64,000 nt of DNA from assembly GCF_003641205.1 (NCBI RefSeq), contig NZ_CP032762.1, forward strand, positions 1,488,001 through 1,552,000, read 5' to 3'. Shown in pieces: positions 1-64,000 of this stretch (the stretch's first letter is position 1; each line of letters begins with the position of its first letter). The notes under the pieces are model-generated. The model was not told where the DNA came from. It ran no database searches and saw only the letters and a list, made by a program, of their open reading frames with translations. This DNA comes from Rhodococcus sp. P1Y. Lineage in GTDB: Bacteria > Actinomycetota > Actinomycetes > Mycobacteriales > Mycobacteriaceae. A program made the position numbers and the translations under genes.

Positions 1-1
1 T

Positions 2-439
2 GACGGCGCACTCGTCGTCGCACGATTCGGCCACACCAGCGAGAGCGAGGTGACGAGGGCGGTGGAGAACCTGGAGAAGATCGGCGCACACATCCTCGGT
101 GCCGTGTTCACGATGATGCCGCAGGGCCGTAAGGGTGGGGAGAACTACTCGTACTACTACGAGACGGACAAGTCGATTCCGCACCAGGTGCCGAACCCGG
201 TGACCCCAGGATCGGTCGCCACCCAGTGGGACAGCAAGCCGGCAGAACCACCTGCGTCGCCGTCGCCCACTGCGTACGACAACCGGCCCCCCGCAGTGCC
301 GTCGGCGCCGGAGACCACCGAGAGCGTTCGTTCGACGGCCCGGCCCTCGGGTCCGGCGATCACTCCGACCTCGACACCCGGGTCCGGAGCGGCTCCGCAG
401 AACGGTGTGACTCCGCCATCGCGAAGGTACAAGGACTGA
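2..439 (+). CDS. Polysaccharide biosynthesis tyrosine autokinase (BY-kinase/Wzc-CpsD type), C-terminal part
   Basis: The frame is already open at the left edge, so only about the last 145 residues are present; the GTG at 50 is internal. The first residues (DGALVVARFGHTSESEV) and the stretch GAHILGAVFTMMP match the end of the ParA/MinD-like ATPase domain of bacterial tyrosine kinases. It is followed by a tyrosine cluster, YSYYYET, the usual autophosphorylation site of BY-kinases, and by a Pro/Ser/Thr-rich tail ending RRYKD. Such kinases sit at the cytoplasmic membrane and control polysaccharide chain length and export with a Wzy polymerase. A matching phosphatase lies at 36948-37451 and a polysaccharide locus at 37.6-63.7 kb. 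Domain identity is clear; the substrate is unknown. Confidence 0.85.
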   Translation, partial: DGALVVARFGHTSESEVTRAVENLEKIGAHILGAVFTMMPQGRKGGENYSYYYETDKSIPHQVPNPVTPGSVATQWDSKPAEPPASPSPTAYDNRPPAVPSAPETTESVRSTARPSGPAITPTSTPGSGAAPQNGVTPPSRRYKD

Positions 440-456
440 GCCGTCTCTGTACGTCT

Positions 457-675
457 TCAGAATTCGGGCGTTTCGTCGTTGGCGACGGCCTCGATCCAGT
501 CGACGGTTCGGTCGGTCAACATAGGTTCCCCGACCACCCAGGTGGGTGCGGTGTCGCCGCCGGTTATCGAGAGGATATCGGCGCGGACACCCTCGTCGAC
601 CGGTTCGCCGTTGTGTTCGACGAGCCACTCTCGGGATTCCTGCGTGATCTCGGGCCACCACTGTTCGACGTTCAT
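457..675 (-). CDS. Small conserved-looking hypothetical protein
   Basis: A 72-residue acidic protein starting MNVEQWWPEITQESREWL. I do not recognise a family. Codon use looks normal for the window. A TTG at 705 would add ten residues (GCRETTLAF), but the ATG at 675 gives the more natural start; neither has a strong ribosome-binding site. It converges on the BY-kinase gene, leaving 17 bases between the stops. No membrane segment or signal peptide is visible. The region 676-861 upstream holds nothing I can call. Confidence 0.6.
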   Translation of the reverse strand: MNVEQWWPEITQESREWLVEHNGEPVDEGVRADILSITGGDTAPTWVVGEPMLTDRTVDWIEAVANDETPEF

Positions 676-861
676 GAAGGCCAGTGTTGTCTCTCGGCAC
701 CCCAACGCGCATCAGGGTGAACCCTGAGCCCGCCCGCGGCGACCCTCCGACACATCACCGAAAAATCGACGGAACCGGACGCGCCCCCGCTGCGTCCAAG
801 AGAGTGTAGGGATAGTGCGGTCGGCGAGCGCTAGGGCGTTTGCCTGAGCGGGGGTGCAGGA

Positions 862-1158
862 ATGCTCGAATTCGAGTCGGACTCGTTGCGTGCGTTGTCG
901 TCATCGCTCGTCGACACGGCTGATGCCGTCGCCTTGCTCGACCCGTCACCACCCGTCGACGTAGGGGTAGCCGCGATGCCTCACTCGGCATTCGGTATGG
1001 CAGCGGGACCCTCTGCCGAACCGATCCTCGCCGCCTACCGGGCCACCGCCGACCGACTCAGACACATCGCCGACGCCGCGTCCGCGAGTGCCGACGGATA
1101 CGACGAGGCCGAAGCCACCTTCCGTCATCAACTGCTCGACCTGCGTGGTGAGCTGTGA
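862..1158 (+). CDS. EspC/WXG100-like type VII secretion target protein
   Basis: A 98-residue mostly helical protein with small residues at heptad-like spacing and no signal peptide. Near the C-terminus is YDEAE, which fits the YxxxD/E export signal of type VII (ESX) substrates, following a helix rich in Ala. Size and composition match the EspC/DUF2580 group of ESX-associated proteins. It is the first of four overlapping genes; its TGA overlaps the GTG/ATG start of the DUF1023 protein, so the two are probably co-translated and may form a heterodimeric secretion substrate. Family assignment is by pattern, not by a search. Confidence 0.6.
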   Translation: MLEFESDSLRALSSSLVDTADAVALLDPSPPVDVGVAAMPHSAFGMAAGPSAEPILAAYRATADRLRHIADAASASADGYDEAEATFRHQLLDLRGEL

Positions 1159-2879
1159 TGCCCGCGTCCATCTCCCAGCTTCGGGGCTGGAATCCAACGG
1201 TTTTGGCAGGCGTCGCCGAGGACATCGCGCGGGTCAACAGCATGTTCGACGTGCGGGTTCACCACTCACAACGCGCTATCGACGACGCACTCGTCCATTG
1301 GGAAGGCGATGCGGCAGCGGCAGCGCAGGCCCGTGCGCTCGCCGATCACCTGTCCGGGAGCGAACTCGCCACCGCCGTCGACGCCTACTCCGACGCCTTC
1401 GGAATCGCGGCGCGAGAACTCGATGCCGTGCGCACCTCCGCGCTCACGGTCGTGGACTCCGCTGTGGCCAGGGGCTTCGAGGTGCTCGACGACGGCAGCG
1501 TTGTCGCTCCCACCAGCGCCACCGGAGACGGCGTCGTCGATCTTCTTCTGCAGTCGGACTTCGAGCAGAAGGCCCGCGAGATCGAGGACCAGCTCACACC
1601 GCTTCTCGTTGCCGCAGCCGACACCGACGAGTCCTGCGCAGCGAGGTTGCGAAAAGCCGTCGAGACCGTCCTCGGGCTTCAGCGCGACCCAGGAGCAGCC
1701 CCGCAGCCGGACAGTCCGCAGGTGCGCGCCATCGTCGACGGACACTCCGCCCTCCCCGACGATCCCGCCGCGCTCGCCGATTTCTGGGGCGAGCTGACCC
1801 AGGCCGACAAGGATGGACTCGCCGCGTGGGATCCGACGATCGGCAACCGGGACGGTCTCCCCGCCGTCGACAAGTCTCGGTACAACGCCCTCCTGCTCGC
1901 GACCCTGACCAGCGACGCACGAGACCTGCTCGGCGCAGTCGAGGCCCGTCACCCCGATTGGATGGAAGACCGCAATCTGCCACTCGAAAGCCGCAGCTAC
2001 AGCGGCGAGGACGCCGACCAGTTGCGCGAATACTCCCGGTGGCTCGACGATCGTGACGCCGCAGAAGAAATGGTCGTCGGCTACCAAACCGTGCAGACCC
2101 AGCTCGCCCGCGAGGGCGCCCCGACATTCCTGCTCAACATCGACGACAAGGGCCGCGGCGCACTGGCACTGAACAACCCCGATGTCGCCGCCAACGTTGC
2201 GACGTACGTCCCGGGGACGTCGACGGTGCTCGCATCCATCGGCCGCGACATGACCCGCGCCGAGAACCTCCTCGACACCGCCAATATGGTGAGCCGAGGC
2301 CCCAACTCGGTCATCACGTGGCTGGGATACACCGCCCCGCCGGATCTGCACGACGCCACGTCCGAGAGATTCGCCGACGCCGGAGCCGTTCGCCTCGACC
2401 GCTTCCAGGACGGCCTCCGCGCCGCTCACGAGGGCATGCCGGCGCACAACACCGTCATCGGCCACAGCTACGGCAACACCGTCATCGGCCATGCGATGCG
2501 AGACGGAGCCGCGCTCGACGTGGACGACGTGGTGTTCGTCGGGAGCCACGGCGCGGGAGTGCAGCGGGTGGACGAGCTCACCTTCTACGGCCTCGACCCG
2601 TCGCAGAACGCGCCGCACGTCTACGCAACAGCTGGACCGGGGGACTGGACGGCCGACATCGCCCCCGACGTACACGGAAGCAACCCCGCCGCACCGTACT
2701 TCGGAGCGACGACCTTCAGCACGGGAGATACGGGGCCGTCCTCGCACGACAACTACTTCGACCGGGGAAATCAGGCTCTCGACGCGATGGGCGCGATCAT
2801 CGTCGGCAGGGGCACAGCGGGCATGGGGTCGGGCGGCAGCGACGGGCGTGACATCGTGGACTGGGGTGGAAGCGAATGA
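1158..2879 (+). CDS. DUF1023 alpha/beta-hydrolase with WXG-like N-terminal helical domain
   Basis: 573 residues from the ATG at 1158; the GTG at 1155 is in frame and also possible. The first ~100 residues form Ala-rich helices with a WEG motif (HWEGDAAAAAQ), as in the helical N-termini of type VII substrates. The C-terminal ~250 residues are an alpha/beta-hydrolase domain of the DUF1023 type with nucleophile elbow GHSYG (Ser about residue 437). No Sec signal is present. Partners are the EspC-like protein upstream and the unknown protein at 2876, which overlaps by four bases. A secreted lipase/esterase-like effector is a reasonable inference; the substrate is unknown. Confidence 0.8.
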   Translation: MPASISQLRGWNPTVLAGVAEDIARVNSMFDVRVHHSQRAIDDALVHWEGDAAAAAQARALADHLSGSELATAVDAYSDAFGIAARELDAVRTSALTVVDSAVARGFEVLDDGSVVAPTSATGDGVVDLLLQSDFEQKAREIEDQLTPLLVAAADTDESCAARLRKAVETVLGLQRDPGAAPQPDSPQVRAIVDGHSALPDDPAALADFWGELTQADKDGLAAWDPTIGNRDGLPAVDKSRYNALLLATLTSDARDLLGAVEARHPDWMEDRNLPLESRSYSGEDADQLREYSRWLDDRDAAEEMVVGYQTVQTQLAREGAPTFLLNIDDKGRGALALNNPDVAANVATYVPGTSTVLASIGRDMTRAENLLDTANMVSRGPNSVITWLGYTAPPDLHDATSERFADAGAVRLDRFQDGLRAAHEGMPAHNTVIGHSYGNTVIGHAMRDGAALDVDDVVFVGSHGAGVQRVDELTFYGLDPSQNAPHVYATAGPGDWTADIAPDVHGSNPAAPYFGATTFSTGDTGPSSHDNYFDRGNQALDAMGAIIVGRGTAGMGSGGSDGRDIVDWGGSE

Positions 2880-3340
2880 ACGAACAGCTGAGTCCGCTGG
2901 AGGCACAGAACTTTTCGTTCGACTTGCTGGAGAATTCACTGGCCGTCCTCCCGGCGGGCGCACGGTTGGACCGCGTCCACCCGGACTTTCCCCATGCACA
3001 GCTGAGTTTCGCGAAGTTCGAACCGAGCTACGACGACAACACGACGATCGACGGGCCCCATCGGTTTTCGGTTGCGTTCTGGGTGGTGGGCGGCGGCGAC
3101 GGCCGAGCCGCGCTGGAGCGGTTGGTTCGACGATGGACCAGTTGGGGTTGGTTCGTCGACGACCGATCCGGCGGCGATCTCGGATTCGTGCGGGCCACGT
3201 CCTTCGACGGTTACCGCCTGGTGGCGAGGCTCAGCATGGATGGCGAAGTGAGCCTGGGTGTTTCGTCGCCGAGTTTCCCATTCGAGAATTGTGAACGACC
3301 GGGCCAGACATACGCCCCCGGTGTGATCCTGCAGTCGTGA
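2876..3340 (+). CDS. Hypothetical protein of the type VII-like operon
   Basis: 154 residues starting MNEQLSPLEAQNFSF, overlapping the DUF1023 gene by ATGA and followed by a GTGA overlap, so expression is surely coupled. No signal peptide, membrane segment or known catalytic motif is visible. The middle (FSVAFWVVGGGDGRAALERL) looks like a soluble alpha/beta fold. Its place directly after a putative secreted hydrolase would suit a chaperone or immunity protein, but the sequence itself does not show this. Confidence 0.7.
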   Translation: MNEQLSPLEAQNFSFDLLENSLAVLPAGARLDRVHPDFPHAQLSFAKFEPSYDDNTTIDGPHRFSVAFWVVGGGDGRAALERLVRRWTSWGWFVDDRSGGDLGFVRATSFDGYRLVARLSMDGEVSLGVSSPSFPFENCERPGQTYAPGVILQS

Positions 3341-3696
3341 CCGCAGGCCGTGAGGAGGAGGAGCTGACGGCCAAGGCCGCTCGCATCCACCGGGCGCTTC
3401 AGACAATCAGAGGCATAGCCCGATCGGGAGGCGGCGAGGTCCGAATCGAGGTGGACGTCGACGGACGAATCACCGATCTAGTTCTGAGTGAATCTTTTTC
3501 GGCGATATCCGCGGACGTGATCGTGCAAACTCACGCATCCGCGCTCGACGAGGCCACCCGTGCCGCCGGGGACATCAAGCGGGAGTTACTCGAAGACCCG
3601 CGCGTGAGCGCGCTGGTCGACCGAACTACTGCGGCCAGGCCTACGTATCCCACAACGGACCTGAGGCAGCCGCCGTCGATCTACGATCGCTGGTGA
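3337..3696 (+). CDS. YbaB/EbfC-family-like protein
   Basis: 119 residues from a GTG that overlaps the preceding stop (GTGA). The pattern of an N-terminal helix (KAARIHRALQTIRGIARSG), beta strands (VRIEVDVDGRITDLVLSESF) and a C-terminal helix with basic and acidic residues matches YbaB/EbfC nucleoid-associated proteins. In mycolic-acid bacteria YbaB-like proteins are often the last gene of WXG100/EspC-type operons, as here. Role in DNA binding is not proven; it may act as a scaffold or chaperone. It ends 28 bases before the convergent serine-hydrolase gene. Confidence 0.75.
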   Translation: MTAGREEEELTAKAARIHRALQTIRGIARSGGGEVRIEVDVDGRITDLVLSESFSAISADVIVQTHASALDEATRAAGDIKRELLEDPRVSALVDRTTAARPTYPTTDLRQPPSIYDRW

Positions 3697-3724
3697 CCCA
3701 TGGTCGCGGTCTTAGCTTTCGGAA

Positions 3725-4528
3725 CTATCCGCGCGGGGCGTTCCCGGAACCGCCGATGAGCCCGGCCAACCACTGGTCGATGTCCGGCAGCACCGGTGCG
3801 GGCAGCGGCGCGGGCGGTGGCGTCAGGTCGAACGACCCAAGGGCGTCGAGAACGTCCTGAGTCTGCGCCGACGGCGGACCGTACGTGTTGGCGGCCACCG
3901 AGAATTCGTCGCCGATCGATGCGGAGGCAACCACGCTGGAACTGTCGTCGGCCCATCCCCACTTGGTGCCGGTCGAATCTGCCAATTCGCCAGTGCCCCA
4001 ATCTTGATTCGTTCCGTCGGCAGCGACCGGGGCCGACGAGTTCATCCATCTCAGGACGGGACTGGACGGATCGGAGCGCTTCTTGGCCTCGAGGAACGTC
4101 ACGGTGTCGGCTGTGCTGGTGTACGAGCTGCCCCAGAATCCGCCGCGCGAGGTCGATGTGAGTCCGTACTCGGCGGCAGTGGCGTCGATGGCCTGCGGGT
4201 ACTTCGAATCGAGTGTGGAGGCGGCGCCGTCGTCGCTCAACTGGACCATTCGCGCGGCCGCGTCGAGGTCGGCAGGCGACCCGTCACCGTGGCGCACTGC
4301 ATAATCCGCCATGTACAGCTTGACCGTCGACAGACCCGGCCGAGCTTCGTTCTCGTTCCCGGTACCCACACGCAGACCCGTCGGGGAATGCACGAAGGAC
4401 AGCGACGTCCGAGACGGCACGTCGGCGAAATCGCCGGGTACTGGAAGCGCCGACGCCGGAGCTGCACAGACCAACGCGGTGAGAATGGAACCGGACGCGA
4501 GAAGCAGGCAGCGTCTGACAGCGGGCAA
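3725..4528 (-). CDS. Exported serine-hydrolase-like protein with altered beta-lactamase/PBP motifs
   Basis: 267 residues from a TTG start at 4528, chosen because GAGGAG lies six bases upstream and a Sec signal (RRCLLLASGSILTALVCAAP...ASA) follows directly; no ATG or GTG gives this N-terminus. The mature part carries S67-T-V-K70, S98-D-D100 and K189-W-G191, spaced like the SxxK, SxN and KTG motifs of class A beta-lactamases and penicillin-binding proteins. The second and third motifs are changed (Asn to Asp, Thr to Trp), so activity may be lost or different. The C-terminus is Pro-rich and ends near a Trp-containing helix. It may bind cell wall. Four GTTGTRA-like sites lie upstream (4616-4679). 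Confidence 0.7.
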   Translation of the reverse strand: MPAVRRCLLLASGSILTALVCAAPASALPVPGDFADVPSRTSLSFVHSPTGLRVGTGNENEARPGLSTVKLYMADYAVRHGDGSPADLDAAARMVQLSDDGAASTLDSKYPQAIDATAAEYGLTSTSRGGFWGSSYTSTADTVTFLEAKKRSDPSSPVLRWMNSSAPVAADGTNQDWGTGELADSTGTKWGWADDSSSVVASASIGDEFSVAANTYGPPSAQTQDVLDALGSFDLTPPPAPLPAPVLPDIDQWLAGLIGGSGNAPRG

Positions 4529-4615
4529 GGGGAACTCCTCATGTGCGGCGGTACCGACGAAAGGACGGCCCTGTCCGGTTTGTACCCCCTGCGCGCAGTG
4601 TCCAATCCTGGTCCG

Positions 4616-4679
4616 TTCACAACGGAGTTGCGCGTTTACAACCAAGATTTCGGTTGTGAACGGATATTTCAGTTGTAAG
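4616..4679. promoter_or_regulatory. Array of four GTTGTRA-like sites upstream of the serine-hydrolase-like gene
   Basis: TTCACAAC (4616-4623), TTTACAACC (4635-4643), GGTTGTGAA (4652-4660) and AGTTGTAAG (4671-4679) occur at 17-19 base steps. The first two are in the opposite orientation to the last two, giving a symmetric array centred near 4647. It lies 88 bases upstream of the minus-strand start at 4528. Spacing near two helical turns suggests cooperative binding of a dimeric regulator; the protein is not identified. Related sites occur at 39066 and 53045-53077. Confidence 0.5.
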
Positions 4680-4716
4680 CACGGGCGCTGATCCACAGAT
4701 GGCATCCGCCCCGATC

Positions 4717-4768
4717 TACCCCCCCTGTTGTGCGCCCACAGCCCCTCAGAGCGCACATCGTGGGAGTA
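4717..4768. repeat. Hairpin repeat, GTTGTGCGC family (decayed copy)
   Basis: Left arm begins TACCCCCCCTGTTGTGCGC, right arm reads GCGCACATCGTGGGAGTA. The arms pair with a few mismatches. It resembles the better hairpin at 8335-8385. It lies in the 298-base gap between the nitroreductase-like gene and the serine-hydrolase-like gene, both on the minus strand, and may be the terminator of the former. Confidence 0.5.
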
Positions 4769-4826
4769 AATTGCCGAGCCTGGGAGTTCGATCACCGAAT
4801 CGAGGACATCCGGGACTTGCCGTGAC

Positions 4827-5168
4827 CTACGTTCGGTCGAGGGTGATCTTGACGAATACGCCTGCGCCCTTCTTGTGCGCGACGGCGTGGCCCGTGCGAG
4901 TGGCGCCGCCCAAGTCGATTCGGATCGGACCGCCATCGGGGTAGAAGTTCCGCCACCAGCTCTTCTTGTCGGGAAAAGCCACTCCGATGGTCACCTCGTC
5001 ACCGCGTTGCTTGTAGCCGACGGGGATGCTGAACTCCTCGCCCGACTTTCGCCCGGTGTACGTGATCTCGGTGATCGCGCCACCGATGTACTTGCCGATG
5101 ACCGGGGCCTTGATCAGCGGCCGCACGAGAGCGTTGAAACTAGCGGCTGCACGCTGGAATGTGTTCAC
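4827..5168 (-). CDS. Nitroreductase/quinone-reductase family (deazaflavin-dependent, DUF385-like)
   Basis: 113 residues. The motif ITYTGRKSGEEFSIPVGY and the following GDEVTIGVAFPDKKSWWRN are typical of the F420/deazaflavin-dependent nitroreductase (Ddn, FDOR) family, in which TGRKSG contacts the cofactor and the WWRN region packs around it. Length is close to the short members of the family. The likely role is F420H2-dependent reduction of a small quinone- or nitro-like substrate in the cytoplasm or at the membrane face. The N-terminal helix with hydrophobic faces may peripherally attach to membrane. It stands alone. Confidence 0.8.
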   Translation of the reverse strand: MNTFQRAAASFNALVRPLIKAPVIGKYIGGAITEITYTGRKSGEEFSIPVGYKQRGDEVTIGVAFPDKKSWWRNFYPDGGPIRIDLGGATRTGHAVAHKKGAGVFVKITLDRT

Positions 5169-5270
5169 GCGTCCGATCGTGCCACTATCGCCTCTCTCCT
5201 GCCGGGTTCGAGGTTGTGCAGCGGATTCACAGACGCTGGAGTGATCCGGGGGTAACGGTATGTTGTTTCG

Positions 5271-6650
5271 GTGCGCGAACTAAGTCCTCGTCGAGCTGGA
5301 GTATGGGCCGATGCCCTGACGATCGTGTCCATCGTCGCGATCGGAGTGTGCGTGGCGGCCATCGTGGAGAGGGTGTCGCCGGCGGACGCACCCACGGCCG
5401 CCGTCGCCGCTGAGTCGACGCCCCAATCCGAGCCCGAGCCTTCGCCGGAGCCCGAGCCGGTGGACACGACCTACCGAACGCCGGAGGTGGCATTCCCGAC
5501 GACCATTCCCGGGTGCGACGTCGTGGAGCCGCCGTCCGTGGAGAGCGCGACATTGTCGGCATCGTTCACCAGTGAGGACGTCTACGACAATCCGCAGTAC
5601 CCGTGGTACTCGGGTCCGCGATCGGTAATGATGACGAGGGCTGTGGCGGACGCGCTGCCGGACGGCGTCGACGTGCTCTTCGGCAGCCACCGAGAATCGT
5701 TGACATTCCAACCGATCCCGATGGCGTCGACAGAGCCGGGAGAGCCGCTGCCGCAGGGCTTTGCATCCGCATCGGGTGAAGTGGGGCGCGGCGACTCCCT
5801 GGGCCAGCTAGCCGTTTCGGTGTCTCAGGGAGACGGGGTCGTTCCTCCGTGCGTCGCCGGTTCGGTGACCGAACGTTCGAGGGCCGCCGACGGAACCGTC
5901 ATGGATGCCAACGAGTCCTGGTACGAATTCGGGCCTGACAGAACCACTTTCCGGTCTGTCGTCGCCTACGCTCCCGACGGTTCGCAGATCTCCGCGACGT
6001 CCTCCGATGCCACGGGATTTCAGTCGACCAACACCGGTGAACGAGACACCGTCCTCACCGTCGACGAGTTGAAAGCCATAGCGGCGCTGCCGGAGCTGAG
6101 GGTGACCGCCGCAGTGCCAGCTGATACCCCCGAACCTGTTGGTGGATGCGACAACTCGTTCGGCTACTTCTCGGGCGATCAGACGATCGACGCCGCGTCG
6201 GCAGCGGCATTGAACAGTGCACTGGACGGGGTCGACGTCGGCCAGCGGTTCGAACCCAAGTTGGGCACGTTGATGCTGGCGGACTTCGAAACCGGAGTGG
6301 TGTGCACCCGTGCCGACGTGCTGGGCACGGGCGCGGACGTATCCATCTCGATCCGCGGCGGCCAGGCGCTACCCACTGTGCCGAGCGTGTACGACCCTGC
6401 CTATCCGGGCCGCCCGCTCGAGACGGAGATGCTCGACGGTGGAGCCGTGATGCAGGTGGAAGAGTCGAAATACTCGTATTCGCCTGCGGCGGAGGGAGGT
6501 CCAACCGGGGGAATGCGACGATCGGTCATCGTGACCTATCCATCGGGTACGCAGGTGGAAGTGCGGTCGCACGCCGAGAACCCGGACGAACCGCTCGGTG
6601 TGGACACCCTGCGCACTATCGCCATGACCGACGGGCTGGACATTCTGTGA
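5271..6650 (+). CDS. Membrane-anchored extracytoplasmic hypothetical protein
   Basis: 459 residues from GTG 5271. One N-terminal membrane helix (ALTIVSIVAIGVCVAAIV), then an acidic Pro/Glu linker (SEPEPSPEPEPV) and a large extracytoplasmic region with two halves that both start near a conserved Cys (IPGCDVV and VGGCDNSFGYF), suggesting an internal duplication. I do not recognise a family. There is no ribosome-binding site; TATGTT lies 6-11 bases upstream, so the transcript is probably leaderless. The stop overlaps the GTG of the beta-propeller gene downstream, so the two membrane proteins are likely made together. Confidence 0.75.
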   Translation: MRELSPRRAGVWADALTIVSIVAIGVCVAAIVERVSPADAPTAAVAAESTPQSEPEPSPEPEPVDTTYRTPEVAFPTTIPGCDVVEPPSVESATLSASFTSEDVYDNPQYPWYSGPRSVMMTRAVADALPDGVDVLFGSHRESLTFQPIPMASTEPGEPLPQGFASASGEVGRGDSLGQLAVSVSQGDGVVPPCVAGSVTERSRAADGTVMDANESWYEFGPDRTTFRSVVAYAPDGSQISATSSDATGFQSTNTGERDTVLTVDELKAIAALPELRVTAAVPADTPEPVGGCDNSFGYFSGDQTIDAASAAALNSALDGVDVGQRFEPKLGTLMLADFETGVVCTRADVLGTGADVSISIRGGQALPTVPSVYDPAYPGRPLETEMLDGGAVMQVEESKYSYSPAAEGGPTGGMRRSVIVTYPSGTQVEVRSHAENPDEPLGVDTLRTIAMTDGLDIL

Positions 6651-7960
6651 ACACACGCCTGGTGGTGACAGCGGTGGCGGCTGCGGTAAGCGTCGGCGCG
6701 GCGGTGATATTGGTGAGCACGGCGCCACGGGAGGCGGAGCCCGGTGCACAGCCGACCCCCACGTCCCCCGGTGCGGTGTGGACCCTCGCCGCGAGCGATG
6801 TGCTCGGCAACGAGTTCGCTACCTTCGAGGATCCGGTGGGCGCGCGATTCGGTGACGTGAAGGGTGGCGTCGTCGATGCAGGTGACGTCCTCGTCGCCAA
6901 GGTCGGTCTGACGAACCAGGAGACCAGGGAGTTCGAGCAGTCCGAGCTGGTCGGGTTCGACGCGGCGACAGGTGACGTGCGATGGACCTCGTCCGCTGAC
7001 GGCGTGGAAAGCTGTTCGACGTCTCTCCTCGATGGACTGTTGTTGTGCCGCAGTGGAAGCGACATCGTCACGGTGGACACAACCGATGGCGAGATTGCCC
7101 GTCATCCCACCGAATGGAACATCTACAGCGTCAGCACCGACGGCACCGACATCTATGTGATGGAGGGCGAGGTCGACGGTACTTCGACGAGAATCCACCG
7201 CGGAACACTCGACGCGCCCGATTCGCGATGGTCACTGACGATGGAGGACGCCTATTTCGGGATGGACACGTACGGCGACATGATCGAGTTCGTCGGAGGC
7301 GTCGGCGTCACGAAGTTCTTGTCGTCGACAACGGTGTTCGATCCCGAGACCGGCGAGATTCTGTCGACGTTCGGTTTACCCGACTGTGTGCGAGCGCAAT
7401 CCGTGCGCGGAGACCAAGTGCATCTGGTGCTCGGTCGGCACTGCAGTGACCTGTTCGAATATCGCACTGACGTGGTCGATGCAGAAGGCAAGGTCCTCGC
7501 GACGGTCGACGCGGAGGCGTGGCAACAAACGTTGATCGACGCTCCGACCGATCCACAAGATCCGATCGTGTTGAACGGCAGAGCATTCGACCCGGTGTCT
7601 GGTCGTGAGCTCTGGTCGGGAGACCGGTACGGAATCTCGAGCGACATCGCGATCGTCGGCGACGTCGTTCTGGCTGGTGACGCCCCAGCGCTCGACCTGC
7701 ACACCGGTGAGCCCGCGTGGCCGGAGGACACCGAGCCACTGCTCGATACCCCGGACGTCCTGTACGACGGCGAGGTCTGGGTGAGGGGGTGGATGAGCGA
7801 CATCGTGTCGATCGATCCCGCCACAGGTGCGCGTCGGGCATCGGTGTCGATCGAAGGTCTGCTCGGTAATACTCGGGGCCGGTCCGAGCAGGTCGCACTC
7901 CTCGGCGTCCGCGACGGTGTCGTCGTCGTCAACGAGACGCGGCTCAATCTCGTTCGCTGA
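6647..7960 (+). CDS. Membrane-anchored PQQ/BamB-like beta-propeller protein
   Basis: 437 residues from a GTG overlapping the upstream stop (GTGA). The N-terminal segment LVVTAVAAAVSVGAAVILV is a signal anchor. The rest has repeated strands with the pattern 'GFDAATGDVRWTS', 'TVDTTDGEI', 'FDPETGEILSTF', 'AFDPVSGRELWSG', 'SIDPATGARR', which are blades of a PQQ-like/BamB beta-propeller. Paired Cys residues may form disulphides, as expected outside the membrane. It probably acts as a binding or scaffold partner of the upstream protein. The frame stays open far upstream of 6647, but that part has no coding character. Confidence 0.8.
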   Translation: MNTRLVVTAVAAAVSVGAAVILVSTAPREAEPGAQPTPTSPGAVWTLAASDVLGNEFATFEDPVGARFGDVKGGVVDAGDVLVAKVGLTNQETREFEQSELVGFDAATGDVRWTSSADGVESCSTSLLDGLLLCRSGSDIVTVDTTDGEIARHPTEWNIYSVSTDGTDIYVMEGEVDGTSTRIHRGTLDAPDSRWSLTMEDAYFGMDTYGDMIEFVGGVGVTKFLSSTTVFDPETGEILSTFGLPDCVRAQSVRGDQVHLVLGRHCSDLFEYRTDVVDAEGKVLATVDAEAWQQTLIDAPTDPQDPIVLNGRAFDPVSGRELWSGDRYGISSDIAIVGDVVLAGDAPALDLHTGEPAWPEDTEPLLDTPDVLYDGEVWVRGWMSDIVSIDPATGARRASVSIEGLLGNTRGRSEQVALLGVRDGVVVVNETRLNLVR

Positions 7961-7994
7961 GTCATGGACAAGTAAAGAAGGGTATCGGTCGTCC

Positions 7995-8312
7995 TCAGCT
8001 GACCAGGGAGCTCACGAAACGGTAGGCCTCGACGGTCAGGTCGTTCCATAGTTCGGGTGCCGGACCGGCGGGCACCTCGGCCCATTCCCGCATCGTGCGC
8101 TCGCCCATCGTCACCTGATGTCCTAGGCCGTCGGCGTCGAGTTCGGCGATGCGATCGTGGGGAAGTTTGACGATCAACGTGTCGTTGTGACCGACGAAGG
8201 CGAACACCTTGCCCTCACACCGGAGTGCGGGGCTTCGGAACATGGTGCCGACATCTGCGGTGAGCCCGAGCGAGCGGCAGTGATGCAACAAATCATCGAT
8301 CGGTGAGCTCAT
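7995..8312 (-). CDS. TfoX/YjbR-like small protein
   Basis: 105 residues. The pattern of an N-terminal helix, MFRSPALRCEGKVFAFV, then DTLIVKLPHDRIAEL and MREWAEVP resembles the TfoX-N/YjbR (MmcQ) group of small cytoplasmic proteins, often annotated as DNA-binding but of unclear function. No catalytic residues are evident. It is downstream of the transglutaminase gene on the same strand, separated by two strong hairpins (8335-8385 and 8423-8478), so it is probably transcribed separately. Confidence 0.7.
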   Translation of the reverse strand: MSSPIDDLLHHCRSLGLTADVGTMFRSPALRCEGKVFAFVGHNDTLIVKLPHDRIAELDADGLGHQVTMGERTMREWAEVPAGPAPELWNDLTVEAYRFVSSLVS

Positions 8313-8334
8313 GGACGACCTCCTGAGGCGAATT

Positions 8335-8385
8335 TACCCCCGCGTTGTGCGCTGAACCACCCGATACGCGCACAACGTGGGGGTA
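8335..8385. repeat. Hairpin repeat, GTTGTGCGC family
   Basis: Arms TACCCCCGCGTTGTGCGC (8335-8352) and GCGCACAACGTGGGGGTA (8368-8385) pair over 18 bases with one mismatch around a 15-base loop. It lies immediately upstream of the TfoX/YjbR-like start. The first arm is near-identical to that at 4717, which makes this a dispersed family and not a chance terminator. Confidence 0.7.
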
Positions 8386-8422
8386 GATTTCGTCGTCCGG
8401 ACCCGCTGCGCTCCTGGTTCGT

Positions 8423-8478
8423 CGAGATCGAAGTTGTGCACTGCTTTCGGGCGAATTCGGTGCACAACCTCGATCTCG
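8423..8478. repeat. Second hairpin containing GTTGTGCAC
   Basis: Arms CGAGATCGAAGTTGTGCAC (8423-8441) and GTGCACAACCTCGATCTCG (8460-8478) pair over 19 bases with one mismatch. It lies just past the stop of the transglutaminase gene and could end its transcript. The core GTTGTGC is shared with the neighbouring hairpin, and a single arm (CGAGGTTGTGCA) is seen near 5208. Confidence 0.7.
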
Positions 8479-8485
8479 GCGGAGG

Positions 8486-9292
8486 TCAGGTGAGGGAGAC
8501 GAGCTCGGTGATGTCGTCGGTGGGTAGTTCTCCGTCGACGACGGCGGTGACGACCGAGCTGTTGAGCGTGATCGCACCCTTGTGGTTGTCGAGGAACGCG
8601 GTGTCGGCGGCGTCGCGGCCGGTCGCGATGCGGACCAGCGTCGAACGCGGAGCCAAGCAGGTGGCGTCGACCACTCGCCACGTTCCCCCGACGAAAGCCT
8701 CGGCGACGGCGTGGAAGTCCATCGGATCGCAGCCCGGTGCGTAGACCGCGACGAGGCGAGCCGGCACGTTCACTGCACGCAGCATCGCGACCACCAGGTG
8801 CGAGTAGTCACGGCACACACCAGCGCCGGCGAGCAGGGTGTCGGTCGCGCCGTCGATGGGATCGCTGCTGCCCGGCACGTAGTTCAAGCGCGCGCCGACC
8901 CACGACGAGATGCGCTCGAGCAGCTCCTCGGAGTCCGCGTAGTCGCCGAACTCGGTGGCCGCGAAGCCGTAGAACTTGTCGGCCTCGGCGTAGCGGCTGG
9001 GGCGGAGGTAGAGCGACATGTCGTAGTCGGTGACGGGCGCAGGTGTCGTGTTGCCGAGGACGGTTGCGTCGTAGGCGACCTGCAGGTTTCCGGCATCCGC
9101 CGGGAACACATGGATGCGGTTGCCGTGGGCGCCGCTGACTTCCTTGGCCTGAATCGGGTTGCCGTCGAGGAGAAAGCTGAGCGATTCCGTCACGGTGGTA
9201 CCCGGGTGCGGCGCGATGGCGATCTGGAATTCGAGGGTGGTGGGGGCGGTGATGTCGACGTCGAGGCGCGCGGACACGTCACGTTTGAGCAC
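8486..9292 (-). CDS. Transglutaminase-like cysteine protease-fold protein
   Basis: 268 residues from GTG 9292, chosen because AGGAG lies a few bases upstream. The N-terminal ~130 residues are beta-rich (bacterial transglutaminase-like N-terminal region) and the C-terminal half is the transglutaminase core. The catalytic triad can be seen: Cys in GAGVCRDYSHL, His in DFHAVAEAF and Asp in RVVDATCLAP. No signal peptide, so cytoplasmic. Such proteins in actinobacteria are often near proteasome/amide-ligase-like genes; none is adjacent here. Probable amide hydrolase or peptidase with unknown substrate. Confidence 0.9.
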   Translation of the reverse strand: MLKRDVSARLDVDITAPTTLEFQIAIAPHPGTTVTESLSFLLDGNPIQAKEVSGAHGNRIHVFPADAGNLQVAYDATVLGNTTPAPVTDYDMSLYLRPSRYAEADKFYGFAATEFGDYADSEELLERISSWVGARLNYVPGSSDPIDGATDTLLAGAGVCRDYSHLVVAMLRAVNVPARLVAVYAPGCDPMDFHAVAEAFVGGTWRVVDATCLAPRSTLVRIATGRDAADTAFLDNHKGAITLNSSVVTAVVDGELPTDDITELVSLT

Positions 9293-9487
9293 TGGATCTC
9301 CTGGGTTTCGGCTTGAATGTCGACCGGCACGGCGAACATCGCGCAAGTACCCCGGGCCGCGAACGTCCAATCTGCGACTGCGTCACATCCCCTGCCGGGA
9401 GCACCTGGGCGCAGAATCATACTGACAAGTTGGATTCGGTCGTCTAACTTGAGAGACGGCTCGGGGTCGACATGTGAAGGGGGTGCG

Positions 9488-9727
9488 ATGGCCAGCTCGT
9501 TCTCGGATGCAGAGATTGTGGCGTTCGCGCAGAGATGGGATCCGTACGGAGGGCCGGCGCCGTCGGAGGTTTTCTTGCACTTCGGGTGTCCCGTCAACGT
9601 CTATCAGGACCGATTGCAGGCAGCACTCGACTCCGTCGTGGACGAAGACCATGCCCGACGCGATCGCATGCTCGAATACGCCCGTCGACCGCACGTGGTC
9701 GACGAGACCCTATGGACTCTGCAATAA
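9488..9727 (+). CDS. Small hypothetical protein (DUF3263-like helical fold possible)
   Basis: 79 residues from ATG 9488 with GAAGGGGG upstream. The layout FSDAEIVAFAQRWDPYGG...VFLHFGCPVNVYQDRL is like the small DUF3263 helix-turn-helix proteins of actinobacteria (acidic start, WxxYxG, then a recognition-type helix), but the match is weak. The 195 bases between this gene and the divergent transglutaminase gene hold the promoters; I see no clear operator. The next gene begins 26 bases downstream and is probably co-transcribed. Confidence 0.6.
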   Translation: MASSFSDAEIVAFAQRWDPYGGPAPSEVFLHFGCPVNVYQDRLQAALDSVVDEDHARRDRMLEYARRPHVVDETLWTLQ

Positions 9728-9752
9728 AGGCTGTCCGCAGCATGGTGAAGCG

Positions 9753-10148
9753 GTGAAGAAGTTCGTCACTGCTGCCGTGTTGCTCATCCTGGGTGCGTCG
9801 GGACTGTTCAACGGCATCGCGCTGGTCTCCGACCCCAACGGCGGCACCCTCGGGCTCAGCGTGGACATGCTGCCCGCATGGCACACCTGGGACTACCGAT
9901 ACGCCGGCGCATTCGTGCTCGTGGCACTGGGGATCGCTCCGCTCGTGGTGGCCGCTGCCGTGATCGTCGACGTGTCCGGCTCACTGCTCGTTGCAGGCGT
10001 GGTCGGCGCGACGGCGATCGGCTGGGCACTGTGGCAGTACCTGGTGCTCGACATCTGGGCGCCGCAGGCCTATCTCGTGCTCGGTCTGATCGGCATCGTG
10101 CTGGTTATCGGTTCGGTCGATTCGGTGGCGAGGCGACTCCGCCCGTGA
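9753..10148 (+). CDS. Four-helix integral membrane protein
   Basis: 131 residues from GTG 9753. Four hydrophobic segments: KFVTAAVLLILGASGLFNGI, YAGAFVLVALGIAPLVVAAA, SLLVAGVVGATAIGWALW and AYLVLGLIGIVLVIGSV, with a short Arg-rich C-terminus. Function unknown; the loop WHTWDYRYAG is distinctive. The stop lies inside the left arm of a perfect hairpin repeat (10145-10184), which probably ends the transcript. Confidence 0.75.
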   Translation: MKKFVTAAVLLILGASGLFNGIALVSDPNGGTLGLSVDMLPAWHTWDYRYAGAFVLVALGIAPLVVAAAVIVDVSGSLLVAGVVGATAIGWALWQYLVLDIWAPQAYLVLGLIGIVLVIGSVDSVARRLRP

Positions 10149-10184
10149 GTGCGTAGTTACGTCGGGCGGTAACTACGCACTCAC
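10145..10184. repeat. GTGAGTGCGTAGTTAC hairpin repeat, copy 1
   Basis: Arms GTGAGTGCGTAGTTAC (10145-10160) and GTAACTACGCACTCAC (10169-10184) are perfectly complementary over 16 bases with an 8-base loop (GTCGGGCG). Near-identical copies lie at 10202-10241 and 24269-24308. A stable stem like this can act as a bidirectional terminator; there is no T tract. Confidence 0.8.
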
Positions 10185-10201
10185 CGAGCAGGTCCACGGC
10201 C

Positions 10202-10241
10202 GTGAGCGGGTAATTACGTCGGGCGGTAACTACGCACTCAC
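10202..10241. repeat. GTGAGTGCGTAGTTAC hairpin repeat, copy 2
   Basis: Left arm GTGAGCGGGTAATTAC differs from the family at three positions, the right arm GTAACTACGCACTCAC is intact, and the loop GTCGGGCG is the same as in copy 1. It stands 17 bases after copy 1, in tandem, between a plus-strand membrane protein gene and the minus-strand XRE regulator gene. Confidence 0.75.
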
Positions 10242-10259
10242 AGGCGGCGGAGCCGCACG

Positions 10260-10460
10260 TCAGGCGGACTCGTCCGGCATGAAAATATCTTCGATGGCGC
10301 AATCGAATGCCGTCGCCAGGCGAAAGGCGACCGGAAGACTGGGATCGTAGCGCTCCTTCTCGAGCGAGATGACCGTCAATCGCGTCACTCCGATGCGATC
10401 CGCCAGTTCCGCTTGAGACCAACCCAATTGGAGGCGTCGGCGTCGTACGTCGTTCTTCAC
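10260..10460 (-). CDS. XRE-family (Cro/C1-type) transcriptional regulator
   Basis: 66 residues, almost entirely a helix-turn-helix domain: RRRRLQLGWSQAELADRIGV-TRLTVISLEKERYDPSL-PVAFRLATAF, with the acidic tail EDIFMPDES. This is the YozG-like class of very small XRE regulators that usually sit next to a membrane protein gene. The GTG start follows the stop of that membrane protein gene by one base, so the two are one operon. The likely target is the TATAG-type operator at 10873-10914 (inference from position). Confidence 0.9.
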   Translation of the reverse strand: MKNDVRRRRLQLGWSQAELADRIGVTRLTVISLEKERYDPSLPVAFRLATAFDCAIEDIFMPDESA

Positions 10461-10461
10461 G

Positions 10462-10863
10462 TCACGCAGACAGGGTTCGGTACCGCTGGAGCGCGTAGCG
10501 GAGTGTGCACGACCCGAAAGCCACGACGAGTAGTGAGGTCAGCAACAGAGTCGGGGAGAGATCGACTCGGGTGATGGACACCGCGGTGAGTGACAGACCC
10601 ATGACGACAACGAGATCGGTGGCCGTTCCACTCAAAGCAGAGTTCAGCCAACGAGATTCGACATCGTCCTCGGTGATGTCCGCGGTAGTTGCGGGAGCGA
10701 CGAACACGACCCAGCCGAGGCCGATTCCGACGGGCAAGGCGCACAGTGCGAACACCACCCCGGATATCGCGGGTGCGACCGGTGACAGCAGAAAAGCCAG
10801 TACACCGATGACAAGGCTGGTGGCCAGCGCAACCGCGCCGGCCAGAATGCGTCGAACAGTCAT
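10462..10863 (-). CDS. Membrane protein paired with XRE regulator
   Basis: 133 residues from ATG 10863 with AGGAGGAG upstream. Four hydrophobic segments: ILAGAVALATSLVIGVLAFLL, ISGVVFALCALPVGIGLGWVVFV, ATDLVVVMGLSLTAVSI and LLLTSLLVVAFGSCTLRYAL. The topology matches the DUF2178-like membrane partners of small XRE regulators. It probably senses or responds to membrane stress, but this is unproven. The promoter overlaps a nested palindrome, so the pair is likely autoregulated. Confidence 0.8.
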   Translation of the reverse strand: MTVRRILAGAVALATSLVIGVLAFLLSPVAPAISGVVFALCALPVGIGLGWVVFVAPATTADITEDDVESRWLNSALSGTATDLVVVMGLSLTAVSITRVDLSPTLLLTSLLVVAFGSCTLRYALQRYRTLSA

Positions 10864-10872
10864 GCGCTCCTC

Positions 10873-10914
10873 CTGATGTATAGAACACTATACGTATAGC
10901 GGACTATACATCAG
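10873..10914 (-). promoter_or_regulatory. Nested palindromic operator of the XRE/membrane protein operon
   Basis: Outer arms CTGATGTATAG (10873-10883) and CTATACATCAG (10904-10914) are perfectly complementary. Inside is a second perfect palindrome, CTATACGTATAG (10888-10899). The whole reads as two TATAG-N4-CTATA sites in tandem. TATAGT hexamers on the minus strand could be the -10 element. It ends ten bases before the start codon at 10863, ideal for autorepression. Confidence 0.75.
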
Positions 10915-10921
10915 GACTGTG

Positions 10922-11131
10922 CTACTTCTTCTTGTTCTTTCCAGCGGACTTGTCCGCGCGACGCTGTGCAAACGCGCCGCCCTTCTTCAATGCCTTCGAA
11001 ATGATATTTGGCTTGCCCGAACGCTTTTCGATGGTGAGCCCACCGAGAACGAGAAGTCGGGCGAGGATGGGCAGGCCGATCGCGACGATGAGGTAGCGAT
11101 ACAGGTACTTGCGGGCCAGAAGTGGAAGCAT
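10922..11131 (-). CDS. Small single-span membrane protein with Lys-rich tail
   Basis: 69 residues. One or two hydrophobic segments (YLYRYLIVAIGLPILARLLVLGGL) are followed by a strongly basic tail ending SAGKNKKK. Family unknown to me. It lies 13 bases after the LapA-like gene and is probably co-transcribed. It ends just upstream of the XRE operon promoter. Confidence 0.7.
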   Translation of the reverse strand: MLPLLARKYLYRYLIVAIGLPILARLLVLGGLTIEKRSGKPNIISKALKKGGAFAQRRADKSAGKNKKK

Positions 11132-11144
11132 TGGAGATCCTCTC

Positions 11145-11411
11145 TCAGCGCACTGCGCGGCGAACGCGCACTGCAGCGCTCACAGCCAGCGTGATGATGG
11201 ATCCGACGACCGCGGCACCGAGCAACCAGACGCCCTGAGCCAGATCGAAGTTCCAGCCGATGAAGTTGATGCGCGTGTGCACGGTGTTCTGGAGTACGAA
11301 GATCACGAGTGCAACTACGAGCACGAGCGCAATCACCAGTGCGAACTTGGAAAAGACACCACCCTTACGACGGGGTGCCGGGCGAGTAGTGGTGGGATCG
11401 GTGGCGGTCAT
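11145..11411 (-). CDS. LapA-domain (DUF1049) membrane protein
   Basis: 88 residues. A basic N-terminus (RPAPRRKGG) is followed by a membrane segment FALVIALVLVVALVIFVLQN, a short loop TVHTRINFIGWNFDL and a second segment GVWLLGAAVVGSIITLAVSA. The F-V-L-Q-N...V...F...F pattern is diagnostic of the LapA/DUF1049 family. In actinobacteria its job is unclear; possibly envelope stress, given the CsbD gene next to it. Confidence 0.85.
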   Translation of the reverse strand: MTATDPTTTRPAPRRKGGVFSKFALVIALVLVVALVIFVLQNTVHTRINFIGWNFDLAQGVWLLGAAVVGSIITLAVSAAVRVRRAVR

Positions 11412-11501
11412 TGGTGGTCCTTGTCGATGAGTGAACGAGTACGGGGGCCGTCGGGGCCGCTGATCCGTGGATCAGCGGCCCCAACAGCGTGAAGAGACGG
11501 A

Positions 11502-11672
11502 CTACTTGAAGGTGTCCTTGATGTTCTCTCCGACCTTCTTGACGCCTGCGGAGCCCTGGTCCGTCTTGCCCTCTGCCTTGAGGTCCTTGTTGTCGGTGAC
11601 ATCGCCGACGACCTCTTTGGCCTTGCCGAGTGCGTCTTCTGCTGCGTTCTTTGCCTTGTCGATGAAGCTCAT
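11502..11672 (-). CDS. CsbD-family stress-response protein
   Basis: 56 residues from ATG 11672 with GGAGAGG upstream; the frame extends further 5' but without coding character. The composition (Lys, Asp, Glu, Ala; no Cys, no Trp) and segments FIDKAKNAAEDALGKAKEVV and LKAEGKTDQGSAGVKKVGENIKD are typical of CsbD-like proteins, which are induced by general stress and of unknown mechanism. It stands at the head of a minus-strand group with the LapA-like gene, 90 bases away. Confidence 0.85.
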   Translation of the reverse strand: MSFIDKAKNAAEDALGKAKEVVGDVTDNKDLKAEGKTDQGSAGVKKVGENIKDTFK

Positions 11673-11789
11673 GTCGCTACACCTCTCCGTTGAGTGTGAT
11701 TGTAAGTTGCAGATAGTTAGTCGGTTCTCGACGGAGAAAGCAAACGTCGGCGGATTGTGATGTGGGGCACATCGTTTGGTTCCGGGCGG

Positions 11790-11936
11790 GGTGACCGAAT
11801 GAGTCATTCGATCCGCGGGGTGCTCGGTGCACGGGTTTCAGCGAGTGCGCGGGTTGCAACCGGTGCTTGGGCTGGAACGCGCGCGTACGGGCTCGTAGGT
11901 GACCGAATGAGTCGTTCGGTCCGGCGGGGTGCTCGA
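11790..11936. repeat. ~150-bp dispersed intergenic repeat, copy A
   Basis: Bounded by GTGACCGAATGAGTCATTCG (from 11791) and GTGACCGAATGAGTCGTTCG (from 11899), with the internal blocks GGGTTGCAACCGGTGC and TGGGCTGGAACGCGCGCGT. The same order of blocks recurs at 22613-22770. It fills the gap between the CsbD gene and the GNAT gene. No ORF in it looks coding. Confidence 0.8.
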
Positions 11937-11937
11937 G

Positions 11938-12474
11938 TCAGCGCTCGTCGCGCAGGAGGGCGTACAGAAAAGTGTCCGACCAGGCGTCCTTGTTCCACCA
12001 ATCCTGCAGAAAGTGGCCCTCCCGGCGCATACCGAGCCGTTCGGCGAGCCTGGCCGACGAGTCGTTGCGCGCGTCCATCTGCGCGATTGCGCGGTGCACA
12101 CGCGGCAACTCGAACACTGTCTCTATGAATGCCGTGGCCGCTTCGGTGGCGTAGCCGTAACCGTGAAAGCGCGGTGAGAACGTCCACCCCAGCTCGACGG
12201 TGTGATTGGTTTCGTTGACGAAGTGAGCCGACAGATTGCCGATGATTCGCCCGTCCAGCAGCACGACTGCGTTGAGATCACCGTCGTCGAGATTGGTTCG
12301 CCCACTTCGGATTTCGACGTTCTTGCGTGCGTCGTCCGCCGTCCACGGGCCGTGCAGAAGATAGCGGCACACCTCGGGATCGGAGTAGTACTCCAACATC
12401 TCCTTCTCGTCACCGACGGCGACCGTGCGAAGGGAAAGTCGTGCAGTCTGCTTCGTCCAGGCAGGCGTCGTCAC
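11938..12474 (-). CDS. GNAT N-acetyltransferase, RimJ/RimL type
   Basis: 178 residues. The start TARLSLRTVAVGDEKEMLEYY matches the RimL-type 'T.RL.LR' N-terminus. The acetyl-CoA loop is visible as FSPRFHGYGYATEAATAFI (Q/RxxGxG/A replaced by RFHGYGYA), and the final motif NDSSARLAERLGMRREG is the classical GNAT C-terminal N-x-x-S-x-x-L-x-E-x-x-GF/M pattern. It probably acetylates a protein N-terminus or a small amine. It is a single gene, ended by the dispersed repeat. Confidence 0.9.
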   Translation of the reverse strand: MTTPAWTKQTARLSLRTVAVGDEKEMLEYYSDPEVCRYLLHGPWTADDARKNVEIRSGRTNLDDGDLNAVVLLDGRIIGNLSAHFVNETNHTVELGWTFSPRFHGYGYATEAATAFIETVFELPRVHRAIAQMDARNDSSARLAERLGMRREGHFLQDWWNKDAWSDTFLYALLRDER

Positions 12475-12484
12475 GCCCGATACC

Positions 12485-12619
12485 CTACTCGGCGCGCGGA
12501 GGACGAGCTTCGAGGAACATCTGGAGGAACGAAGAGGTGGAGTAGTTTTGCGACGCCGTGTCGTCGTTCCCGTCGTCGCCGACGGTGGAGCCGGACTGAG
12601 ACTGGTCCTGCATCGTCAT
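12485..12619 (-). CDS. 44-residue small ORF coupled to the STAS gene
   Basis: ATG at 12619 overlaps the STAS gene stop by four bases (ATGA), and AGGAGGG lies eight bases upstream inside the STAS gene. The peptide begins MTMQDQSQSGSTVGDDGNDD, is acidic in its first half, and ends SSFLQMFLEARPPRAE, a short amphipathic helix. The strong ribosome-binding site, perfect overlap and normal composition argue for a real gene. I know no family; co-expression suggests it works with the STAS protein or its anti-sigma partner. Confidence 0.6.
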   Translation of the reverse strand: MTMQDQSQSGSTVGDDGNDDTASQNYSTSSFLQMFLEARPPRAE

Positions 12620-12999
12620 ACCGCGGCCCTCCTGTCGAAGCCGCTGTCGACCAGGAGCGACCCTGCTCCGAGAACGTCGAGGATCATCCGGACCGGACGC
12701 GTCGGCGCGAAGATGCGAACGTCGGCGGTGCTGGCGGATGCGGCGTCGATAACGGCGTTGGCGGCGCCGGAGTACATGAACGACACTCCGGAAAGGTCGA
12801 CGAGCACGTCGGAGCCGCGCCCCACGAGCTGGTCGAGGCTGTCGACCAGCTCGGCGCGAGCGGTGATGTCCAGATCGCCGGCGACGCGAAGTATGGCGAA
12901 CTCGGCCGAGTAGGACTCGGTCTCGATCGTGAACCGGCTCGTGAGTTCAGGAGGCAGAGCAAAGGAGTCGATGGACAAAGGGTTGGTCGCGGTGATCAT
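12616..12999 (-). CDS. STAS-domain anti-sigma factor antagonist-like protein
   Basis: 127 residues. The STAS pattern is clear: FAILRVAGDLDITARAELVDSLDQL, then VLVDLSGVSFMYSGAANAVIDA. The usual phospho-serine motif (F-x-D-S-S-G) is replaced by FMYSGA; one Ser remains in the right place. Such proteins bind RsbW-type anti-sigma kinases and free the sigma factor. No kinase or sigma gene is adjacent; a kinase-like gene lies at 32318. A small ORF is coupled at the 3' end. Upstream 13000-13165 holds only the promoter, without a repeat I can call. Confidence 0.85.
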   Translation of the reverse strand: MITATNPLSIDSFALPPELTSRFTIETESYSAEFAILRVAGDLDITARAELVDSLDQLVGRGSDVLVDLSGVSFMYSGAANAVIDAASASTADVRIFAPTRPVRMILDVLGAGSLLVDSGFDRRAAV

Positions 13000-13165
13000 G
13001 GTTCGGCCCTTCGCGTCGGAAGTTCGTGCTTGACATGAACTTTGTCAGGAGAAGGTCACATCGCCATTTCGAGATCCATCACGGTGAGATATCCACCTGG
13101 TAACAGATCGATAACGGGCCCTCGGTGTCAGCGCGGATGCTCATCGGGCATCGTGAAACGCGGTG

Positions 13166-13717
13166 TTACCGGCCTGCGCCACTGCCCGTCGAGGGAAGTT
13201 GAAAACCGGGAGGCGGGCAGTAGGTGTGATCGCAGAGATCGAACCCCTGGCTCTCGAGATTCGGGACTGCGTCCGGATTGACGAAGGTCAAACCGTCGGG
13301 CGAAGTGCACGACACCGGGCCGCATGTCGTACCGAGCGGAAATCCGCGCGAATCGATGGCACTCGGCGGCGGCGGAGGCGGCGCCGGCTCATCGGGAACC
13401 TGCCGCGGTACGGGTGCAAAGGTCGGAGGATCCGCAGGCTCGACGAAAATCTGCTGGGGGGCGGCCGGTTCCTCGTATGTGGAGGGTGCCTGCACGGACG
13501 CGACGATGCTCGGCGGCACGAGCGGCGGCGTCTCCACCGTCGTGGGCGGGGTGGTCGTCGCCGGGCTGGATGTTGCGCTTGAGGTGGACGTCGGCGTCGG
13601 CGATGGTTCCGCGTTATCCGTGCCCGCTGTGCATGCCGTCAGCAGGCTGATCGAGGCTACGGCCAGCAGAAACGCTGCACGAGGACGCCATTGGGATCCA
13701 CTCGGCCGATTCGGCAT
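13166..13717 (-). CDS. Pro/Thr-rich lipoprotein
   Basis: 183 residues from ATG 13717, behind a GGGGG tract. The signal peptide RPRAAFLLAVASISLLTAC ends in the lipobox LTAC. The mature N-terminus is a long Ser/Thr/Pro linker suited to crossing the peptidoglycan, and the C-terminal ~60 residues have four Cys (LGTTCGPVSCTSPDG, FDLCDHTYCPPPGF), probably two disulphides. Function unknown. The C-terminal Cys-rich region is similar in style to the lipoprotein at 29933-30421. Confidence 0.8.
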   Translation of the reverse strand: MPNRPSGSQWRPRAAFLLAVASISLLTACTAGTDNAEPSPTPTSTSSATSSPATTTPPTTVETPPLVPPSIVASVQAPSTYEEPAAPQQIFVEPADPPTFAPVPRQVPDEPAPPPPPPSAIDSRGFPLGTTCGPVSCTSPDGLTFVNPDAVPNLESQGFDLCDHTYCPPPGFQLPSTGSGAGR

Positions 13718-13992
13718 GTCCCCCCAATCCGTCGTGTCAGTGTTGCGTCGTGAAGTCCGTTGTTCGAGGCGGAGGTTCATCGACAGGGCGAACCGAACCG
13801 CTCGGTGTGGATAACGGTACCCGACGGACGTCCTGCAGACTGCCCTGTCGAACCGTCGCATGGCGTCGAAGTATACGAATCGCCCGGTGTGTCAATCGAT
13901 ACCGACGCAGGGGCGGCTAAGACCGAAAAAACCCGTCGTGCAGTCGCTTTGGCTCGTCGGGACGTTGCGAAATGCCCGTGGACCGCCTGAAG

Positions 13993-14472
13993 TCAGCGGA
14001 ATGCCCGAGCCAAGAGCTCGAGAGCCGTCGTGACGCGGTCCCTGTCCTCGCCGAGACGCGCGAGAATCGCTGCGTGAGCGCGTAACTCACGCGGAAATAA
14101 ATCGTCGACGACGGTTTCGCCGTAAGTAGTGAGGCGCACCAGCGCGGATCGTTTGTCCTGCAGGTTTTCCTCACGGTAGATAATTTTGCGGGATTCGAGG
14201 CGCGACAGCGTCTTGCTCACGCCGGCACGCGACATTCCGAGACGCTCGGCCAGCCGGATCGCCGTCGTGCCCGCAGTGTCGTACCGGAGTGGGACGAGGA
14301 GTTCCATATCTGCGGGTGAGAGGGGTGATTCCTCGTAGACGTCGTCGACAACCCGACGCAGGGCCTCGCTGACCTCCTTGACCAGTGCGACGAGTGTCAT
14401 CGCCGACGTATCGAGACCTGGATTGTCGGCGCGCCATGCCTCGATCGTCGTCGTTCTCAAGTTCGATGTCAT
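13993..14472 (-). CDS. MarR-family transcriptional regulator
   Basis: 159 residues. The winged-helix region is RLAERLGMSRAGVSKTLSRLESRKIIYREENLQDKRSALVRLT, with the DxRS/A...LT wing of MarR proteins. It is divergent from an FAD oxidoreductase gene, and an 18-base perfect palindrome lies between them, as expected for a MarR repressor that controls its neighbour and itself. No Cys in the DNA-binding region, so redox sensing through the regulator is not evident. Confidence 0.92.
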   Translation of the reverse strand: MTSNLRTTTIEAWRADNPGLDTSAMTLVALVKEVSEALRRVVDDVYEESPLSPADMELLVPLRYDTAGTTAIRLAERLGMSRAGVSKTLSRLESRKIIYREENLQDKRSALVRLTTYGETVVDDLFPRELRAHAAILARLGEDRDRVTTALELLARAFR

Positions 14473-14483
14473 CGGTCGTCCCT

Positions 14484-14501
14484 TTGTTAACCAGTTAACA
14501 A
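14484..14501. promoter_or_regulatory. MarR operator palindrome
   Basis: TTGTTAACCAGTTAACAA is a perfect 18-base palindrome with 8-base arms around CA. It lies between the divergent MarR (start 14472) and oxidoreductase (start 14541) genes, where it would overlap both promoters. Size and symmetry fit a MarR dimer. Confidence 0.8.
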
Positions 14502-14540
14502 TTTGCTACGGTCACATTAGTCGAACATGGGGGAGGCTCA

Positions 14541-15458
14541 ATGACGGAATGCGACGTGGTGATCGTCGGCGGGGGTGCCGCAGGACTGAGCGCGGCGCTC
14601 GTGCTGTCTCGCGCCCGGCGAACGGTTCTGGTGATCGATTCGCGGAGTCCTCGCAACGCGAACGCGACTCATCTGCACGGATTCCTCACCCGAGACGGGA
14701 TGGGGACCTCGGAGTTTCTCGAGATCGGGCGTCGTGAAGTTCTCGGCTACGGCGCAAAGATCGAGCGGGGACGCGTGCAGTCGATCTCGGTCGACCCGTC
14801 GGATGTGGCCTTTACGGTTCGATGCGACGACGGAATTGCCGTGTCGGCGCGCAGCGTGTTGGTCGCAACCGGACTTCGAGACGAGCTCCCAGCGGTGCCA
14901 GGTGCGGCGGAGCTATGGGGCCGCAGCGTTCTCCACTGTCCCTACTGTCACGGTCACGAGGTACGGGACCAGCCCATCGGCGTGCTCGGCGGTGACAATC
15001 GGCCGTACAGCATCCATCAAGCGTCACTGGTTCGGCAGTGGTCGGAGAATGTCGTCTTCTTCCCGAACGGCATTCGGCTCGATCCGCAAGAACGGCGTCG
15101 ACTCCTCGCCCGGGGCGTCTACATCGCTGAGGGCAGCGTCCAGCGTGTCGACGACAGCGAGGGGGATGGGTTGACGGTCGTGCTCGACGACGGCCGAACC
15201 GTGCAGCGGGCGGCATTGTTCGTCGGGCCGCAGTTCGTCCCGCAGAATCAGTTGCTGATCGAGGTAGGCGCGTCGACGGACGAGTCGGGCTGGATCGTCA
15301 CCGATGCCGTCGGCGGAACCAGCGTCGCCGGGGTGTGGGCTGCGGGGAACGTGTCGAGCTCGCCTGCCCAGATCGTCGATGCAGCAGGCGCCGGATCCCG
15401 GGCCGCCATTGCAATCAACCATCACCTTCTCGAGCAGGACATCGTTGCGGCTTTGTAA
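14541..15458 (+). CDS. NAD(P)/FAD-dependent oxidoreductase, thioredoxin-reductase-like
   Basis: 305 residues, close to TrxB length. FAD-binding motif VVIVGGGAAGLSAALVLSRARR at the N-terminus; redox-active pair C-P-Y-C in HCPYCHGHEV; C-terminal FAD motif GVWAAGNVSSSPAQIVDAAGAG. The second nucleotide motif reads GVLGGDNRPY, not GxGxxA, so NADPH binding may be altered. This is the subgroup of thioredoxin-reductase-like proteins common in actinobacteria and usually under a MarR or similar regulator. The CxxC argues for disulphide exchange; the partner is unknown. Confidence 0.9.
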   Translation: MTECDVVIVGGGAAGLSAALVLSRARRTVLVIDSRSPRNANATHLHGFLTRDGMGTSEFLEIGRREVLGYGAKIERGRVQSISVDPSDVAFTVRCDDGIAVSARSVLVATGLRDELPAVPGAAELWGRSVLHCPYCHGHEVRDQPIGVLGGDNRPYSIHQASLVRQWSENVVFFPNGIRLDPQERRRLLARGVYIAEGSVQRVDDSEGDGLTVVLDDGRTVQRAALFVGPQFVPQNQLLIEVGASTDESGWIVTDAVGGTSVAGVWAAGNVSSSPAQIVDAAGAGSRAAIAINHHLLEQDIVAAL

Positions 15459-15687
15459 GAATTTTGCTCGAGCTGATTTTTAATGGTGGTGCGCCCGCGA
15501 CGAACCTGATTCGAGCTGGAATAGCCGCAGGTGAGCGTACTCCAAGCCCGATGTATTGCTGTGGGTCACGCAGGCTCATCGATCTCCTAAAACCCTGAAC
15601 TCCCGGGGAAATACCGGTAACGTCCCCGAATTGGAAGCCGGCAGCACTGTCTTCGGTGGAGTACGCGGCCGCACAAAGGGAGAATTC

Positions 15688-15728
15688 GTGGACCTGTGGA
15701 ATTACCTTCAGGGGCGGGGGGGGAGTTT
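15688..15728 (+). other. True start of first ProW-type permease, interrupted by a frameshift at an 8-G run
   Basis: GTG 15688 has GGGAGA at the right distance and encodes VDLWNYLQGRGG, the expected family N-terminus. It then runs out of frame after the tract GGGGCGGGGGGGG. Adding one G would join it to EFLSFLTYQHASLAFQ in the frame that begins at 15696. The 8-G run is either a sequencing error, a real loss of function or a slipped-strand switch. Confidence 0.75.
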
Positions 15729-16334
15729 CTCTCGTTCCTGACGTATCAGCATGCGTCACTTGCATTTCAGACGGTACTGGTCGGAACTCTGGTCGCCGTA
15801 CTCGTCGCGGTCGCGGTACATCGCCTTCCGTTGTTTTCGTCGCTGACACTGACCACCAGTCGTGTGGCATTGACCATCCCATCCCTGGCGCTCCTCGCCC
15901 TCCTCATCGTCCCGTTCGGGCTCGGTGTGGTTCCGTCGTTCATCATGCTCGCGTTCTTCGCGGCCATGCCGGTGATCGGGAACGCCATCGTCGGACTCCG
16001 CTCGGTACCCGAATCGGTGATCGAGTCGGCCAAGGGAATCGGCCTGTCCCGCAGACGAATTCTGCTGTCGGTGTCACTGCCGATGGCGTGGCCGGTCATC
16101 CTCACCGGCATCCGCGTATCGACGCAAATGGTGGTGGGAGTCGCAGCCATCGTCGCCTACGTCCTCGGACCAGGTCTCGGCTCCTTGATCTTCAATGGAC
16201 TCTCGCGTCTCGGCGGGACCAATTCCGTCGAAATGGCAGTGACCGGAACCGTTCTCATCGTCGTCATCGCGCTGGTGTTCGACGCATTGCTCGTCCTGCT
16301 CGGGCGCCTCACCATATCGAAGGGATTGTCATGA
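15696..16334 (+). CDS. proW: Glycine betaine/proline-type ABC transporter permease (ProW/OpuBB-like), N-terminus frameshifted
   Basis: About 212 residues in the open frame. Six hydrophobic segments and the inner-membrane-component signature VIESAKGIGLSRRRILLSVSLPMAWPVILTG (EAA loop that docks on the ATPase) identify an OpuB/ProW permease. The in-frame GTG at 15696 has no ribosome-binding site; the natural start is GTG 15688 in another frame, see the adjoining entry. If the frameshift is real the protein may be made poorly. It overlaps the ATPase gene by ATGA. The 229 bases upstream hold the operon promoter; I see no definite riboswitch. Confidence 0.85.
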   Translation: MELPSGAGGEFLSFLTYQHASLAFQTVLVGTLVAVLVAVAVHRLPLFSSLTLTTSRVALTIPSLALLALLIVPFGLGVVPSFIMLAFFAAMPVIGNAIVGLRSVPESVIESAKGIGLSRRRILLSVSLPMAWPVILTGIRVSTQMVVGVAAIVAYVLGPGLGSLIFNGLSRLGGTNSVEMAVTGTVLIVVIALVFDALLVLLGRLTISKGLS

Positions 16335-17530
16335 CCGACACCGAACGCACCGTCAGCGGTGCATCGATTCGGCTCGACGGCGTCGTCAAGCAATACAAGG
16401 GGCAGGCAAAGCCTGCGGTCCAGAAGATCGACCTCGAGATCGAGGCCGGCCACATCGTCGCGTTCGTCGGACCTTCCGGCTGCGGTAAGACGACGACGCT
16501 CAAGATGATCAACCGCCTGATCGAACCGACCGAGGGCAGGCTCTTCATCGGTGACCGCGACGTCACCGGCGAAGACCCGGACAAGTTGCGACAGTCGATC
16601 GGCTACGTGATCCAGGCAGGCGGACTATTTCCGCACTGGTCCGTCGCCAAGAACATCGGCGCAATCCCGCGCGTCCTCGGGTGGGACAAGGAACGCATCG
16701 CCGAGCGCACCGAATACCTACTCGACCTCGTCGGACTCGACGCGGACACCTTCCGCGACCGCTTGCCCAAGGACATGTCCGGCGGCCAGCAGCAACGCGT
16801 CGGAGTGGCTCGTGCGCTCGCCGCCGACCCGCCCGTTCTGCTCATGGACGAGCCGTTCAGCGCCGTCGACCCGATCACGCGAGTACGACTGCAGGACAGT
16901 CTCATCGCCATCCAGCACGAGGTCGCCAAGACCATCGTCATCGTCACGCACGATTTCGAAGAGGCCACCAAGCTCGGCGACAAGGTGCTCATCCTGTCCG
17001 AGGGCGGCAAGATCGAGCAGTACGCCACACCCGAGGAAATTCTCGCGAAACCGGCGACTCCGTTCGTCGAGGAATTCATCGGTTCCGGCGCAACACTCGC
17101 CCACCTCACCCTCTCCCGGGTCAAGGACGTCGAGCACGAATCCGTCGTCACGGCTCGTGTCGGCGATTCGTCGCAGGAAGTCATCGCCCGAGCGAAAGCC
17201 GCAGGCGTGACGTGGATCGTCGTCGTCGACGAGCACGGAAAACCCCGATCGTGGCCTTCCCTCGACGAGGTCGCGACGAAGGACCGTGTGACGGACTACA
17301 TCGACCCACGGCTTCCCGTCGTCGCACCGTCGTCGACGCTCAACGACGCACTCGACATCATGTTGGCCGCCAGCCAGGGTGGCGTGGTCGTGACCGACGG
17401 CCGTGGAGTGGTCACCGGGTCGCTCACCATCAAGACTGTCATGTCCGTCGTCCGCAGCCAGCTGGGCGAGGCCCGCGCAGGCGATGGACACGTGTCCTAC
17501 ACCGCGCACGCGGAGGGCTCGGCCACATGA
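16331..17530 (+). CDS. proV: Osmoprotectant ABC transporter ATP-binding protein with CBS region (ProV/OpuBA-like)
   Basis: 399 residues from ATG 16331 (ATGA overlap). Walker A GPSGCGKTTTLKM, Q-loop VIQAGGLFPH, signature MSGGQQQRVGVARAL, Walker B VLLMDEPFSAVD and H-loop VTHDFEEA are all present and intact. The ~150 C-terminal residues contain CBS-like repeats (RLPVVAPSSTLNDALDIM, GGVVVTDGRGVVTGSLT), which in OpuA-type importers sense ionic strength or c-di-AMP. The frame stays open upstream of 16331 but that part is not coding. It powers uptake of betaine-like compounds with the two permeases and the binding protein. Confidence 0.93.
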   Translation: MTDTERTVSGASIRLDGVVKQYKGQAKPAVQKIDLEIEAGHIVAFVGPSGCGKTTTLKMINRLIEPTEGRLFIGDRDVTGEDPDKLRQSIGYVIQAGGLFPHWSVAKNIGAIPRVLGWDKERIAERTEYLLDLVGLDADTFRDRLPKDMSGGQQQRVGVARALAADPPVLLMDEPFSAVDPITRVRLQDSLIAIQHEVAKTIVIVTHDFEEATKLGDKVLILSEGGKIEQYATPEEILAKPATPFVEEFIGSGATLAHLTLSRVKDVEHESVVTARVGDSSQEVIARAKAAGVTWIVVVDEHGKPRSWPSLDEVATKDRVTDYIDPRLPVVAPSSTLNDALDIMLAASQGGVVVTDGRGVVTGSLTIKTVMSVVRSQLGEARAGDGHVSYTAHAEGSAT

Positions 17531-18264
17531 ATCGACTGCGCCGCACACCGATCGACGTCTATTTCGAGCCGTTGCTCATCGTGATCTTCGGTGTCGGATA
17601 CTTCCTCTGGTATCGCTCGACGACGTTGACGCCGACGGAGGAAGCGTCGCTCGGCTGGAGCACGCTGCAGACGACCATCCTCGACCACATCACGTTGACG
17701 CTCACGGCTACCGTCTTCGTCGTCGTCATTGCGATCCCGCTCGGAATCCTGCTGACGCGGCAGAAAGCCAGGCCGTTCAAAGGTGTGGTGATCAACTTTG
17801 CGAACATCGGGCAAGCCGCGCCCGCCGTCGGCCTGATCGTCTTGCTGACCATGTGGCTGGGCACCGGATTCCGCACTGCGGTGGTCGGATTGGTCGTCTA
17901 TGCCATCCTGCCGATTCTGCAGAACACGATCATAGGTATCGACCAGGTGGACAAGCGAACCATCGAAGCGGCACGCGGTATCGGATTCTCCGGCCTGCGG
18001 ACCTTGGTGCAAGTGGAACTTCCGCTCGCAGTCCCGGTGATTCTCAACGGTGTTCGGACGGCGTTGGTCATCCTCGTCGGAACCGCGACACTGAGTACCT
18101 TCATCGGCGCCACCAGCCTGGGCACGCTCATCACCACCGGTGTGACGCTGTTCCTGCCGAAACTTCTCATCTCCGGCGCGATCCTGGTGGCGCTTCTGGC
18201 TCTGACGATCGACTGGCTGGGACGCCTCGTCGAATTGTTCGCAACCCCACGAGGAGTGGCATGA
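17527..18264 (+). CDS. proZ: Osmoprotectant ABC transporter permease, second subunit (ProZ/OpuBD-like)
   Basis: 245 residues with an N-terminal membrane segment (LLIVIFGVGYFLWY) and the permease core. The coupling-loop signature TIEAARGIGFSGLRTLVQVELPLAVPVILNG is clear. It overlaps the ATPase gene by ATGA and is followed by an ATGA overlap with the binding-protein gene, so the four genes form one tight operon. With two different permease genes the transporter is heterodimeric, as in the M. tuberculosis proXVWZ system. Confidence 0.92.
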   Translation: MNRLRRTPIDVYFEPLLIVIFGVGYFLWYRSTTLTPTEEASLGWSTLQTTILDHITLTLTATVFVVVIAIPLGILLTRQKARPFKGVVINFANIGQAAPAVGLIVLLTMWLGTGFRTAVVGLVVYAILPILQNTIIGIDQVDKRTIEAARGIGFSGLRTLVQVELPLAVPVILNGVRTALVILVGTATLSTFIGATSLGTLITTGVTLFLPKLLISGAILVALLALTIDWLGRLVELFATPRGVA

Positions 18265-19226
18265 TCCGCCGGCTCGGATTCGTAGCGCTCGTCGCCGCCC
18301 TGGCTACCGGTTGCGGTCTGGTCAGCTCGTCCGGCACTTTTCAGGCGACGAACCTGCCCGACGGCGAAAAGCCTCTAGAGGGAACGTCGCTCGTCGTGAC
18401 GTCCAAGAGCTTCACCGAGGGTGTTCTACTCGGCAAGATCACCGCTACCTACCTCGCTGCCGCGGGCGCCGACGTCAGCGACCTGACGGGTGCGCCCGGT
18501 TCTGCGTCGTCGCGGCAGGCGCAGCTCAACGGTGATGCCGACATTCTGTGGGAATACACCGGCACGGGCTGGGTCAACTACCACGGCGAGACCGAGACGA
18601 TCGCCGATCCCGACGAGCTGTGGCAGAAAGTGCACGACCTCGAGCTCAGCACCAACGATCTCGAATGGTTGCCACCGGCCAACTTCAACGACACCTATGC
18701 CTTCGCGGCGGCGTCGGGAACAGCCGAGCGACTCGGGGTCAAGACTCTCTCGGACGTCGCCGCTCTTCCGGAGGGTGATCGCACCTTCTGCGTCGACGAC
18801 GAGTTCTTCTCTCGTGCCGATGGATTCGGGCCGATGCTGGAGAAGTACGGTATTCCGCTGAACGGACCGAACGGTGTGCCGGGTGACCAGGTGACTCGTA
18901 TGGACGCAGGCGTCGTGTACACCTCGACCGCACAGAGTTCACCATGCAACTTCGGCATGGTGTACACCACCGACGGACGTATCAAGAACCTCGATCTCAC
19001 CGTGCTCGACGATGATCTGAAGTACTTCCTGCCGTACAGCGGCACCGCCGTCATTCGCGCCTCGGTCCTGGAAGCGCACCCTGAGATCGCGCCGCTGATC
19101 GCTACCATCTCCGAGCGGTTGACTGACGATCTGATGCAGGAACTCAACGGCAAGGTCGACATCGAGGGTGAGGACCCCTCCGACGTCGCCTACGAATGGC
19201 TCCAGAGCGAAGGTTTGGTCGACTAG
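18261..19226 (+). CDS. proX: Osmoprotectant-binding lipoprotein (ProX/OpuBC-like)
   Basis: 321 residues. Signal peptide RRLGFVALVAALATGC with lipobox ATGC, then the QAT-type substrate-binding fold beginning LVVTSKSFTEGVLLGKI, a hallmark of OpuC/ProX proteins (SKxFTE). Further family motifs are GSASSRQAQLNGDADILWEYTGTGW and the C-terminal LTDDLMQELNGKVDIEGEDPSDVAYEWL. It captures quaternary-amine osmoprotectants outside the membrane. Last gene of the operon; its stop is six bases from the convergent HD-domain gene. Confidence 0.93.
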   Translation: MIRRLGFVALVAALATGCGLVSSSGTFQATNLPDGEKPLEGTSLVVTSKSFTEGVLLGKITATYLAAAGADVSDLTGAPGSASSRQAQLNGDADILWEYTGTGWVNYHGETETIADPDELWQKVHDLELSTNDLEWLPPANFNDTYAFAAASGTAERLGVKTLSDVAALPEGDRTFCVDDEFFSRADGFGPMLEKYGIPLNGPNGVPGDQVTRMDAGVVYTSTAQSSPCNFGMVYTTDGRIKNLDLTVLDDDLKYFLPYSGTAVIRASVLEAHPEIAPLIATISERLTDDLMQELNGKVDIEGEDPSDVAYEWLQSEGLVD

Positions 19227-19232
19227 CAGTCG

Positions 19233-19970
19233 CTATCGCCGAACAGGGTCGGTACCTTGCGCACGCCGCTCGAGCGGGTTTAGTGCAATCGCGGCGGGCA
19301 TTCCGGCACGCCACATCGTCGCGGCGATGGACCTGGGGCGCAGGCGTGATTCGATACGCATAGCGCGGGAGAAGTCGGAAGCGAACCCGACCCGTGGCAG
19401 GTCCGTGTGAACTCGCGTCAGAACCTCCCGGCTCAGCTCGTGAGAACGGGCGCCGACGACGTCGAGATGTGCGGCGTCGTGAAGCAGGGCAGCCTCGGTC
19501 CCCGCGTCGACCGGAGTGGCGACATCCATGTGTCGTGCGACGGCGTCGTGGATTCGGTCGCCCATCGGTGGGGGCCCGTCGTGCCGGAGGACGAACTCGC
19601 GTGCGCGCACAGCGCCGAGCGCGGCGAAGCATCCGATGTGTGGATCGTGGTCGGCCCCGAGGGCTGCGTCATGTAACAGGCATGCGACGTACAGACTTTC
19701 GGGGTCGAACAGTAGCCCGTCGAGCTCTGCGAGAGCTACTCCGAACTCCCAGCAGCGAAGGCTGTGAGCGAGGATTGTCGAGCTCAGAAGAGTGTGCGCC
19801 TCGGCCAAGGCGTCGCGGCACAGTCTCGAGTCCGGGGGCGTGGGTCGGCCGGCGGGATTTGCGGTATGTGCGGGCTGTCGGAACAGTGCTGGCGCGGAGC
19901 GGATTTGACCCGCCAACGCTGCGCCGACAACTCCGAGTTGTTGCCGTCGATGGAGTTCACCGATCCGCAT
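19233..19970 (-). CDS. HD-domain phosphohydrolase-like protein
   Basis: 245 residues from ATG 19970, supported by GAGG eight bases upstream (the GTG at 19979 is a worse start). The metal-binding HD pattern is present: His in LAHSLRCWEFG, HD in CLLHDAALGADH and His in VARHMDVATP. This arrangement is like cyanamide-hydratase-type HD proteins. The gene overlaps the 3' end of the TetR gene by 14 bases, so the two are co-transcribed. The substrate is unknown. Confidence 0.8.
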   Translation of the reverse strand: MRIGELHRRQQLGVVGAALAGQIRSAPALFRQPAHTANPAGRPTPPDSRLCRDALAEAHTLLSSTILAHSLRCWEFGVALAELDGLLFDPESLYVACLLHDAALGADHDPHIGCFAALGAVRAREFVLRHDGPPPMGDRIHDAVARHMDVATPVDAGTEAALLHDAAHLDVVGARSHELSREVLTRVHTDLPRVGFASDFSRAMRIESRLRPRSIAATMWRAGMPAAIALNPLERRAQGTDPVRR

Positions 19971-20556
19971 CGTGATCACCTCGCAGGTGGCCGACGAGAT
20001 CGCCTCTGGAAATCTTCAGCATCGTGTCGAACGTTGCGGCGTCGATCATTCTGCGTTGGTACAGCGACACGGCACCGTTGATCGCGGTCCAGGCGTGCAG
20101 CACGAGCGCCCGTGGGTCCGTGTCGCAGCCGACTTCCGCGACCCTGGACATCATGGAGTCGATGATCTCGCCCAGCACGCTGTCGATCGCGGCCTTCGCT
20201 TCGACGATCGAGTCGGACTCCGACGCCTCCACATCATGAAGACCGAGCAGCCGCAATGCGAGGGGGTGGTCGCGGTGAAATGCGACGTACCGGTCCAGCG
20301 AGTCGACGATCGCACCGGAAGTGGGCATGTCCTCTCGATGGAGCGAAGCGGTCCGCCAGGCGAGAGCTGCGTAGACATCGGCTTTGCCTGCGGCGAAGTT
20401 GGCGTAGATCGAGCTGACGGCAACGTCTGCCTCCTTCGCCAGCATGTCGATCGTGGTGCCGCGGTAGCCATCGCGTAGGAAGAGTCGCTCGGCTGCGTCC
20501 AGAACCGCGTTGTGTGTCTTGCGTTTGCGTCGATCGGTGGGGGTGTTCATCGGCAT
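19957..20556 (-). CDS. TetR-family transcriptional regulator
   Basis: 199 residues from ATG 20556 (a second ATG at 20550 is equally possible; neither has a strong ribosome-binding site). The N-terminal HTH is typical: AVLDAAERLFLRDGYRGTTIDMLAKEADVAVSSIYANFAAGKADVYAAL. The C-terminal part is helical with no known ligand motif. It is divergent from the thioesterase gene at 20611 with 54 bases between them, which holds imperfect inverted repeats (TATCG...CGATA), so it probably represses that gene and itself. Confidence 0.9.
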   Translation of the reverse strand: MPMNTPTDRRKRKTHNAVLDAAERLFLRDGYRGTTIDMLAKEADVAVSSIYANFAAGKADVYAALAWRTASLHREDMPTSGAIVDSLDRYVAFHRDHPLALRLLGLHDVEASESDSIVEAKAAIDSVLGEIIDSMMSRVAEVGCDTDPRALVLHAWTAINGAVSLYQRRMIDAATFDTMLKISRGDLVGHLRGDHDADR

Positions 20557-20610
20557 GGAGATATCGTAGTCTAATTCCGATAACAGAATCAACGACCGAT
20601 AGGGGTTCTC

Positions 20611-21030
20611 GTGACTGCACCGAACACCGGCAGCGAAGCGATGACGATGTTCCTTCCGAGCTCGCCGTTCGTCCGGCACATGGGTATCGAGCTCGTCGAA
20701 ATATCGGAGGGTTCGGCGAGACTGCGGATGCCGTTCAAGGCAGATCTGGTGACGGTGGGCGAAATGGTCCACGGGGGCGCCCTGGTCAGCTGCATCGACA
20801 TCGGGATCATGGCGGCAGCCTGGTCCGGAGAACGGGTGCCGGACAAGCTACGCGGAGTGACGATTTCGATGGCGGTGGAGTTCGTCGAACCCGCACAGGC
20901 CGAGAGCATCGACATCGTCGGCACGCGAGTGAGGGCGGGTCGGCGGCTCAGTACGTGCTCGGTCGACATCGTTGCCACCGGCTCCGAACGGTTGATCGCT
21001 ACCGGAATTGGGACGTACCAGATGGGCTGA
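20611..21030 (+). CDS. PaaI-type hotdog thioesterase
   Basis: 139 residues from GTG 20611 with AGGGG upstream. The hotdog fold signature of acyl-CoA thioesterases is seen in VTVGEMVHGGALVSCIDIGIMAAAW (HGG motif) followed by the strand VTISMAVEFVEPAQAESI. It likely hydrolyses aryl- or acyl-CoA in the cytoplasm. Regulation by the divergent TetR gene is suggested by the shared short intergenic region. Confidence 0.9.
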   Translation: MTAPNTGSEAMTMFLPSSPFVRHMGIELVEISEGSARLRMPFKADLVTVGEMVHGGALVSCIDIGIMAAAWSGERVPDKLRGVTISMAVEFVEPAQAESIDIVGTRVRAGRRLSTCSVDIVATGSERLIATGIGTYQMG

Positions 21031-21073
21031 GGCGGTAATGTCCGAATTTCGGGTATCGGACGAGGGGTCGGCG

Positions 21074-21421
21074 ATGAAACTGGACAGCGTGGTAGCGGTA
21101 CTTCCAGTGGAGAACTTCGACGAAGCCACGGCGTGGTACACAACCCTGTTCGGTCGACCTGCCGACGTCGAACCGATGGACGACACTGCTGAGTGGCGGA
21201 TCGCCGAAAACGCGTGGATCCAAGTCTGTGTCGACTCCCCAGCTGGCGGAACGGCGGTCGTCATCGGTGTCGGAGATCTCGTTCAGCATGCGGAACTGCT
21301 GGCGGCGGCGAAGATCGAGGCGGGTGAGATCGTGGAGTACCCGGGCATCGTCAAGACACTCGGTGTGAAAGATCCAGCGGGCAATAAGATCACGTTCGTC
21401 GAGGAACTGTCCGGCGCGTGA
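21074..21421 (+). CDS. VOC/glyoxalase-superfamily protein
   Basis: 115 residues from ATG 21074, chosen because GAGGGG lies six bases upstream; ATG 21038 would add 12 residues. The pattern SVVAVLPVENFDEATAWYTTLFGRPADVEP and the closing KDPAGNKITFVEE are the halves of a VOC domain. Metal ligands are poorly conserved (no clear His in strand one), so it may be a binding protein. The gap to the upstream thioesterase is 43 bases, so they may share a transcript. Confidence 0.85.
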   Translation: MKLDSVVAVLPVENFDEATAWYTTLFGRPADVEPMDDTAEWRIAENAWIQVCVDSPAGGTAVVIGVGDLVQHAELLAAAKIEAGEIVEYPGIVKTLGVKDPAGNKITFVEELSGA

Positions 21422-21511
21422 GCCGTGGTTCGTCCGACGTACAGCACTCCGCCCACTGCGCTCTTCCATCAGCTCGATCGTGGCGTTGCGAGTGACGTTC
21501 CGAGACGCCGA

Positions 21512-21919
21512 TCAGTCGAGTACGGCTGTTGCCTCGACTTCGACGAGAATGTCCGGCTCCCCGAGTGCCACCACGCCGATGAGGGTGATCGGTTTGACTG
21601 GGTCGACCCCGAGACGTTCGGCCGCGCGCGCGACACCTTCGCCGAGGAGCGGCATCTTCTCTTCGTTCCAATCGACCACGTAGACAGTCAATTTGGCGAC
21701 GTCGTCGAACGATCCTCCGACGGCAGCGAGGGCAGTGGCTACGTTGAGGTACGCCTGCTCGACCTGGGCCGCGAAGTCGCCTTCGCCGACCTTGTTTCCG
21801 TCCGCGTCGCGTGCGACCTGTCCGGCGAGAAAGACCAAACGTGAACCCTGGGCTACGGAAACCTGGCGGTATACATCGGGCTTGGGCAGTCCATCGGGGT
21901 TGTGCAGGGTGATTGTCAT
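21512..21919 (-). CDS. RidA/YjgF-family protein (non-RidA subgroup)
   Basis: 135 residues. The family pattern is plain: LVFLAGQVARDADGNKVGEGDFAAQVEQAYLNVATALAAVG and the end PDILVEVEATAVLD. The arginine needed for imine deaminase activity in true RidA (P-A-R-T) is replaced here by the sequence PITLIGV, so this is a Rid subgroup without that activity or with another one. It is divergent from a TetR gene, whose operator lies 54 bases upstream of its start. Confidence 0.9.
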   Translation of the reverse strand: MTITLHNPDGLPKPDVYRQVSVAQGSRLVFLAGQVARDADGNKVGEGDFAAQVEQAYLNVATALAAVGGSFDDVAKLTVYVVDWNEEKMPLLGEGVARAAERLGVDPVKPITLIGVVALGEPDILVEVEATAVLD

Positions 21920-21972
21920 TGGAACGGCATCTTTCGTTCGGAGAGGCCGCTTACCGCGGCATACGCCAAACT

Positions 21973-21985
21973 ATAACAGCGTTAT
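21973..21985. promoter_or_regulatory. Likely TetR operator between RidA-like and TetR genes
   Basis: ATAACAGCGTTAT is a perfect inverted repeat with 5-base arms around AGC. It is in the divergent promoter region. It covers the alternative ATG at 21984, which favours the start at 21999. TetR dimers often bind sites of this size. Confidence 0.55.
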
Positions 21986-21998
21986 GTATTGTTGTGCC

Positions 21999-22604
21999 AT
22001 GGTACGAAGCAAAGATCCTCGAATTCGTTCGATACTGATCGAACGGGCTGCGCAAATGTTGGCAGACAGGGAGCCTGTGACGTTGCGCGCTCTGGTCAAG
22101 GGCACCTCGGTATCGACGATGGCGGTCTACACCTACTTCGATGGGCTCGAGGGATTGTGGAAAGCGCTGCGGCAGGAGGGGTTCACGAGACTTTCTGCCA
22201 GGCTTGCGCTCGTCGAGGAGACCTCCGACCCGATACGTGACCTCTCAGCACTCGGCTCTGCGTACCTGCTCAATGGGCTCGAGAGTCCGGACCTGTACCG
22301 GGTCATGTTCGACGCAACCTTCGATCTCGAAGATCCGGTCGCGGCGGACGCGGGGTTGCAGCACCTCGTCGGCGCGGCAAGCCGTGCCCGCGATCAGGGC
22401 CGAATTCGTTCGGATGTCGACCCGCTCGATCTGGCGACGCAGACGTGGATCGTCGGGCATGGGTTGGTGTCCCTCGTCGCCACCGGACCGCTCCCCGACG
22501 CAGTCCTAGGCTACGGAATTCCGATGCTGACGGCACTGTTCGTGGCGGCGGGTGACGACCCTGTGAGGTGCCGCCGTTCTGTTAAATCCGGCTGGAGCAT
22601 TTAG
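21999..22604 (+). CDS. TetR-family transcriptional regulator
   Basis: 201 residues from ATG 21999. HTH: ILIERAAQMLADREPVTLRALVKGTSVSTMAVYTYFDGLEGLWKAL; TMAVYTYF is the recognition helix pattern of TetR proteins. The C-terminal half resembles TetR proteins with a WHG-type effector domain (TWIVGHGLVSLVATG). Divergent from the RidA-like gene, which it may control. It ends close to copy B of the dispersed repeat. Confidence 0.9.
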   Translation: MVRSKDPRIRSILIERAAQMLADREPVTLRALVKGTSVSTMAVYTYFDGLEGLWKALRQEGFTRLSARLALVEETSDPIRDLSALGSAYLLNGLESPDLYRVMFDATFDLEDPVAADAGLQHLVGAASRARDQGRIRSDVDPLDLATQTWIVGHGLVSLVATGPLPDAVLGYGIPMLTALFVAAGDDPVRCRRSVKSGWSI

Positions 22605-22612
22605 TGTTTCGC

Positions 22613-22770
22613 GGGTGACCGAATGAGTCGTTCGCTCCGGTGGGGTGCTGGGCGCGCGGGTTGCGGCGGGCGCGCGGGTTGCAGCGGGCGCGTGTGTTGC
22701 AACCGGTGCGTGGGCTGGAACGCGCGCGTGCGGGGCCGCGGGTGACCGAATGAGTCATTCGGTCACCCGC
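22613..22770. repeat. ~150-bp dispersed intergenic repeat, copy B, with a 33-base perfect palindrome
   Basis: Same block order as 11790-11936: GTGACCGAATGAGTCGTTCG, GCGCGGGTTGC repeats, GTTGCAACCGGTGCGTGGGC and TGGAACGCGCGCGTG. It ends in a perfect palindrome at 22738-22770, arms of 16 bases (GCGGGTGACCGAATGA) around one G. It lies between a plus-strand TetR gene and a minus-strand lipoprotein gene and could end both transcripts. Confidence 0.8.
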
Positions 22771-22779
22771 GAGCCCAAA

Positions 22780-23361
22780 TCACCCGGCCGGCTGCTGCTG
22801 CTGCGGATCCTGGGCTGCGGGATCCTGAGCCGCCGGATCCTGCTGCGGGATTTCCTGCTGCTGCGGGTCCTGGCCCTGCTGCTGCGCCTGCTTGGCGAAC
22901 TCGCAGTTGGCCTGCGCGTACGTGTCGATCCGGGCGCTTGCGTCACGGGCAGCGGTGAAGGCTTCGACGTCGATCGTGGCCTCGGTCTTCTGCTGGTACT
23001 CCTCGAACGTGGCGGATTCGGTGACCAGCCCGGTGACCTGTGCGCTTGCGTCGCGAACGGTGGTGAGATCGGCCGAGATGTCGGCGTCGGCAGACTCGAT
23101 GGCGGGATCGTAATGTTCCGACAATCCGTCACCGTAGGTCTTCAGGACCGACTGCATGCCAGGCCAGTCGGCTGGGTCGATCGCCGCGGACGACTGCGAC
23201 TCCATCTCGAACTTCGAGATGTCCTCCAGCTGGGCGCAGAGATCGCCACCGCCGGTTCCCTCGTCGGCGCTTGCCTCCGAACCGTCGTCCGACCCGCATC
23301 CTGCGAGCCCCACTGTGAGGGCGGCAGCGAGAACGACGATCGAGCGACGCGGGGACTTCAT
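22780..23361 (-). CDS. Lipoprotein with Gln/Pro/Ala-repeat tail
   Basis: 193 residues. Signal peptide RRSIVVLAAALTVGLAGC with lipobox LAGC. The mature part is helical and acidic with two Cys (DLCAQLEDISKF and ANCEFAKQ) that may pair. The C-terminus is low-complexity, with repeats of Q-Q-D-P-A-A-Q-D-P. No family recognised. It is the last gene before copy B of the dispersed repeat. Confidence 0.8.
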   Translation of the reverse strand: MKSPRRSIVVLAAALTVGLAGCGSDDGSEASADEGTGGGDLCAQLEDISKFEMESQSSAAIDPADWPGMQSVLKTYGDGLSEHYDPAIESADADISADLTTVRDASAQVTGLVTESATFEEYQQKTEATIDVEAFTAARDASARIDTYAQANCEFAKQAQQQGQDPQQQEIPQQDPAAQDPAAQDPQQQQPAG

Positions 23362-23474
23362 GCGGGTACTTCTCCAAACCTCGGGCGAGCGGGACGCCCT
23401 CCACAGTCACAGTTTCGTGCGGCGTTGTCGAGTTGCGTACCGGAACGTTGGGAAACGTCACCAGTCCCGCCAGG

Positions 23475-24251
23475 TCAGCACTGCTCGTATGTGTAGTCCC
23501 CATCCTCGGGTGTCGTGAGGTCTCGGTCGCGCAGGATCGTCGTACTCGGTCTGTCGTGACGTGCGCACAGATTCTCGAACGACTCGGCGAGTTCGTCGGT
23601 GTACTCGATGTCCAGTACTGCCGACCCGTAGACGTCCGTGTAGGCGGCGCACTCGTCGAATGCCGCGCATTCCTCGGTGACTGCGAAGTCGAATCCTACT
23701 GTGCTTCGGATCTTTTCAGCGCCGTCGGGTGCGTTCTTCTGGGCAATGGCCATCCCCGCATCGTGTGCGCGATCGGCATACGCCGAGGCCACCTGCAGCG
23801 TCGAATCCTCGTCGAGCTCCGGGAACCGAGTCCAAGCGTCGAGGTTGTCGATCTCGACGGCGTCGAAACCCTTGGTGGCACAAAGATCTATCGACTGTCC
23901 GATCACGTCCACGATCGCCCGACGATTGTCGGCAGAGCGTGTATCGAGAATGTGTTCGTCGGGCCACGCGGGGTCGACGACGAGGCCGCCGTCGGAGTCG
24001 CGCAGCAGCAATGCCTCGTCCCACTCGCTACCCGGTTGGGTCTGAAACCCGTTCACGTAGCAGATCGAGTATGCGCCCGGTAGAGGCTCGTCCATCGAAT
24101 CGCGTGCGACCGTGCGAAATTCGCCGTCGTAAGAACCTCCGAGTTGGTAGTCGAACGAACCCTCCGCAGGCGGGAGAGCAGGCCCCTCGGCCTCGGCCGA
24201 GCACGCTGCCAGCCCGGCGGTCACCAGGAATGCCGCGGCGATAATTCTCAC
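23475..24251 (-). CDS. GH114-like lipoprotein (endo-alpha-1,4-polygalactosaminidase family)
   Basis: 258 residues. Signal peptide MRIIAAAFLVTAGLAAC with lipobox LAAC. The mature part has family landmarks of GH114: FDYQLGGSYD near the start, a strand ending ICYVNGFQTQPGSEW, the segment KGFDAVEIDNLDAW and YADRAHDAGMAIAQKNAPD, then ECAAFDECAAY. This TIM-barrel family cleaves galactosamine-rich exopolysaccharides. The acidic D-A-V-E-I-D-N-L-D region fits the active site. Exported and lipid-anchored, it may trim the cell's own polysaccharide. Single gene, upstream of the hairpin at 24269. Confidence 0.85.
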   Translation of the reverse strand: MRIIAAAFLVTAGLAACSAEAEGPALPPAEGSFDYQLGGSYDGEFRTVARDSMDEPLPGAYSICYVNGFQTQPGSEWDEALLLRDSDGGLVVDPAWPDEHILDTRSADNRRAIVDVIGQSIDLCATKGFDAVEIDNLDAWTRFPELDEDSTLQVASAYADRAHDAGMAIAQKNAPDGAEKIRSTVGFDFAVTEECAAFDECAAYTDVYGSAVLDIEYTDELAESFENLCARHDRPSTTILRDRDLTTPEDGDYTYEQC

Positions 24252-24268
24252 GAATTGTGAATCTACTC

Positions 24269-24308
24269 GTGAGTGCGTAGTTACCGCGGGACGTAACTAC
24301 GCACGCAC
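24269..24308. repeat. GTGAGTGCGTAGTTAC hairpin repeat, copy 3
   Basis: Arms GTGAGTGCGTAGTTAC (24269-24284) and GTAACTACGCACGCAC (24293-24308) pair with one mismatch; loop CGCGGGAC. The same family as 10145-10241. It overlaps the last codons of the DUF5701-like gene and lies just upstream of the GH114-like gene. Confidence 0.75.
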
Positions 24309-24947
24309 GGGCGGCGAAGCCGCAGATGCCGCACAACGTCCGGCCGCAGACGCAAAGCCCAGCCAGGTGTGCCTGTTACCCGCCCAGCACCACCCGACCT
24401 TGGGGGCGTTTCGGTTGTCCTTGCCGTCGCGGCCGGTGCCGTTGCTGATCCAGATCGCCGGTGTTCTCGTGTCGAGTGTGCCGGTGGGTTTGCGGAGCCT
24501 GGATCCGATCGTCATGAAGCAATGTCCGCGTTCGAGAACCTCCGGCACCTGCATTAGCCAATGGATGCCCTCGAGCACGGTGAGCGGTGTGCGGCCCGCG
24601 CCCACGATGGCGGGCAGGGCTTCGTCGGGACTCCAGTTCTCCATCTCGTCGCCGCGCGTGAGGTCGTGGACCAGGTAGGCGGAGGCGTCGGGAATCACCG
24701 CGGACTCGATGGGAGAGAACTCGTCGACGTCGGGCATGTCGGTGACGACGAATCCCGAGTGTCCCGAGTACGACATCAGCAACGCTAGTTCTGATGGGCG
24801 TGCGCTGCTCAGGACCAGGAGTCCGTCGTTGCCTTCGGCCGAGGCGAAGCCGCGTACCTGGGATTCCGTGAGTCCGGCAAGCGTGTGGACGCCGAGTTCG
24901 ATCAACCGCTCGGCTTGTTTGTCGAGCGGTGGAAGTGGATGCATCAT
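24297..24947 (-). CDS. DUF5701-family protein
   Basis: 216 residues from the first of two adjacent ATG codons at 24947, preceded by AAAGGTTGG. The features PLPPLDKQAERLIELGVH, SSARPSELALLMSYSGHSGFVV and TPLTVLEGIHWLMQVPEVLERGHCFMTIGS match actinobacterial DUF5701 proteins as I remember them; their function is unknown. Cytoplasmic. The last ~12 residues (ASAASPPVRA) come from sequence overlapping a repeat, so the C-terminus may have been remodelled by it. Confidence 0.75.
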   Translation of the reverse strand: MMHPLPPLDKQAERLIELGVHTLAGLTESQVRGFASAEGNDGLLVLSSARPSELALLMSYSGHSGFVVTDMPDVDEFSPIESAVIPDASAYLVHDLTRGDEMENWSPDEALPAIVGAGRTPLTVLEGIHWLMQVPEVLERGHCFMTIGSRLRKPTGTLDTRTPAIWISNGTGRDGKDNRNAPKVGWCWAGNRHTWLGFASAAGRCAASAASPPVRA

Positions 24948-25023
24948 GACCAACCTTTCGTCACCGTACAGTGTACGCCAGTGCTGGATTGAGTCCGCTG
25001 GCATTCGAACGTATGGTCGAACA

Positions 25024-25329
25024 ATGCGAGTGAACGGATCGGGTGGCGGCGTGGATCCGCGGCGTCGACCGTTCAAGGTCCTGACGCCGTCGGTCAAGGT
25101 CCTGATCGACCTGTCCATCCTCTATCCGCAGCCCCCGCACCACAGCGGAACGTTCACGGCAGAAGGCTTCGACGTCCGCACCGTCGTACCGGGCGACCTC
25201 ACCGAATGGTCCATGACCGTCGACGGCGACTGGATCGGGCGCGTCACCTACCAGCTCATGTCCAAGGACCGATGCGAGACCGTCACGCACTGGGTGCCGA
25301 GTCGAGTGCTCAAGCCTCTGCTGCCGTGA
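25024..25329 (+). CDS. Small hypothetical protein
   Basis: 101 residues from ATG 25024. A Gly/Arg-rich start (NGSGGGVDPRRRPFKVL) precedes a compact alpha/beta region ending DGDWIGRVTYQLMSKDRCETVTHWVPSRVLKPL. No signal peptide or known motif. Codon use looks native. Divergent from the DUF5701-like gene with 76 bases between them. Confidence 0.65.
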   Translation: MRVNGSGGGVDPRRRPFKVLTPSVKVLIDLSILYPQPPHHSGTFTAEGFDVRTVVPGDLTEWSMTVDGDWIGRVTYQLMSKDRCETVTHWVPSRVLKPLLP

Positions 25330-25378
25330 CCCGCGGGACATCCTCGGGTCGACACCGCACAGGTGAGAGGATGCATCG

Positions 25379-26737
25379 GTGAAGACCGGTGAGCAGATCG
25401 TGCAGGAGCTTCCCTGGAAGTGGGGGGTGCAGGGTCGTATTTTCGTGATCGGTGGTCTCGGCTTCATGTTCGACGCCTGGGACGTGACCCTCAACGGATT
25501 CCTGACACCCCTGCTCGGGGCGTACTGGGACCTCTCACAAACCGAGCGTGGCCTCGTCGCGACCGGCAACCTCATCGGCATGGCGCTCGGCGCCGTGGTC
25601 TGGGGAACCATCGCGGACCGCCTCGGCCGCAAGCGGGCATTCTCGATCACCCTGCTGATCTTCGCGTTGTTCTCGGTGCTCGGGGCGTTCTCGCCGAACT
25701 TCGAGATCTTCGTACTCCTACGGTTCTGCGCGGGCTTCGGACTCGGTGGCTGCATTCCGGTGGACTACGCGCTCGTCAGCGAATTCTCGCCCCGCCGGAT
25801 CCGCGGAAAAGTGTTGTCCGCCATGGACGGCTGGTGGCCCATCGGTGCCACGATCTGCGGCGTCGTCGCTACTCTGCTGGTCCCGATCGACGGCGACATC
25901 CGCTGGCGCATCATGTTGCTCTTCATGATTCTGCCTGCGTTGCTGCTGTTCTGGGTACGACGCGGTATTCCCGAGTCTCCGATCTACCTCGCCAAGGTCG
26001 GCCGAGAAGAGGAAGCCCGTGCGGTCATCGACGACATGGTGGCCCGCACCGGCGTCGACGCCCAGGAGTATTCGATCGTCGCCGAAACCCCGGTCCAGCG
26101 CTCGGTGTTCGCCGGACTGCAGTCGGTGTGGAGTTACAGCCCGAAGATCACCTCCGCGTCATGGCTGCTCTTCGTGTCGATCCTTCTGCTGTACTACGCC
26201 GCTCTGAGTTGGATGCCCTCGATCCTGCGGCGGGAAGGTTACGACGACTTCGCTGCATTTGCAGGTACGACGCTGATGACGGGCGTCGGAATTCTCGGGG
26301 TCGCGCTCTCGGCGTATCTGGTCGAGGTGGTGGGCAGGAAGTGGGTCATCGGAATATCCGGCCCGCTCGCGGGTTCGGCGTTGGTGATTTTCGCGATGAT
26401 GCTCGACGTCGGATCCTCCGCGCTCGTCTGGTTGGCCGTGTTCGGGTTCGTCATCCAGGTATCCATCCCGGTGCTGTACTGCTACGTCTCCGAGCTGTAC
26501 CCGACGCCTCTTCGGGCGTCGGGTTTCGGATATGCCTCCTCGGTCAGCCGAGTCGCTACCGGCTTCGCTCCGTTGCTGTTCGGGTCCGTGATGTGGCCGG
26601 TACTCGGCCTGCCGTTGACCTTCGCCATCGTCACGGCGTTCGTTGTTCTCGCGGTGCTGTGGATGGCCTACGCGGCACCCGAAACGAAGGGACGTCAGCT
26701 CGACACGCTCACCGATGAGGCGAAGGTCGATCAGTGA
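25379..26737 (+). CDS. MFS transporter, metabolite:H+ symporter (sugar-porter/NiaP-like)
   Basis: 452 residues from GTG 25379 (GAGAGG upstream). Twelve membrane segments. The MFS signature after helix 2 is GTIADRLGRKRAF, and helix 4/5 has RFCAGFGLGGCIPVDYALVSEFSPRRIRGK, typical of the NiaP/SV2-like branch that carries carboxylates and similar metabolites. In the second half, SELYPTPLRASGFGYASSVSRV is the matching loop. It is followed by two flavin-enzyme genes for organosulfur or related compounds, so it may import their substrate; the spacing of 149 bases leaves room for a separate promoter. Confidence 0.88.
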   Translation: MKTGEQIVQELPWKWGVQGRIFVIGGLGFMFDAWDVTLNGFLTPLLGAYWDLSQTERGLVATGNLIGMALGAVVWGTIADRLGRKRAFSITLLIFALFSVLGAFSPNFEIFVLLRFCAGFGLGGCIPVDYALVSEFSPRRIRGKVLSAMDGWWPIGATICGVVATLLVPIDGDIRWRIMLLFMILPALLLFWVRRGIPESPIYLAKVGREEEARAVIDDMVARTGVDAQEYSIVAETPVQRSVFAGLQSVWSYSPKITSASWLLFVSILLLYYAALSWMPSILRREGYDDFAAFAGTTLMTGVGILGVALSAYLVEVVGRKWVIGISGPLAGSALVIFAMMLDVGSSALVWLAVFGFVIQVSIPVLYCYVSELYPTPLRASGFGYASSVSRVATGFAPLLFGSVMWPVLGLPLTFAIVTAFVVLAVLWMAYAAPETKGRQLDTLTDEAKVDQ

Positions 26738-26832
26738 TCTCGTTCGGCCCTATGCACATTCGACAGCGTAGGGAAGTGATCGTCACTGTCAACTGTCAGG
26801 CTCAGGCTGATTAGAACTGGTGACAGGTCGGG

Positions 26833-26873
26833 CTCGATGATCGAGTGTTGGATCGGTAGGTAGGTGACCGATC
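26833..26873. promoter_or_regulatory. Two palindromes upstream of the DszC-like gene
   Basis: CTCGATGATCGAG (26833-26845) is a perfect palindrome. GATCGGT (26851-26857) and ACCGATC (26867-26873) form a 7-base inverted repeat with a 9-base spacer. They end 13 bases before the ATG at 26887. These are candidate operators for control of the flavin-enzyme operon, for example by sulfur supply. Confidence 0.45.
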
Positions 26874-26886
26874 GAAAGGCATTCGC

Positions 26887-28116
26887 ATGACATCCACAGT
26901 CGAGACCGTCGGGGTCGTCGTACCGGGTTCACCTGAGTATCGAGAGTTGCTCGCATCCGTCGGGGAGAACGCCAGTGCGCGTGATCTGGACGACACCAAC
27001 CCATTCGAGCAGATCGAGGCGCTCCGCCGCGCCGGGTTCGGCACGCTTCGCCTACCCGCAAGCATCGGTGGCGGCGGGCTCACCGTGCGTCAGCTGTTCG
27101 GGGTGATCATCGACCTCGCCGAAGCCGACCCCATCGTCGCGCACATACTCCGCACGCACTACTGGTTCGTCGAGGAGCGACTGCGTCAGGCGACCGCTGT
27201 CGACTATCAGGGCTACGAGAACGACCGGTGGATCCAGCTGATCCTCCAGGGCAAGATCTTCGGAAACGCCAGCAGCGAACGCGGATCCGAGGCTGTGGGC
27301 AACTTCAAGTACGGCACCCACCTCACGACCAACGGTGACGGTTTCCTGCTGGACGGAGAGAAGTTCTACAGCACCGGCACCCTGTTCTCGGACTACGTCA
27401 GCATCTGGGCCGACGTGGACGGTGCCGCTGTTGCGTCGGTGATCGTTCCGACCGATCGGGAAGGCGTGACGATCATCGACGACTGGGACGGAATCGGCCA
27501 GCGCAGAACCGGAACCGGGACAACACGATTCGAATCCGTCGCCGTGACCGAGGGCGACATCGTCTCGCGTATTCCGCTCGACGCCGCACCCGACCCGTCC
27601 TACCAGTTCGCCTTCCTGCAGCTGTACTTGCACGGACTGGTCAGTGGCATCCTCCGTAATGTCGTGTCCGACGCCCATGCGCTGATCGCACACCGCACGC
27701 GCGGGTTCGCCCACGGGCCGACGGAGGACCTGAGGCGAGACCCGTTGCTGCAGAACGCTCTCGGCACGTTGTCCAGCACGGCGTTCGCCTCGGAATCGGT
27801 CACCCTGGCCGCCGCCGACGCGATCGACGCTGCGTTCGCCTCGCTCGCGAACGCCGTACCCGACGCCGAACTCGCCGCCACGGCATCCCTTCGTGCGTCG
27901 CAGGCCAAAGTGCACATCGACGAGATCGCCACTCGGGCAGCGACCGCGCTCTTCGAAGTCGGCGGAGCATCGGCCGCCTCCCGCTCCAAGAATCTCGACC
28001 GCCACTGGCGCAACATCCGCACGATCACACTGCACAACCCGGCCGCGTACAAGGCGTCGGCGATCGGTAACGCACTGCTGAACTCCGAGCCACTGCCCTT
28101 CAACGGCTACTTCTGA
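26887..28116 (+). CDS. Acyl-CoA-dehydrogenase-fold flavin monooxygenase (DszC/SfnC-like)
   Basis: 409 residues. The acyl-CoA dehydrogenase fold is clear (EQIEALRRAGFGTLRLPASIGGGGLTVRQL; GNASSERGSEAVGNFKYGTHLTTNGDGFLLDGEKFYSTG; WDGIGQRRTGTGTTRFESV), but the C-terminal motif GGASAASRSKNLDRHWRNIRTITLHNP is that of FMNH2-dependent monooxygenases such as DszC and SfnC, which have lost the CoA-dehydrogenase Glu. The likely reaction is oxygen-dependent oxidation of a sulfur compound or related substrate using reduced flavin from a separate reductase, not encoded here. Operon with the DszA-like gene 12 bases downstream. Confidence 0.88.
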   Translation: MTSTVETVGVVVPGSPEYRELLASVGENASARDLDDTNPFEQIEALRRAGFGTLRLPASIGGGGLTVRQLFGVIIDLAEADPIVAHILRTHYWFVEERLRQATAVDYQGYENDRWIQLILQGKIFGNASSERGSEAVGNFKYGTHLTTNGDGFLLDGEKFYSTGTLFSDYVSIWADVDGAAVASVIVPTDREGVTIIDDWDGIGQRRTGTGTTRFESVAVTEGDIVSRIPLDAAPDPSYQFAFLQLYLHGLVSGILRNVVSDAHALIAHRTRGFAHGPTEDLRRDPLLQNALGTLSSTAFASESVTLAAADAIDAAFASLANAVPDAELAATASLRASQAKVHIDEIATRAATALFEVGGASAASRSKNLDRHWRNIRTITLHNPAAYKASAIGNALLNSEPLPFNGYF

Positions 28117-28128
28117 ACAGGAACCCTC

Positions 28129-29487
28129 ATGTCTCGTGAACTGCACCTCGCAGGCTTTCTCATCGCATCCCACGTCACTCACTCACACGCGGCGTGGCGT
28201 CATCCCGCCTCGGAGACCGACTACCTCGGACCCGACTACTACGAACGCGTCGCCCAGACCCTCGAGCGCGGCAAGTTCGACTTTCTGTTCTTCGCCGACC
28301 TCCTCGCCACACCGGTCCGCTACGGCAACGACATTCGCGTCCCGCTCAGCAGCGGCACTCAGGCGTCGGCGACGCTCGATCCCTCCCTCGTCGCAGCGGG
28401 TCTGGCGAGCGTCACCGAGAAGATCGGTCTCGCGATCACCAAGTCGACGACGTATTTCCACCCGTACGAGGTTGCACGAATCTTCGCCACACTCGACCAC
28501 CTCAGCCGAGGCCGGGCAGGCTGGAACGTGGTGACCTCGCTCAACCAAGCCGAGGCGCAGAACTTCGGCATCGACGATCACCTCGGCCACGACGAGCGCT
28601 ACGCCCGAGCCCACGAGTTCCTCGAGGTCGCCTACAAGTTGTGGGGGAGCTGGGAACGCGACGCTCTCGTGCAGAACAAGGAATCCGGTGTGTTCGCCGA
28701 TCCTGACAAGGTCCACACCGTCGACCACGACGGCCAGTACTTCAAGACCCGCGGCCCGTTGACGGTTCCCCGCTCACCGCAGAGTCGGCCGGTGATCTTC
28801 CAGGCAGGCTCGTCGTCGACCGGTCGTGATTTCGCGGCTCGATGGGCCGACGCCATCTTCGAGATCGACCCGACGAAGGAGGGGCGCAAGGCCTACTACG
28901 ACGACGTCAAGTCGCGGGCGTCGAACTTCGGTCGGAATCCGGAGGACATCAAGATCTTCCCTTCCTTCGTACCGTTCGTCGGGGAGACCGAGGCGATCGC
29001 GCGCGAGAAGCAGGCCTTCCACAACGAGCTCGCCGACCCGATCTCGGGCCTTATCACCCTCTCCGTGCACACCGATCACGACTTCTCGCAGTACGACCTC
29101 GACGCACCCGTCACCGAGGTCACCGTGCCCGGCAGTCAAGGGCTCTTCGACCTTGCCCGACGCCTCAGCGACAAGGACTCCCTGAGCTTGCGCGACGTGG
29201 GCAAGCTCTATGCGCAGGGTGTATTGCTGCCGCAGTTCGTGGGAACGGCATCGCAGATCGCCGACCAGATCGAGGAAGGTTTCACCGGCGGAGAGGCCGA
29301 CGGTTACATCCTGTCCGCCGCCCAAGCGCCGGGAACGTTCATCGACTTCGTCGATTTCGTCGTGCCGGAACTGCAGCGCCGCGGGCTGTTCCGCACCGAG
29401 TACACGGGAACGACGCTGCGCGATCATCTCGGACTCGCCGACGCGAGCCTGTCGCCCGCGCAGCGCCAGGTTCGTGTGGGGGCGTAG
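28129..29487 (+). CDS. LLM-class flavin-dependent monooxygenase, NtaA/SnaA/DszA family
   Basis: 452 residues, right for the NtaA/DszA group. Start MSRELHLAGFLIASHVTHSHAAWRHP, then VAQTLERGKFDFLFFADLLA, the FMN-side motif SRGRAGWNVVTSLNQAEAQNFG and the barrel strand RPVIFQAGSSSTGRDFAARWADAIFE are typical. It works with reduced FMN from a partner reductase and cleaves C-S or C-N bonds of sulfones, sulfonates or aminopolycarboxylates. With the DszC-like gene it forms a plausible two-step desulfurisation route (inference). A long hairpin at 29503-29570 follows. Confidence 0.9.
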   Translation: MSRELHLAGFLIASHVTHSHAAWRHPASETDYLGPDYYERVAQTLERGKFDFLFFADLLATPVRYGNDIRVPLSSGTQASATLDPSLVAAGLASVTEKIGLAITKSTTYFHPYEVARIFATLDHLSRGRAGWNVVTSLNQAEAQNFGIDDHLGHDERYARAHEFLEVAYKLWGSWERDALVQNKESGVFADPDKVHTVDHDGQYFKTRGPLTVPRSPQSRPVIFQAGSSSTGRDFAARWADAIFEIDPTKEGRKAYYDDVKSRASNFGRNPEDIKIFPSFVPFVGETEAIAREKQAFHNELADPISGLITLSVHTDHDFSQYDLDAPVTEVTVPGSQGLFDLARRLSDKDSLSLRDVGKLYAQGVLLPQFVGTASQIADQIEEGFTGGEADGYILSAAQAPGTFIDFVDFVVPELQRRGLFRTEYTGTTLRDHLGLADASLSPAQRQVRVGA

Positions 29488-29502
29488 CCGGACTGAAGCT
29501 GA

Positions 29503-29570
29503 CACCCCTTTTACCGACCCAGCACCCCCGTTCTGATCAGAGCAGGGGTGCTAGGTCCGTAAAAGGGGTG
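29503..29570. terminator. Long inverted repeat after the DszA-like gene
   Basis: Arms at 29503-29528 (starting CACCCCTTTTACCGACCC) and 29545-29570 (starting GGGGTGCTAGGTCCGTAAAA) pair over 26 bases with two mismatches; the loop is 16 bases. It sits 15 bases after the stop codon. A transcription terminator or a dispersed repeat are both possible; no second copy is seen in the window. Confidence 0.65.
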
Positions 29571-29665
29571 CTGGGTTCGCTCCCCGAAGACGTTTCGGCT
29601 GCCGCGAATGGGGTATTGATCCGGTTCGCGGTAACCGAGACACGGCTACGGGTAGGGGATATGTC

Positions 29666-29866
29666 ATGCGTTTCGTCACTTTGATCGTTCTGGTTTGGCT
29701 GATCATCGGCGGTGTCGCCGTCTTCCAGCGCGGGTACTTCGACAGTGCACCCGAGAACTGTGCCGGCGTCGGCACGATCGCCTTGACGGTGGTTGCAGGC
29801 CCGCTGAACTACGCAGGCGTCAACCCCGAGGTGAAGGACTGCGAGCTCCCGCAGCCGAGCCAGTAG
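29666..29866 (+). CDS. Small single-span membrane protein
   Basis: 66 residues. One membrane segment at the N-terminus (FVTLIVLVWLIIGGVAVFQ) followed by an extracytoplasmic tail with two Cys (ENCAGVG, KDCELPQ). Small proteins of this type occur widely in mycolic-acid bacteria; function unknown. The start has GGGGATATGTC upstream, a weak ribosome-binding site. It is followed by a strong bidirectional terminator. Confidence 0.7.
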   Translation: MRFVTLIVLVWLIIGGVAVFQRGYFDSAPENCAGVGTIALTVVAGPLNYAGVNPEVKDCELPQPSQ

Positions 29867-29873
29867 AGCCCCT

Positions 29874-29922
29874 CATGGATGTGCCACCGCAACTGTCCAA
29901 CCGTTGCGGTGGCACACCCATG
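29874..29922. terminator. Bidirectional terminator hairpin
   Basis: Arms CATGGATGTGCCACCGCAAC (29874-29893) and GTTGCGGTGGCACACCCATG (29903-29922) pair over 20 bases with one mismatch around a 9-base loop. It lies exactly between two convergent genes and has no other role that I can see. Confidence 0.85.
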
Positions 29923-29932
29923 TTGTAACGAG

Positions 29933-30421
29933 CTACCCGCCGCCGTTGTTCGGGTTGGTGCAGATCGTTCCTTCACAGGGGACGTCGGTGCCGTCGCCGT
30001 TCGGGTTCTCCATATCGGTTCCGCCGTTCTCCGAAGGATCGGTACCAGCGCCACTGTTCGGATTGGTACAGATCGTTCCCTCGCACGGAACGAGTGAGCC
30101 GTCGCCGTTCGGGTTGGGAATGGCATTGGGGTCAGGGTTGTAACTCCCAGCTGGGCAGCCAGGATCCTGATTGTTGGCGCAATACACGGGACTGAGGTTG
30201 TTGCCGGTCGATCCATCCGCGCCCTGCTGGCCGGGCGCCGGAGCGGGTGCGGGGGCCGGAGCGGGCACCGTCGTCGTCGTCGTGGTGGGTGCGGCCGAGG
30301 ACGAAGTCGTCGTGGAGCTGGTGGTAGTGGACGTTGTGGTCGTAGTGCTGCTCTCGTCGCTTCCGCATGCCGACAGGGTCAGCAACGCCATAGCTGCGCA
30401 GGCAGTGAGCCATCGATTCAT
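29933..30421 (-). CDS. Thr/Pro-rich lipoprotein with two 20-residue Cys-containing repeats
   Basis: 162 residues. Signal peptide NRWLTACAAMALLTLSAC with lipobox LSAC. The mature part begins with a Ser/Thr-only linker and a Pro-Ala run, then a compact Cys-rich domain (PVYCANNQDPGCPAGSY). It ends with a duplicated unit, NPNGDG..VPCEGTICTNPN, at DNA positions about 30049-30114 and 29942-30007. Each copy has two Cys that may form a disulphide. The motif PxxCEGxxCTxP also resembles the tail of the lipoprotein at 13166-13717. Function unknown. Confidence 0.8.
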   Translation of the reverse strand: MNRWLTACAAMALLTLSACGSDESSTTTTTSTTTSSTTTSSSAAPTTTTTTVPAPAPAPAPAPGQQGADGSTGNNLSPVYCANNQDPGCPAGSYNPDPNAIPNPNGDGSLVPCEGTICTNPNSGAGTDPSENGGTDMENPNGDGTDVPCEGTICTNPNNGGG

Positions 30422-30547
30422 GGGAGTACCTTCCGACGATCGGAAACTCGGCGCGCGTCGAACACTGTGAATTCACCCGAAACGGACGAGCGTGACGTTC
30501 GTCGCCGAGCACGTCACCGGTGGCACCTACGGACCTACGCTTGACGG

Positions 30548-31117
30548 GTGATCCGTCGGAACGTCCTGATCGTGTTGGCCCTCGTGCTGCCGGTTCTGGT
30601 TGTGTCCGTGGTGGGGGTTGGCGGGTATTTGACGTTCACGAGAGCGAACGACGATCCGATCAGCCGCGCCGACGCGATCATCGTGCTCGGTGGTGAACAC
30701 GATGGCCGGGAGGCGTACGGCATCTCGTTGGCCGAACAAGGCGTCGCCGACACGGTTGTGCTGTCGGATCCGTACGGGCAAGCCGATTCCACGATGAAGA
30801 AGTACTGCGGTAAACAGACCGACACCTACACCGTGTTGTGCGAGGACCCGGTACCGAGTACGACGCGCGGTGAGGCGATCTTCACCGAAAAGCTCGCGCA
30901 GGAGCGTGGATGGGATCACGTGATCGTCATCAGTTGGCGGTATCACCTGCCCCGAGCTCAGTACATTTTCGGCCAGTGTTTCGGTGGGGACGTCACGATG
31001 GTCGCGGTGCCGAGAACGTACAACTTCTCGCTCGTCCACTGGGAGTACACGTACCTCTACCAGCTCGCCGGGTTCGCCAAAGCTGCAGTGCAGGGTGACT
31101 GTCAGAACTTGCGGTAG
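30548..31117 (+). CDS. YdcF/DUF218-family membrane-anchored protein
   Basis: 189 residues. An N-terminal membrane helix (VLIVLALVLPVLVVSVVGVGGYL) is followed by the DUF218 domain: ADAIIVLGGEHDGREAYGISLAEQGVADTVVLSDP, then PSTTRGEAIFTEKLAQERGWDHVIVISWRYHLPRAQYIF. Such domains are linked to envelope biogenesis (ElyC/SanA-like). TACGCT lies 6-12 bases upstream of the GTG and there is no ribosome-binding site, so it is probably leaderless. A paralogue lies in the polysaccharide locus at 54977-55522. The 3' end overlaps the convergent CrcB gene by 16 bases. Confidence 0.88.
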   Translation: MIRRNVLIVLALVLPVLVVSVVGVGGYLTFTRANDDPISRADAIIVLGGEHDGREAYGISLAEQGVADTVVLSDPYGQADSTMKKYCGKQTDTYTVLCEDPVPSTTRGEAIFTEKLAQERGWDHVIVISWRYHLPRAQYIFGQCFGGDVTMVAVPRTYNFSLVHWEYTYLYQLAGFAKAAVQGDCQNLR

Positions 31118-31458
31118 AGCGTCATCCCTGAGCTGTAGAGCAAGAACCCGAACATGGCGCACGCGATGCCGCCGACGATGCTCGCAACCAGGAACAGTGC
31201 TCCGCTGCGGTACCTGCGCGCTCGGAACTCGAGCACGGTGACCAGCGCGATCGAACTCATCGGCGCGAGAGCGGCAAGAAATCCGAAGGACACGACGGCT
31301 GCGAGCCACTGCGGAGGTGCCGCGGCGGTGACGAAGCCGAGAACCGCGCAGGTGACGACGGTCAACACGAGGACGCGTTTCGGGTCGGCTCGGGTGAGAT
31401 GGTGATGGACGAGAGCGCCCGCTGCGCCTCCGAGCGCGATCAGTATCAGAACAGTCAT
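31102..31458 (-). CDS. crcB: CrcB/Fluc fluoride channel, second (divergent) subunit
   Basis: 118 residues from ATG 31458, overlapping the first subunit by ATGA. Four membrane helices. It retains GGAAGALVHHHL at the N-terminus in place of the usual GGxxGAxxRY, and the central pore motif GxxxGxTTFSxF is replaced by FGFLAALAPMSSIALVTV. This asymmetry fits paired-gene Fluc channels, where the two subunits contribute different parts of the two pores. It exports fluoride across the inner membrane. Confidence 0.85.
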   Translation of the reverse strand: MTVLILIALGGAAGALVHHHLTRADPKRVLVLTVVTCAVLGFVTAAAPPQWLAAVVSFGFLAALAPMSSIALVTVLEFRARRYRSGALFLVASIVGGIACAMFGFLLYSSGMTLYRKF

Positions 31459-31829
31459 GAAATCCGACTCACCGGCCGCGTGACGAGAGCCCCCGCTGCC
31501 AGTGCCGCGACTGCGACCACGGGCGTCACGACGATGTACACGACCGAATTCCACGCGCCGTCATGGGTGACCCCCTGCAGTGCGTAGAAGCTGAAGGTGG
31601 TGAAGCCGCAGGCGAGGCCCGTGACGCCGGCCCGGGGGATCGGCGCGCGGGAGCCGGACAGGTACCCGAGGGCACCGCCCAGCAGCAGGCAGCCGACAAC
31701 ATTGATCCCGAAGGTGTTGACGAGCAGCCACTTCGGTGAGTCTCGCCAGTGCCAGATCTCGTAGCGCACAACCGCACCGACTGCGCCGCCCACCGCCACC
31801 GCCGCACTGTCGACAAGACGGGAAGGCAT
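31455..31829 (-). CDS. crcB: CrcB/Fluc fluoride channel, first subunit
   Basis: 124 residues from ATG 31829 (a GTG at 31832 is possible). Signature motifs are intact: GGAVGAVVRYEI, the helix NTFGINVVGCLLLGGALGYL and the phenylalanine-box region GFTTFSFYALQG. It forms a fluoride channel with the gene that overlaps its 3' end. I looked for a fluoride riboswitch in 31830-31915 and did not see one, so expression may be constitutive. Confidence 0.9.
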   Translation of the reverse strand: MPSRLVDSAAVAVGGAVGAVVRYEIWHWRDSPKWLLVNTFGINVVGCLLLGGALGYLSGSRAPIPRAGVTGLACGFTTFSFYALQGVTHDGAWNSVVYIVVTPVVAVAALAAGALVTRPVSRIS

Positions 31830-31915
31830 CACGGGAAACGACCCTATCCGTGCCGGCGAATGCGGGCACGCTCTGCGGCGGCAGATCACACATCGGCAGA
31901 GGGTATGTTTGCCAG

Positions 31916-32296
31916 GTGACGATAGACGAGTCAGGGACCGGCCCTCAGCATTTCGACGTGGCAGTGCAGTGGCACGACGATGTCGTGATCGTGACCGTAT
32001 CCGGTGAACTCGACCTGGCAACGGCGCCGCAGCTCTCCGAGTCGGTCGAGTTGATCCTCGAACGAGGCCCGAAGGCCGTAGTGATCGACCTTTCGTCGGT
32101 CAGTTTCCTGGCCTCGGCGGGAATGTCGCTTCTGGCGTCGACGCACAACAAGCTCGGCGCGACGGCAGGCTTCGCAGTGGTCGCGGACGGGCCGTCGACT
32201 GGTCGTCCTCTGACTTTGGTCGGTTTGGACGAGGTTTTCGGGATCTTCGCCACTGTGGACGAAGCACTCGTTGCTGTGCAGACGGATAAATCCTGA
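31916..32296 (+). CDS. STAS-domain anti-sigma factor antagonist
   Basis: 126 residues from GTG 31916, with TATGTT about 7 bases upstream and no ribosome-binding site, so probably leaderless. STAS features: DVVIVTVSGELDLATAPQLSESVELIL and VVIDLSSVSFLASAGMSLLAST, where the Ser in LASAGM is the likely phosphorylation site. It would bind the anti-sigma kinase encoded 21 bases downstream. The pair resembles RsbV/RsbW or the Rv-type Usfx modules, but no sigma gene follows. Confidence 0.9.
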   Translation: MTIDESGTGPQHFDVAVQWHDDVVIVTVSGELDLATAPQLSESVELILERGPKAVVIDLSSVSFLASAGMSLLASTHNKLGATAGFAVVADGPSTGRPLTLVGLDEVFGIFATVDEALVAVQTDKS

Positions 32297-32317
32297 TTCA
32301 ACGGGTATGACGGGGTC

Positions 32318-32794
32318 ATGATGGCAATTGCATTCGGTGGAGAAGACGCCGTGGCTGCTGCTACCCGATTGCCGACCGCACCAGCTCACGAGGACGTCAT
32401 GCACCTGAATTTCGACGGTGAATCCGCCGTCGCAGAGCGCGCCTCTGCACTCAGGGTTGCACTGAGCGAGTGGTTGACGAGTCTGCAGGTAGCGCCGGAC
32501 CGCGTATACGATGTCGTGCTGGCGACGTACGAAGCCATGGCCAACGCCGTCGAACACGCGTATTCGTCGGGCCAGGCGACTGGAACTCTCGACCTGCATG
32601 CGCAGTGCACACCGGCTACCGGTCGAATCGAAGTCACGATCCGGGACCGGGGCGCCTGGGCGGTTCACGAGCCCGACTCAACCCGCGGCCGAGGCGTGCC
32701 GTTGATGCACGCGCTGGCCGACGCCACCTCGGTGACGTCCGACGACGACGGCACGACGGTTCACCTGGTGTGGGACTCTCCGGTTCCGACTTGA
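32318..32794 (+). CDS. RsbW-like anti-sigma regulatory factor (HATPase_c_2)
   Basis: 158 residues from the first of two ATG codons. N-box LATYEAMANAVEHAYSS, then IEVTIRDRGAWAVHEPDSTRGRGVPLMHALADATSV, which holds the G1 (DRGAW) and G2 (GRGVPLM) boxes of GHKL ATPases. Such proteins bind a sigma factor and phosphorylate the STAS partner, here the gene directly upstream. No sigma factor gene is in the window, so the target is elsewhere. Confidence 0.9.
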   Translation: MMAIAFGGEDAVAAATRLPTAPAHEDVMHLNFDGESAVAERASALRVALSEWLTSLQVAPDRVYDVVLATYEAMANAVEHAYSSGQATGTLDLHAQCTPATGRIEVTIRDRGAWAVHEPDSTRGRGVPLMHALADATSVTSDDDGTTVHLVWDSPVPT

Positions 32795-32879
32795 TTTCAT
32801 CCTCCGAAGGCGAGGCGTCACTCCCTTCGAGCAGCGCACACTTCGTTCGTTGGCGAAATGCCACGGCTGGAGGCGCAGG

Positions 32880-33818
32880 GTGGACACTGCATCGGTACCA
32901 GGATCTGTCGTCGCGGGTAGGTTCCGACTCCTGACGCGACTTCCGTCGGTCGGGTGGGCACATCGATGGGATGCGCGAGATGTCGTAACCGGTCGTGACG
33001 TCGTTCTCACCCTGGTCCACAGCGACACGATCCGCGCGCGGGACACCTCGGCGGACGCGATGCGCCGATTCCGCGAATTCGCCCGATCCGAGCCGGGCAT
33101 CGTCAGAGTGCTCGATCCTGCGTCCACGACGCCGTTCGTCGCGTCCGTGGGTGAACCGGGAGTTGCCAACGCGTTCGACCCGACCACCGACATCGGAACT
33201 CCAGCCCCCGCACCGCGGAGGACGGCGGCGTTCGTGGGCGGTGCGGCCACCCTAGTCGCAGTGTTGGGTTTCGGCGGGTGGTTCGTGTCCACCACACTCT
33301 TCGGCGGCGATTACGGAGACGTGAAGAATGTCGTCGCCGTCCCGACACCCGCGGCGCCGGCGGTCCCCGTAGCACCACCGAGTGGTCCGATTCTGCCCGA
33401 CGGCGCGCAGGTGTGGTCGGCTGTTCGTGCCCCCGACAACGCTGACGACGCCGGGTTGGCCGTCGACGCCGATCCGAACACCTTCTGGTCCACCGATGGA
33501 TACCGTGCGCCCTTCGGGGATCCGGGGAACGGGATCGGCGTACTCGTATCGTTCGCGAAGGCGGTCGATCTCAGCGCGGTCTGGGTCGCAACGCCGCAGC
33601 CAGGGGCCGTCGTCGAGATCAGGACACCACCCGAGGGCGACGGGACGCTGGCGTCGACGAGGGTTCTCGGATCCGACGTTCTGCGGGTCGGCGTCAACGA
33701 CATCGGCGTCGACGCCCCGCCGGGGTTGCGTCAGGTTCTGGTCTGGATCGCCGAACTGGCACCGACCGGAACTCAATTCGAGGCCGACATCGCCGAGATC
33801 GGGTTCACCGGACACTGA
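32880..33818 (+). CDS. Membrane-anchored pseudokinase-like protein with discoidin-like extracellular domain
   Basis: 312 residues from GTG 32880, chosen because GGAGG lies ten bases upstream and the start VDTASVPGSVVAGRFRLLTRL is the usual one. The first ~100 residues resemble a truncated kinase N-lobe (GRFRLL...GWAHRWDARDVVTGRDVVLTLV) without the catalytic Asp or activation loop. A membrane helix (AAFVGGAATLVAVLGFGGWFV) follows, then an extracellular domain with AVDADPNTFWSTDGY, a pattern known from the F5/8-type tail of the MurJ homologue of mycobacteria. It likely binds a cell-wall ligand or partner protein. Confidence 0.75.
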   Translation: MDTASVPGSVVAGRFRLLTRLPSVGWAHRWDARDVVTGRDVVLTLVHSDTIRARDTSADAMRRFREFARSEPGIVRVLDPASTTPFVASVGEPGVANAFDPTTDIGTPAPAPRRTAAFVGGAATLVAVLGFGGWFVSTTLFGGDYGDVKNVVAVPTPAAPAVPVAPPSGPILPDGAQVWSAVRAPDNADDAGLAVDADPNTFWSTDGYRAPFGDPGNGIGVLVSFAKAVDLSAVWVATPQPGAVVEIRTPPEGDGTLASTRVLGSDVLRVGVNDIGVDAPPGLRQVLVWIAELAPTGTQFEADIAEIGFTGH

Positions 33819-33847
33819 CGCCGCCGCGGGTAGGTACCTTGGCGAGC

Positions 33848-35599
33848 ATGGGTGAACCGGACAAGGCGCTGTCGCTGCCCAACCTCCGCATGCTGTGGGT
33901 CTTCGTCCGACCACACCGGCGCACGTTGTCGATCGGCATGTTGCTCGGCCTCGTCGGGACGGGCGCATCGCTGGCGACGCCGATGGTCACCAAGTCCGTT
34001 CTCGACGGGCTCGGTTCGGGCCAGTCCTTCGGCGGCGCCGTCGCGTTGCTCGTGGTTCTGCTACTCATCGGGTCCGCTGTTCTGTACGTCCAGTGGATTC
34101 TGCTCGGCACCCTGGCCGAGCGGATCGTGCTCGATGCACGAACGTCCATGATTCGCAGATACTTTCGCGCGCGGGTGGGTGAATTGGCGACGCGTCCGAC
34201 CGGCGAACTGGTCACCCGCGTCACCTCGGACACGATCCTTCTCCGTGAGGCGGCATCGTCGGCGTTGGTTGCGATCGTCAACAGCACGATTGCGCTGATC
34301 GGTGCTCTGGTCCTCATGGCCGTGTTGGACTTCGTTCTTCTCGGCACCATCGTGGTTGCCATCATCGTCATCGGAACCCTGTTCGCCAAGCTGATGCCGC
34401 CGATCGCCGAGGCTCAGAAGAATGCCCAGGAGTCTGTCGGCCGGCTCGGCGGGCGTCTCGACGGTGCCCTGCGCGCGATTCGCACCGTCAAATCATCTCG
34501 TGCCGAGGACCGAGAGTCCGACAGAGTGATTCTCGACGCCAAGGACTCGGCCGATCACAGTGTGCGTGCGGTCCGTCTGTCGGCGTTGGCGTGGACTGTC
34601 GCGGGCGGAGGAGTGCAGCTGGCGATCATCGGCATTCTCGGAATCGGCGGCTATCGAGTGAGCATCGGTGCCCTGGCCATCTCGAGCTTGATTGCATTTC
34701 TGCTCTACGCTTTTCAGCTGATGGACCCGCTGTCCTCGCTGACGACCAACATCACCGCGCTTCAGTCCGGAATGGCTGCCGCAGCGCGTATTCGGCAGAT
34801 CGAACAACTGGAGATCGAAACGTCGGCAGAAGGCGGGCGTGCGAAGATCATCGGCAACGGCCCCGTACTGAGTTTCTCCGATGTGACCGCGCGGTACCGG
34901 CCAGGAGGCCCGCCCGCCGTCGAAGGCATATCGTTCGACGTACCGGCTGCAGGCCATACCGCGATCGTCGGCCCTTCCGGCGCCGGAAAGACCAGCGTCT
35001 TCTCCCTCATCCTGAGGTTTCTCGAACCGGTCGACGGTCGAATCAGGCTCGCCGGAACGCCGTACGCGGACCTGTCCAACAACGAGGTACGCAGCGCTTT
35101 GGCGTATGTCGAGCAGGAGACACCGACCATTCCCGGCAGCATTCGCGAAAACTTGTTGTTCACGCATCCGGCAGCAACCGAGGCCGATATCTGGGCGGCT
35201 CTGGAATCGGTGCACCTTGCCGATACGGTGCGAGCAATGGAGAACGGTCTCGACACCGATCTCGTGAGCGAGGTGGTATCGGGCGGTCAGCGTCAACGAA
35301 TTGCGTTGGCCCGAGCCATTGTTCGCAGCCCACGGGTGCTCCTTCTCGACGAGGCCACCGCGCAGGTCGACGGAAGGACCGAGGCTGCGATCCACGACGT
35401 GATCCGGTCCATCGCGTCCACCCGCGCAGTGGTGACCATCGCGCATCGTCTGTCCACGGTCTTGGACGCCGACGTGATCCTCGTGATGGAGGACGGCAGG
35501 ATCCGGGCGAGGGGAACGCACGACGAACTGCTGCAGTCGGATTCGCTGTACCGCGAATTGGTGGAGGCGCTACGGATCGGTGACTCGGTCGCTCAGTAG
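33848..35599 (+). CDS. ABC transporter, fused permease and ATPase (MsbA/exporter type)
   Basis: 583 residues from ATG 33848. Six membrane segments in the first ~320 residues, then the ATPase: Walker A GPSGAGKTSVFSLIL, Q-loop YVEQETPTIPGSIRENLLF, signature VVSGGQRQRIALARAI, Walker B VLLLDEATAQVD and H-loop TIAHRLSTV. All catalytic elements are intact. A half-size exporter that works as a homodimer; the substrate could be a lipid or drug. The 3' end overlaps the convergent SRPBCC gene by seven bases. Confidence 0.92.
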   Translation: MGEPDKALSLPNLRMLWVFVRPHRRTLSIGMLLGLVGTGASLATPMVTKSVLDGLGSGQSFGGAVALLVVLLLIGSAVLYVQWILLGTLAERIVLDARTSMIRRYFRARVGELATRPTGELVTRVTSDTILLREAASSALVAIVNSTIALIGALVLMAVLDFVLLGTIVVAIIVIGTLFAKLMPPIAEAQKNAQESVGRLGGRLDGALRAIRTVKSSRAEDRESDRVILDAKDSADHSVRAVRLSALAWTVAGGGVQLAIIGILGIGGYRVSIGALAISSLIAFLLYAFQLMDPLSSLTTNITALQSGMAAAARIRQIEQLEIETSAEGGRAKIIGNGPVLSFSDVTARYRPGGPPAVEGISFDVPAAGHTAIVGPSGAGKTSVFSLILRFLEPVDGRIRLAGTPYADLSNNEVRSALAYVEQETPTIPGSIRENLLFTHPAATEADIWAALESVHLADTVRAMENGLDTDLVSEVVSGGQRQRIALARAIVRSPRVLLLDEATAQVDGRTEAAIHDVIRSIASTRAVVTIAHRLSTVLDADVILVMEDGRIRARGTHDELLQSDSLYRELVEALRIGDSVAQ

Positions 35600-36036
35600 C
35601 TCGCGTGGAGCTCTTTCCGGAGTGTCGATTCGGTATGGCGAATCGCTTGACCCACAACAGGTTCCACCAACGCGCCGAGGGCTCGTCCTGCCAGGCCGCC
35701 GGGGAAGGTGTAAGAGAAGTGCACGTCGAGCTTCGTGTTTCCGTCTTCTCCGTCGCTGAATGCCCACGTCGATACCGTCGGGAAGCCCTCGACGGAGGAC
35801 AGCGTCAGGATCTCGTCCTGTACCCACTCGGTGACACGAAGAGTGGAACGTAGCGTCTTCGGGCCGATGTGCATCTCGGCGGCATAGATCGCACCGAGTC
35901 CGTGGCCGACGTCCCCTACCGACTTGAAGGATTGGATTCCGAACATCCACTGGGGAACGTTCCGGTAGTTGTCTACGTACGCGAACGCGTGCGAGCGGGG
36001 GACGTCCGCAGATGCGGAATGTTCGATAACGGGCAT
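35593..36036 (-). CDS. SRPBCC/polyketide-cyclase-like protein
   Basis: 147 residues from ATG 36036. Pattern of a START-like fold: EHSASADVPRSHAFAYVDNYRNVPQWMFGIQSF at the N-terminus, central strands and a long C-terminal helix LAGRALGALVEPVVGQAIRHTESTLRKEL. These proteins bind hydrophobic ligands in a deep cavity. The upstream region (36037-36094) is AT-rich and holds TACATGTA and CATATATATATG palindromes, likely a regulated promoter. The frame continues far upstream but is not coding there. Confidence 0.85.
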   Translation of the reverse strand: MPVIEHSASADVPRSHAFAYVDNYRNVPQWMFGIQSFKSVGDVGHGLGAIYAAEMHIGPKTLRSTLRVTEWVQDEILTLSSVEGFPTVSTWAFSDGEDGNTKLDVHFSYTFPGGLAGRALGALVEPVVGQAIRHTESTLRKELHASY

Positions 36037-36094
36037 GAACGAAAGAGTACATGTAACTGGAGATGACACATATATATATGCCCGGAATCCAGTT

Positions 36095-36460
36095 TCAGCG
36101 TCTGTCCTCGATACGCAGCTCGTTGCCGAACGGATCGCGAAGTGAAAGCCCGATATTTCCGTCGGAACGGTCGAGTCCAGGTCTGAGGTAGCCGTACGGC
36201 TTTGCCTGGAGCTCGGCGTGCAGATCCTCGACGCCCGTCGCGTTAACGTAGACGACCGTTCCCGGTGTGCCGTCACCGTGATGCTCCGACAGGTGCAGAA
36301 CGATCTTTCCTCGGGATACCTGCATGTAGAGGGGAGTGACTCCGTCGAAACGGTGCTCCCAATCGACAGTGAATCCGAGATAGTCGACATAGAAGTCACG
36401 TGCCTTCTGCACATCGAATATCCGGAGAACAGGAATCGGATGTTGCGCACGAAAGCCCAT
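36095..36460 (-). CDS. Glyoxalase/bleomycin-resistance-like VOC protein
   Basis: 121 residues. Two-halved VOC domain: PIPVLRIFDVQKARDFYVDYLGFTVDWEHRF and the end GNIGLSLRDPFGNELRIEDR. The sequence VLHLSEHHGDGTPGTVVYV is that of the BLMA-type branch (LxLSxHxGD). It may sequester or modify a small toxic molecule. It lies 58 bases upstream of the SRPBCC gene on the same strand. Confidence 0.9.
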   Translation of the reverse strand: MGFRAQHPIPVLRIFDVQKARDFYVDYLGFTVDWEHRFDGVTPLYMQVSRGKIVLHLSEHHGDGTPGTVVYVNATGVEDLHAELQAKPYGYLRPGLDRSDGNIGLSLRDPFGNELRIEDRR

Positions 36461-36488
36461 GGTTCGACGCTACCGACGAACGCGAAGA

Positions 36489-36857
36489 TCAGCGAGTGGT
36501 CGAGGTTGCGTCCTCGGTCGAGGAGTCCTCGTCCTCGCCCTGCTCGGTTGTAGTCGTCCGACCACGAGGAGTCCTGCTGGTCGACTCGGGCCGGCTGGCG
36601 GAGGTCGAGGTGGGCTCTGTCGTCGTCGGTTTCGGTGTGGTCGGAACGGCGATCTGCCAGGTCGGCGACGGTGGGACGGTGATCGCCGGAGAAGTGGTCG
36701 CGCTGACGGCAGCGCTGAGATCGGACCGCAGGGCCGGCGGCTGAACTTTCTGGCTCGAATCGTCGAACGCACCACCGAGAGCACCGATGACCAGTCCTAC
36801 AGCGACAGCGACGCCGGCGATGGCCACCGCCGAAATCGCGATGACTTTGTCGCGCAT
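36489..36857 (-). CDS. Membrane-anchored Ser/Thr/Pro-rich protein
   Basis: 122 residues. One N-terminal membrane helix (VIAISAVAIAGVAVAVGLVIGAL) followed by a low-complexity Thr/Pro/Ser region with a proline-rich centre (TVPPSPTWQIAVPTTPKPTTTEP) and an acidic end (QGEDEDSSTEDATSTTR). No folded domain is apparent; it may span the cell wall. Such tails are candidates for O-mannosylation in actinobacteria (known for Thr/Pro-rich exported proteins; inferred here). Confidence 0.7.
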   Translation of the reverse strand: MRDKVIAISAVAIAGVAVAVGLVIGALGGAFDDSSQKVQPPALRSDLSAAVSATTSPAITVPPSPTWQIAVPTTPKPTTTEPTSTSASRPESTSRTPRGRTTTTEQGEDEDSSTEDATSTTR

Positions 36858-36947
36858 TGAGTTCAGCCTTGTCGTCCACGTGCCGCTACTTCGCTCAGCG
36901 GCTCTCGATGCGAGAACGCTACCGCAGAGCGCCTGAACTTCGCTCGG

Positions 36948-37451
36948 TCAGAGCAGACGCAGAATTGCGGGCAATGCGTCGGCGATCTGTTGACCGATCT
37001 CCTCGTACACATCGTGCGTCCGCCGGTACGGATCGTCGATGTCCAGAGTGCCGACGGAATGGTGTGCGCGTGCGTCGGCGATGTCCGCGATCGACTTGGC
37101 TCCCGACGCCTCGGCGAGGCCGACCGCTTCGAGGAGGGTGAAGGTCGTGCGCAGTTTTCGAGGAGCAATGGCGAGAACCGCGTCGCGGTGGGTCGCTGTC
37201 ATCGTCAGCACGAGGTCGGCGTCACCGGCGATCCGCGGGGTGATGCGTCGCGCGAGAAACCCGTCGGATTCGCCGCCGAGTTGGTGGAGGACGGTTGCGG
37301 CCGTGGGATCCATCGGGTGTCCGGTCAACCCGTGTGTGCCTGCACTCGACGACGTCAGCTCCATCCCGGCCTCGTGCGCGTAGGCGGTGGTCAACCGCTC
37401 GGCTGTGGGCGAGCGACAGATGTTTCCGGTACAGACGAAGAGGACGTGCAC
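36948..37451 (-). CDS. Low-molecular-weight protein tyrosine phosphatase
   Basis: 167 residues from GTG 37451; TAGGGT about 8 bases upstream suggests a leaderless transcript. P-loop VCTGNICRSPTAERL (C-x5-R-S) is at the N-terminus, and the general acid lies in the motif DIDDPYRRT (DPY). Such phosphatases dephosphorylate BY-kinases or host/bacterial proteins. It is 130 bases from the Hsp70-like gene that opens the polysaccharide locus, so it is the probable partner of the BY-kinase whose end is at 1-439. Confidence 0.92.
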   Translation of the reverse strand: MHVLFVCTGNICRSPTAERLTTAYAHEAGMELTSSSAGTHGLTGHPMDPTAATVLHQLGGESDGFLARRITPRIAGDADLVLTMTATHRDAVLAIAPRKLRTTFTLLEAVGLAEASGAKSIADIADARAHHSVGTLDIDDPYRRTHDVYEEIGQQIADALPAILRLL

Positions 37452-37581
37452 GCGGTCACCCTAACGGCTGATCGCATTCGGTGACCGCTCGCGCTACAGT
37501 GATGCCGAGCGGGGGCGGCTGAGACTGGATCGTTATATACCCAGTCGGCGAGTCCCTTCGCAGGTCCTAGTGAGGCAGGTC

Positions 37582-38982
37582 ATGACTGAGGTTCTCGGTG
37601 TGTCGGTAGGTGCAAGCGCCGTACGTATGGCGCGGCCCGACCTTCGCCTGCAGACTTCAGGTACGCGCGAGATGGATTTCCACCACGACACCGTCGATGC
37701 GCTGTGGGATCGCGCCGAGGAAGTTGCGGCCGAGTCCATCGGCGTCGTCCTGTCGCAAAACCACGGAGAACGGTCCGTCGAAGCAACGGGTGTCGCGTAC
37801 CGCGATCAGCAGCAGTTCGGCGATATCCAGCAGGCCATGTCGGATCAACGGTTGTACAACTACCGACTCGTCCCCGAGGCCCGCGCGGCGCTCGCGTACT
37901 TGGAAGCATCGGGCGAGATCGGTGATTTCGGCACGATCGCCCTGTACGACCTGGGTAGCTCGGGCTTGACGATCAGCGTCGTCGACCGCGGATCCGGCGA
38001 CGTGCTGCTCGCCGAGCGGACGACCGATATCAGTGGCTCGGATTTCGATCGTCTCGTGTGCGACAACCAACTCGCCAAGCAGGGAGTGGATCTCCGCAAT
38101 TCGGTCGGTCTCGAAGAATTCACCACTCGGTGCCGAATCGCCAAGGAACAGCTGTCCACCTCGGGCGCCGTGTGCCTACCCGGCGAGAGCGGCGTGATCC
38201 TGATTTCGCGGGAGTCGTTCGAGGCTCTCGTGACCGTACCGATCGAGTACTCCGCACGACTGGTGCGCGACGTGGTCGCTCGTTCACCTCAGCACGTGGA
38301 CGCCCTGTTTCTGATCGGCGGCGGTGCGAGGATTCCGCTCGTCGAGGCAATACTGCGGTCGTGGACCGGCATGACCGTCGTGACTCCGGCCGATCCCGAA
38401 TCGGTAGCGGCCAAAGGCGCAGCACTCCTCGCGACGCCGGTGGGCTATGCCCCGACCGAGGACAGTGCGCCGGAAGGGAACGGGGTCCAGCCTCCTTGGA
38501 ACGGAATGCAGGCCTCCCGCAGCGGACAGCAGACTGCGGCGACGGAACTCAGTGGCGCTCCTGATTGGCTCAGCCCCGAGCCGGTCGACCGCTCCGTCAC
38601 GACGAAACGAAAGATCAGAGGCGCGGCCCTCGTGGCCGCCGGGCTGGCTGCGGTCGCGGCCTTGGGCCTGACCCTCGGTTACGGCGGGTCGGAGGATTCC
38701 ACCAGTGCGCCCGCCGACAGCGAACAGCCGATCACCAGCGTCGCACCGTCGACATCACGTGCGCCTGCGACGACGACGGTCGCGCCGCCACCGCCGACCA
38801 CAGTGGAGCCGGCGCCTGCCCCGGCTCCGGTGCAGACCTACGAGGCCCCGGCGTACGAGGTCCCTGCGCCGTATCAAGCACCCGTACCGGCGCCCCCGCC
38901 CCTGATTCCGGGGCTTCCCAACTTTCAGCTTCCGCAGATTCAGTTGCCGCCGCCGCCGGTTATCCAATTGCCCCGGTTCTGA
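37582..38982 (+). CDS. Membrane-anchored Hsp70-like protein with extracellular Pro-rich tail (first copy)
   Basis: 466 residues from ATG 37582. Actin/Hsp70 fold: N-terminal phosphate-1-like LGVSVGASAVRMA, central ALYDLGSSGLTISVVD (phosphate-2-like) and LFLIGGGARIPLVEAIL (adenosine motif). There is no substrate-binding domain; instead a membrane helix (ALVAAGLAAVAALGLTLGY) and an extracellular Thr/Pro tail ending in LIPGLPNFQLP. A second copy lies at 61894-63693 with the same architecture and a like tail (LIPGLPGFTLP). Position at both edges of the polysaccharide locus suggests a role in surface assembly. ATPase activity is uncertain, as motif 1 is altered. Confidence 0.82.
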   Translation: MTEVLGVSVGASAVRMARPDLRLQTSGTREMDFHHDTVDALWDRAEEVAAESIGVVLSQNHGERSVEATGVAYRDQQQFGDIQQAMSDQRLYNYRLVPEARAALAYLEASGEIGDFGTIALYDLGSSGLTISVVDRGSGDVLLAERTTDISGSDFDRLVCDNQLAKQGVDLRNSVGLEEFTTRCRIAKEQLSTSGAVCLPGESGVILISRESFEALVTVPIEYSARLVRDVVARSPQHVDALFLIGGGARIPLVEAILRSWTGMTVVTPADPESVAAKGAALLATPVGYAPTEDSAPEGNGVQPPWNGMQASRSGQQTAATELSGAPDWLSPEPVDRSVTTKRKIRGAALVAAGLAAVAALGLTLGYGGSEDSTSAPADSEQPITSVAPSTSRAPATTTVAPPPPTTVEPAPAPAPVQTYEAPAYEVPAPYQAPVPAPPPLIPGLPNFQLPQIQLPPPPVIQLPRF

Positions 38983-39065
38983 GCCGTCTGCGCCCATAGC
39001 TCAGCCTGTGAAGGTTGCCTTCGGCCTGCTTTCACGTGTCATAGGTCCCAAAACCCGCCAATTCT

Positions 39066-39101
39066 GGTTGTAACAGGTCTCTATCGGTACGCTATATAGA
39101 G
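39066..39101 (+). promoter_or_regulatory. Promoter region of the glycosyltransferase operon
   Basis: GGTTGTAAC (39066-39074) is followed 19 bases later by TATATA (39093-39098), a good -10 element. CTCTAT (39079-39084) and ATAGAG (39096-39101) form an inverted repeat. The region 38983-39181 is markedly richer in A+T than the genes around it, as usual for a strong regulated promoter. Confidence 0.5.
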
Positions 39102-39181
39102 TGAAACCGTGCCAGTGTGTGTAAAAGTGCATTTTTACGGTTCTTTTCCCTGTTTCGAACAGAACCAGCCGGAGGTGCTCT

Positions 39182-40315
39182 GTGGGTAGCCGAAGTGAGG
39201 TGTCGGAGATGACCCGCGCTGTCGCACCACCTGTCGCGCCCATCGGCGTTCACATGACGGGATCCGAGTGGTTCTCCAGCAATCCGGGCGGACTCGGACG
39301 GTACTTCTCGGACCTGTTCGGCGCGCTCCGTCTCGTTCCCGAGGTCGACGTGACCGCAGCTGCGTTCGGTACACCCGATCCGGGCGGTTCGAGCTGGGGC
39401 CCGACCGGCGGATCGACGATGGCCAGAGTTGCGCGGTCCACTCTCGACAACCTGTTGGCGCCCACTGATGTAGTGGTGGACCGCCACTTCAGTCTGTTCG
39501 GGCGCCCGTCGTTCGGTCCACGGGGAACCAACCCGCTCGTCGTGCACTTCCATGGTCCGTGGGCTGCGGAGAGTGCCGTAGCCGGTTCGTCGTCGCGGGC
39601 AGTCCTCGCGAAGAAGATGCTCGAACGTGCCCGATACAGCGGTGCCGACAAGTTCGTGGTCCTGTCCCGCCACTCACGCACGCTGCTGGTGCAGGACTAC
39701 CGCATTCCCGAAGAGTCCATCGACATCATCCCGCCCGGTGTCGATCTGAAGAAGTTCACTCCGTCGAACCGCGTGCCCGACCGACCGACCGTGGTGTGCG
39801 TCCGCCGACTCGAAACTCGCATGGGGATCGACGTACTCGTTCGGGCCTGGCCGACCGTAGTGGCAGCGCACCCCGATGCCCTGCTGGTGATCGTCGGCGA
39901 GGGTTCACAGGAATCTGCGCTCAAAGCGCAGGTCGAGTCGGCCGGAATCACTAAATCTGTCCGTTTCGAAGGTAAGGCCACCGACGAGCGCCTGGTGGAG
40001 CTCTACAGCGAATCCTCGTTGTCGGTCGTTCCGACCGTCGCGCTGGAAGGCTTCGGGTTGATCGCGCTCGAGTCCTTGGCTGCGGGCCGCCCACCCATCG
40101 TCACCGACTGCGGTGGTCTTCCCGACGCCGTTGCCGGGCTCGATCCGAGCCTGATCGTGCCAGCCGGCGATGCGCAGGCCCTGGCCGATCGGTTGCGGTC
40201 GGCACTGAACGGTGACATTCCGGATTCGGCCGCATGCCGAACGTACGCCGAGAAGTTCACGTGGCAGGTCGCGGCCGAACGCCATGTCGGCCTTTACCGA
40301 TCGGTGACACGATGA
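39182..40315 (+). CDS. GT4-family glycosyltransferase
   Basis: 377 residues from GTG 39182, with GGAGGTG upstream. The GT-B fold C-terminal half shows the retaining GT4 pattern: PPGVDLKKFTPS, the motif VGEGSQESALKAQVESAG and VALEGFGLIALESLAAGRPPIVTDCGG (E-x7-E, which binds the nucleotide sugar). The N-terminal region has GGLGRYFSDLFGAL, the acceptor-side loop. It adds a sugar to the lipid-linked repeat unit in the cytoplasm. First gene of the main polysaccharide operon and overlaps the next by ATGA. Confidence 0.92.
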   Translation: MGSRSEVSEMTRAVAPPVAPIGVHMTGSEWFSSNPGGLGRYFSDLFGALRLVPEVDVTAAAFGTPDPGGSSWGPTGGSTMARVARSTLDNLLAPTDVVVDRHFSLFGRPSFGPRGTNPLVVHFHGPWAAESAVAGSSSRAVLAKKMLERARYSGADKFVVLSRHSRTLLVQDYRIPEESIDIIPPGVDLKKFTPSNRVPDRPTVVCVRRLETRMGIDVLVRAWPTVVAAHPDALLVIVGEGSQESALKAQVESAGITKSVRFEGKATDERLVELYSESSLSVVPTVALEGFGLIALESLAAGRPPIVTDCGGLPDAVAGLDPSLIVPAGDAQALADRLRSALNGDIPDSAACRTYAEKFTWQVAAERHVGLYRSVTR

Positions 40316-41478
40316 CCAAAGTTCTCTTTCTCGCGCACACGGCAGCCCCGTCCGGCGCGGAGCTCGCTCTTGCCCGGATGGTCGGAGCGATGTCGACGAC
40401 GGATGTGTCCGTCGCGTTCACCGAGGACGGGCCGATGGTCTCGATGCTTCGCGAGCAGAACATCGATGTCCTGGACATGTCGGGTTCGTTCGACAGCAGC
40501 AAGATGACGATCCGCGATTCTTCGGTGACGGGCCTGTTGCGCGGTGCCGCGGACCTCGTGCGGATCGGCTGGCGTCTCGGCGGCATCGCCCGGAACTCCT
40601 CGACCGACATCATCGTCGCCGAAACCACGAAGGCGCTCGTCATGGGTGCCGTCGCGTCACGCCGTGCCCGGGTCCCGCTGATCTGGCACACACATGATCG
40701 GATCAGTGTCGAGTACTTCGGCCGAGCCCTTGCCGTCATCATCCGCACGTTGGGGTGGATCGTCAGCTCGGCGTACATCGCCAACAGTGAGTTGACGCGC
40801 GAGTCGCTGTACAAGTGGCGTAGGCCCAGCCTCGTCGCCTACCCGGGCGTGGAGTTGACAGCGAATACAGGCGCGGGCGAACGTGATTCGACACCGCGAC
40901 AGCCTGAAGATCTCACCTTGTGTGTGGTCGGGCGCCTGACGTCGTGGAAGGGGCAGGACGTCTTTCTCCGTGCACTTGCCGAGTCGAAGGTTCTCCCCAA
41001 ACAGGTTCTTCTCGTCGGAGGAACGTTCTTCGGCGAGGAGTCCTACCAGTTGGAACTGGAGAACCTGGCGCGAGAGTTGGAGTTGCCGGTGACCTTCACG
41101 GGGCATGTCGACAATCCGCAGGACTACATGCGTCGCTCCGACATTCTCGTTCACTGCTCGGTGATGGCCGAGCCCTTCGGGCAGGTTGTCGTCGAGGGGC
41201 TCCACGCCGGTTGCGCGGTCATCGCTTCGACGCCGGGTGGGACTGCAGAAATAGTGCAGGACGGGATCAACGGAATCCTGGTGGAGAGCGGAGATCAGCG
41301 TCAATTGACCCAGGCGATCGAAATACTCATGCTCGATTCCGACCTTCGCGAGCGCTTCGCCATCGAAGGGCCGAAGCGCGCCCAGAACTTCGACGTCGTC
41401 GACTCTGCCCGTGCGGTGGAGCATTTCGTAGCGGATGTCGCCGCTGTGCGAGAACCGCAGCTGTCCGCGGATGGCTGA
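40312..41478 (+). CDS. GT4-family glycosyltransferase
   Basis: 388 residues, overlapping the previous gene by ATGA. Starts VLFLAHTAAPSGAELALARMVGAM (acceptor-side loop), with VAYPGVEL, VVGRLTSWKGQDVFLRALAES and SVMAEPFGQVVVEGLHAGCAVIASTPGGTAEI, the full GT4 donor site. The Cys in HAGCAV is usual. It acts on the same lipid-linked intermediate as its neighbour, probably at a different step. The flippase gene overlaps its 3' end by eight bases. Confidence 0.92.
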   Translation: MTKVLFLAHTAAPSGAELALARMVGAMSTTDVSVAFTEDGPMVSMLREQNIDVLDMSGSFDSSKMTIRDSSVTGLLRGAADLVRIGWRLGGIARNSSTDIIVAETTKALVMGAVASRRARVPLIWHTHDRISVEYFGRALAVIIRTLGWIVSSAYIANSELTRESLYKWRRPSLVAYPGVELTANTGAGERDSTPRQPEDLTLCVVGRLTSWKGQDVFLRALAESKVLPKQVLLVGGTFFGEESYQLELENLARELELPVTFTGHVDNPQDYMRRSDILVHCSVMAEPFGQVVVEGLHAGCAVIASTPGGTAEIVQDGINGILVESGDQRQLTQAIEILMLDSDLRERFAIEGPKRAQNFDVVDSARAVEHFVADVAAVREPQLSADG

Positions 41479-42829
41479 GGCGCAGGACGTCATCGATCGC
41501 CCGCAGGAGAATCGCACGAACCCTGCCGGCAGACACAGACGACCGGGCAAACTAGGCACGCTGTTAAGTAAGTTCGCGGTAGTACGCGATATAGCTTTCG
41601 TCAGTTTCGGTAAGTACGGCCAATACCTGATCACGATCGTGACCCTGCCGTTGACCGCGCGGCTCCTCGGCGCCGAGGGCGTCGGCCTGCTTGCCATCGG
41701 TATGTCGGCGTATTTCATCGGCTCGCTGTTGGTGGATCTCGGAATAACGACGTTCCTCGCCGCAATGATGAACGCGCAGAACGTCAACCAATTGCGTGGC
41801 AACTATCTCGCCGTTCGCGGCACGATTCTGACGACGATGGCCGTCGCACTCGGGATCAGTGTCGCCTTCGACGCGCACATGCACGTGCACATGATTGTCC
41901 TCGGACTGTTCGCCGGTGGCTTGAGTTCGTCCGGAGAGGACTGGGTCTTGTTGGGACAGGGCCGATTCGGCATCGACGTCATCTACCAGAGCATCGGTCG
42001 AATCGCGTACCTCGGCCTGCTGATCGTGCTGCTGCCCAGGTTTCCCAACGCGTCAGTGGCGATGAGCTGTTTGATCATCTCGGCGCTCATTCCGGTCGGG
42101 TTGACCTGGCGCCGGACGCTCACGGACTTCGGTCTTCCGAGTCGACCGAAGGACATCCGCGCGATGCTCAGGTTGGCTGGGCCCGTTCTCTCCTCGCGTC
42201 TGCTGATCACCAGTTACGGCCAAGGTGCGGCAACGATCTACTCGGGCGCGCTGTCCGCGGCGTCGTTGGGGTTGTACTCGGCAAGCGACCGACTCATCCG
42301 GGCGCTTCAATCGCTCCTGGACGCCATCGGGTTCGGACTCCTGCCTCGTCTGGCGCGCGATCAGGACGAGTCCAGGTTCTGGCGTCGTTCGGTGGAGGCG
42401 CTGTGTGCGTGCGTAATCGTGGCTTTCGTTGCCGCGCTCGTGCTCTGGGTGATCGCTCCCTACATAATTCCGCTGATCTTCGGACATGAATTCGACGCCG
42501 CTGCGTCGATCATGCGAGTTCAGGCGTTCATACTTCCGTTCACCGCACTCACCTCGTTCGTCACCACGGCCATCCTGCCCGTACGGCAGGACACCAAGGG
42601 TGTGTTGATCGGCGCGATCATCGGCTTCGCGTTCTCCATCGTCGCCATCTGTGTCGCGTTGATGAACCGATCGGTATGGTCTCTCGTGTGGGGAACGTTC
42701 ACCTGCGAGGTAGCGGTCGCGGCCTGGTACCTCCTACGGCTGAGAATTCTGTACTCGCGTGAGCTCACGCGGCGCAAATGGGCCGACTACGTAACCGGGT
42801 ATCTCAATTTGCAAGGTGAGCATCGATGA
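41471..42829 (+). CDS. wzx: Polysaccharide flippase (Wzx-like, MOP superfamily)
   Basis: 452 residues from ATG 41471. A cytoplasmic N-terminal tail of about 40 residues is followed by 12-14 membrane helices. Landmarks of the Wzx/PST group are FGKYGQYLITIVTLPLTARLLGAEGVGLLAIGMSAY and the mid-protein QGAATIYSGALSAASLGLYSASDRLIRAL. It moves the undecaprenyl-linked repeat unit across the membrane for the Wzy polymerase. It overlaps the CgeB-like gene by ATGA. Confidence 0.88.
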   Translation: MAEAQDVIDRPQENRTNPAGRHRRPGKLGTLLSKFAVVRDIAFVSFGKYGQYLITIVTLPLTARLLGAEGVGLLAIGMSAYFIGSLLVDLGITTFLAAMMNAQNVNQLRGNYLAVRGTILTTMAVALGISVAFDAHMHVHMIVLGLFAGGLSSSGEDWVLLGQGRFGIDVIYQSIGRIAYLGLLIVLLPRFPNASVAMSCLIISALIPVGLTWRRTLTDFGLPSRPKDIRAMLRLAGPVLSSRLLITSYGQGAATIYSGALSAASLGLYSASDRLIRALQSLLDAIGFGLLPRLARDQDESRFWRRSVEALCACVIVAFVAALVLWVIAPYIIPLIFGHEFDAAASIMRVQAFILPFTALTSFVTTAILPVRQDTKGVLIGAIIGFAFSIVAICVALMNRSVWSLVWGTFTCEVAVAAWYLLRLRILYSRELTRRKWADYVTGYLNLQGEHR

Positions 42830-43833
42830 AGATTCTGTACGTCGGAGACGACTGGATAGGAAGCAACGCGCGCTCGCTCGCCGACGGGTTTCGTAGTGCA
42901 GGGCACGACGTCCTCGCTGTCGATTCCACCGCTGTCTCCCTTCCGCGCCGGCTCTCACCGCCGTGGGTGTATTCGAAAGTCAAGCATCGACGTGCCCCAT
43001 GGGTGATCGAGCAGACGCACCGAACCATCGAGCAAGCTGCGAACAGCTTCCGTCCCGACGTGGTGTTCGGCTTCAAATCGGTTTACCTCGACCAAGCTCG
43101 CTTGCTCGAGGTGCAGGCTCCGCTACACGTCCACTACAGCCCTGACGACGCGTCCAATCCGTACAACACCAGTCCGGAGTATCTCGAACACGAGTCTGCG
43201 TGGGACCTGATCGTTACGACCAAGCGTCACAACGTTCCCGAACTTCTGGCGCGCGGCGCACGCAAGGCGCTGTTCGTGCACAGTGCCTACGACCCCGCAT
43301 GGCATCGACCGACAGCGAAGCGCAGGGCAACGAACTTCGACGTGGGTTTCATCGGCGCGTGCCGCCCGGACCGCCGCGGTCTGATCGTGGACCTGGCCCG
43401 TACTCACGGCAGCAAGATGCTGGTTCAAGGGCCTGGATGGAGAAGGGTGCCGGAACTGCGAACCTCGGGAGCTCACGTCGCAGGTGCGGTGTACGGCGAA
43501 GACTTCTCCGTGGCGGTTGCTGCCGTGACGTCGAACCTGGTCCTCCTCAACTCCGACAACCGGGACACCCATACGTGCCGGACGTTCGAAGTGCCTGCCG
43601 CAGGCGGATTGTTCGTCGGTGAACGAACCGACGAGCACTCGGCGCTGCTCGTCGACGAGAAGGAAGCCCTGTTGTTCTCGGATCCCGCCGAACTGGCGGA
43701 GCGCCTCGACTGGTGCAGGGCACATCCGAGCGAGGCAGCAACTATCGCGGAGCGCGGATTTCAGCGCATCGTCGACGGACATCACACCTACGCGGACCGA
43801 GCGAAGGAGATCATCGATGAACTCGTCGGCTGA
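42826..43833 (+). CDS. CgeB-family glycosyltransferase-like protein
   Basis: 335 residues. Start KILYVGDDWIGSNARSLADGFRSAGHDV, then VHYSPDDASNPYNTSPEYLEHESAWDLIVTTKRHNVPEL, GFIGACRPDRRGLIVDLA and TCRTFEVPAAGGLFVGERTDEHSALL are all CgeB-like (the DUF3880/GT1-C combination). These act as glycosyltransferases on surface polymers; the donor and acceptor are unknown. The ATGA overlap with the flippase gene and the tight spacing of 24 bases to the next gene place it inside the operon. Confidence 0.85.
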   Translation: MKILYVGDDWIGSNARSLADGFRSAGHDVLAVDSTAVSLPRRLSPPWVYSKVKHRRAPWVIEQTHRTIEQAANSFRPDVVFGFKSVYLDQARLLEVQAPLHVHYSPDDASNPYNTSPEYLEHESAWDLIVTTKRHNVPELLARGARKALFVHSAYDPAWHRPTAKRRATNFDVGFIGACRPDRRGLIVDLARTHGSKMLVQGPGWRRVPELRTSGAHVAGAVYGEDFSVAVAAVTSNLVLLNSDNRDTHTCRTFEVPAAGGLFVGERTDEHSALLVDEKEALLFSDPAELAERLDWCRAHPSEAATIAERGFQRIVDGHHTYADRAKEIIDELVG

Positions 43834-43857
43834 TGTCCCCGCAGGGGGCGAAGGGAT

Positions 43858-45264
43858 GTGAACGGCGCAGAGCTGAACGTGCTGGCCGTTGCCGGTGCGT
43901 TGTCCACCATTGTGGTCGCGGCGGTCTTCGTGCCAGGGATCGCTCGGGTGTTCCTGATCGCGCAGGCTGTGTACTGGTCGTTGTCGTACATCGCGCGTCC
44001 GGTTGTACTTCTGTGGACACTTCCGGTTCCGCAGTTCGCCGACAGCATCGCCGACCCCCGACTCGCCGGCGTCGGGTACGACCGCGGCATCGAAGCAGCG
44101 TTGAATCCCGTCGTGTTCGGCATGTGGTTCTACGCCGCGCTCGTTGTCGTGTACGCGGTGTGGTCCAGGCGTAAGACGCAGACACTGCAGGTCTCCGCAG
44201 CATCGTCGGATCCGAACTTCTTTCCCACACTCTGGGTGGTCTACGTGCTCGGCACGTTGGGGCGGCTCGTGTCCTACGCCACGGGTTCGACGGGATCTGC
44301 CGGCGACGTCTCGAGCGCGAACCCGATCCTCGACTTCGTCACGACGATGGCGACGGTCGGTGCGCTCGGTCTGATCGTGTTCGCGCGACCGACGAATCCC
44401 AGATCGACTGCGTTGTTGCTCGCCGCGATGGCGGGCGGAGAATTTCTCTGGACGGTGGCGGTCGAGTCGAAGACGCCTGTTCTCGGCGCAGCGCTTGCGC
44501 TTGCAGTGCGATTCGCGATGACAGGGTGGAACCGCTCGACCACCGTTGGAATCGGCTTCATCGGAGTGGGCGCCGTCGGGGCGTTCGGGTTACTGCAGTC
44601 GCTCAAGACCTCGGGTTCCACGCAGAGCGTCGCCCTGGTCGCCGACGCAAGCTACCCAGCATCGGTGCAGCCGTTCTTGAGTATTCTTCGTCGATTCGAC
44701 CTTCTCGAAGCCGCCACCGACGCCTGGTACATGAACGGGCGCCCGTGGATTTCCGGATCCGACGTGGTCCGCAACGCCATCCTGAATTTTGTCCCGTCGC
44801 AAATTCTCGGCGCCGAGAAATTTCAGTCGGGCACGGCCTGGGCGTCGCAGGTACGAGGTTCCTCGGTCGATATGACCGGGATTTCCGTATCTTTGGCGGA
44901 AGGAAACGTGAACGAAGGTTACGTACTGGGCGGCTACTCGGGCATCGTGTGCTCGATGCTGTTCACCTTCCTGCTGTTGCTCCTTGCGGTGCGGTGGATT
45001 CTGGCACGCAACGTGATCCCGGTGGTGCTGGGACTGACGTTGATCGAGTTCCCGGTTCTGTTCGAACGAGGAATTCTAGGAAGCACGGAGTCTTTGGGTA
45101 AGTCGCTGCAGGCGGCAATCCTGATTTGGATGGTCTATCTGTGCGTCGGCGAGTACCGCCGACGGACCGCACGAACCGTGTCCGGAGACAGTGCGGACAC
45201 AGAAGTAGTACAGCTGGCTCCGGCCGGCGGCATCGCGAACAAAGGATTGAACACATGGGCCTGA
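43858..45264 (+). CDS. wzy: Polysaccharide polymerase (Wzy/O-antigen-ligase-like)
   Basis: 468 residues from GTG 43858. About ten to twelve membrane segments and a large periplasmic loop between residues ~280 and 340 (DAWYMNGRPWISGSDVVRNAIL, AEKFQSGTAWASQVRGSSVDMTGISVSLAEGNVNEGYVLGG), as is typical of Wzy and EpsG-like polymerases. Sequence identity in this group is always low, so the call rests on topology and on its place between the flippase and chain-length genes. It joins flipped repeat units on the outer face of the membrane. Confidence 0.75.
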   Translation: MNGAELNVLAVAGALSTIVVAAVFVPGIARVFLIAQAVYWSLSYIARPVVLLWTLPVPQFADSIADPRLAGVGYDRGIEAALNPVVFGMWFYAALVVVYAVWSRRKTQTLQVSAASSDPNFFPTLWVVYVLGTLGRLVSYATGSTGSAGDVSSANPILDFVTTMATVGALGLIVFARPTNPRSTALLLAAMAGGEFLWTVAVESKTPVLGAALALAVRFAMTGWNRSTTVGIGFIGVGAVGAFGLLQSLKTSGSTQSVALVADASYPASVQPFLSILRRFDLLEAATDAWYMNGRPWISGSDVVRNAILNFVPSQILGAEKFQSGTAWASQVRGSSVDMTGISVSLAEGNVNEGYVLGGYSGIVCSMLFTFLLLLLAVRWILARNVIPVVLGLTLIEFPVLFERGILGSTESLGKSLQAAILIWMVYLCVGEYRRRTARTVSGDSADTEVVQLAPAGGIANKGLNTWA

Positions 45265-47609
45265 TCGATTTCGTACGCATCCTGCGCAGACGATGGCTGA
45301 TCATCGCAGTGTCCGGTGTAGCAGGTCTGGTGCTGGCCGCCGGATACAACTCCACCCTCAGCACCACGTACACGTCGACCAGTCGTGTGTATGTGTCGAT
45401 GGCGACGGGAACCTCGGTCAGTGACGCCTACCAAGGCAACATGGCGGCTCAGCAGCGTGTCACGTCGTACGTCAATCTCGTCACGAGTTCGACAGTCATG
45501 GAAGGCGTCATCAAGTCGCTGCAGCTCAATACGACTCCAGGTCAGCTCCAGTCGGAGGTGTCGGCGACGTTCGCGCCCGCGACGGTTCTCATCGAGATCA
45601 GCGTCAACAGTCCGACAGCCGAGGGTGCGCGGGTGGTCAACGACGCGGTGATCCAGCAGTTCCGCAATCTCGTGAACACGGTGGAGACGACCGAGATCGG
45701 CGCTGCGCCCGCTGCGAAGGTGACGGTGATCGACCCTGCTCAGACTCCGAACCTGCCGTCCGGTCCACCATCGAACAGAAATCTGCTTCTCGGCTTGCTC
45801 GCCGGCCTCGGACTCGGTGGGCTCGGAGCACTGCTTCGCGATCGACTGGACACCACTGTCCGCAGTTCTCGCGACATCGAGAAGGCGTCGTCGGTGCCTC
45901 TCCTCGGAACGCTGACCGCCGAGGATGTCGTGCGGGAGTCGCAGCTCGTCGCGCTCAGGATCGACAGTCTCACCCGCGGCAAGTCGAATGTCGTTGTCGC
46001 ACTGGAATCGTTGGCGCAGGCTTCGGATCCGCGATACGTGCTCGCCCTGACGGAGGCGTTCAGCGGAGCCGGGAATTCGGTGGTGGTCGTCGACGCGGAC
46101 TTCGAGTCCAAGCGGATCACCGGACAGCTGAGTTTGAACGGCGCGTACGGACTCAGCGACCTCCTGCTGAGCGACGTGGACCCCATGTCCGTACTGGTGG
46201 CCAGCGTCGGAGACGACTACTACATCCTTCCCGCAGGGTCCGACTACCAGGACGCCGAATCGATCTTCACCTCACGGAGATTCGCGTCTGCGGTGTCCGA
46301 GCTGAGGGCAGTGTTCGATTACGTGCTGATCGCGTCCTCGTCGTTCGCGGATTCTCCCGTGGACGCATTGGGCGTCGCACTACGCAGCGACGGGGTTCTG
46401 TTCCTGGCCGAGATCGGCCGGGCGAAGGCTCACGAGGTGTCCGGCGCAGTCCAGCAGACCATGGATTCCGGCGCACCCGTTCTGGGAATCGCAGGTGTGC
46501 AGACACCGTCCCGCCTCCACGCGTTGCGTTCGAAGTACACCAAGGGCACGCGCACCCAGTCGAAGTCCCAGTCGAAGTCACAGCCGAAATCGAGTCCGAA
46601 CGTGGCATCAGGAGTGCGCACGCCGCCTGTGGCGACGCCCGTTCGACGCGAAAGCGCCTCTGTCGCCGAGGAACCACACTCCGCCATCGCGACCCCGATG
46701 TCCGCGTCGACACCCCCCGTAGATCGTGCTCCGGAACCCGCCGAGCCGGCAGCGCACAGCACGCACGACGAGGTTGCACGTAACGACTTCGCACGCAACG
46801 ACTTTGCCCACAACGACTTTGCACACAACGACGTTGTTGATCGCGACGCTAACTCGTACCGCGTGAACGAGGACGATTACCGGTACCAGGAAAGGTCCGG
46901 CGCCGATCCGGAGTGGTACGGACACCGCTCACAAACGGATCGACAGGAATTCGCTACGTACGAGGAGTCGATCCGCTACGACACGGAGCCGCAACGGTAC
47001 CGAAATCCGCCAGGGGCAGACCGACTCTTCGACAACTACGACCCGCTGGTCGACTACGACCCGCTCGGCGCTTACCCGCGACCCACCAGGGCTGCGAGTT
47101 CGTTTGTCCCACAGCCGACGGAGTCTGCCTTCCGCAGCGAGGCCGTACGACCGTCCGACACCTCGGATTACGTCGAGCGCTGGAATGCCGAGACCTCCAC
47201 ATCCGAGACCTCGGCACTCGACGACCCCGCACCCGAGGCCTCCGCACCTGAGGCCTCCGCAGCCGAGACCTCCGCAGCCGAGACCTCCGAAGCCGAGACC
47301 GACAGTGCCTCCGCACTCGAGATCGACAGTGCCGACGTGAAAGCGGACGGAGCACCGGCCGAAAGCCAGGTGAAGGCGGACTCCGAGGACACCGTCGCAC
47401 TGCGGAAACTCGAACCCCCGGCGGCAGCCGAAACAGACAGTGATGCGCCCGACGAGAGCGCGTCGGACGATCGGACGACGACCTCGCAGCGCGGCAGTAG
47501 TAAGAGTGCGTCGGAGTCGCGGCCCACCGGATCTCAGGGCGCCGACAAGACGAGGCCCTCGCCTCCCCGCGAAAACAAGAGAGTGCCAAGCCCATTCACC
47601 AGGAAGTGA
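45255..47609 (+). CDS. Wzz/BY-kinase-like chain-length regulator with inactive-looking kinase domain and tyrosine-rich tail
   Basis: 784 residues from ATG 45255. Two membrane helices (WLIIAVSGVAGLVLAAGYNS and NLLLGLLAGLGLGGLGALL) frame the Wzz domain (residues ~15-195). The following domain has the fold of a BY-kinase, but Walker A is lost (ALESLAQASDPRYVLAL instead of GEGKST), Walker A' is DADFESK and Walker B reads VLIASSSFAD, with the key Asp changed to Ala. From ~residue 430 the tail is long, low-complexity and acidic. It has four RNDF-type repeats (46776-46835) and a stretch with about eleven tyrosines in 80 residues. It may regulate chain length without kinase activity of its own. Confidence 0.8.
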   Translation: MGLIDFVRILRRRWLIIAVSGVAGLVLAAGYNSTLSTTYTSTSRVYVSMATGTSVSDAYQGNMAAQQRVTSYVNLVTSSTVMEGVIKSLQLNTTPGQLQSEVSATFAPATVLIEISVNSPTAEGARVVNDAVIQQFRNLVNTVETTEIGAAPAAKVTVIDPAQTPNLPSGPPSNRNLLLGLLAGLGLGGLGALLRDRLDTTVRSSRDIEKASSVPLLGTLTAEDVVRESQLVALRIDSLTRGKSNVVVALESLAQASDPRYVLALTEAFSGAGNSVVVVDADFESKRITGQLSLNGAYGLSDLLLSDVDPMSVLVASVGDDYYILPAGSDYQDAESIFTSRRFASAVSELRAVFDYVLIASSSFADSPVDALGVALRSDGVLFLAEIGRAKAHEVSGAVQQTMDSGAPVLGIAGVQTPSRLHALRSKYTKGTRTQSKSQSKSQPKSSPNVASGVRTPPVATPVRRESASVAEEPHSAIATPMSASTPPVDRAPEPAEPAAHSTHDEVARNDFARNDFAHNDFAHNDVVDRDANSYRVNEDDYRYQERSGADPEWYGHRSQTDRQEFATYEESIRYDTEPQRYRNPPGADRLFDNYDPLVDYDPLGAYPRPTRAASSFVPQPTESAFRSEAVRPSDTSDYVERWNAETSTSETSALDDPAPEASAPEASAAETSAAETSEAETDSASALEIDSADVKADGAPAESQVKADSEDTVALRKLEPPAAAETDSDAPDESASDDRTTTSQRGSSKSASESRPTGSQGADKTRPSPPRENKRVPSPFTRK
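46776..46835 (+). repeat. Tandem 15-base repeats in the chain-length regulator gene
   Basis: Four 15-base units (GCACGTAACGACTTC and variants) encode A-R-N-D-F, A-R-N-D-F, A-H-N-D-F, A-H-N-D-V. The copy number can vary by slippage without a frameshift, since the unit is a multiple of three. Confidence 0.85.
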
Positions 47610-47634
47610 CCGTGTCGGACAGGAGGTTCATACG

Positions 47635-49341
47635 ATGAAATCGAGCACCCATCCCACCTGGTTCGGGCCGCAGGACCAGCCGTTGTTCGGTGTGGCGCAC
47701 CTGCCCGTCGGACATGCGCGCGGTGCCGTGATTCTGTGTCCACCGCTGGGCAAAGAGCACATCAACACGTATCGCGGAGTGAAGATGCTCGCGCAGGAGC
47801 TGGCCGATCGTGGGTTCGTCGCGCTCCGGTTCGACTACTACGGCGTCGGTGATTCCAGTGGGTCGCAGAACGCGGACGACATCGTCGAGCGATGGTTGGA
47901 CAGCATCGACGAGGCTGTGTCATGGGTGCGCGGAATCGGTGTCACCGAGGTCGCACTGGTCGGTTTGCGTGCAGGTTCCCTACTCGCCGAACGTGCGGCG
48001 GCGCGGGCCGCGAGCCTCGCCGCGGTTGTGCTGTGGGACCCGATAGCGACCGGACGCATGTACGTCCGCGAGCAGCAAGCCTTCTATGCGCTGGGCGTGG
48101 GGGGCGAGAACGAACTCGCGCCGGAGGACGAAGTTCCGATGATCGGCCTGTCGCTGACGAAGCCTGCCGCCGCTGCTTTCTCAGCGTTGGCCATGTCGGT
48201 GGATGCCGATTCGGTGCGGCACTGGATGTTCGTGAACCGAGAAGGCGAGTACAACAAGCGCATCGCAGGGCTGATTCAGAAGTCCGGTGCGACGGTGACC
48301 ACTGCCGAGGGAATGGACGAGTTCGTCACTCCGGAGAGCTTTCTCGTCGCGATACCGGAAGCCGCGATCGACACGATCACCACCTGGCTCGACGAGGTCA
48401 TGCCCACTGAAACGTCGCCGATAACGCCGTCGTTCGAGACCCGAACCGTCATCACCGGTGCCGAGAGTGGTGTGGCGGTGGTGGAGACCATCGAATCTCT
48501 CGGCCCACAGGGTGTGTTCGCAATCAGGACCAGCCCGGCGTCGCCCGCCGAGCCGAGCGGTAAAACGCTTCTGCTGTGTGCCACCGCAAACGACACCCGC
48601 ATCGGACCGTCGCGTATCTGGGTCGAATTAGCCCGCGAAACAGCAGAACTCGGCGCCGAATCATTGCGCTTCGACAGGCGTGGGACGGGTGAGAGCGACG
48701 ACGTTGTTCGGTCCGAACACACTCCGATCTATTCGGACGAAAGCATGGACGACGTGGATGTCGCAACGCGTGCCGTCGCGTCGGACCCAAAGGATTTCAT
48801 TGCAGCCGGAATTTGCTCGGGCAGTTGGTACGCAGCCTATGCAGCCCGTGAACTGGGGGCGGGCTCGGTCGTTCTGATCAACGCCGTCGCGTGGAGTTGG
48901 CGTCGGAAACGTAGCGCGCAGGGCAAGATCGTCCCCGCGGATATGGGCGTTCCCCGAACGGATCCGGAATGGCAGCGCACCCCTCGTGCGCGCGTCAAAG
49001 CCGCACTGCAGCGGCATCTTCCGTACTGGGCTTGGAAACTGTTGGGCGTCCGGGGCATAACGCAGGTGCCGGAGGTGATCCTCGGGTCGCTGGCGAAGCA
49101 AGGAATCGATCAAACGGTCGTTCTTGCGCCCGCCGATCTCCAGTGGTTCGTCGATCAGCGTGGGAACGAAGGATTGGAGAGGATGAATTACCTCCCCTCG
49201 ACACCTCAGCTCATCACACCTCCCGTCGGTGATCACTCGGGCTATCACCGCGCAGTGCGGGATGCTGTCTCGGAGCACGTGCTCGGAACCCTTCTCGGCG
49301 GAACGACTTCTCGTGGGGTCGATGCGAGGTCCAGATCGTGA
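47635..49341 (+). CDS. Double-domain alpha/beta-hydrolase with Cys nucleophile
   Basis: 568 residues from ATG 47635 with AGGAGG upstream. Two alpha/beta-hydrolase domains. In the first (to ~ residue 280) the nucleophile elbow is GLRAG, with Arg112 in place of Ser, so that half is probably inactive. In the second the elbow reads G392-I-C394-S-G396, with Cys as the likely nucleophile, and the end LITPPVGDHSGYHRAV holds the His. The double layout recalls the hydrolases of exosortase-linked exopolysaccharide loci. A Cys nucleophile could favour acyl transfer over hydrolysis (inference). The GTGA overlap with the next gene couples them. Confidence 0.78.
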   Translation: MKSSTHPTWFGPQDQPLFGVAHLPVGHARGAVILCPPLGKEHINTYRGVKMLAQELADRGFVALRFDYYGVGDSSGSQNADDIVERWLDSIDEAVSWVRGIGVTEVALVGLRAGSLLAERAAARAASLAAVVLWDPIATGRMYVREQQAFYALGVGGENELAPEDEVPMIGLSLTKPAAAAFSALAMSVDADSVRHWMFVNREGEYNKRIAGLIQKSGATVTTAEGMDEFVTPESFLVAIPEAAIDTITTWLDEVMPTETSPITPSFETRTVITGAESGVAVVETIESLGPQGVFAIRTSPASPAEPSGKTLLLCATANDTRIGPSRIWVELARETAELGAESLRFDRRGTGESDDVVRSEHTPIYSDESMDDVDVATRAVASDPKDFIAAGICSGSWYAAYAARELGAGSVVLINAVAWSWRRKRSAQGKIVPADMGVPRTDPEWQRTPRARVKAALQRHLPYWAWKLLGVRGITQVPEVILGSLAKQGIDQTVVLAPADLQWFVDQRGNEGLERMNYLPSTPQLITPPVGDHSGYHRAVRDAVSEHVLGTLLGGTTSRGVDARSRS

Positions 49342-50696
49342 GCTCGGGAGGAATCGGCCGCCGCAGGCTCCTACTGGCGTCGGCCGGTGCCGCGTTGATG
49401 ACTCCGTTGGCCGCCGCGTGTGCTTCCGGCACCGACGAGGAGCGGGTCGAGTTCCGATCTCCGACAGTCACGGACACCCCGTCCGCCAAGAACGTCCGGG
49501 ACTTCGGGGCCGTCGGTGACGGTGTCGCGGACGACACCGATGCGGTGCTGTCGGCGTTCGCGGACGCCGGCGAGCGCGTCGTCGTCTACTTTCCGGCCGG
49601 AAACTACCGTGTGAGCCGGTGGCCGGAGATGGTCGATTACACCGCTGTGCTCGGCGACGGCGGTGACGTCTCGACGGTGATCTACGACGGTGACGCAACG
49701 CTGATCGAGCTCAGGAACACACAACGCATCAATTTCAGGCGCCTCGGGTTCTTCGCCACACGCAACGGCAGCACCGTTGTGTCCCTGGCGAATTGCTTCC
49801 GCTGCTCGTTCGATTCGGTCGTCATCAGGGGAAATCACTCCAGCGGCACCTATCCTGATTTCCTCGACCAGCGTGGCGTCGTGCTGTCCGAAAACACCGG
49901 TGGCACTTCGTTCGTGAACTGTGACATCAACAATTTCGGAACCGGCGTGGTGACGTCCTGCATCCAGAACTACCTGACGTCGTCGAAGTTGACCAGCAAC
50001 TACGTGGGTGTGCTCGGGACCGGCAACGATTTCAACGCAGGCCTCTCCTTCGCCAACGTCGAATTCGTCTCGGACAACGACCCGAACACGACCGATACTC
50101 ACCTCCGAATCGACGGAGCATCCAACGATTGGTGGCTCGCCAACGTCTGGTTCGAAGGATGCGACAAGGCAGTGGTCGTCGGTGAAGCGGGTCGCGGTGG
50201 CCCGGCGCAATTCGGGATGGTCAACTGCAAGGTCGCCGCACGCACGATCTGCATCGATCTGAGGTACTGCAGGCAGCCGTATCTGGCGAACGTTCGCTTC
50301 GATCCCGACCCCGATCGTCAGCCGGTCGAATTGCGCATCGATGCTGCCGGGTGCGCCCATGGAACGGCAGTCGGATTGGTCTCCAGCGCAGCGGATGACA
50401 TAGCACTCGACACCTTCCCGCCCGGATGGATCGTCACCGGCCGAGGAGTCGCGTCGGCCCCTACCTTCGTCGGGACCGTCGTCGCGCGGGGTTCGACCGA
50501 AGGCGTCGATCTCGTGCAGGCGCGGACTGTGAACGACGAGCTCGTCGCTGCAGTCCTTCCCAGTGGCACATGGCTTTCCGAGCGATCGGACGGGGGAGTC
50601 GTGCTGAAGGACTCCGCCGGGGCCTACTGGCGGTTGACCGTGGAGACCGACGGCAGTGTCCGGACCTCCTCGCTGGGGGAGGTCCGGCCCACCTGA
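49338..50696 (+). CDS. Exported pectate-lyase-3/beta-helix protein (first of a convergent pair)
   Basis: 452 residues from GTG 49338. A Tat-like or lipoprotein-type signal (GRRRLLLASAGAALMTPLAAACAS) is followed by VRDFGAVGDGVADDTDAVLSAF, the classic start of pectate-lyase-3 (GH28/GH55/tail-spike-like) beta-helix domains. The right-handed beta-helix continues with N-x-x-F/S repeats to about residue 350, and a small C-terminal beta domain follows. It probably cleaves or binds the surface polymer of this locus. The paralogue is read in the opposite direction at 50704. Confidence 0.82.
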   Translation: MSSGGIGRRRLLLASAGAALMTPLAAACASGTDEERVEFRSPTVTDTPSAKNVRDFGAVGDGVADDTDAVLSAFADAGERVVVYFPAGNYRVSRWPEMVDYTAVLGDGGDVSTVIYDGDATLIELRNTQRINFRRLGFFATRNGSTVVSLANCFRCSFDSVVIRGNHSSGTYPDFLDQRGVVLSENTGGTSFVNCDINNFGTGVVTSCIQNYLTSSKLTSNYVGVLGTGNDFNAGLSFANVEFVSDNDPNTTDTHLRIDGASNDWWLANVWFEGCDKAVVVGEAGRGGPAQFGMVNCKVAARTICIDLRYCRQPYLANVRFDPDPDRQPVELRIDAAGCAHGTAVGLVSSAADDIALDTFPPGWIVTGRGVASAPTFVGTVVARGSTEGVDLVQARTVNDELVAAVLPSGTWLSERSDGGVVLKDSAGAYWRLTVETDGSVRTSSLGEVRPT

Positions 50697-50703
50697 TCGT
50701 CGG

Positions 50704-51969
50704 TCAGATATTGCCTGCGTCGACGGCCGACACCTGACCGGTGTTGCTGACAGCGAGTTTCCAGATCTTGCCGTTCGGAGATCGTACGAGCGGTCCGCCG
50801 GCGGCAAGGTGCTTGGCTCGGCCGGTGACGGTCCAGCCGGCAGGGAATGTCGACATCGGGAAGTCCGCTCCGACACTGGTGATGAGGTTGGTGGCGACGC
50901 CCTCGGGGACGTTGGCCGCATTGATCTTCAGTAGCTGAGGTTGGGCATTCTGGTCGGCGTCGAATGCGACGTTCGCCAAATATGGCTGCCGGCAGTGCAT
51001 CAGATCGAGGTCGACAGTTCGCGCTGCGATCTTGCAGTTGACCATTCCGAACTGCGATGGTCCACCGACCCCTGCCGCACCCACTGCGATTGCGGTTGCC
51101 GCTCCTTCGATCCACACATTGGTGAGCCACCAGTCGCTTGCGCGGCCGTCGATGTGGATGTGTTTGTCCGTGGACTTCACGTTGATGTCGGATACGAACT
51201 CGGTGTTGGAGATCGCCATACCCGACGCGAAGTTGTTGCCGGTACCGCGTAGCGAAATCCAGTTGGTGGTGAACTTGGAGTTGGTGATGTAGTTCTGGAT
51301 GGCGGAGGTCGAAATGCCGACTCCGAAATTGTTGATGTCGCAGTTGGAGAACGAGGTGCCACCGGTGTTGCTCGCGATCGACACACCGATTTGGCCGAGG
51401 TACCGGGGATTCGTTGCGGCGGTGTGGCTTCCGCGAAGCATCACCGATTCGAAGGAGCAGCGAAAGCAGTTGTCCAGTGAGATCAGCGTGCCACCGTTTC
51501 CGGCGGCCCAGAAGCCGAGATTCTTGAACGCGACGCGCTGGCGGTCGCGCAAAGCGAGCATGGTTCCGGTCCCGGTGTAGATGATCGTGGTGGCGTCGGC
51601 GCCTGCCCCTCGGACAGTGGTGAGACTGTCGAACTGGGGGAGGGAACTGACCTTGTACGACCCCGACGGGAAGTACAGCGACGCCTTGGCGGCGCGTGCG
51701 GCGTTGTACGCCGAGACGATGGCCGCAGTGTCGTCGGAGTTGCCGTTGCCCGTCGCGTTGTGCGGCGCTGCCTTGACGCTCACGAAGCCGAGTTGTGTTG
51801 CTGCGTCCGGTTCGCCGGCGGCCAGAGCGATCTCCATCGCATCGTCCTGCGGGCCACGAGTACTCAGAAGTCCGCCCGCGACGGCAGCTGTCCCCAGTCC
51901 TGCGACCAGGCCGCCACGAATCACGCTCCTGCGGTCGACGGTGCCTCGATCACCCAAAGTACGTCCCAT
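50704..51969 (-). CDS. Exported pectate-lyase-3/beta-helix protein (second of a convergent pair)
   Basis: 421 residues from ATG 51969. A Tat signal is visible (DRRSVIRGGLVAGLGTAAVAGG). The domain begins FVSVKAAPHNATGNGNSDDTAAIVSAYNAA and follows the first copy block by block, for example ISLDNCFRCSFESVMLRG versus VSLANCFRCSFDSVVIRG, and NCDINNFG, DWWLTNVWIEG and CRQPYLANV. The two are clear paralogues that converge with 7 bases between the stops. Upstream, 51970-52228 holds only an AT-biased promoter segment. Confidence 0.85.
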   Translation of the reverse strand: MGRTLGDRGTVDRRSVIRGGLVAGLGTAAVAGGLLSTRGPQDDAMEIALAAGEPDAATQLGFVSVKAAPHNATGNGNSDDTAAIVSAYNAARAAKASLYFPSGSYKVSSLPQFDSLTTVRGAGADATTIIYTGTGTMLALRDRQRVAFKNLGFWAAGNGGTLISLDNCFRCSFESVMLRGSHTAATNPRYLGQIGVSIASNTGGTSFSNCDINNFGVGISTSAIQNYITNSKFTTNWISLRGTGNNFASGMAISNTEFVSDINVKSTDKHIHIDGRASDWWLTNVWIEGAATAIAVGAAGVGGPSQFGMVNCKIAARTVDLDLMHCRQPYLANVAFDADQNAQPQLLKINAANVPEGVATNLITSVGADFPMSTFPAGWTVTGRAKHLAAGGPLVRSPNGKIWKLAVSNTGQVSAVDAGNI

Positions 51970-52228
51970 TGTTTCGCCTTCAGCTCGTGTCGAATGCCAG
52001 ATTTGGTGTGCCTCAAGCAAACCAGCAGTCCGCACATGACTCGGCGCGACTCGCGGCGCGTCAGGGCCGGGCTCGAGTTTGTTTGCATGGCCAATAACAA
52101 GTGTTGCGCATGTTTTACATCGCTAAGTAAGGAGACGCGGCGCTCAATGCCGCGGAAGAGGTGTCCGAACCGTATTCACGGCCAAAATCCGACTACGCGC
52201 CCATGCTGCCCGGAGAGCTGAGATGTGC

Positions 52229-52990
52229 TCAACCGACGCCGAGGAACCAGCGCGGCTTCGACCAGGTCTGCCAGTACTCCACCGTCTGGAAGCCGATGTC
52301 CTCGTACAGCCGCCGGCCTCGCGGAGTGGCCAGGCAGAGGTTGGTCGACGGGCCCCGGCGTGCGAAGTCTATTTCCAGATTGCCGGAGATAAGTCTGCGG
52401 GCGTATCCGGAGCCTCGATGCCGGGCGGCCGTTGCCAGCGCCCATCCGGTCGACGCACCGGGCGCGCGGCACATGAGCCCGCAGCACACCAACTCGTCCT
52501 CGACGAACAGTCCGGCGATGGTGGTGTCGGGATGGTCGAGGAGTTCGGGGGTGAAGAGTCTGCCTGCAGCCAAGGATCCGACTCCGAACGCCGCGCCTGC
52601 GAGTTCTCGCGCCCGCCCGAGGTCGGTCTCGGTCAGTTCCCGGATGTCGGGGTCGAGCAGGCCGCCTGGATTTTCGCGAGCCATGAACGGCATCGCGCCG
52701 ATGCAGACCCATCCGGCGTCGGCGAGGATCTGTCCGCCGGCCAGGCCGCGGCCGGCCAACATCACGATCGCAGGTCGGCCCGAGGCGTCGATGGTGTCGA
52801 TCGTCGACTGCACGTGCCGGTCGGCGTTGTCGCCGTGCACCAGAGCGAGGTTGTAGTCGGGTTGATCGGCGCCGCTCAAGGCGGCCCAGCCTGCCTCGTG
52901 AGAGTCGAAACTGTGACCTGCCCATGGGACCGTCGTCGCTCCGAACAGAGTGCGAAGCTCGGCGACCTCGGCTTCCTGATAGTTGATCAT
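52229..52990 (-). CDS. GNAT-family N-acetyltransferase-like protein in the polysaccharide locus
   Basis: 253 residues. A divergent N-terminal half is followed by a GNAT domain: IRELTETDLGRARELAGAAFGVG, LVCCGLMCRAPGASTGWALATAARHRGSGYARRLISGNLEI (the pantetheine loop RHRGSGYA) and the C-terminal NLCLATPRGRRLYEDIGFQTVEYWQTW. It stands between the beta-helix genes and the first carrier-protein operon and reads the other way. It could acylate a sugar or accept an aminoacyl group from a carrier protein; this is inference from context. Confidence 0.85.
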   Translation of the reverse strand: MINYQEAEVAELRTLFGATTVPWAGHSFDSHEAGWAALSGADQPDYNLALVHGDNADRHVQSTIDTIDASGRPAIVMLAGRGLAGGQILADAGWVCIGAMPFMARENPGGLLDPDIRELTETDLGRARELAGAAFGVGSLAAGRLFTPELLDHPDTTIAGLFVEDELVCCGLMCRAPGASTGWALATAARHRGSGYARRLISGNLEIDFARRGPSTNLCLATPRGRRLYEDIGFQTVEYWQTWSKPRWFLGVG

Positions 52991-53044
52991 GTGACCATCT
53001 TGACCGATTCCAAAGCATACTTAAAGTTTCCTAATGCGGTTAAA

Positions 53045-53077
53045 ATCACAACGACAAGACAGTTTTAGGTTGTAAAC
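53045..53077 (+). promoter_or_regulatory. Inverted pair of GTTGTRA-like sites upstream of the first carrier-protein operon
   Basis: ATCACAAC (53045-53052) and GGTTGTAAAC (53068-53077) face each other, as in the array at 4616-4679. AGGTTGTAAACCT is also a small inverted repeat. The region 52991-53130 is A+T-rich and must hold the promoter of the 53186-59149 operon. Confidence 0.45.
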
Positions 53078-53185
53078 CTGTATGGAATCGCTTCTACAGG
53101 CGGTGTAAGTTAGCAGTGGACTCGCTTCGGGGCGCGTTTACCTAACTGTTGTCCGGACCGCCCTTGCACGCGAAGGAACTTGACT

Positions 53186-53446
53186 GTGAAGCACTCGACG
53201 ACGCACGAGGACGTGATCCGCGACGTTCTAGGCCGTGTCGCAGACCTCGACGCCGACCCGAAGTCGATCAACGACACCGATGACCTATACGACGCCGGAT
53301 TGAACTCGCATGCCAGCGTTCGACTCATGCTCGGCCTCGAAGAAGCGTTCGAGGTCGAGTTTCCAGAGACCGCGCTTCGGAAATCGACGTTTGCCAGCAT
53401 CGAAGCGATCAAGGCGGCCCTCGTTCGCCTCGACGCGCATGTCTGA
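53186..53446 (+). CDS. Acyl/aminoacyl carrier protein (first copy)
   Basis: 86 residues from GTG 53186, chosen because AAGGA lies eight bases upstream (a TTG at 53180 is too close). An acidic four-helix carrier protein. The phosphopantetheine site is unusual: DLYDAGLN-S41-HASVRLM instead of the common LGxDS. The surrounding layout (D-L-Y-D-x-G-L-x-S-H-A-S-V, then LEEAFEVEFP and KSTFASIEAI) is that of carrier proteins charged by SerRS-like amino acid:[carrier protein] ligases. It overlaps or abuts the UndP-sugar transferase gene. A second copy of the same type lies at 61298-61558. Confidence 0.88.
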   Translation: MKHSTTHEDVIRDVLGRVADLDADPKSINDTDDLYDAGLNSHASVRLMLGLEEAFEVEFPETALRKSTFASIEAIKAALVRLDAHV

Positions 53447-53501
53447 TTCGACGGCTGCACAGGCAAACATCCAGGAAGTGCGACGAGGTGGAGGTTCCGT
53501 G

Positions 53502-54980
53502 GTGAGCACCCCTGAACTCGACAGCGAGCAACTGCAGAATCTGCTGCCCAAGTTTTCCAAGCAAGCACGTGCGAGTCGGTTCGCGGTCAACCGTGTGCCT
53601 GCTACCCCGATCCTCCTTCGCCCAGACCTACACGAGCGTCGGCGCCGAACCCACTCCTGGCTGACGGACAATTTTCCCATCGCCTTCCGAGCCGTGCTGG
53701 AAGCCGTCGCGGCGGCGGGTGCGTTGATTGCTCTGCCGGTGGTCGGCATGAGCATCCCGGTCGTCCTGCTCACCGTCCTGCTCCTGGGCGTCGTGCAGAA
53801 GTGGAAGCACGAACTGACGTTGTCGGTCCTCGACGACCTGCCTCGGCTGGCGGTATCCGTCGCCGCCGCAGTATCGATCGTCGAACTGATCGTGAATCAC
53901 GCAGTGACGCTGCCGCGGCTCGCGGTGCTCTGGGGTGTGGTGCTGGCTGCGGTCGTTGTGGCCCGAACCATCGCGTACTGGGCTACGGGCAAGCTGCGCC
54001 AGATGGAGAAATTCCAGCGTCGAACCATTTTGATCGGTAGTGGGAAGGTGGCAAGCGAGCTCGTTCGAGCGATGCAAGCGTCGCCCGACCTCGGTCTCAA
54101 GCCTCATGCGCTTCTCGACGACTCACCCATGCCCGCCGCCGTCGCCAGCACGATTCCGGTCGAGCCCTTGGCCAACCAGCTGCGCTCGTACATCGCGATT
54201 CATCAGATCGACACCGTCGTCATCGCGTTCTCGGCGATGCGAGAGTCTGCTCTTCTGTCGTTGCTGCGTGAATGCGATCGCATGGACTGCGAGATCCTTG
54301 TCGTACCGCGACTGTTCGAGTTCGTCAGTGTCAGCGGCGACATGGACCGGATCCACGCCATTCCTCTCGTTCGAATTCGCCGCGACGCGCACCGGTCACT
54401 GGCGTGGCGTATCAAACGCGTGGCAAGTCGGGTTCTGGCAGCGACGACGATGATCGTGCTGTCGCCGCTGCTGGCAGCGCTCGCATTGGCAGTGTGGTTG
54501 GACGATCGGTCGGCTCCGATCCTCTTCAAGCAGATCAGGGTCACCGGCGACGACGGAGAGTTCGAGTGCTTGAAGTTTCGCTCGATGAAACCGGAGTCCA
54601 CCCAGGAATCGGACACGACGTGGAACATCTCGCAAGATCACCGCGTCGGTCGTCTCGGCAAATTCATGCGACGATCGTCCTTGGACGAACTTCCCCAGCT
54701 CTGGAACGTCGTCCGTGGTGATATGGATCTGGTCGGCCCTCGTCCGGAGAGGCCGCACTTCGTCGACAAGTTCGCGAGTGAAATTCCGGGATACTCTGCA
54801 CGGCATCGTGTACCCGGTGGGCTCACGGGATGGGCTGCGGTTCACGGTTTTCGCGGCGATACGTCACTGAAGGACCGAGCGTTGTACGACAATTTCTACA
54901 TCGAGAACTGGAGCCTCTGGCTGGATGTAAAGATCATCCTGCGGACGGTCGTGTCCATCATCAGACGGACCGGTGGATGA
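53502..54980 (+). CDS. Undecaprenyl-phosphate sugar-1-phosphate transferase (WbaP/CpsE-like)
   Basis: 492 residues from GTG 53502, with GGAGG seven bases upstream; an ATG at 53439 is in frame and overlaps the carrier-protein gene by eight bases, but has no ribosome-binding site. An N-terminal membrane domain with four helices, a CoA-binding-like cytosolic domain (RRTILIGSGKVASELVRAMQ), then the catalytic sugar-transferase domain: HRSLAWRIKRVASRVL, LKFRSMKPES, RRSSLDELPQLWNVVRGDMDLVGPRPERP and PGLTGWAAVHGFRGDTSL-like residues (GGLTGWA). It starts the repeat unit by loading a hexose phosphate onto undecaprenyl phosphate. The stop overlaps the next start by ATGA. Confidence 0.9.
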   Translation: MSTPELDSEQLQNLLPKFSKQARASRFAVNRVPATPILLRPDLHERRRRTHSWLTDNFPIAFRAVLEAVAAAGALIALPVVGMSIPVVLLTVLLLGVVQKWKHELTLSVLDDLPRLAVSVAAAVSIVELIVNHAVTLPRLAVLWGVVLAAVVVARTIAYWATGKLRQMEKFQRRTILIGSGKVASELVRAMQASPDLGLKPHALLDDSPMPAAVASTIPVEPLANQLRSYIAIHQIDTVVIAFSAMRESALLSLLRECDRMDCEILVVPRLFEFVSVSGDMDRIHAIPLVRIRRDAHRSLAWRIKRVASRVLAATTMIVLSPLLAALALAVWLDDRSAPILFKQIRVTGDDGEFECLKFRSMKPESTQESDTTWNISQDHRVGRLGKFMRRSSLDELPQLWNVVRGDMDLVGPRPERPHFVDKFASEIPGYSARHRVPGGLTGWAAVHGFRGDTSLKDRALYDNFYIENWSLWLDVKIILRTVVSIIRRTGG

Positions 54981-55522
54981 ATATTCGGCGGTTCACCCTC
55001 GTAGCTGCTGTTCTTGCGGTGATCGGCGTGCTGGCAGGGCTGCCGGTGTACGTATTCCCTCAGGTGGACGAACTCCGCGCGGCCGACGCCGTCATCGTTC
55101 TGGGTGGCAGCCCGTACGAGCGCTTCGAATACGGTATCGACCTCGCCGAACAGGGTTACGCGCCACGCGTCGTACTGTCCAATTCGGTTGGGCCCGAAGA
55201 TCCACGCATGCAGCAGATTTGCGGCGGTGACTACTCCGTGGAGGTCGAGTGCTTCGTACCGAGCCCGTGGTCGACTCGCGGCGAAGCCGAGGAGATCGAA
55301 CGTCTGTCGTTGGAGAACGGGTGGAACCACATCATCGTGGTGACCTACACACCGCATCTGTCCCGAGCGCGGTTCATCGTCGAGGAGTGCTACTCGGGCG
55401 AACTGACGATGGCCGCCAGCCCGACGCATCAGAGCGCGATTCAATGGGTCGAGAGTTATATTTATCAGACCGCCGGGTATGCGAAGGCGCTTCTATCACC
55501 GTCGTGCAACGTCGAAGTGTAA
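54977..55522 (+). CDS. YdcF/DUF218-family membrane-anchored protein (locus copy)
   Basis: 181 residues, overlapping the sugar-transferase gene by ATGA. A signal anchor (FTLVAAVLAVIGVLAGLPVYV) is followed by the DUF218 domain: AADAVIVLGGSPYERFEYGIDLAEQGYAPRVVLSNS, PSPWSTRGEAEEIERLSLENGWNHIIVVTYTPHLSRARFIV. The Cys residues are conserved in position with the paralogue at 30548-31117 (two inside QICGGDYSVEVEC). These proteins act at the outer face of the membrane in envelope assembly. Here it is part of the polysaccharide machinery. Confidence 0.9.
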   Translation: MNIRRFTLVAAVLAVIGVLAGLPVYVFPQVDELRAADAVIVLGGSPYERFEYGIDLAEQGYAPRVVLSNSVGPEDPRMQQICGGDYSVEVECFVPSPWSTRGEAEEIERLSLENGWNHIIVVTYTPHLSRARFIVEECYSGELTMAASPTHQSAIQWVESYIYQTAGYAKALLSPSCNVEV

Positions 55523-55658
55523 CGATTCACAAACCAAAACCGGTTTATCCCCCGATAGCGCGCGTAAAACGGGGCGATTGGCTAATATTGCCTCACCGGG
55601 ATCAGACAAAAGCGACATGAACCCAGACCGGGGGCCTGTCAGCGGTAGGGAGCCAGAG

Positions 55659-56687
55659 ATGACGAGCGATGTATTCGCCGGCGCCGAGACATCGATCCTC
55701 GGTGTCCCGCCCGTAGGCCTCGGTGCGTTGTCGGCGATCGATCTGGATGCCGCAACGTACGAAGCGCATCCGATCCACGGCACTGCCCGGGTGTGGACCG
55801 AAACCAATTGCTATGTGGACCTGTGGGTCGAGCTGTTGCACTCGCTCGGCGCCGACCCCATCCCTGCACTGGCCTTCGTGCTGAGCGCGGGGTGTGACGG
55901 TCGGCAGTGGGACTTCGTCAAGTTCGAACCCGAGGATCTGCGACGCCTCTACGGCATCGAGGTCGCGGAGATGAACATCTGGCGACCGCTGACGGACCAC
56001 ATCCAGGAATCTCTGACCGACGGGGCGTTGACCACCGTCGAGGTCGACGGATTCTGGCTTCCCGATACCAACGGAACCAGCTACCGAAACCAGCACACGA
56101 AGACCACCATCGTTCCCAACTCGTTCGACTCGCTCAATCGAACACTCGGGTACTTCCACAACCGGGGGTACTACCAACTCGCCGGTGACGACTTCGACGG
56201 TGTCTTCGGGCTTGCACCGGCGGCGCCGGAACAGGTGCTCGTGCCGTACGTGGAGCGAGTCAAGTTCGACCGTAGCGTCATCGCTTCGGGCTTCGGCGAC
56301 GCCGACCTCGACATCGCGCGCGGTCACCTGGCTCGGCGATCGGCAGGAAATCCCGTCGAGCGTCTGGCGGACCGCGTGATCGCAGATGTGCCGTGGGTCC
56401 AGAGCCACGGACCCGACGCGTTCCACCTCTGGTCCTTCGGACTCCTTCGTCAATGCGGTGCTACCGCTGAATTGGCCGCCGACCTCTGCGGCTACCTCGA
56501 AGGACGCGGAGTCGAGGGCGCAGTCGAGGCCGTTCCCCACTTCCTTCAGGTCGCGAGCGGGGCGAAGGCAGTGCAGTTCCGCATGGCTCGCGCTGCTCGG
56601 GGACGATCGGTCTCGCTCGACGAGCCGCTCGCGTCCATGTCCGAACACTGGGATCAAGCAATGCAGAGGATAATCTCAGCCCTGTGA
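55659..56687 (+). CDS. DUF1839-family protein
   Basis: 342 residues from ATG 55659, with AGGGAG eight bases upstream; the ATG at 55617 lacks a ribosome-binding site. Family landmarks as I recall them: WTETNCYVDLWVELLHSLGADPIPALAFVLSAGCDGRQWDFVKFEPEDLRRLYGIEVAEMNIWRPL split over the first third, and a central YRNQHTKTTIVPN. The family is commonly found beside SerRS-like amino acid:[carrier protein] ligases. No catalytic mechanism is known. A Cys in the motif SAGCDG and several acidic residues could be active-site candidates. The GH2-like gene follows with a GTGA overlap. Confidence 0.82.
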   Translation: MTSDVFAGAETSILGVPPVGLGALSAIDLDAATYEAHPIHGTARVWTETNCYVDLWVELLHSLGADPIPALAFVLSAGCDGRQWDFVKFEPEDLRRLYGIEVAEMNIWRPLTDHIQESLTDGALTTVEVDGFWLPDTNGTSYRNQHTKTTIVPNSFDSLNRTLGYFHNRGYYQLAGDDFDGVFGLAPAAPEQVLVPYVERVKFDRSVIASGFGDADLDIARGHLARRSAGNPVERLADRVIADVPWVQSHGPDAFHLWSFGLLRQCGATAELAADLCGYLEGRGVEGAVEAVPHFLQVASGAKAVQFRMARAARGRSVSLDEPLASMSEHWDQAMQRIISAL

Positions 56688-59149
56688 CCTTTGACGTGCT
56701 GACGGACGCGATCTGGACATGCCTCGCGACCGAGCCGAAAACCGTCGTCGACCCGAAAAATCTGCCGTCGGATGCGGAGTGGCTCCGCGCACGCGTTCCG
56801 GGTACCGCGGCGGGTGCACTGGCCGATTCCGGAGTCACCGATTGGGCCACCCACGACGTCGACGCGCTCGACTGGTGGTTCGTCACCACCGTTGCTCTAA
56901 CGCCCGACGGTTCGGGGACGGGCACGCCCTTGCGGCTCGAACTCGACGGTCTGGCGACCCTGGCGACCGTCTGGGTGGACGGTCTGGAAGTGGCCCGTAG
57001 TCGGTCGATGTTCGCCCCCGTGATCGCCGAGATACATGCAGCAGGTGCACAGGTGAGCATTGCGATTCGATTCGAATCGCTGGCCGGTCGGCTGGCAAAG
57101 AGGATGCCGCGCGGGCGTTGGCGTTCGTCCATGATTGCGCAACAGGGCCTGCGGCACATCAGGACTACTCTTCTCGGACGCGCACCTGTCTACGGCACGC
57201 TTCCTCAGGTCGTGGGTCCCTGGCGTCCGATCAGGCTGCTCGTGGATCCGAAGCTGACCGACGTGGTGTGCCGCACTGCCGTGGTGGGAACGAGCGGAGT
57301 CGCGACGGTGACTGCGCGCAGCTCTGGACCGGGTCAGTCGGTCGTCGTCGAGCTGGGGAGTATTCGTCGCGAATTCATCTCGAACGGAACTGCTTTCGAG
57401 GCCACGATCGAGGTTGCCGACGCGCCCCGGTGGTGGCCGCATACGCACGGCGAACCCGTTCTCCATCCGCTGAGGGTGTTCACCGACGGTGACCTCGTGC
57501 ACGAGAGCGACGTCGGATTCAGGTCGATCGAGGTCGATCGCACCGCAGGGGGATTCGATCTGTCGATCAACGGCGTCGACGTGTTCTGCCGAGGAGTGTG
57601 TTGGACACCCCTCGATCCGGTCCGGCTCACCTCGGACTCCGACGCCCTGTACGCGTCGTTGCAGCGGATTCGGGACGCCGGAATGAACATGGTTCGGGTG
57701 GTCGGCACGCTCGTCTACGAACAGACCGAATTTTGGTCTCACTGTGCACAATTGGGGATCCTCGTCTGGCAAGACGTCATGCTCGCCACGACCGACCCGC
57801 CCGAGGATGCAGAGTTCACCGCCGACCTCGATGCCGAATTGGGGGCGCTGTTCGGTTCCCTGTCGGGCAATCCGGCACTCACCGTCGTCAGCGGCGGGAG
57901 CGAGACGTTGCAGCAGCCGACAATGCTCGGGCTCCCTGCGGCGCAGCAGTCGATCACTGCGCTGGAACGGACTGTGCCAGAAGCGCTGAGACGGTTCCTG
58001 CCGGGCACGCCGTATGTTCTGTCCAGTCCGTCGAGCGAGAACGGTGACGTCCACACTCACTCGAGCACGGGAGTTGCGCATTATTTCGGCGTCGGCGGAT
58101 ATCTCCGTCCGCTGTCCGATGTACGGTCCGCCCGCGTCCGTTTCGCGGCCGAATGCCTGGCCTTTTCGATCCCTCCCGAACGGCGAGCTGTGGAGCGATT
58201 CTTCGGTTCGGCCAATCCGGCCGGGCACGCGCCCGAGTGGAAAGCCGCCGTCCCGCGTGACCGCGGCGCGTCCTGGGACTTCGAGGACGTCCGTGATCAC
58301 TACGTGCGTCAACTCTTCGGCGTCGATCCTCATATCGTCAGAAGATCCGACCCCGAGCGTTATCTCGATCTCGGTCGTGCCGCTGTCAGTGAATTGATCG
58401 GCGCATGTCTTGTCCATTGGCGCCGGACCGCGTCGAGTTGTGCAGGCGCGCTGGTACTGATGGCTCGTGACTTCGAGCCCGGTGCGGGTTGGGGCCTGCT
58501 GGACGTAGACGGTATGCCCAAAGCCCCGTGGTTCGCTGCTGCCCGTGCGAGCGCACCCGTGGCGATCGTGATCGAGGACGACGGTCTCGACGGTCTGACC
58601 CTCGAGGTCGTCAACGATTCACCCGTGGCGATCGACGGCGAGCTGCGGGTAGTCGTGCACACGGAGACAGGTCCCAGCTCGGCTGCGTCCAGTTCTGCCG
58701 TGTCGATCGACCCGCACAGCAGCCTCGTTCGGTCTCTGGACTCGCTGATGGGTGGGTTTCAGGACTTCAATCACGCGCACGGGTTCGGTGTGCGAACCTA
58801 CGACGCGGTGGTCGCGGAGCTCGTCGACTCGGACGGACGTCGCTGTGCAAGTACCACGTTCGTCATCGGCGGCGCTGCTCGTCCACAGCAGTTCGACATC
58901 GGGCTGCGCGCAGAGGTAGTCGAAAGAGCCTCGGGTGGTTGGGAGATCGAGATATCGACGGCGGCAACGGCGCAGTACGTATGCGTCGAATTCGACGACG
59001 GCGAGCCGTCGGATTCGTGGTTCCATCTGGCGGCCGGGCAGATTCGGCATATCGCGGCCAAGAATCGCACAACCGACCGGGTGCCCTCGGGACGGATCAG
59101 AGCGCTGAATTCGGCCAAGGGTGCTCGTATCGAACCACCGCGTTCGTAA
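56684..59149 (+). CDS. GH2-like (beta-mannosidase-like) protein with altered active site
   Basis: 821 residues from GTG 56684. Layout of GH2: N-terminal jelly-roll (VPGTAAGALADSGV, WWFVTTVAL, RLELDGLATLATVWVDG), immunoglobulin-like domains, then a TIM barrel (INGVDVFCRGVCWTPLDPV, IRDAGMNMVRVVG). The acid/base Glu may be E407 in NPALTVVSGGSET (usually GNNE) and the nucleophile E490 in RVRFAAECLAF (usually SEFG). Both glutamates remain, but neighbouring residues are changed, so it may act on an unusual glycosidic or aminoacyl substrate or only bind. No signal peptide, so it appears cytoplasmic. Its stop is followed by a terminator hairpin. Confidence 0.78.
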   Translation: MTFDVLTDAIWTCLATEPKTVVDPKNLPSDAEWLRARVPGTAAGALADSGVTDWATHDVDALDWWFVTTVALTPDGSGTGTPLRLELDGLATLATVWVDGLEVARSRSMFAPVIAEIHAAGAQVSIAIRFESLAGRLAKRMPRGRWRSSMIAQQGLRHIRTTLLGRAPVYGTLPQVVGPWRPIRLLVDPKLTDVVCRTAVVGTSGVATVTARSSGPGQSVVVELGSIRREFISNGTAFEATIEVADAPRWWPHTHGEPVLHPLRVFTDGDLVHESDVGFRSIEVDRTAGGFDLSINGVDVFCRGVCWTPLDPVRLTSDSDALYASLQRIRDAGMNMVRVVGTLVYEQTEFWSHCAQLGILVWQDVMLATTDPPEDAEFTADLDAELGALFGSLSGNPALTVVSGGSETLQQPTMLGLPAAQQSITALERTVPEALRRFLPGTPYVLSSPSSENGDVHTHSSTGVAHYFGVGGYLRPLSDVRSARVRFAAECLAFSIPPERRAVERFFGSANPAGHAPEWKAAVPRDRGASWDFEDVRDHYVRQLFGVDPHIVRRSDPERYLDLGRAAVSELIGACLVHWRRTASSCAGALVLMARDFEPGAGWGLLDVDGMPKAPWFAAARASAPVAIVIEDDGLDGLTLEVVNDSPVAIDGELRVVVHTETGPSSAASSSAVSIDPHSSLVRSLDSLMGGFQDFNHAHGFGVRTYDAVVAELVDSDGRRCASTTFVIGGAARPQQFDIGLRAEVVERASGGWEIEISTAATAQYVCVEFDDGEPSDSWFHLAAGQIRHIAAKNRTTDRVPSGRIRALNSAKGARIEPPRS

Positions 59150-59179
59150 GCACCCGATCTCGAGCGGACGCTTACGAAC
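59142..59179. terminator. Bidirectional terminator hairpin
   Basis: Arms GTTCGTAAGC (59142-59151) and GCTTACGAAC (59170-59179) are perfect. It separates the convergent GH2-like gene and the amino acid:[carrier protein] ligase gene. Confidence 0.75.
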
Positions 59180-59189
59180 ACTTCACGTG

Positions 59190-60137
59190 TCAGAGTGAGC
59201 GAATCTTGCTCGGCCACTGCCGTGGGTCGAGGCCGTGAGTCCGCAGCATGCTCAACGCAATTCGTTCCATACCGAAGCCGACACATGCACTGTGAGCAGG
59301 CTGTCCGTCGGGTGTCGTGATCTCGAAGGTGTGGCCGAAGTGGTCACGGTGGCAGTTGCACGATACGACGGCAGTGCCCTCGTCGAGGTCCCCGTACAGG
59401 TTGACGACGAGCTCGGTCTTGAGGTTCTCGTTCCGCTGGTTGGCAGCAAGGATGCGGCCCGCGCGACCGAAGAACGGATCGTTCGCGATGACTGCGCGCG
59501 CTTCGAGTCCGAGGTCCTCGAGCACCTGGAGACCACGATCGACCCAACGCTCACGATGTGCGATGGCGTCGGCCGGCGTTCCGACGCGCACGAACTCGTG
59601 CATCCGGAAGGCCTGCATCCGTGCGGGATCCACCGCAGGCTCGTGGCGGAAGCAGTATCCGTAGATGTCGAACAGCACGCCGTCCTCGGGCAGGACACCG
59701 GTCAGCATCGAGTAGGCAGGGTGGCACGCGGCCGAGACCAACATGGTGCCTGCTGAATGCAGGAAGTGATCCCAGTCCTTGCCCTCCGACCGTTCGGCGA
59801 GGAGAGCTGCGTGCGTCTTGTTGTCGCCGTCGAAGGTGTTGATGGCGCCCGTGAGGTTGGGGAACGACGCGATGTAATCCGTACGTTCGAAAGAATCTCG
59901 CGGAAAGACCGGCGGGAACCTGAAACGGGGTGCTTCGTACCCGTGTTCGCCTGCGCCTGCGGCTTTCACGACCGAATCGATCGTGTCGATGACGTCCTCG
60001 AACAGGCCGGTGCGTCCGTACAGGCCCTCCACCGAAGTCGGTACCAGCAAACCTGCCTCGATCAACTGGCTTCGAAACAGGCTGCGTTCACGGTCGAGAT
60101 CGGTCATTTCGCCGATGCTGCTGATATTGGTCGTCAT
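59190..60137 (-). CDS. Amino acid:[carrier protein] ligase (class II, SerRS-like)
   Basis: 315 residues from ATG 60137. It lacks the tRNA-binding coiled coil of true seryl-tRNA synthetase and is a stand-alone catalytic domain. Class II motif 2 is FRHEPAV...RMHEFVRVG and motif 3 is GFGMERIALSM. Zinc ligands can be seen at Cys138 (SAACHPAY), Glu181 (MHEFV) and Cys285 (HSACVGF), as in Bradyrhizobium and Agrobacterium ligases of this family. These make an aminoacyl adenylate and transfer the amino acid to the phosphopantetheine of a carrier protein, not to tRNA. The cognate carrier gene is in the same operon (61298-61558). Which amino acid is used (Gly, Ala or Ser are typical) cannot be told. Confidence 0.92.
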   Translation of the reverse strand: MTTNISSIGEMTDLDRERSLFRSQLIEAGLLVPTSVEGLYGRTGLFEDVIDTIDSVVKAAGAGEHGYEAPRFRFPPVFPRDSFERTDYIASFPNLTGAINTFDGDNKTHAALLAERSEGKDWDHFLHSAGTMLVSAACHPAYSMLTGVLPEDGVLFDIYGYCFRHEPAVDPARMQAFRMHEFVRVGTPADAIAHRERWVDRGLQVLEDLGLEARAVIANDPFFGRAGRILAANQRNENLKTELVVNLYGDLDEGTAVVSCNCHRDHFGHTFEITTPDGQPAHSACVGFGMERIALSMLRTHGLDPRQWPSKIRSL

Positions 60138-61294
60138 CACTTGCCCTTGAAAATGAGTGCGAGTTGAGAATTGTGGCCGAGAATGCGCTCGTTGCTGACC
60201 ATGATTGCCGATCCGTGGGCGTCGCGAAGATGCCGTCCGATGCTCAGATCGCTGTCCTCGCGGTATCCGGAGATGCCGCAGATCTGGAGAGCCTGCCCAA
60301 CGATCTGGATCACCAGACTGGACGCCGTCACCTTCGTCGCGTTGATCTTGAGAGCGAAGCCCAGCGCGCTGAGCTGCTGCGGATCGTCCGCGATCTCCTC
60401 GAACTTGGATGCCGACATGAACACGGTGTCGGCCATCTGCTCGTGCAACACCATCAGTTCGGCGAGCCGTAGTGCGCTCGGCGGCGGCGTCCCGGGAGTG
60501 CGGCGGGCGGCTTTCTGCACGAACCGACGTGCCTTGGACACCGCAGCGTCGGCGATCCCGAGCCAGGCGGATGCCCACAGGACGTGGGCAACGGGAAGCA
60601 TGGTCTGCGCTGAGATATCGCCGTAGTTGTCGCCGAGGATGTTGGAGGACGGCGCGGAGGCGTCGAGCATGAATCCTGGGCTGCAGGTACCCCGGAAACC
60701 CATGGTGTCCCAGTTTCCGGTTTTCTCGAGCTGCACGTCCGGCTTGACGCACGCGACGAGCACCTGGTCGCTGGGCGGGCTGTCGACCGAACGGCGAGCG
60801 GTGGCCAGGATGATTTCGGCGTACTCGCCGTACGAGATGACCGGCGCGTTCTTCGACAGCCGGATCCGGTCACCGTCGTACTCGACGGCGCAACTGCTCG
60901 AACGGACGTCGCCGCCGATGTTGATCTCGGTGGTCGCCGACGCGACCAACGGCTGTTCCTCCGCGATGTGGTGCAGCAGCTTCTGCATCGCATCGGACTT
61001 GCCGTGACGAACCAGGCTGAGTATCTGCGACTGGTGCATCACGAAGATCATTGCTGTGGAGGCGCACTCGGCACCGAGCGCTCGGGCTGTGTGTGCGAGC
61101 TCGGTCAGAGTTGCGCCGTCGCCGCCGAGTTCGACGGGGATGGCGGCTGCCAGCAGGTTGGCGGCGCGGAGCGCCGCAACGGACTCCGACGGGAAACGGG
61201 CATCTCGATCCACGCTGTGCGCGTGCTCCCGAAGGATTGCGAGAACGTCGGGAAGCGAGATCGTTTCGGTGCGGTGGTCCTGGGTGGTCGTCAT
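60137..61294 (-). CDS. Acyl-CoA-dehydrogenase-like flavoprotein of the aminoacyl-carrier operon
   Basis: 385 residues. The stop overlaps the ligase start (TGATG). FAD-binding pattern of the family: VASATTEINIGGDVRSSSCAVEYDGDRIRLSKNAPVISYGE, MGFRGTCSPGFML and the C-terminal GISGYREDSDLSIGRHLRDAHGSAIM, which normally carries the adenine and flavin contacts. The catalytic Glu of the dehydrogenase family cannot be placed with certainty. In this setting the probable substrate is an aminoacyl thioester on the carrier protein (for example alpha,beta-desaturation to a dehydroamino acid or imine), by analogy with flavoproteins of non-ribosomal peptide loci; this is inference. Confidence 0.85.
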   Translation of the reverse strand: MTTTQDHRTETISLPDVLAILREHAHSVDRDARFPSESVAALRAANLLAAAIPVELGGDGATLTELAHTARALGAECASTAMIFVMHQSQILSLVRHGKSDAMQKLLHHIAEEQPLVASATTEINIGGDVRSSSCAVEYDGDRIRLSKNAPVISYGEYAEIILATARRSVDSPPSDQVLVACVKPDVQLEKTGNWDTMGFRGTCSPGFMLDASAPSSNILGDNYGDISAQTMLPVAHVLWASAWLGIADAAVSKARRFVQKAARRTPGTPPPSALRLAELMVLHEQMADTVFMSASKFEEIADDPQQLSALGFALKINATKVTASSLVIQIVGQALQICGISGYREDSDLSIGRHLRDAHGSAIMVSNERILGHNSQLALIFKGK

Positions 61295-61297
61295 GAA

Positions 61298-61558
61298 TCA
61301 GGCGCTCAGACGCGCAAGCGCATCGGAGATCGCACTGATGCTGCCGAAAGTCGACTTCTGCAGCATCGAGTCGGGGAATTCGATGTCGAACTCGTCCTCG
61401 AGCGCGATCATCACGTTCACACTGGCGTGCGACGTCAGCCCGTTGTCGTACAGGTCTGCGAGCTCGTCGATCTCCGAAACTGGGATCGGGAGCTTGCCGA
61501 ACTGCTCCAGTACCCCTCGAATACGTACCGACTCTGCTGTCAGGTTGTTCGTCTGCAT
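61298..61558 (-). CDS. Aminoacyl carrier protein (second copy)
   Basis: 86 residues from ATG 61558 with GGAGG upstream. Phosphopantetheine attachment at S43 in DLYDNGLT-S-HASVNVM; the rest (LEDEFDIEFPDSMLQKSTFGSISAI) matches the first copy at 53186 closely. It leads the operon carrier protein, flavoprotein, ligase, with only three bases before the flavoprotein start. It is the likely cognate partner of the ligase. A loaded Ser requires a phosphopantetheinyl transferase from elsewhere in the genome. Confidence 0.9.
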   Translation of the reverse strand: MQTNNLTAESVRIRGVLEQFGKLPIPVSEIDELADLYDNGLTSHASVNVMIALEDEFDIEFPDSMLQKSTFGSISAISDALARLSA

Positions 61559-61893
61559 TTCGAATCCTCCACGATCATGTCTCACCGAGACCTGATGATC
61601 TCGCGAATTGCGACTGACGAACCGAATCGAGCCAACGAATCGGTTCGTGAAGTCTCCCCAGACCTACACAAACAATATCCTAGACTGTTATGGTCCGTTA
61701 CAGCCGACCGAAGTACGAAAAAGTTGTCGGTTTCGCCCGATTTGGGATATTCCGTTGGGTAATTGCCTAGGTTCTAGCGCGTGCACTGTGAATCACGGTT
61801 GGTGACGTGAACGGGTAGCCTGACGTTCATGCGATCGACGGATGGTGCGAGTTCGCGGCACGGCCATGCGATTCGCCGGTGCGAGGTGGCTTC
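61559..61893. other. 335-base divergent intergenic region between the carrier-protein operon and the Hsp70-like gene
   Basis: It is A+T-richer than its surroundings (AACAATATCCTAGAC, AAAAAGTTGTCGG). It must hold both promoters. On the minus strand GGCTGTAACG (61696-61705) resembles the GGTTGTAA motif of other promoters here. On the plus strand TAGCCT (61816-61821) is a -10 candidate. No gene, except a 22-codon ORF, and no repeat shared with other places is seen. Confidence 0.6.
61618..61647 (-). promoter_or_regulatory. Hairpin in the leader of the carrier-protein/ligase operon
   Basis: CGAACCGAATCG (61618-61629) and CGAATCGGTTCG (61636-61647) pair over 12 bases with one mismatch around a 6-base loop. 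It lies 60 bases upstream of the carrier-protein start, likely in the untranslated leader or promoter. It may be an operator or an attenuator. Confidence 0.4.
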
Positions 61894-61897
61894 GTGA
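61829..61897 (+). CDS. Possible 22-residue leader peptide of the second Hsp70-like gene
   Basis: ATG 61829 is 8 bases after TAGCCT, the distance expected for a leaderless transcript. The ORF begins MRSTDGASSRHGHAIRRCEV and ends in TGA at 61895-61897, which overlaps the GTG start of the Hsp70-like gene (GTGA). The coupling geometry is the only support. It could equally be untranslated. Confidence 0.3.
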   Translation: MRSTDGASSRHGHAIRRCEVAS

Positions 61898-63693
61898 CCG
61901 CTCTTCTCGGGGTGTCCATGGGCGCCCACGCGGTGCGTATGGCGCTGCCTCGCAATGCCGCGGCCCTCGGATCCGTTCTGACGCCCTCGCGCGTGCTCGA
62001 GGCACCGCAACAACTTTTCTTTCGCAATCAGGTGATAGACACCGTCGACGAGGATGTCGAGTATCTCGCCGCCGAATCGATCAGCGCGCTCGCTGCGGAA
62101 TCGGAACCGTCGATGGCTACCGGTGTCGCGTATCGGGATGCCCACCAGGCAGACACCCTGCATCGGGCCCTGGAAAATCAGCATCTGCAGAACTACCACC
62201 TCGTGCACGAGGTCGAGGCTGTCATCGAATACCTAGCCGAGAGCGGCGAGGCAGCGGGGTATGCGACTGTCGCACTCTTCGACCTCGGTAGCTCGGGAGT
62301 GAACGTCAGCGTGGTGGATCTCGGTGCTCGACGCGTCATCGCGACCCGCCGAAGCACCGAGTTCAGTGGGGATCGGCTCGACGCGATCCTCAGAGACAAC
62401 CAACTCGATCGTCTCGGCAAGCCCGCGGATTCACCCGACATCGACTTGTTCACCCGTCGCTGCCGCGTCGCCAAGGAGCGCCTCTCGAGCAACGATGCCG
62501 TCTGCCTGCCCGACGAGAGCGGCATGATTCTTCTCTCGCGTGACAGCTATGAGACGTTGATCACCGACGAGGTCGATCGCTCGATCGAATTCGCGCGCGA
62601 CGTCCTCATCGATGCTCACGTTCCGATCGACGCTGTGGTCCTGATCGGCGGCGGCGCCCGCATCCCTCTGGTTCGCAAGAGAGTCGGCCCATCGCTGGCG
62701 CTTCCGGCTCTCACTCCGACCGAGCCCGAGTCCGTCGCCGCACGCGGCGCGGCCCTGTCGGCACGCTCGTCGGAAACGAACGCTCCTGCCCAGCCGCCGA
62801 CTGCCGCCCGGCCGTCACCCGCAGCCCGACCGTCGCCCGCAGCCGCTCGGTCAGTGCCCGCAGCCGCTCGACCAGTGCCCGCAGCCGCTCGGCCGACGCC
62901 CGCAGCCGCGACCCGTGTGCGTCCCGCGTCACCTCGCCCGACCGACGCGACGCCCACCATCTCGATCTCGCGGGACACGCTGCCCACCGCGCTTCCGCCG
63001 CTCGTGGGCGCGACTGCAGCAACCACCGCGTTCGCGCCGCCCACATCGGCGCCCGTGGCGAAGTCTGCTTCAGCGTTCGCACCCGCAACGGCTCCCGCGC
63101 CCATCCCCATGCCATCCCCTGAGCCCAGCGGTAAGGACAACGTGCAGGCACCCAGCATCGAGGCGCCGGAGTCGCAGGCACCGGCGTCCAGCCACTACGC
63201 GCTGAAGAACGTCTACTGGTTGGATGCCGACTACGACGACTCCGACGGCGAGGACGATTCGGAACGCAAGCGACGCAAGATTCGTTCGTGGTCCGTGGTC
63301 GGAGTAGCCGCAGCAGCGGTCATAGCCGTGTCGGGCTTTCTCCTGACCAGGCCGACCAGCACGCCGACCGTCGTCGACACCGCGGTGACGCAGGCCCCGG
63401 CGCCCAGCGCGCCTGCCACCACTGCGCCGCCGTCGACCATTCCCAGCATTCCCGTCGTACCGGTGCCGCCGCCCGCGCCGGTCGCGACCACCGAGGTTCC
63501 GATCGAGCCCGAGCCTGAGCCGACCGTCGTCGAACAGACTCGGGAGCCAGTGGTGACGACCACGCAGGAAGCGCCACCACCGGCGCCTTCCGAGGTCGCG
63601 CCGGCGCCTTTGCCCGAACCGCCGCCACTGATACCTGGCCTCCCTGGATTTACGCTGCCGTCGATTCCGCCGCTGTTCCCACCGGCGCCCTGA
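61894..63693 (+). CDS. Membrane-anchored Hsp70-like protein with long linker and extracellular Pro-rich tail (second copy)
   Basis: 599 residues from GTG 61894 with GAGGTG upstream. The actin-fold ATPase domain (residues ~1-280) shows LLGVSMGAHAVRMAL, VALFDLGSSGVNVSVVD and VVLIGGGARIPLVRKRV, each aligned with the copy at 37582. A long Ala/Pro linker has 24-base tandem repeats in the DNA (62818-62915) that encode A-A-A-R-x-x-P. A membrane helix (SWSVVGVAAAAVIAVSGFLL) is preceded by basic residues, so the ATPase domain is cytoplasmic. The extracellular tail ends LIPGLPGFTLPS. No substrate-binding domain. Function unknown; tied to the polysaccharide locus by place and symmetry. Confidence 0.82.
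   Translation: MTALLGVSMGAHAVRMALPRNAAALGSVLTPSRVLEAPQQLFFRNQVIDTVDEDVEYLAAESISALAAESEPSMATGVAYRDAHQADTLHRALENQHLQNYHLVHEVEAVIEYLAESGEAAGYATVALFDLGSSGVNVSVVDLGARRVIATRRSTEFSGDRLDAILRDNQLDRLGKPADSPDIDLFTRRCRVAKERLSSNDAVCLPDESGMILLSRDSYETLITDEVDRSIEFARDVLIDAHVPIDAVVLIGGGARIPLVRKRVGPSLALPALTPTEPESVAARGAALSARSSETNAPAQPPTAARPSPAARPSPAAARSVPAAARPVPAAARPTPAAATRVRPASPRPTDATPTISISRDTLPTALPPLVGATAATTAFAPPTSAPVAKSASAFAPATAPAPIPMPSPEPSGKDNVQAPSIEAPESQAPASSHYALKNVYWLDADYDDSDGEDDSERKRRKIRSWSVVGVAAAAVIAVSGFLLTRPTSTPTVVDTAVTQAPAPSAPATTAPPSTIPSIPVVPVPPPAPVATTEVPIEPEPEPTVVEQTREPVVTTTQEAPPPAPSEVAPAPLPEPPPLIPGLPGFTLPSIPPLFPPAP
62818..62915 (+). repeat. 24-base tandem repeats in the Hsp70-like linker
   Basis: Units near GTGCCCGCAGCCGCTCGACC recur three to four times with small changes. 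They encode an Ala/Pro/Arg linker between the ATPase domain and the membrane helix. The unit length is a multiple of three, so copy changes keep the frame. Confidence 0.7.
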
Positions 63694-63705
63694 TAGGCCG
63701 CGGTC

Positions 63706-64000
63706 CTAGTAGGCCGTCCCGTTCCGTGGCCTGACGTGCTCGAAGATCAAAATGGTTTCGGTCGCAGCGACGGCTGGATGCGCACTCAAGTTGTCGACGA
63801 CGAAGTTTCGTAGCGCCGCGGTGTCGACGGTTGCGATCTGAATGAGAAAATCGTCGGCCCCGGCGATGAAGTAGATGTTGAGTACTTCCTCCAGGGCGGC
63901 GATCTGCTTGCCGAATTCGCTGATTCGCTTCCGGGCATCCGCTTGCAGGCGCACGGAGATCATCGCCTGGATACCCTGCCCGAGCGCCTCGGGGTCGATC
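63706..64000 (-). CDS. Lrp/AsnC-family transcriptional regulator, C-terminal part
   Basis: Only the C-terminal ~98 residues lie in the window; the frame continues past the right edge, so the ATG at 63963 is internal. The RAM-type ligand-binding domain is clear: QAMISVRLQADARKRISEFGKQIAALEEVLNIYFIAGADDFLIQIATVDTAALRNFVVDNLSAHPAVAATETILIFEHV contains the typical A-G-x-x-D-F-L/ and V-x-x-T-x-T/I-L pattern. It binds amino acids in this family. Its place next to an aminoacyl-carrier system is suggestive, but it converges with the Hsp70-like gene and may regulate a gene outside the window. Confidence 0.88.
   Translation of the reverse strand, partial: IDPEALGQGIQAMISVRLQADARKRISEFGKQIAALEEVLNIYFIAGADDFLIQIATVDTAALRNFVVDNLSAHPAVAATETILIFEHVRPRNGTAY

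Follow-up and report, generated by a model that had tools for sequence, protein, structure and literature searches.

A conserved amino acid:carrier protein ligase module beside polysaccharide genes in Rhodococcus sp. P1Y and its possible destination on surface sugars

Introduction

Ligases that charge carrier proteins with amino acids form a family whose structures have been solved and whose charging reaction is known, yet with no known product in the literature searched. Where the amino acid goes is the question raised by a window (the whole stretch of DNA analysed, 64,000 nucleotides) of Rhodococcus sp. P1Y, in which such a ligase and its partners lie in a surface-polysaccharide locus.

The answer proposed here, whose probability for the whole pathway is put at about 0.5, comprises three steps: (i) a cytoplasmic ligase would load a small amino acid on a carrier as a thioester; (ii) a flavoprotein would probably alter the carrier-bound amino acid; and (iii) a cysteine enzyme would pass the resulting group from the carrier to a sugar bound for a surface polysaccharide. 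A two-domain Cys alpha/beta-hydrolase would provide the constant acyl-transfer step, or the first half thereof, while a papain-like (Cys-Thr-His) DUF1839 protein and a GH2 protein would form an optional second branch working on a cytosolic glycoside. This reading draws on which genes are present, which residues are conserved, and how the genes co-occur and are linked; its conjectural parts are the amino acid concerned, the action of the flavoprotein, the choice of transferring cysteine enzyme and the acceptor. If it is true, a tRNA-independent, carrier-dependent route places amino acids on surface sugars across several bacterial phyla.

The original prediction for this locus had presented such decoration of a surface polymer as new. 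The idea of polysaccharide aminoacylation is not new, because a note in proof published in Biology Direct in 2010 predicted the same role from the same neighbourhoods (PMC2922099); no test of it was found in the literature searched. The system outlined there consists of ligase, ACP, redox enzyme, a conserved ORF (Atu2574), a glycosidase and 'liposaccharide' genes. In that note in proof, the Cys hydrolase and AcpS are unnamed and co-occurrence statistics are absent; Atu2574 is a possible counterpart of DUF1839. What is added here is the hydrolase as dominant partner, its conserved catalytic Cys, physical linkage with sugar-phosphate transferases and, in one genome, a seemingly replaced ligase, which make the question testable.

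The locus and its genes

All the genes named in the original prediction are present, about where it had placed them (Table 1), and family models uphold the identities that it gave to the carriers, the flavoprotein and the DUF1839 and GH2-like proteins. The run of glycosyltransferases and Wzx-like flippase (39182..43833) recurs in three related loci (L022, L049, L057). For the Wzy-like protein, a Pfam search returned zero matches. The window encodes seven module proteins, and in none of them does a hydrophobic 19-residue segment score above 1.6.

Table 1. Features of the window, with positions, strand and basis of the assignment
Feature	Position	Strand	Basis and remarks
Glycosyltransferases	39182-40315, 40306-41478, 42826-43833	+	Pfam Glycos_transf_1, Glyco_trans_1_2 above cut-off
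Wzx-like flippase	41435-42829	+	Pfam Polysacc_synt_3 above cut-off
Wzy-like membrane protein	43858..45264	+	Label from reading and position alone; strongly hydrophobic; homologs in L022, L049, L057
Wzz chain-length protein	45258..47609	+	PF02706, 41.9 bits (cut-off 25.5)
Two-domain alpha/beta-hydrolase: N-domain GLRAG, C-domain GICSG (Cys394 predicted nucleophile)	47635..49341	+	
Carrier protein 1 (PRK07081/NF005480 type, LNSHASV)	53186..53446	+	Family model match
Polyprenyl-phosphate sugar-1-phosphate transferase	53460..54980	+	PF02397; TIGR03025, 367.3 bits (cut-off 295.55); start uncertain
YdcF/DUF218 protein	54974..55522	+	Homologs in 2/80 loci
DUF1839 protein (papain-like fold family per published analysis)	55659..56687	+	C51, T150, H167 conserved
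GH2 beta-mannosidase-like protein	56684..59149	+	PF22666; E407 and E490 kept; no signal peptide seen
Amino acid:[carrier protein] ligase	59190..60137	-	NF005479 equivalog
Acyl-CoA-dehydrogenase-superfamily flavoprotein, without known catalytic bases	60137..61294	-	PF02771, PF00441
Carrier protein 2 (LTSHASV)	61298..61558	-	NF005480 type

The module is supported as real and deeply conserved. The order carrier, flavoprotein, ligase, DUF1839, GH2, hydrolase is collinear in Actinobacteria, Proteobacteria and MAGs labelled Acidobacteria, Planctomycetes and Abditibacteriaceae, and all six genes fall within the compared stretch in 38/80 related loci. The same loci set aside other genes as parts of the module, namely the YdcF protein and the pectate-lyase-like proteins at 49338 (1/80) and 50704 (0/80). 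A GNAT at 52229, put forward in the original prediction as a transferase, has homologs in 0/80 loci and does not hold as a general one.

Ligase, carriers and flavoprotein

The ligase passes the curated equivalog model NF005479 (434.1 bits, cut-off 357), and its best solved relatives are the entries of the Bll0957 ligase (4h2w, 241.5 bits over residues 37-315). Against type-2 seryl-tRNA synthetase (SerRS), residues 125-313 of its 315 align to 305-505 of 527, that is, to the catalytic part alone, and therefore the tRNA-binding arm is absent, as had been predicted. The proposed zinc-site residues Cys138, Glu181 and Cys285 are likewise present, invariant in a 6-member alignment and at least 95% conserved in 81 members. 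Among the best 120 of 5156 family matches (303-331 aa, a range outside which much longer relatives would lie), no extra Pfam domain was found that would indicate a fusion.

The amino acid:carrier protein ligases of Bradyrhizobium and Agrobacterium were reportedly described by Mocibob in 2010 and 2013. They (PDB 4h2w, 3mey) belong to the same family as the window ligase; for them no use of the charged carrier was found, whereas for the module of the window type the partners and how often they co-occur are charted here. According to a review table, the amino acids charged by the family are Gly, Ala or Ser. A table in PMC10888616 gives a 3-fold change in a phaR mutant for bll0957 and also for bll0958, which encodes an acyl-CoA dehydrogenase and has the adjacent locus number.

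Both carriers exceed the NF005480 cut-off of 72 (93.9 and 95.2 bits), and the phosphopantetheine Ser of the 'LxSHASV' motif is Ser in 80/80 alignment rows with a letter. Related loci have one carrier in 79/80 cases and none in 1/80; two carriers beside a single ligase, as in the window, are unusual. No AcpS homolog was found within the 64-kb window, and ACPS accounts for 16 of the 132 neighbour genes of 22 actinobacterial loci. In the Dlt D-alanylation of teichoic acids, an activated amino acid also travels by a small carrier to a surface polymer. The carrier-based logic of the Dlt system is like that of the module, but its ligase type is unrelated, and the window carriers score far under the DltC cut-off of 68 (22.3 and 19.5 bits).

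The flavoprotein matches both of its Pfam models above cut-off. The column at the position of MCAD-376 holds Val or Ile in 71/71 sequences, and that at the position of IVD-254, placed by motif only, holds Ser, Ala, Thr or Cys in 72/72; Glu is thus missing from both positions, which are presumably those of the catalytic Glu of acyl-CoA dehydrogenases. The acyl-CoA dehydrogenase of locus L006, by contrast, has Glu in the MCAD-376 column. Because both known bases are missing in every aligned flavoprotein, the earlier suggestion that the amino acid is oxidised on the carrier is unsupported as a classical dehydrogenation; classical alpha,beta-desaturation is rejected on residues.

The cysteine enzymes

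The original prediction had listed the Cys hydrolase at 47635 among several candidate transferases, and co-occurrence singles it out. In the family sample (251 genomes of the window's family), ligase and hydrolase homolog are each found in 87 genomes and together in 85, so that the hydrolase accompanies 85/87 ligase genomes vs 2/164 without ligase. In a second set it accompanies 33/33 ligase genomes at E 1e-15, with partial-length matches in some of them (e.g. G315, G326). Ligase without hydrolase occurs in 2/87 family genomes and also in G107. In this protein a domain that lacks a nucleophile (GxRxG) is fused to one whose GxCxG Cys is invariant (55/55 rows with letters), features that make it a good, and the leading, candidate for the transferase; the fold assignments of this protein and of DUF1839 come from family models and published work. 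As a counterpoint, a Cys hydrolase could merely hydrolyse thioesters.

One alternative, possible though unlikely, makes the hydrolase an editing thioesterase for mischarged carriers and DUF1839 the true transferase, forming an amide bond, with some other acyltransferase where DUF1839 is absent. It leads to the same destination as the preferred explanation, differs in the transferring enzyme and is close to the 2010 prediction, whose published proposal for the conserved ORF speaks for it (PMC2922099). So does the published papain-like fold of DUF1839: PMC10318531 describes a C-(T/S)-H triad for fold families that include it. In the window protein (family model match, 353 bits), conservation suggests T150 and H167 as triad members with C51 (C51 and H167 55/55; T150 53, plus 2 Ser). 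DUF1839 is, furthermore, confined to ligase genomes, both in the family sample (62/62, of 251) and in a 296-genome set (3/3). Against the alternative, it is absent genome-wide from 5/32 ligase genomes, and from 25/87 in the family sample, whereas the hydrolase is nearly constant.

By published analysis, DUF1839 shares a broad fold class with BtrH, the papain-like butirosin ACP:aminoglycoside acyltransferase. The catalytic Cys columns coincide in a profile alignment, the order of His and Thr/Ser being swapped in DUF1839. The profile match varies with the alignment: one gives prob 20% at E 0.0011, barely better than the 0.0025 of an unrelated GH2 control, and another gives prob 1.9% at E 0.026, the control ranging over prob 8-12% and E 0.004-0.0025. 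The literature searched, which covers only some subscription journals, yielded no experiment on DUF1839, nor any on what becomes of the aminoacyl group.

DUF1839 and GH2 go together: 28/33 ligase genomes have both and 5/33 neither. The GH2-like protein matches PF22666 (43.1 bits, cut-off 27) and keeps E407 (48/49, one Gln) and E490 (49/49 with letters), which are taken to be the acid/base and nucleophile Glu; their counterparts in aligned structures are Glu in 6bye and the altered positions in 6byi and 6byg.

Linkage to surface polysaccharide

The polysaccharide link of the module is well supported in Actinobacteria and weak elsewhere. In 13/21 actinobacteria, against 0.54 expected, the ligase has a priming sugar transferase (PHPT) no more than 25 kb away, and to this extent the predicted co-occurrence stands. 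As a general setting it is unsupported, because PHPT is that near in 1/11 non-actinobacterial genomes (10/11 show none within this distance on the ligase's contig) and because the incomplete annotation of five plasmid-borne copies shows no glycosyltransferase within up to 14 kb to either side. Outside Actinobacteria the module operon is often alone, and on Azospirillum, Rhizobium and Caballeronia plasmids it lies apart from annotated polysaccharide genes.

Those plasmid operons and the 1/11 count favour a second, doubtful alternative, according to which the module joins amino acid and sugar in a glycoconjugate that stays free in the cytosol (an osmolyte, a specialised metabolite or a cofactor akin to mycothiol) and whose sugar is trimmed by GH2, the actinobacterial polysaccharide linkage being regulatory or historical. 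The cytosolic look of the enzymes and the kept GH2 catalytic residues also agree with it. That no acceptor amine or sugar was identified for the module weighs against the preferred pathway. The glycoconjugate alternative is opposed by the actinobacterial PHPT excess and by the behaviour of the hydrolase where it is detached from the ligase (12/85 family genomes: 488-571 kb distant in 3, on another contig in 9). Among 8 of these 12 genomes whose neighbourhoods were examined, 7, all of one genus, have a homolog of a sugar-phosphate transferase at 3-4 kb from the detached gene, and 1 does not; the corresponding hydrolase-PHPT proximity test gave 0/11 in non-actinobacterial genomes. A third opposing point is the presence of relatives of the hydrolase halves in an XrtA-type EPS locus, which in Thiomonas adjoins the module and contains a GLRLG hydrolase and a GFCSG hydrolase.

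The window hydrolase in fact resembles exosortase A-associated hydrolases 2 and 1 (TIGR03101/TIGR03100) joined together. Its elbow motifs are likewise those of the separate Thiomonas pair; it falls below both cut-offs (99 vs 202.75 and 68.7 vs 168.45), and so does that pair (81.8 and 56.2).

A genome with a putative substitute ligase

Genome G096 lacks the ligase; instead, an NRPS-like amino-acid adenylation enzyme, itself free-standing, is encoded 2.4 kb from a carrier of the same type, AcpS and the hydrolase. There, the SerRS-like ligase seems to have been replaced by a different one. According to PMC2922099, the role first proposed for this family of ligases was in non-ribosomal peptide or siderophore synthesis. 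A module making such a building block would fit this enzyme and the carrier-ligase chemistry, but is very improbable: the 25 commonest neighbour families in each of two sets, of 132 and 101 genes, include neither condensation nor ketosynthase domains nor any further NRPS/PKS family.

Under the preferred pathway, a more specific and tentative extension, given a low chance, is that the Cys hydrolase represents a new class of aminoacyl-carrier-protein:glycan transferase, with a split form in exosortase-type EPS loci, served by interchangeable ligases (SerRS-like or adenylation type), and that oxygenation of the amino acid on its carrier may be the task of the flavoprotein. Two unrelated ligase families would then feed one route adding amino-acid-derived groups to surface polysaccharides. 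A GNAT adjoins the module with the swapped ligase in G096.

Composition and conservation of the module

On sequence grounds, the module is real and well conserved, and its function is a prediction. Curated cut-offs place the window's ligase and both of its carriers in the aa:CP families. All the genes named in the original prediction are present (ligase, carriers, flavoprotein, DUF1839 and GH2-like proteins, interleaved with YdcF and a polyprenyl-phosphate sugar-phosphate transferase, PHPT), and the proposed metal site of the ligase is kept. The order carrier, flavoprotein, ligase, DUF1839, GH2, two-domain Cys alpha/beta-hydrolase recurs in distant phyla (phmmer with the window proteins; several are MAGs, phylum labels as given).

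Among the best 80 loci of at least 578 relatives confirmed by a genome contig scan, 38 hold all six module proteins within the locus DNA and 42 hold fewer, in some cases because contigs end or because DUF1839 is more distant, as in a Rhodococcus group (15 kb off in G296). Of the 80, 51 have DUF1839 together with GH2, and four have DUF1839 without it: (i) L035, a doubtful match of 24 bits; (ii) L045 and L079, at contig ends; and (iii) L071, a true exception. An AcpS-type phosphopantetheinyl transferase is found at 22 of the 80 by clustering. In G139 (locus L127), ligase and carrier each occur twice, at a distance of about 10 kb, with DUF1839 and GH2 adjoining only one; two ligases also occur in G310, G374 and G432.

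Gene layout in the window

The window represents bases 1488001-1552000 of a single-contig 5.87-Mb genome, and the nearest named relatives of its DUF1839 protein and ligase are from Rhodococcus/Rhodococcoides. Reading frames overlap by a few bases in DUF1839/GH2 and flavoprotein/ligase, an arrangement as in operons. None of the window's seven module proteins has a hydrophobic segment above 1.6 and, in consequence, the chemistry looks cytosolic.

Features of the locus (positions of the window)
Feature	Position	Strand	Remark
Hsp70-like protein	37570-38982		Flanks locus; proline-rich C-terminal tail; PF00012, 61.6 bits
3 glycosyltransferases, Wzx-like protein, Wzz protein			Upstream of module; Pfam matches above cut-off
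Wzy-like membrane protein			Upstream; no Pfam match, labelled by reading
Two-domain alpha/beta-hydrolase	47635-49341		Upstream of module genes
Pectate-lyase-like protein	49338-50696	+	PF12708; homolog in Enemella locus L057
Pectate-lyase-like protein	50704-52035	-	PF12708; similar to the preceding
Carrier 1, PHPT, YdcF, DUF1839, GH2		+	In this order; converge on the minus-strand set
Carrier 2, flavoprotein, ligase		-	
Hsp70-like protein	61879-63693		Flanks locus; proline-rich C-terminal tail; PF00012, 60.4 bits

Hsp70-like homologs adjoin the module in Rhodococcus relatives too.

Partners of the ligase across genomes

Few actinobacterial genomes have the ligase: in a sample of 296 from the phylum, 7 match at E 0.001 or better, five of them below 1e-90; the matches in the other two genomes, like two further ones in G107, belong to SerRS-like proteins that are more distant. 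In this sample, DUF1839 occurs in three genomes, all with the ligase, and the hydrolase (E 1e-20) in six, namely four of the five strong ligase genomes plus G096 and G177 (Fisher 2e-7). Within the window's family (251 genomes), the ligase (E 1e-60) and the hydrolase (E 1e-30) are each found in 87 genomes and together in 85 (Fisher 4e-62), while the 62 genomes with DUF1839 are all among the 87 with the ligase. For the hydrolase, the best 4 or 5 candidates were scored per genome in both samples; the Fisher tests count genomes as independent, although they are kin, and the ligase spans 18 of the 31 genera of the family sample.

A further set of 33 consisted of the window's own genome and 32 ligase genomes drawn from the 80 loci so as to be diverse and to have long contigs. 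All 33 contain a homolog of the hydrolase (E 1e-15), some matches being partial; DUF1839 in 27 of the 32 and in the window's genome; and GH2 (E 1e-40) in 28/33, the same ones as carry DUF1839. The hydrolase is a near-constant partner and DUF1839 an optional one, nearly always with GH2.

The hydrolase lies distant from the ligase in 12 of the 85 family genomes: 488-571 kb off in three and on another contig in nine, some at contig ends, where it may in fact be close. Eight of these 12 were examined. Seven, all of a single genus and perhaps reflecting one event, have a PHPT homolog 3-4 kb away from the hydrolase and a weak match to a glycosyltransferase between the two; the eighth showed no PHPT.

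Link to polysaccharide genes

Co-occurrence with polysaccharide genes, expected under the original prediction, has good support in actinobacteria and weak support elsewhere. A PHPT (PF02397) lies within 25 kb of the ligase in 13 of the 21 actinobacteria among the 32 chosen genomes (P 1e-16; PHPT coverage predicts 0.54), as against 1 of the 11 remaining genomes (P 0.24; 0.27 predicted), pairs on separate contigs counting as misses. Within 10 kb, the figures are 8/21 and 0/11; for the hydrolase near a PHPT, 11/21 (0.51 expected) and 0/11.

Raw Pfam counts among 132 actinobacterial neighbour genes (22 of 23 chosen loci; L014 was left out, its ligase label being lost) are Glycos_transf_1 19, AcpS 16, Glycos_transf_2 5, PHPT 5 and Polysacc_synt 3. 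In other phyla (101 of 109 genes at 16 of 17 chosen loci, eight edge or mis-framed genes being left out), they are Glycos_transf_1 4, Glycos_transf_2 3 and Polysacc_synt 3. The window's GT-GT-Wzx-GT-Wzy run also adjoins the module in Enemella, Tsukamurella and R. kroppenstedtii. Thiomonas (L080) has an EPS locus downstream, whose XrtA-associated ATPase, TIGR03016 and EpsB_2 proteins pass their cut-offs; two hydrolases within it, one with GLRLG and the other with GFCSG, are located some 17 kb from the ligase. A MAG (L065) has a similar-looking set 11-13 kb from its ligase, by reading and motif only. For five plasmid loci (Azospirillum 2, Rhizobium 2, Caballeronia), the annotation, which is incomplete, lists no polysaccharide genes in the stretch covered, 14 kb in either direction or as far as the record reaches.

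Catalytic residues and predicted mechanism

In the flavoprotein, the column of MCAD 376, which we take to be the usual catalytic Glu position of the dehydrogenases, holds Val or Ile in 71/71; the acyl-CoA dehydrogenase of L006 has Glu there. The presumed IVD-type catalytic position (column placed by motif) holds Ser, Ala, Thr or Cys in 72/72, and H87, C135 and H237 are invariant. Among solved relatives, dehydrogenases rank top (best E 1e-18) and flavin oxygenases, DnmZ, DszC and a nitrososynthase among them, lower. Glycine cannot chemically be desaturated; hence, if it is the amino acid, our guess is an oxygenase-like step. Monooxygenation was also suggested in a 2010 note in proof (PMC2922099).

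The hydrolase keeps its N-domain elbow Arg in 54/59 and its C-domain elbow Cys in 55/55 rows with letters (4 gaps), and the GH2 protein keeps both Glu. The conserved C51, T150(S) and H167 of DUF1839 agree with the C(T/S)H triad that a published analysis gives for this family, along with a glycan-linked role proposed on contextual grounds (PMC10318531).

From this composition, these residues and these associations, we infer that (i) the ligase would charge the carrier; (ii) the flavoprotein would alter the carrier-bound group; (iii) the Cys hydrolase and/or DUF1839 would transfer it to a sugar at the cytosolic face; and (iv) PHPT, glycosyltransferases, Wzx and Wzy would then build and export the polymer. 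The idea of amino acids on a surface polysaccharide, offered originally as new, is anticipated in print, since the note in proof already describes the system together with the idea of ligation to a sugar amine. Its predicted amide former is a conserved ORF, Atu2574, and equivalence to DUF1839 is not assumed here. Four points did not appear in the publications consulted: the core role of the hydrolase among the partners, DUF1839 being paired with GH2, the split arrangement, and the putative ligase swap.

Putative ligase swap and divergent clusters

Genome G096 has no match to the curated ligase model NF005479. It carries the hydrolase, an AcpS homolog and a carrier (NF005480, 96.4 bits), with a free-standing amino-acid adenylation enzyme 2.4 kb on (TIGR01733 at 313.8 bits, slightly short of its cut-off of 317.4) and a homolog of the window's GNAT in between. 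This points to an adenylation enzyme in place of the ligase, in one genome and with enzyme and carrier linked by position. G443 is the other family genome with the hydrolase and no ligase. Beside the swapped module (L125-L126) lie PLP enzymes and homoserine O-succinyltransferase-like, ATP-grasp and FAD-NAD(P)-binding proteins, possibly a separate amino-acid pathway.

More distant SerRS-like ligases are found in L006 (G204) and L007 (G128); in L006, one such ligase is followed by the acyl-CoA dehydrogenase that keeps its catalytic Glu, a different kind of cluster.
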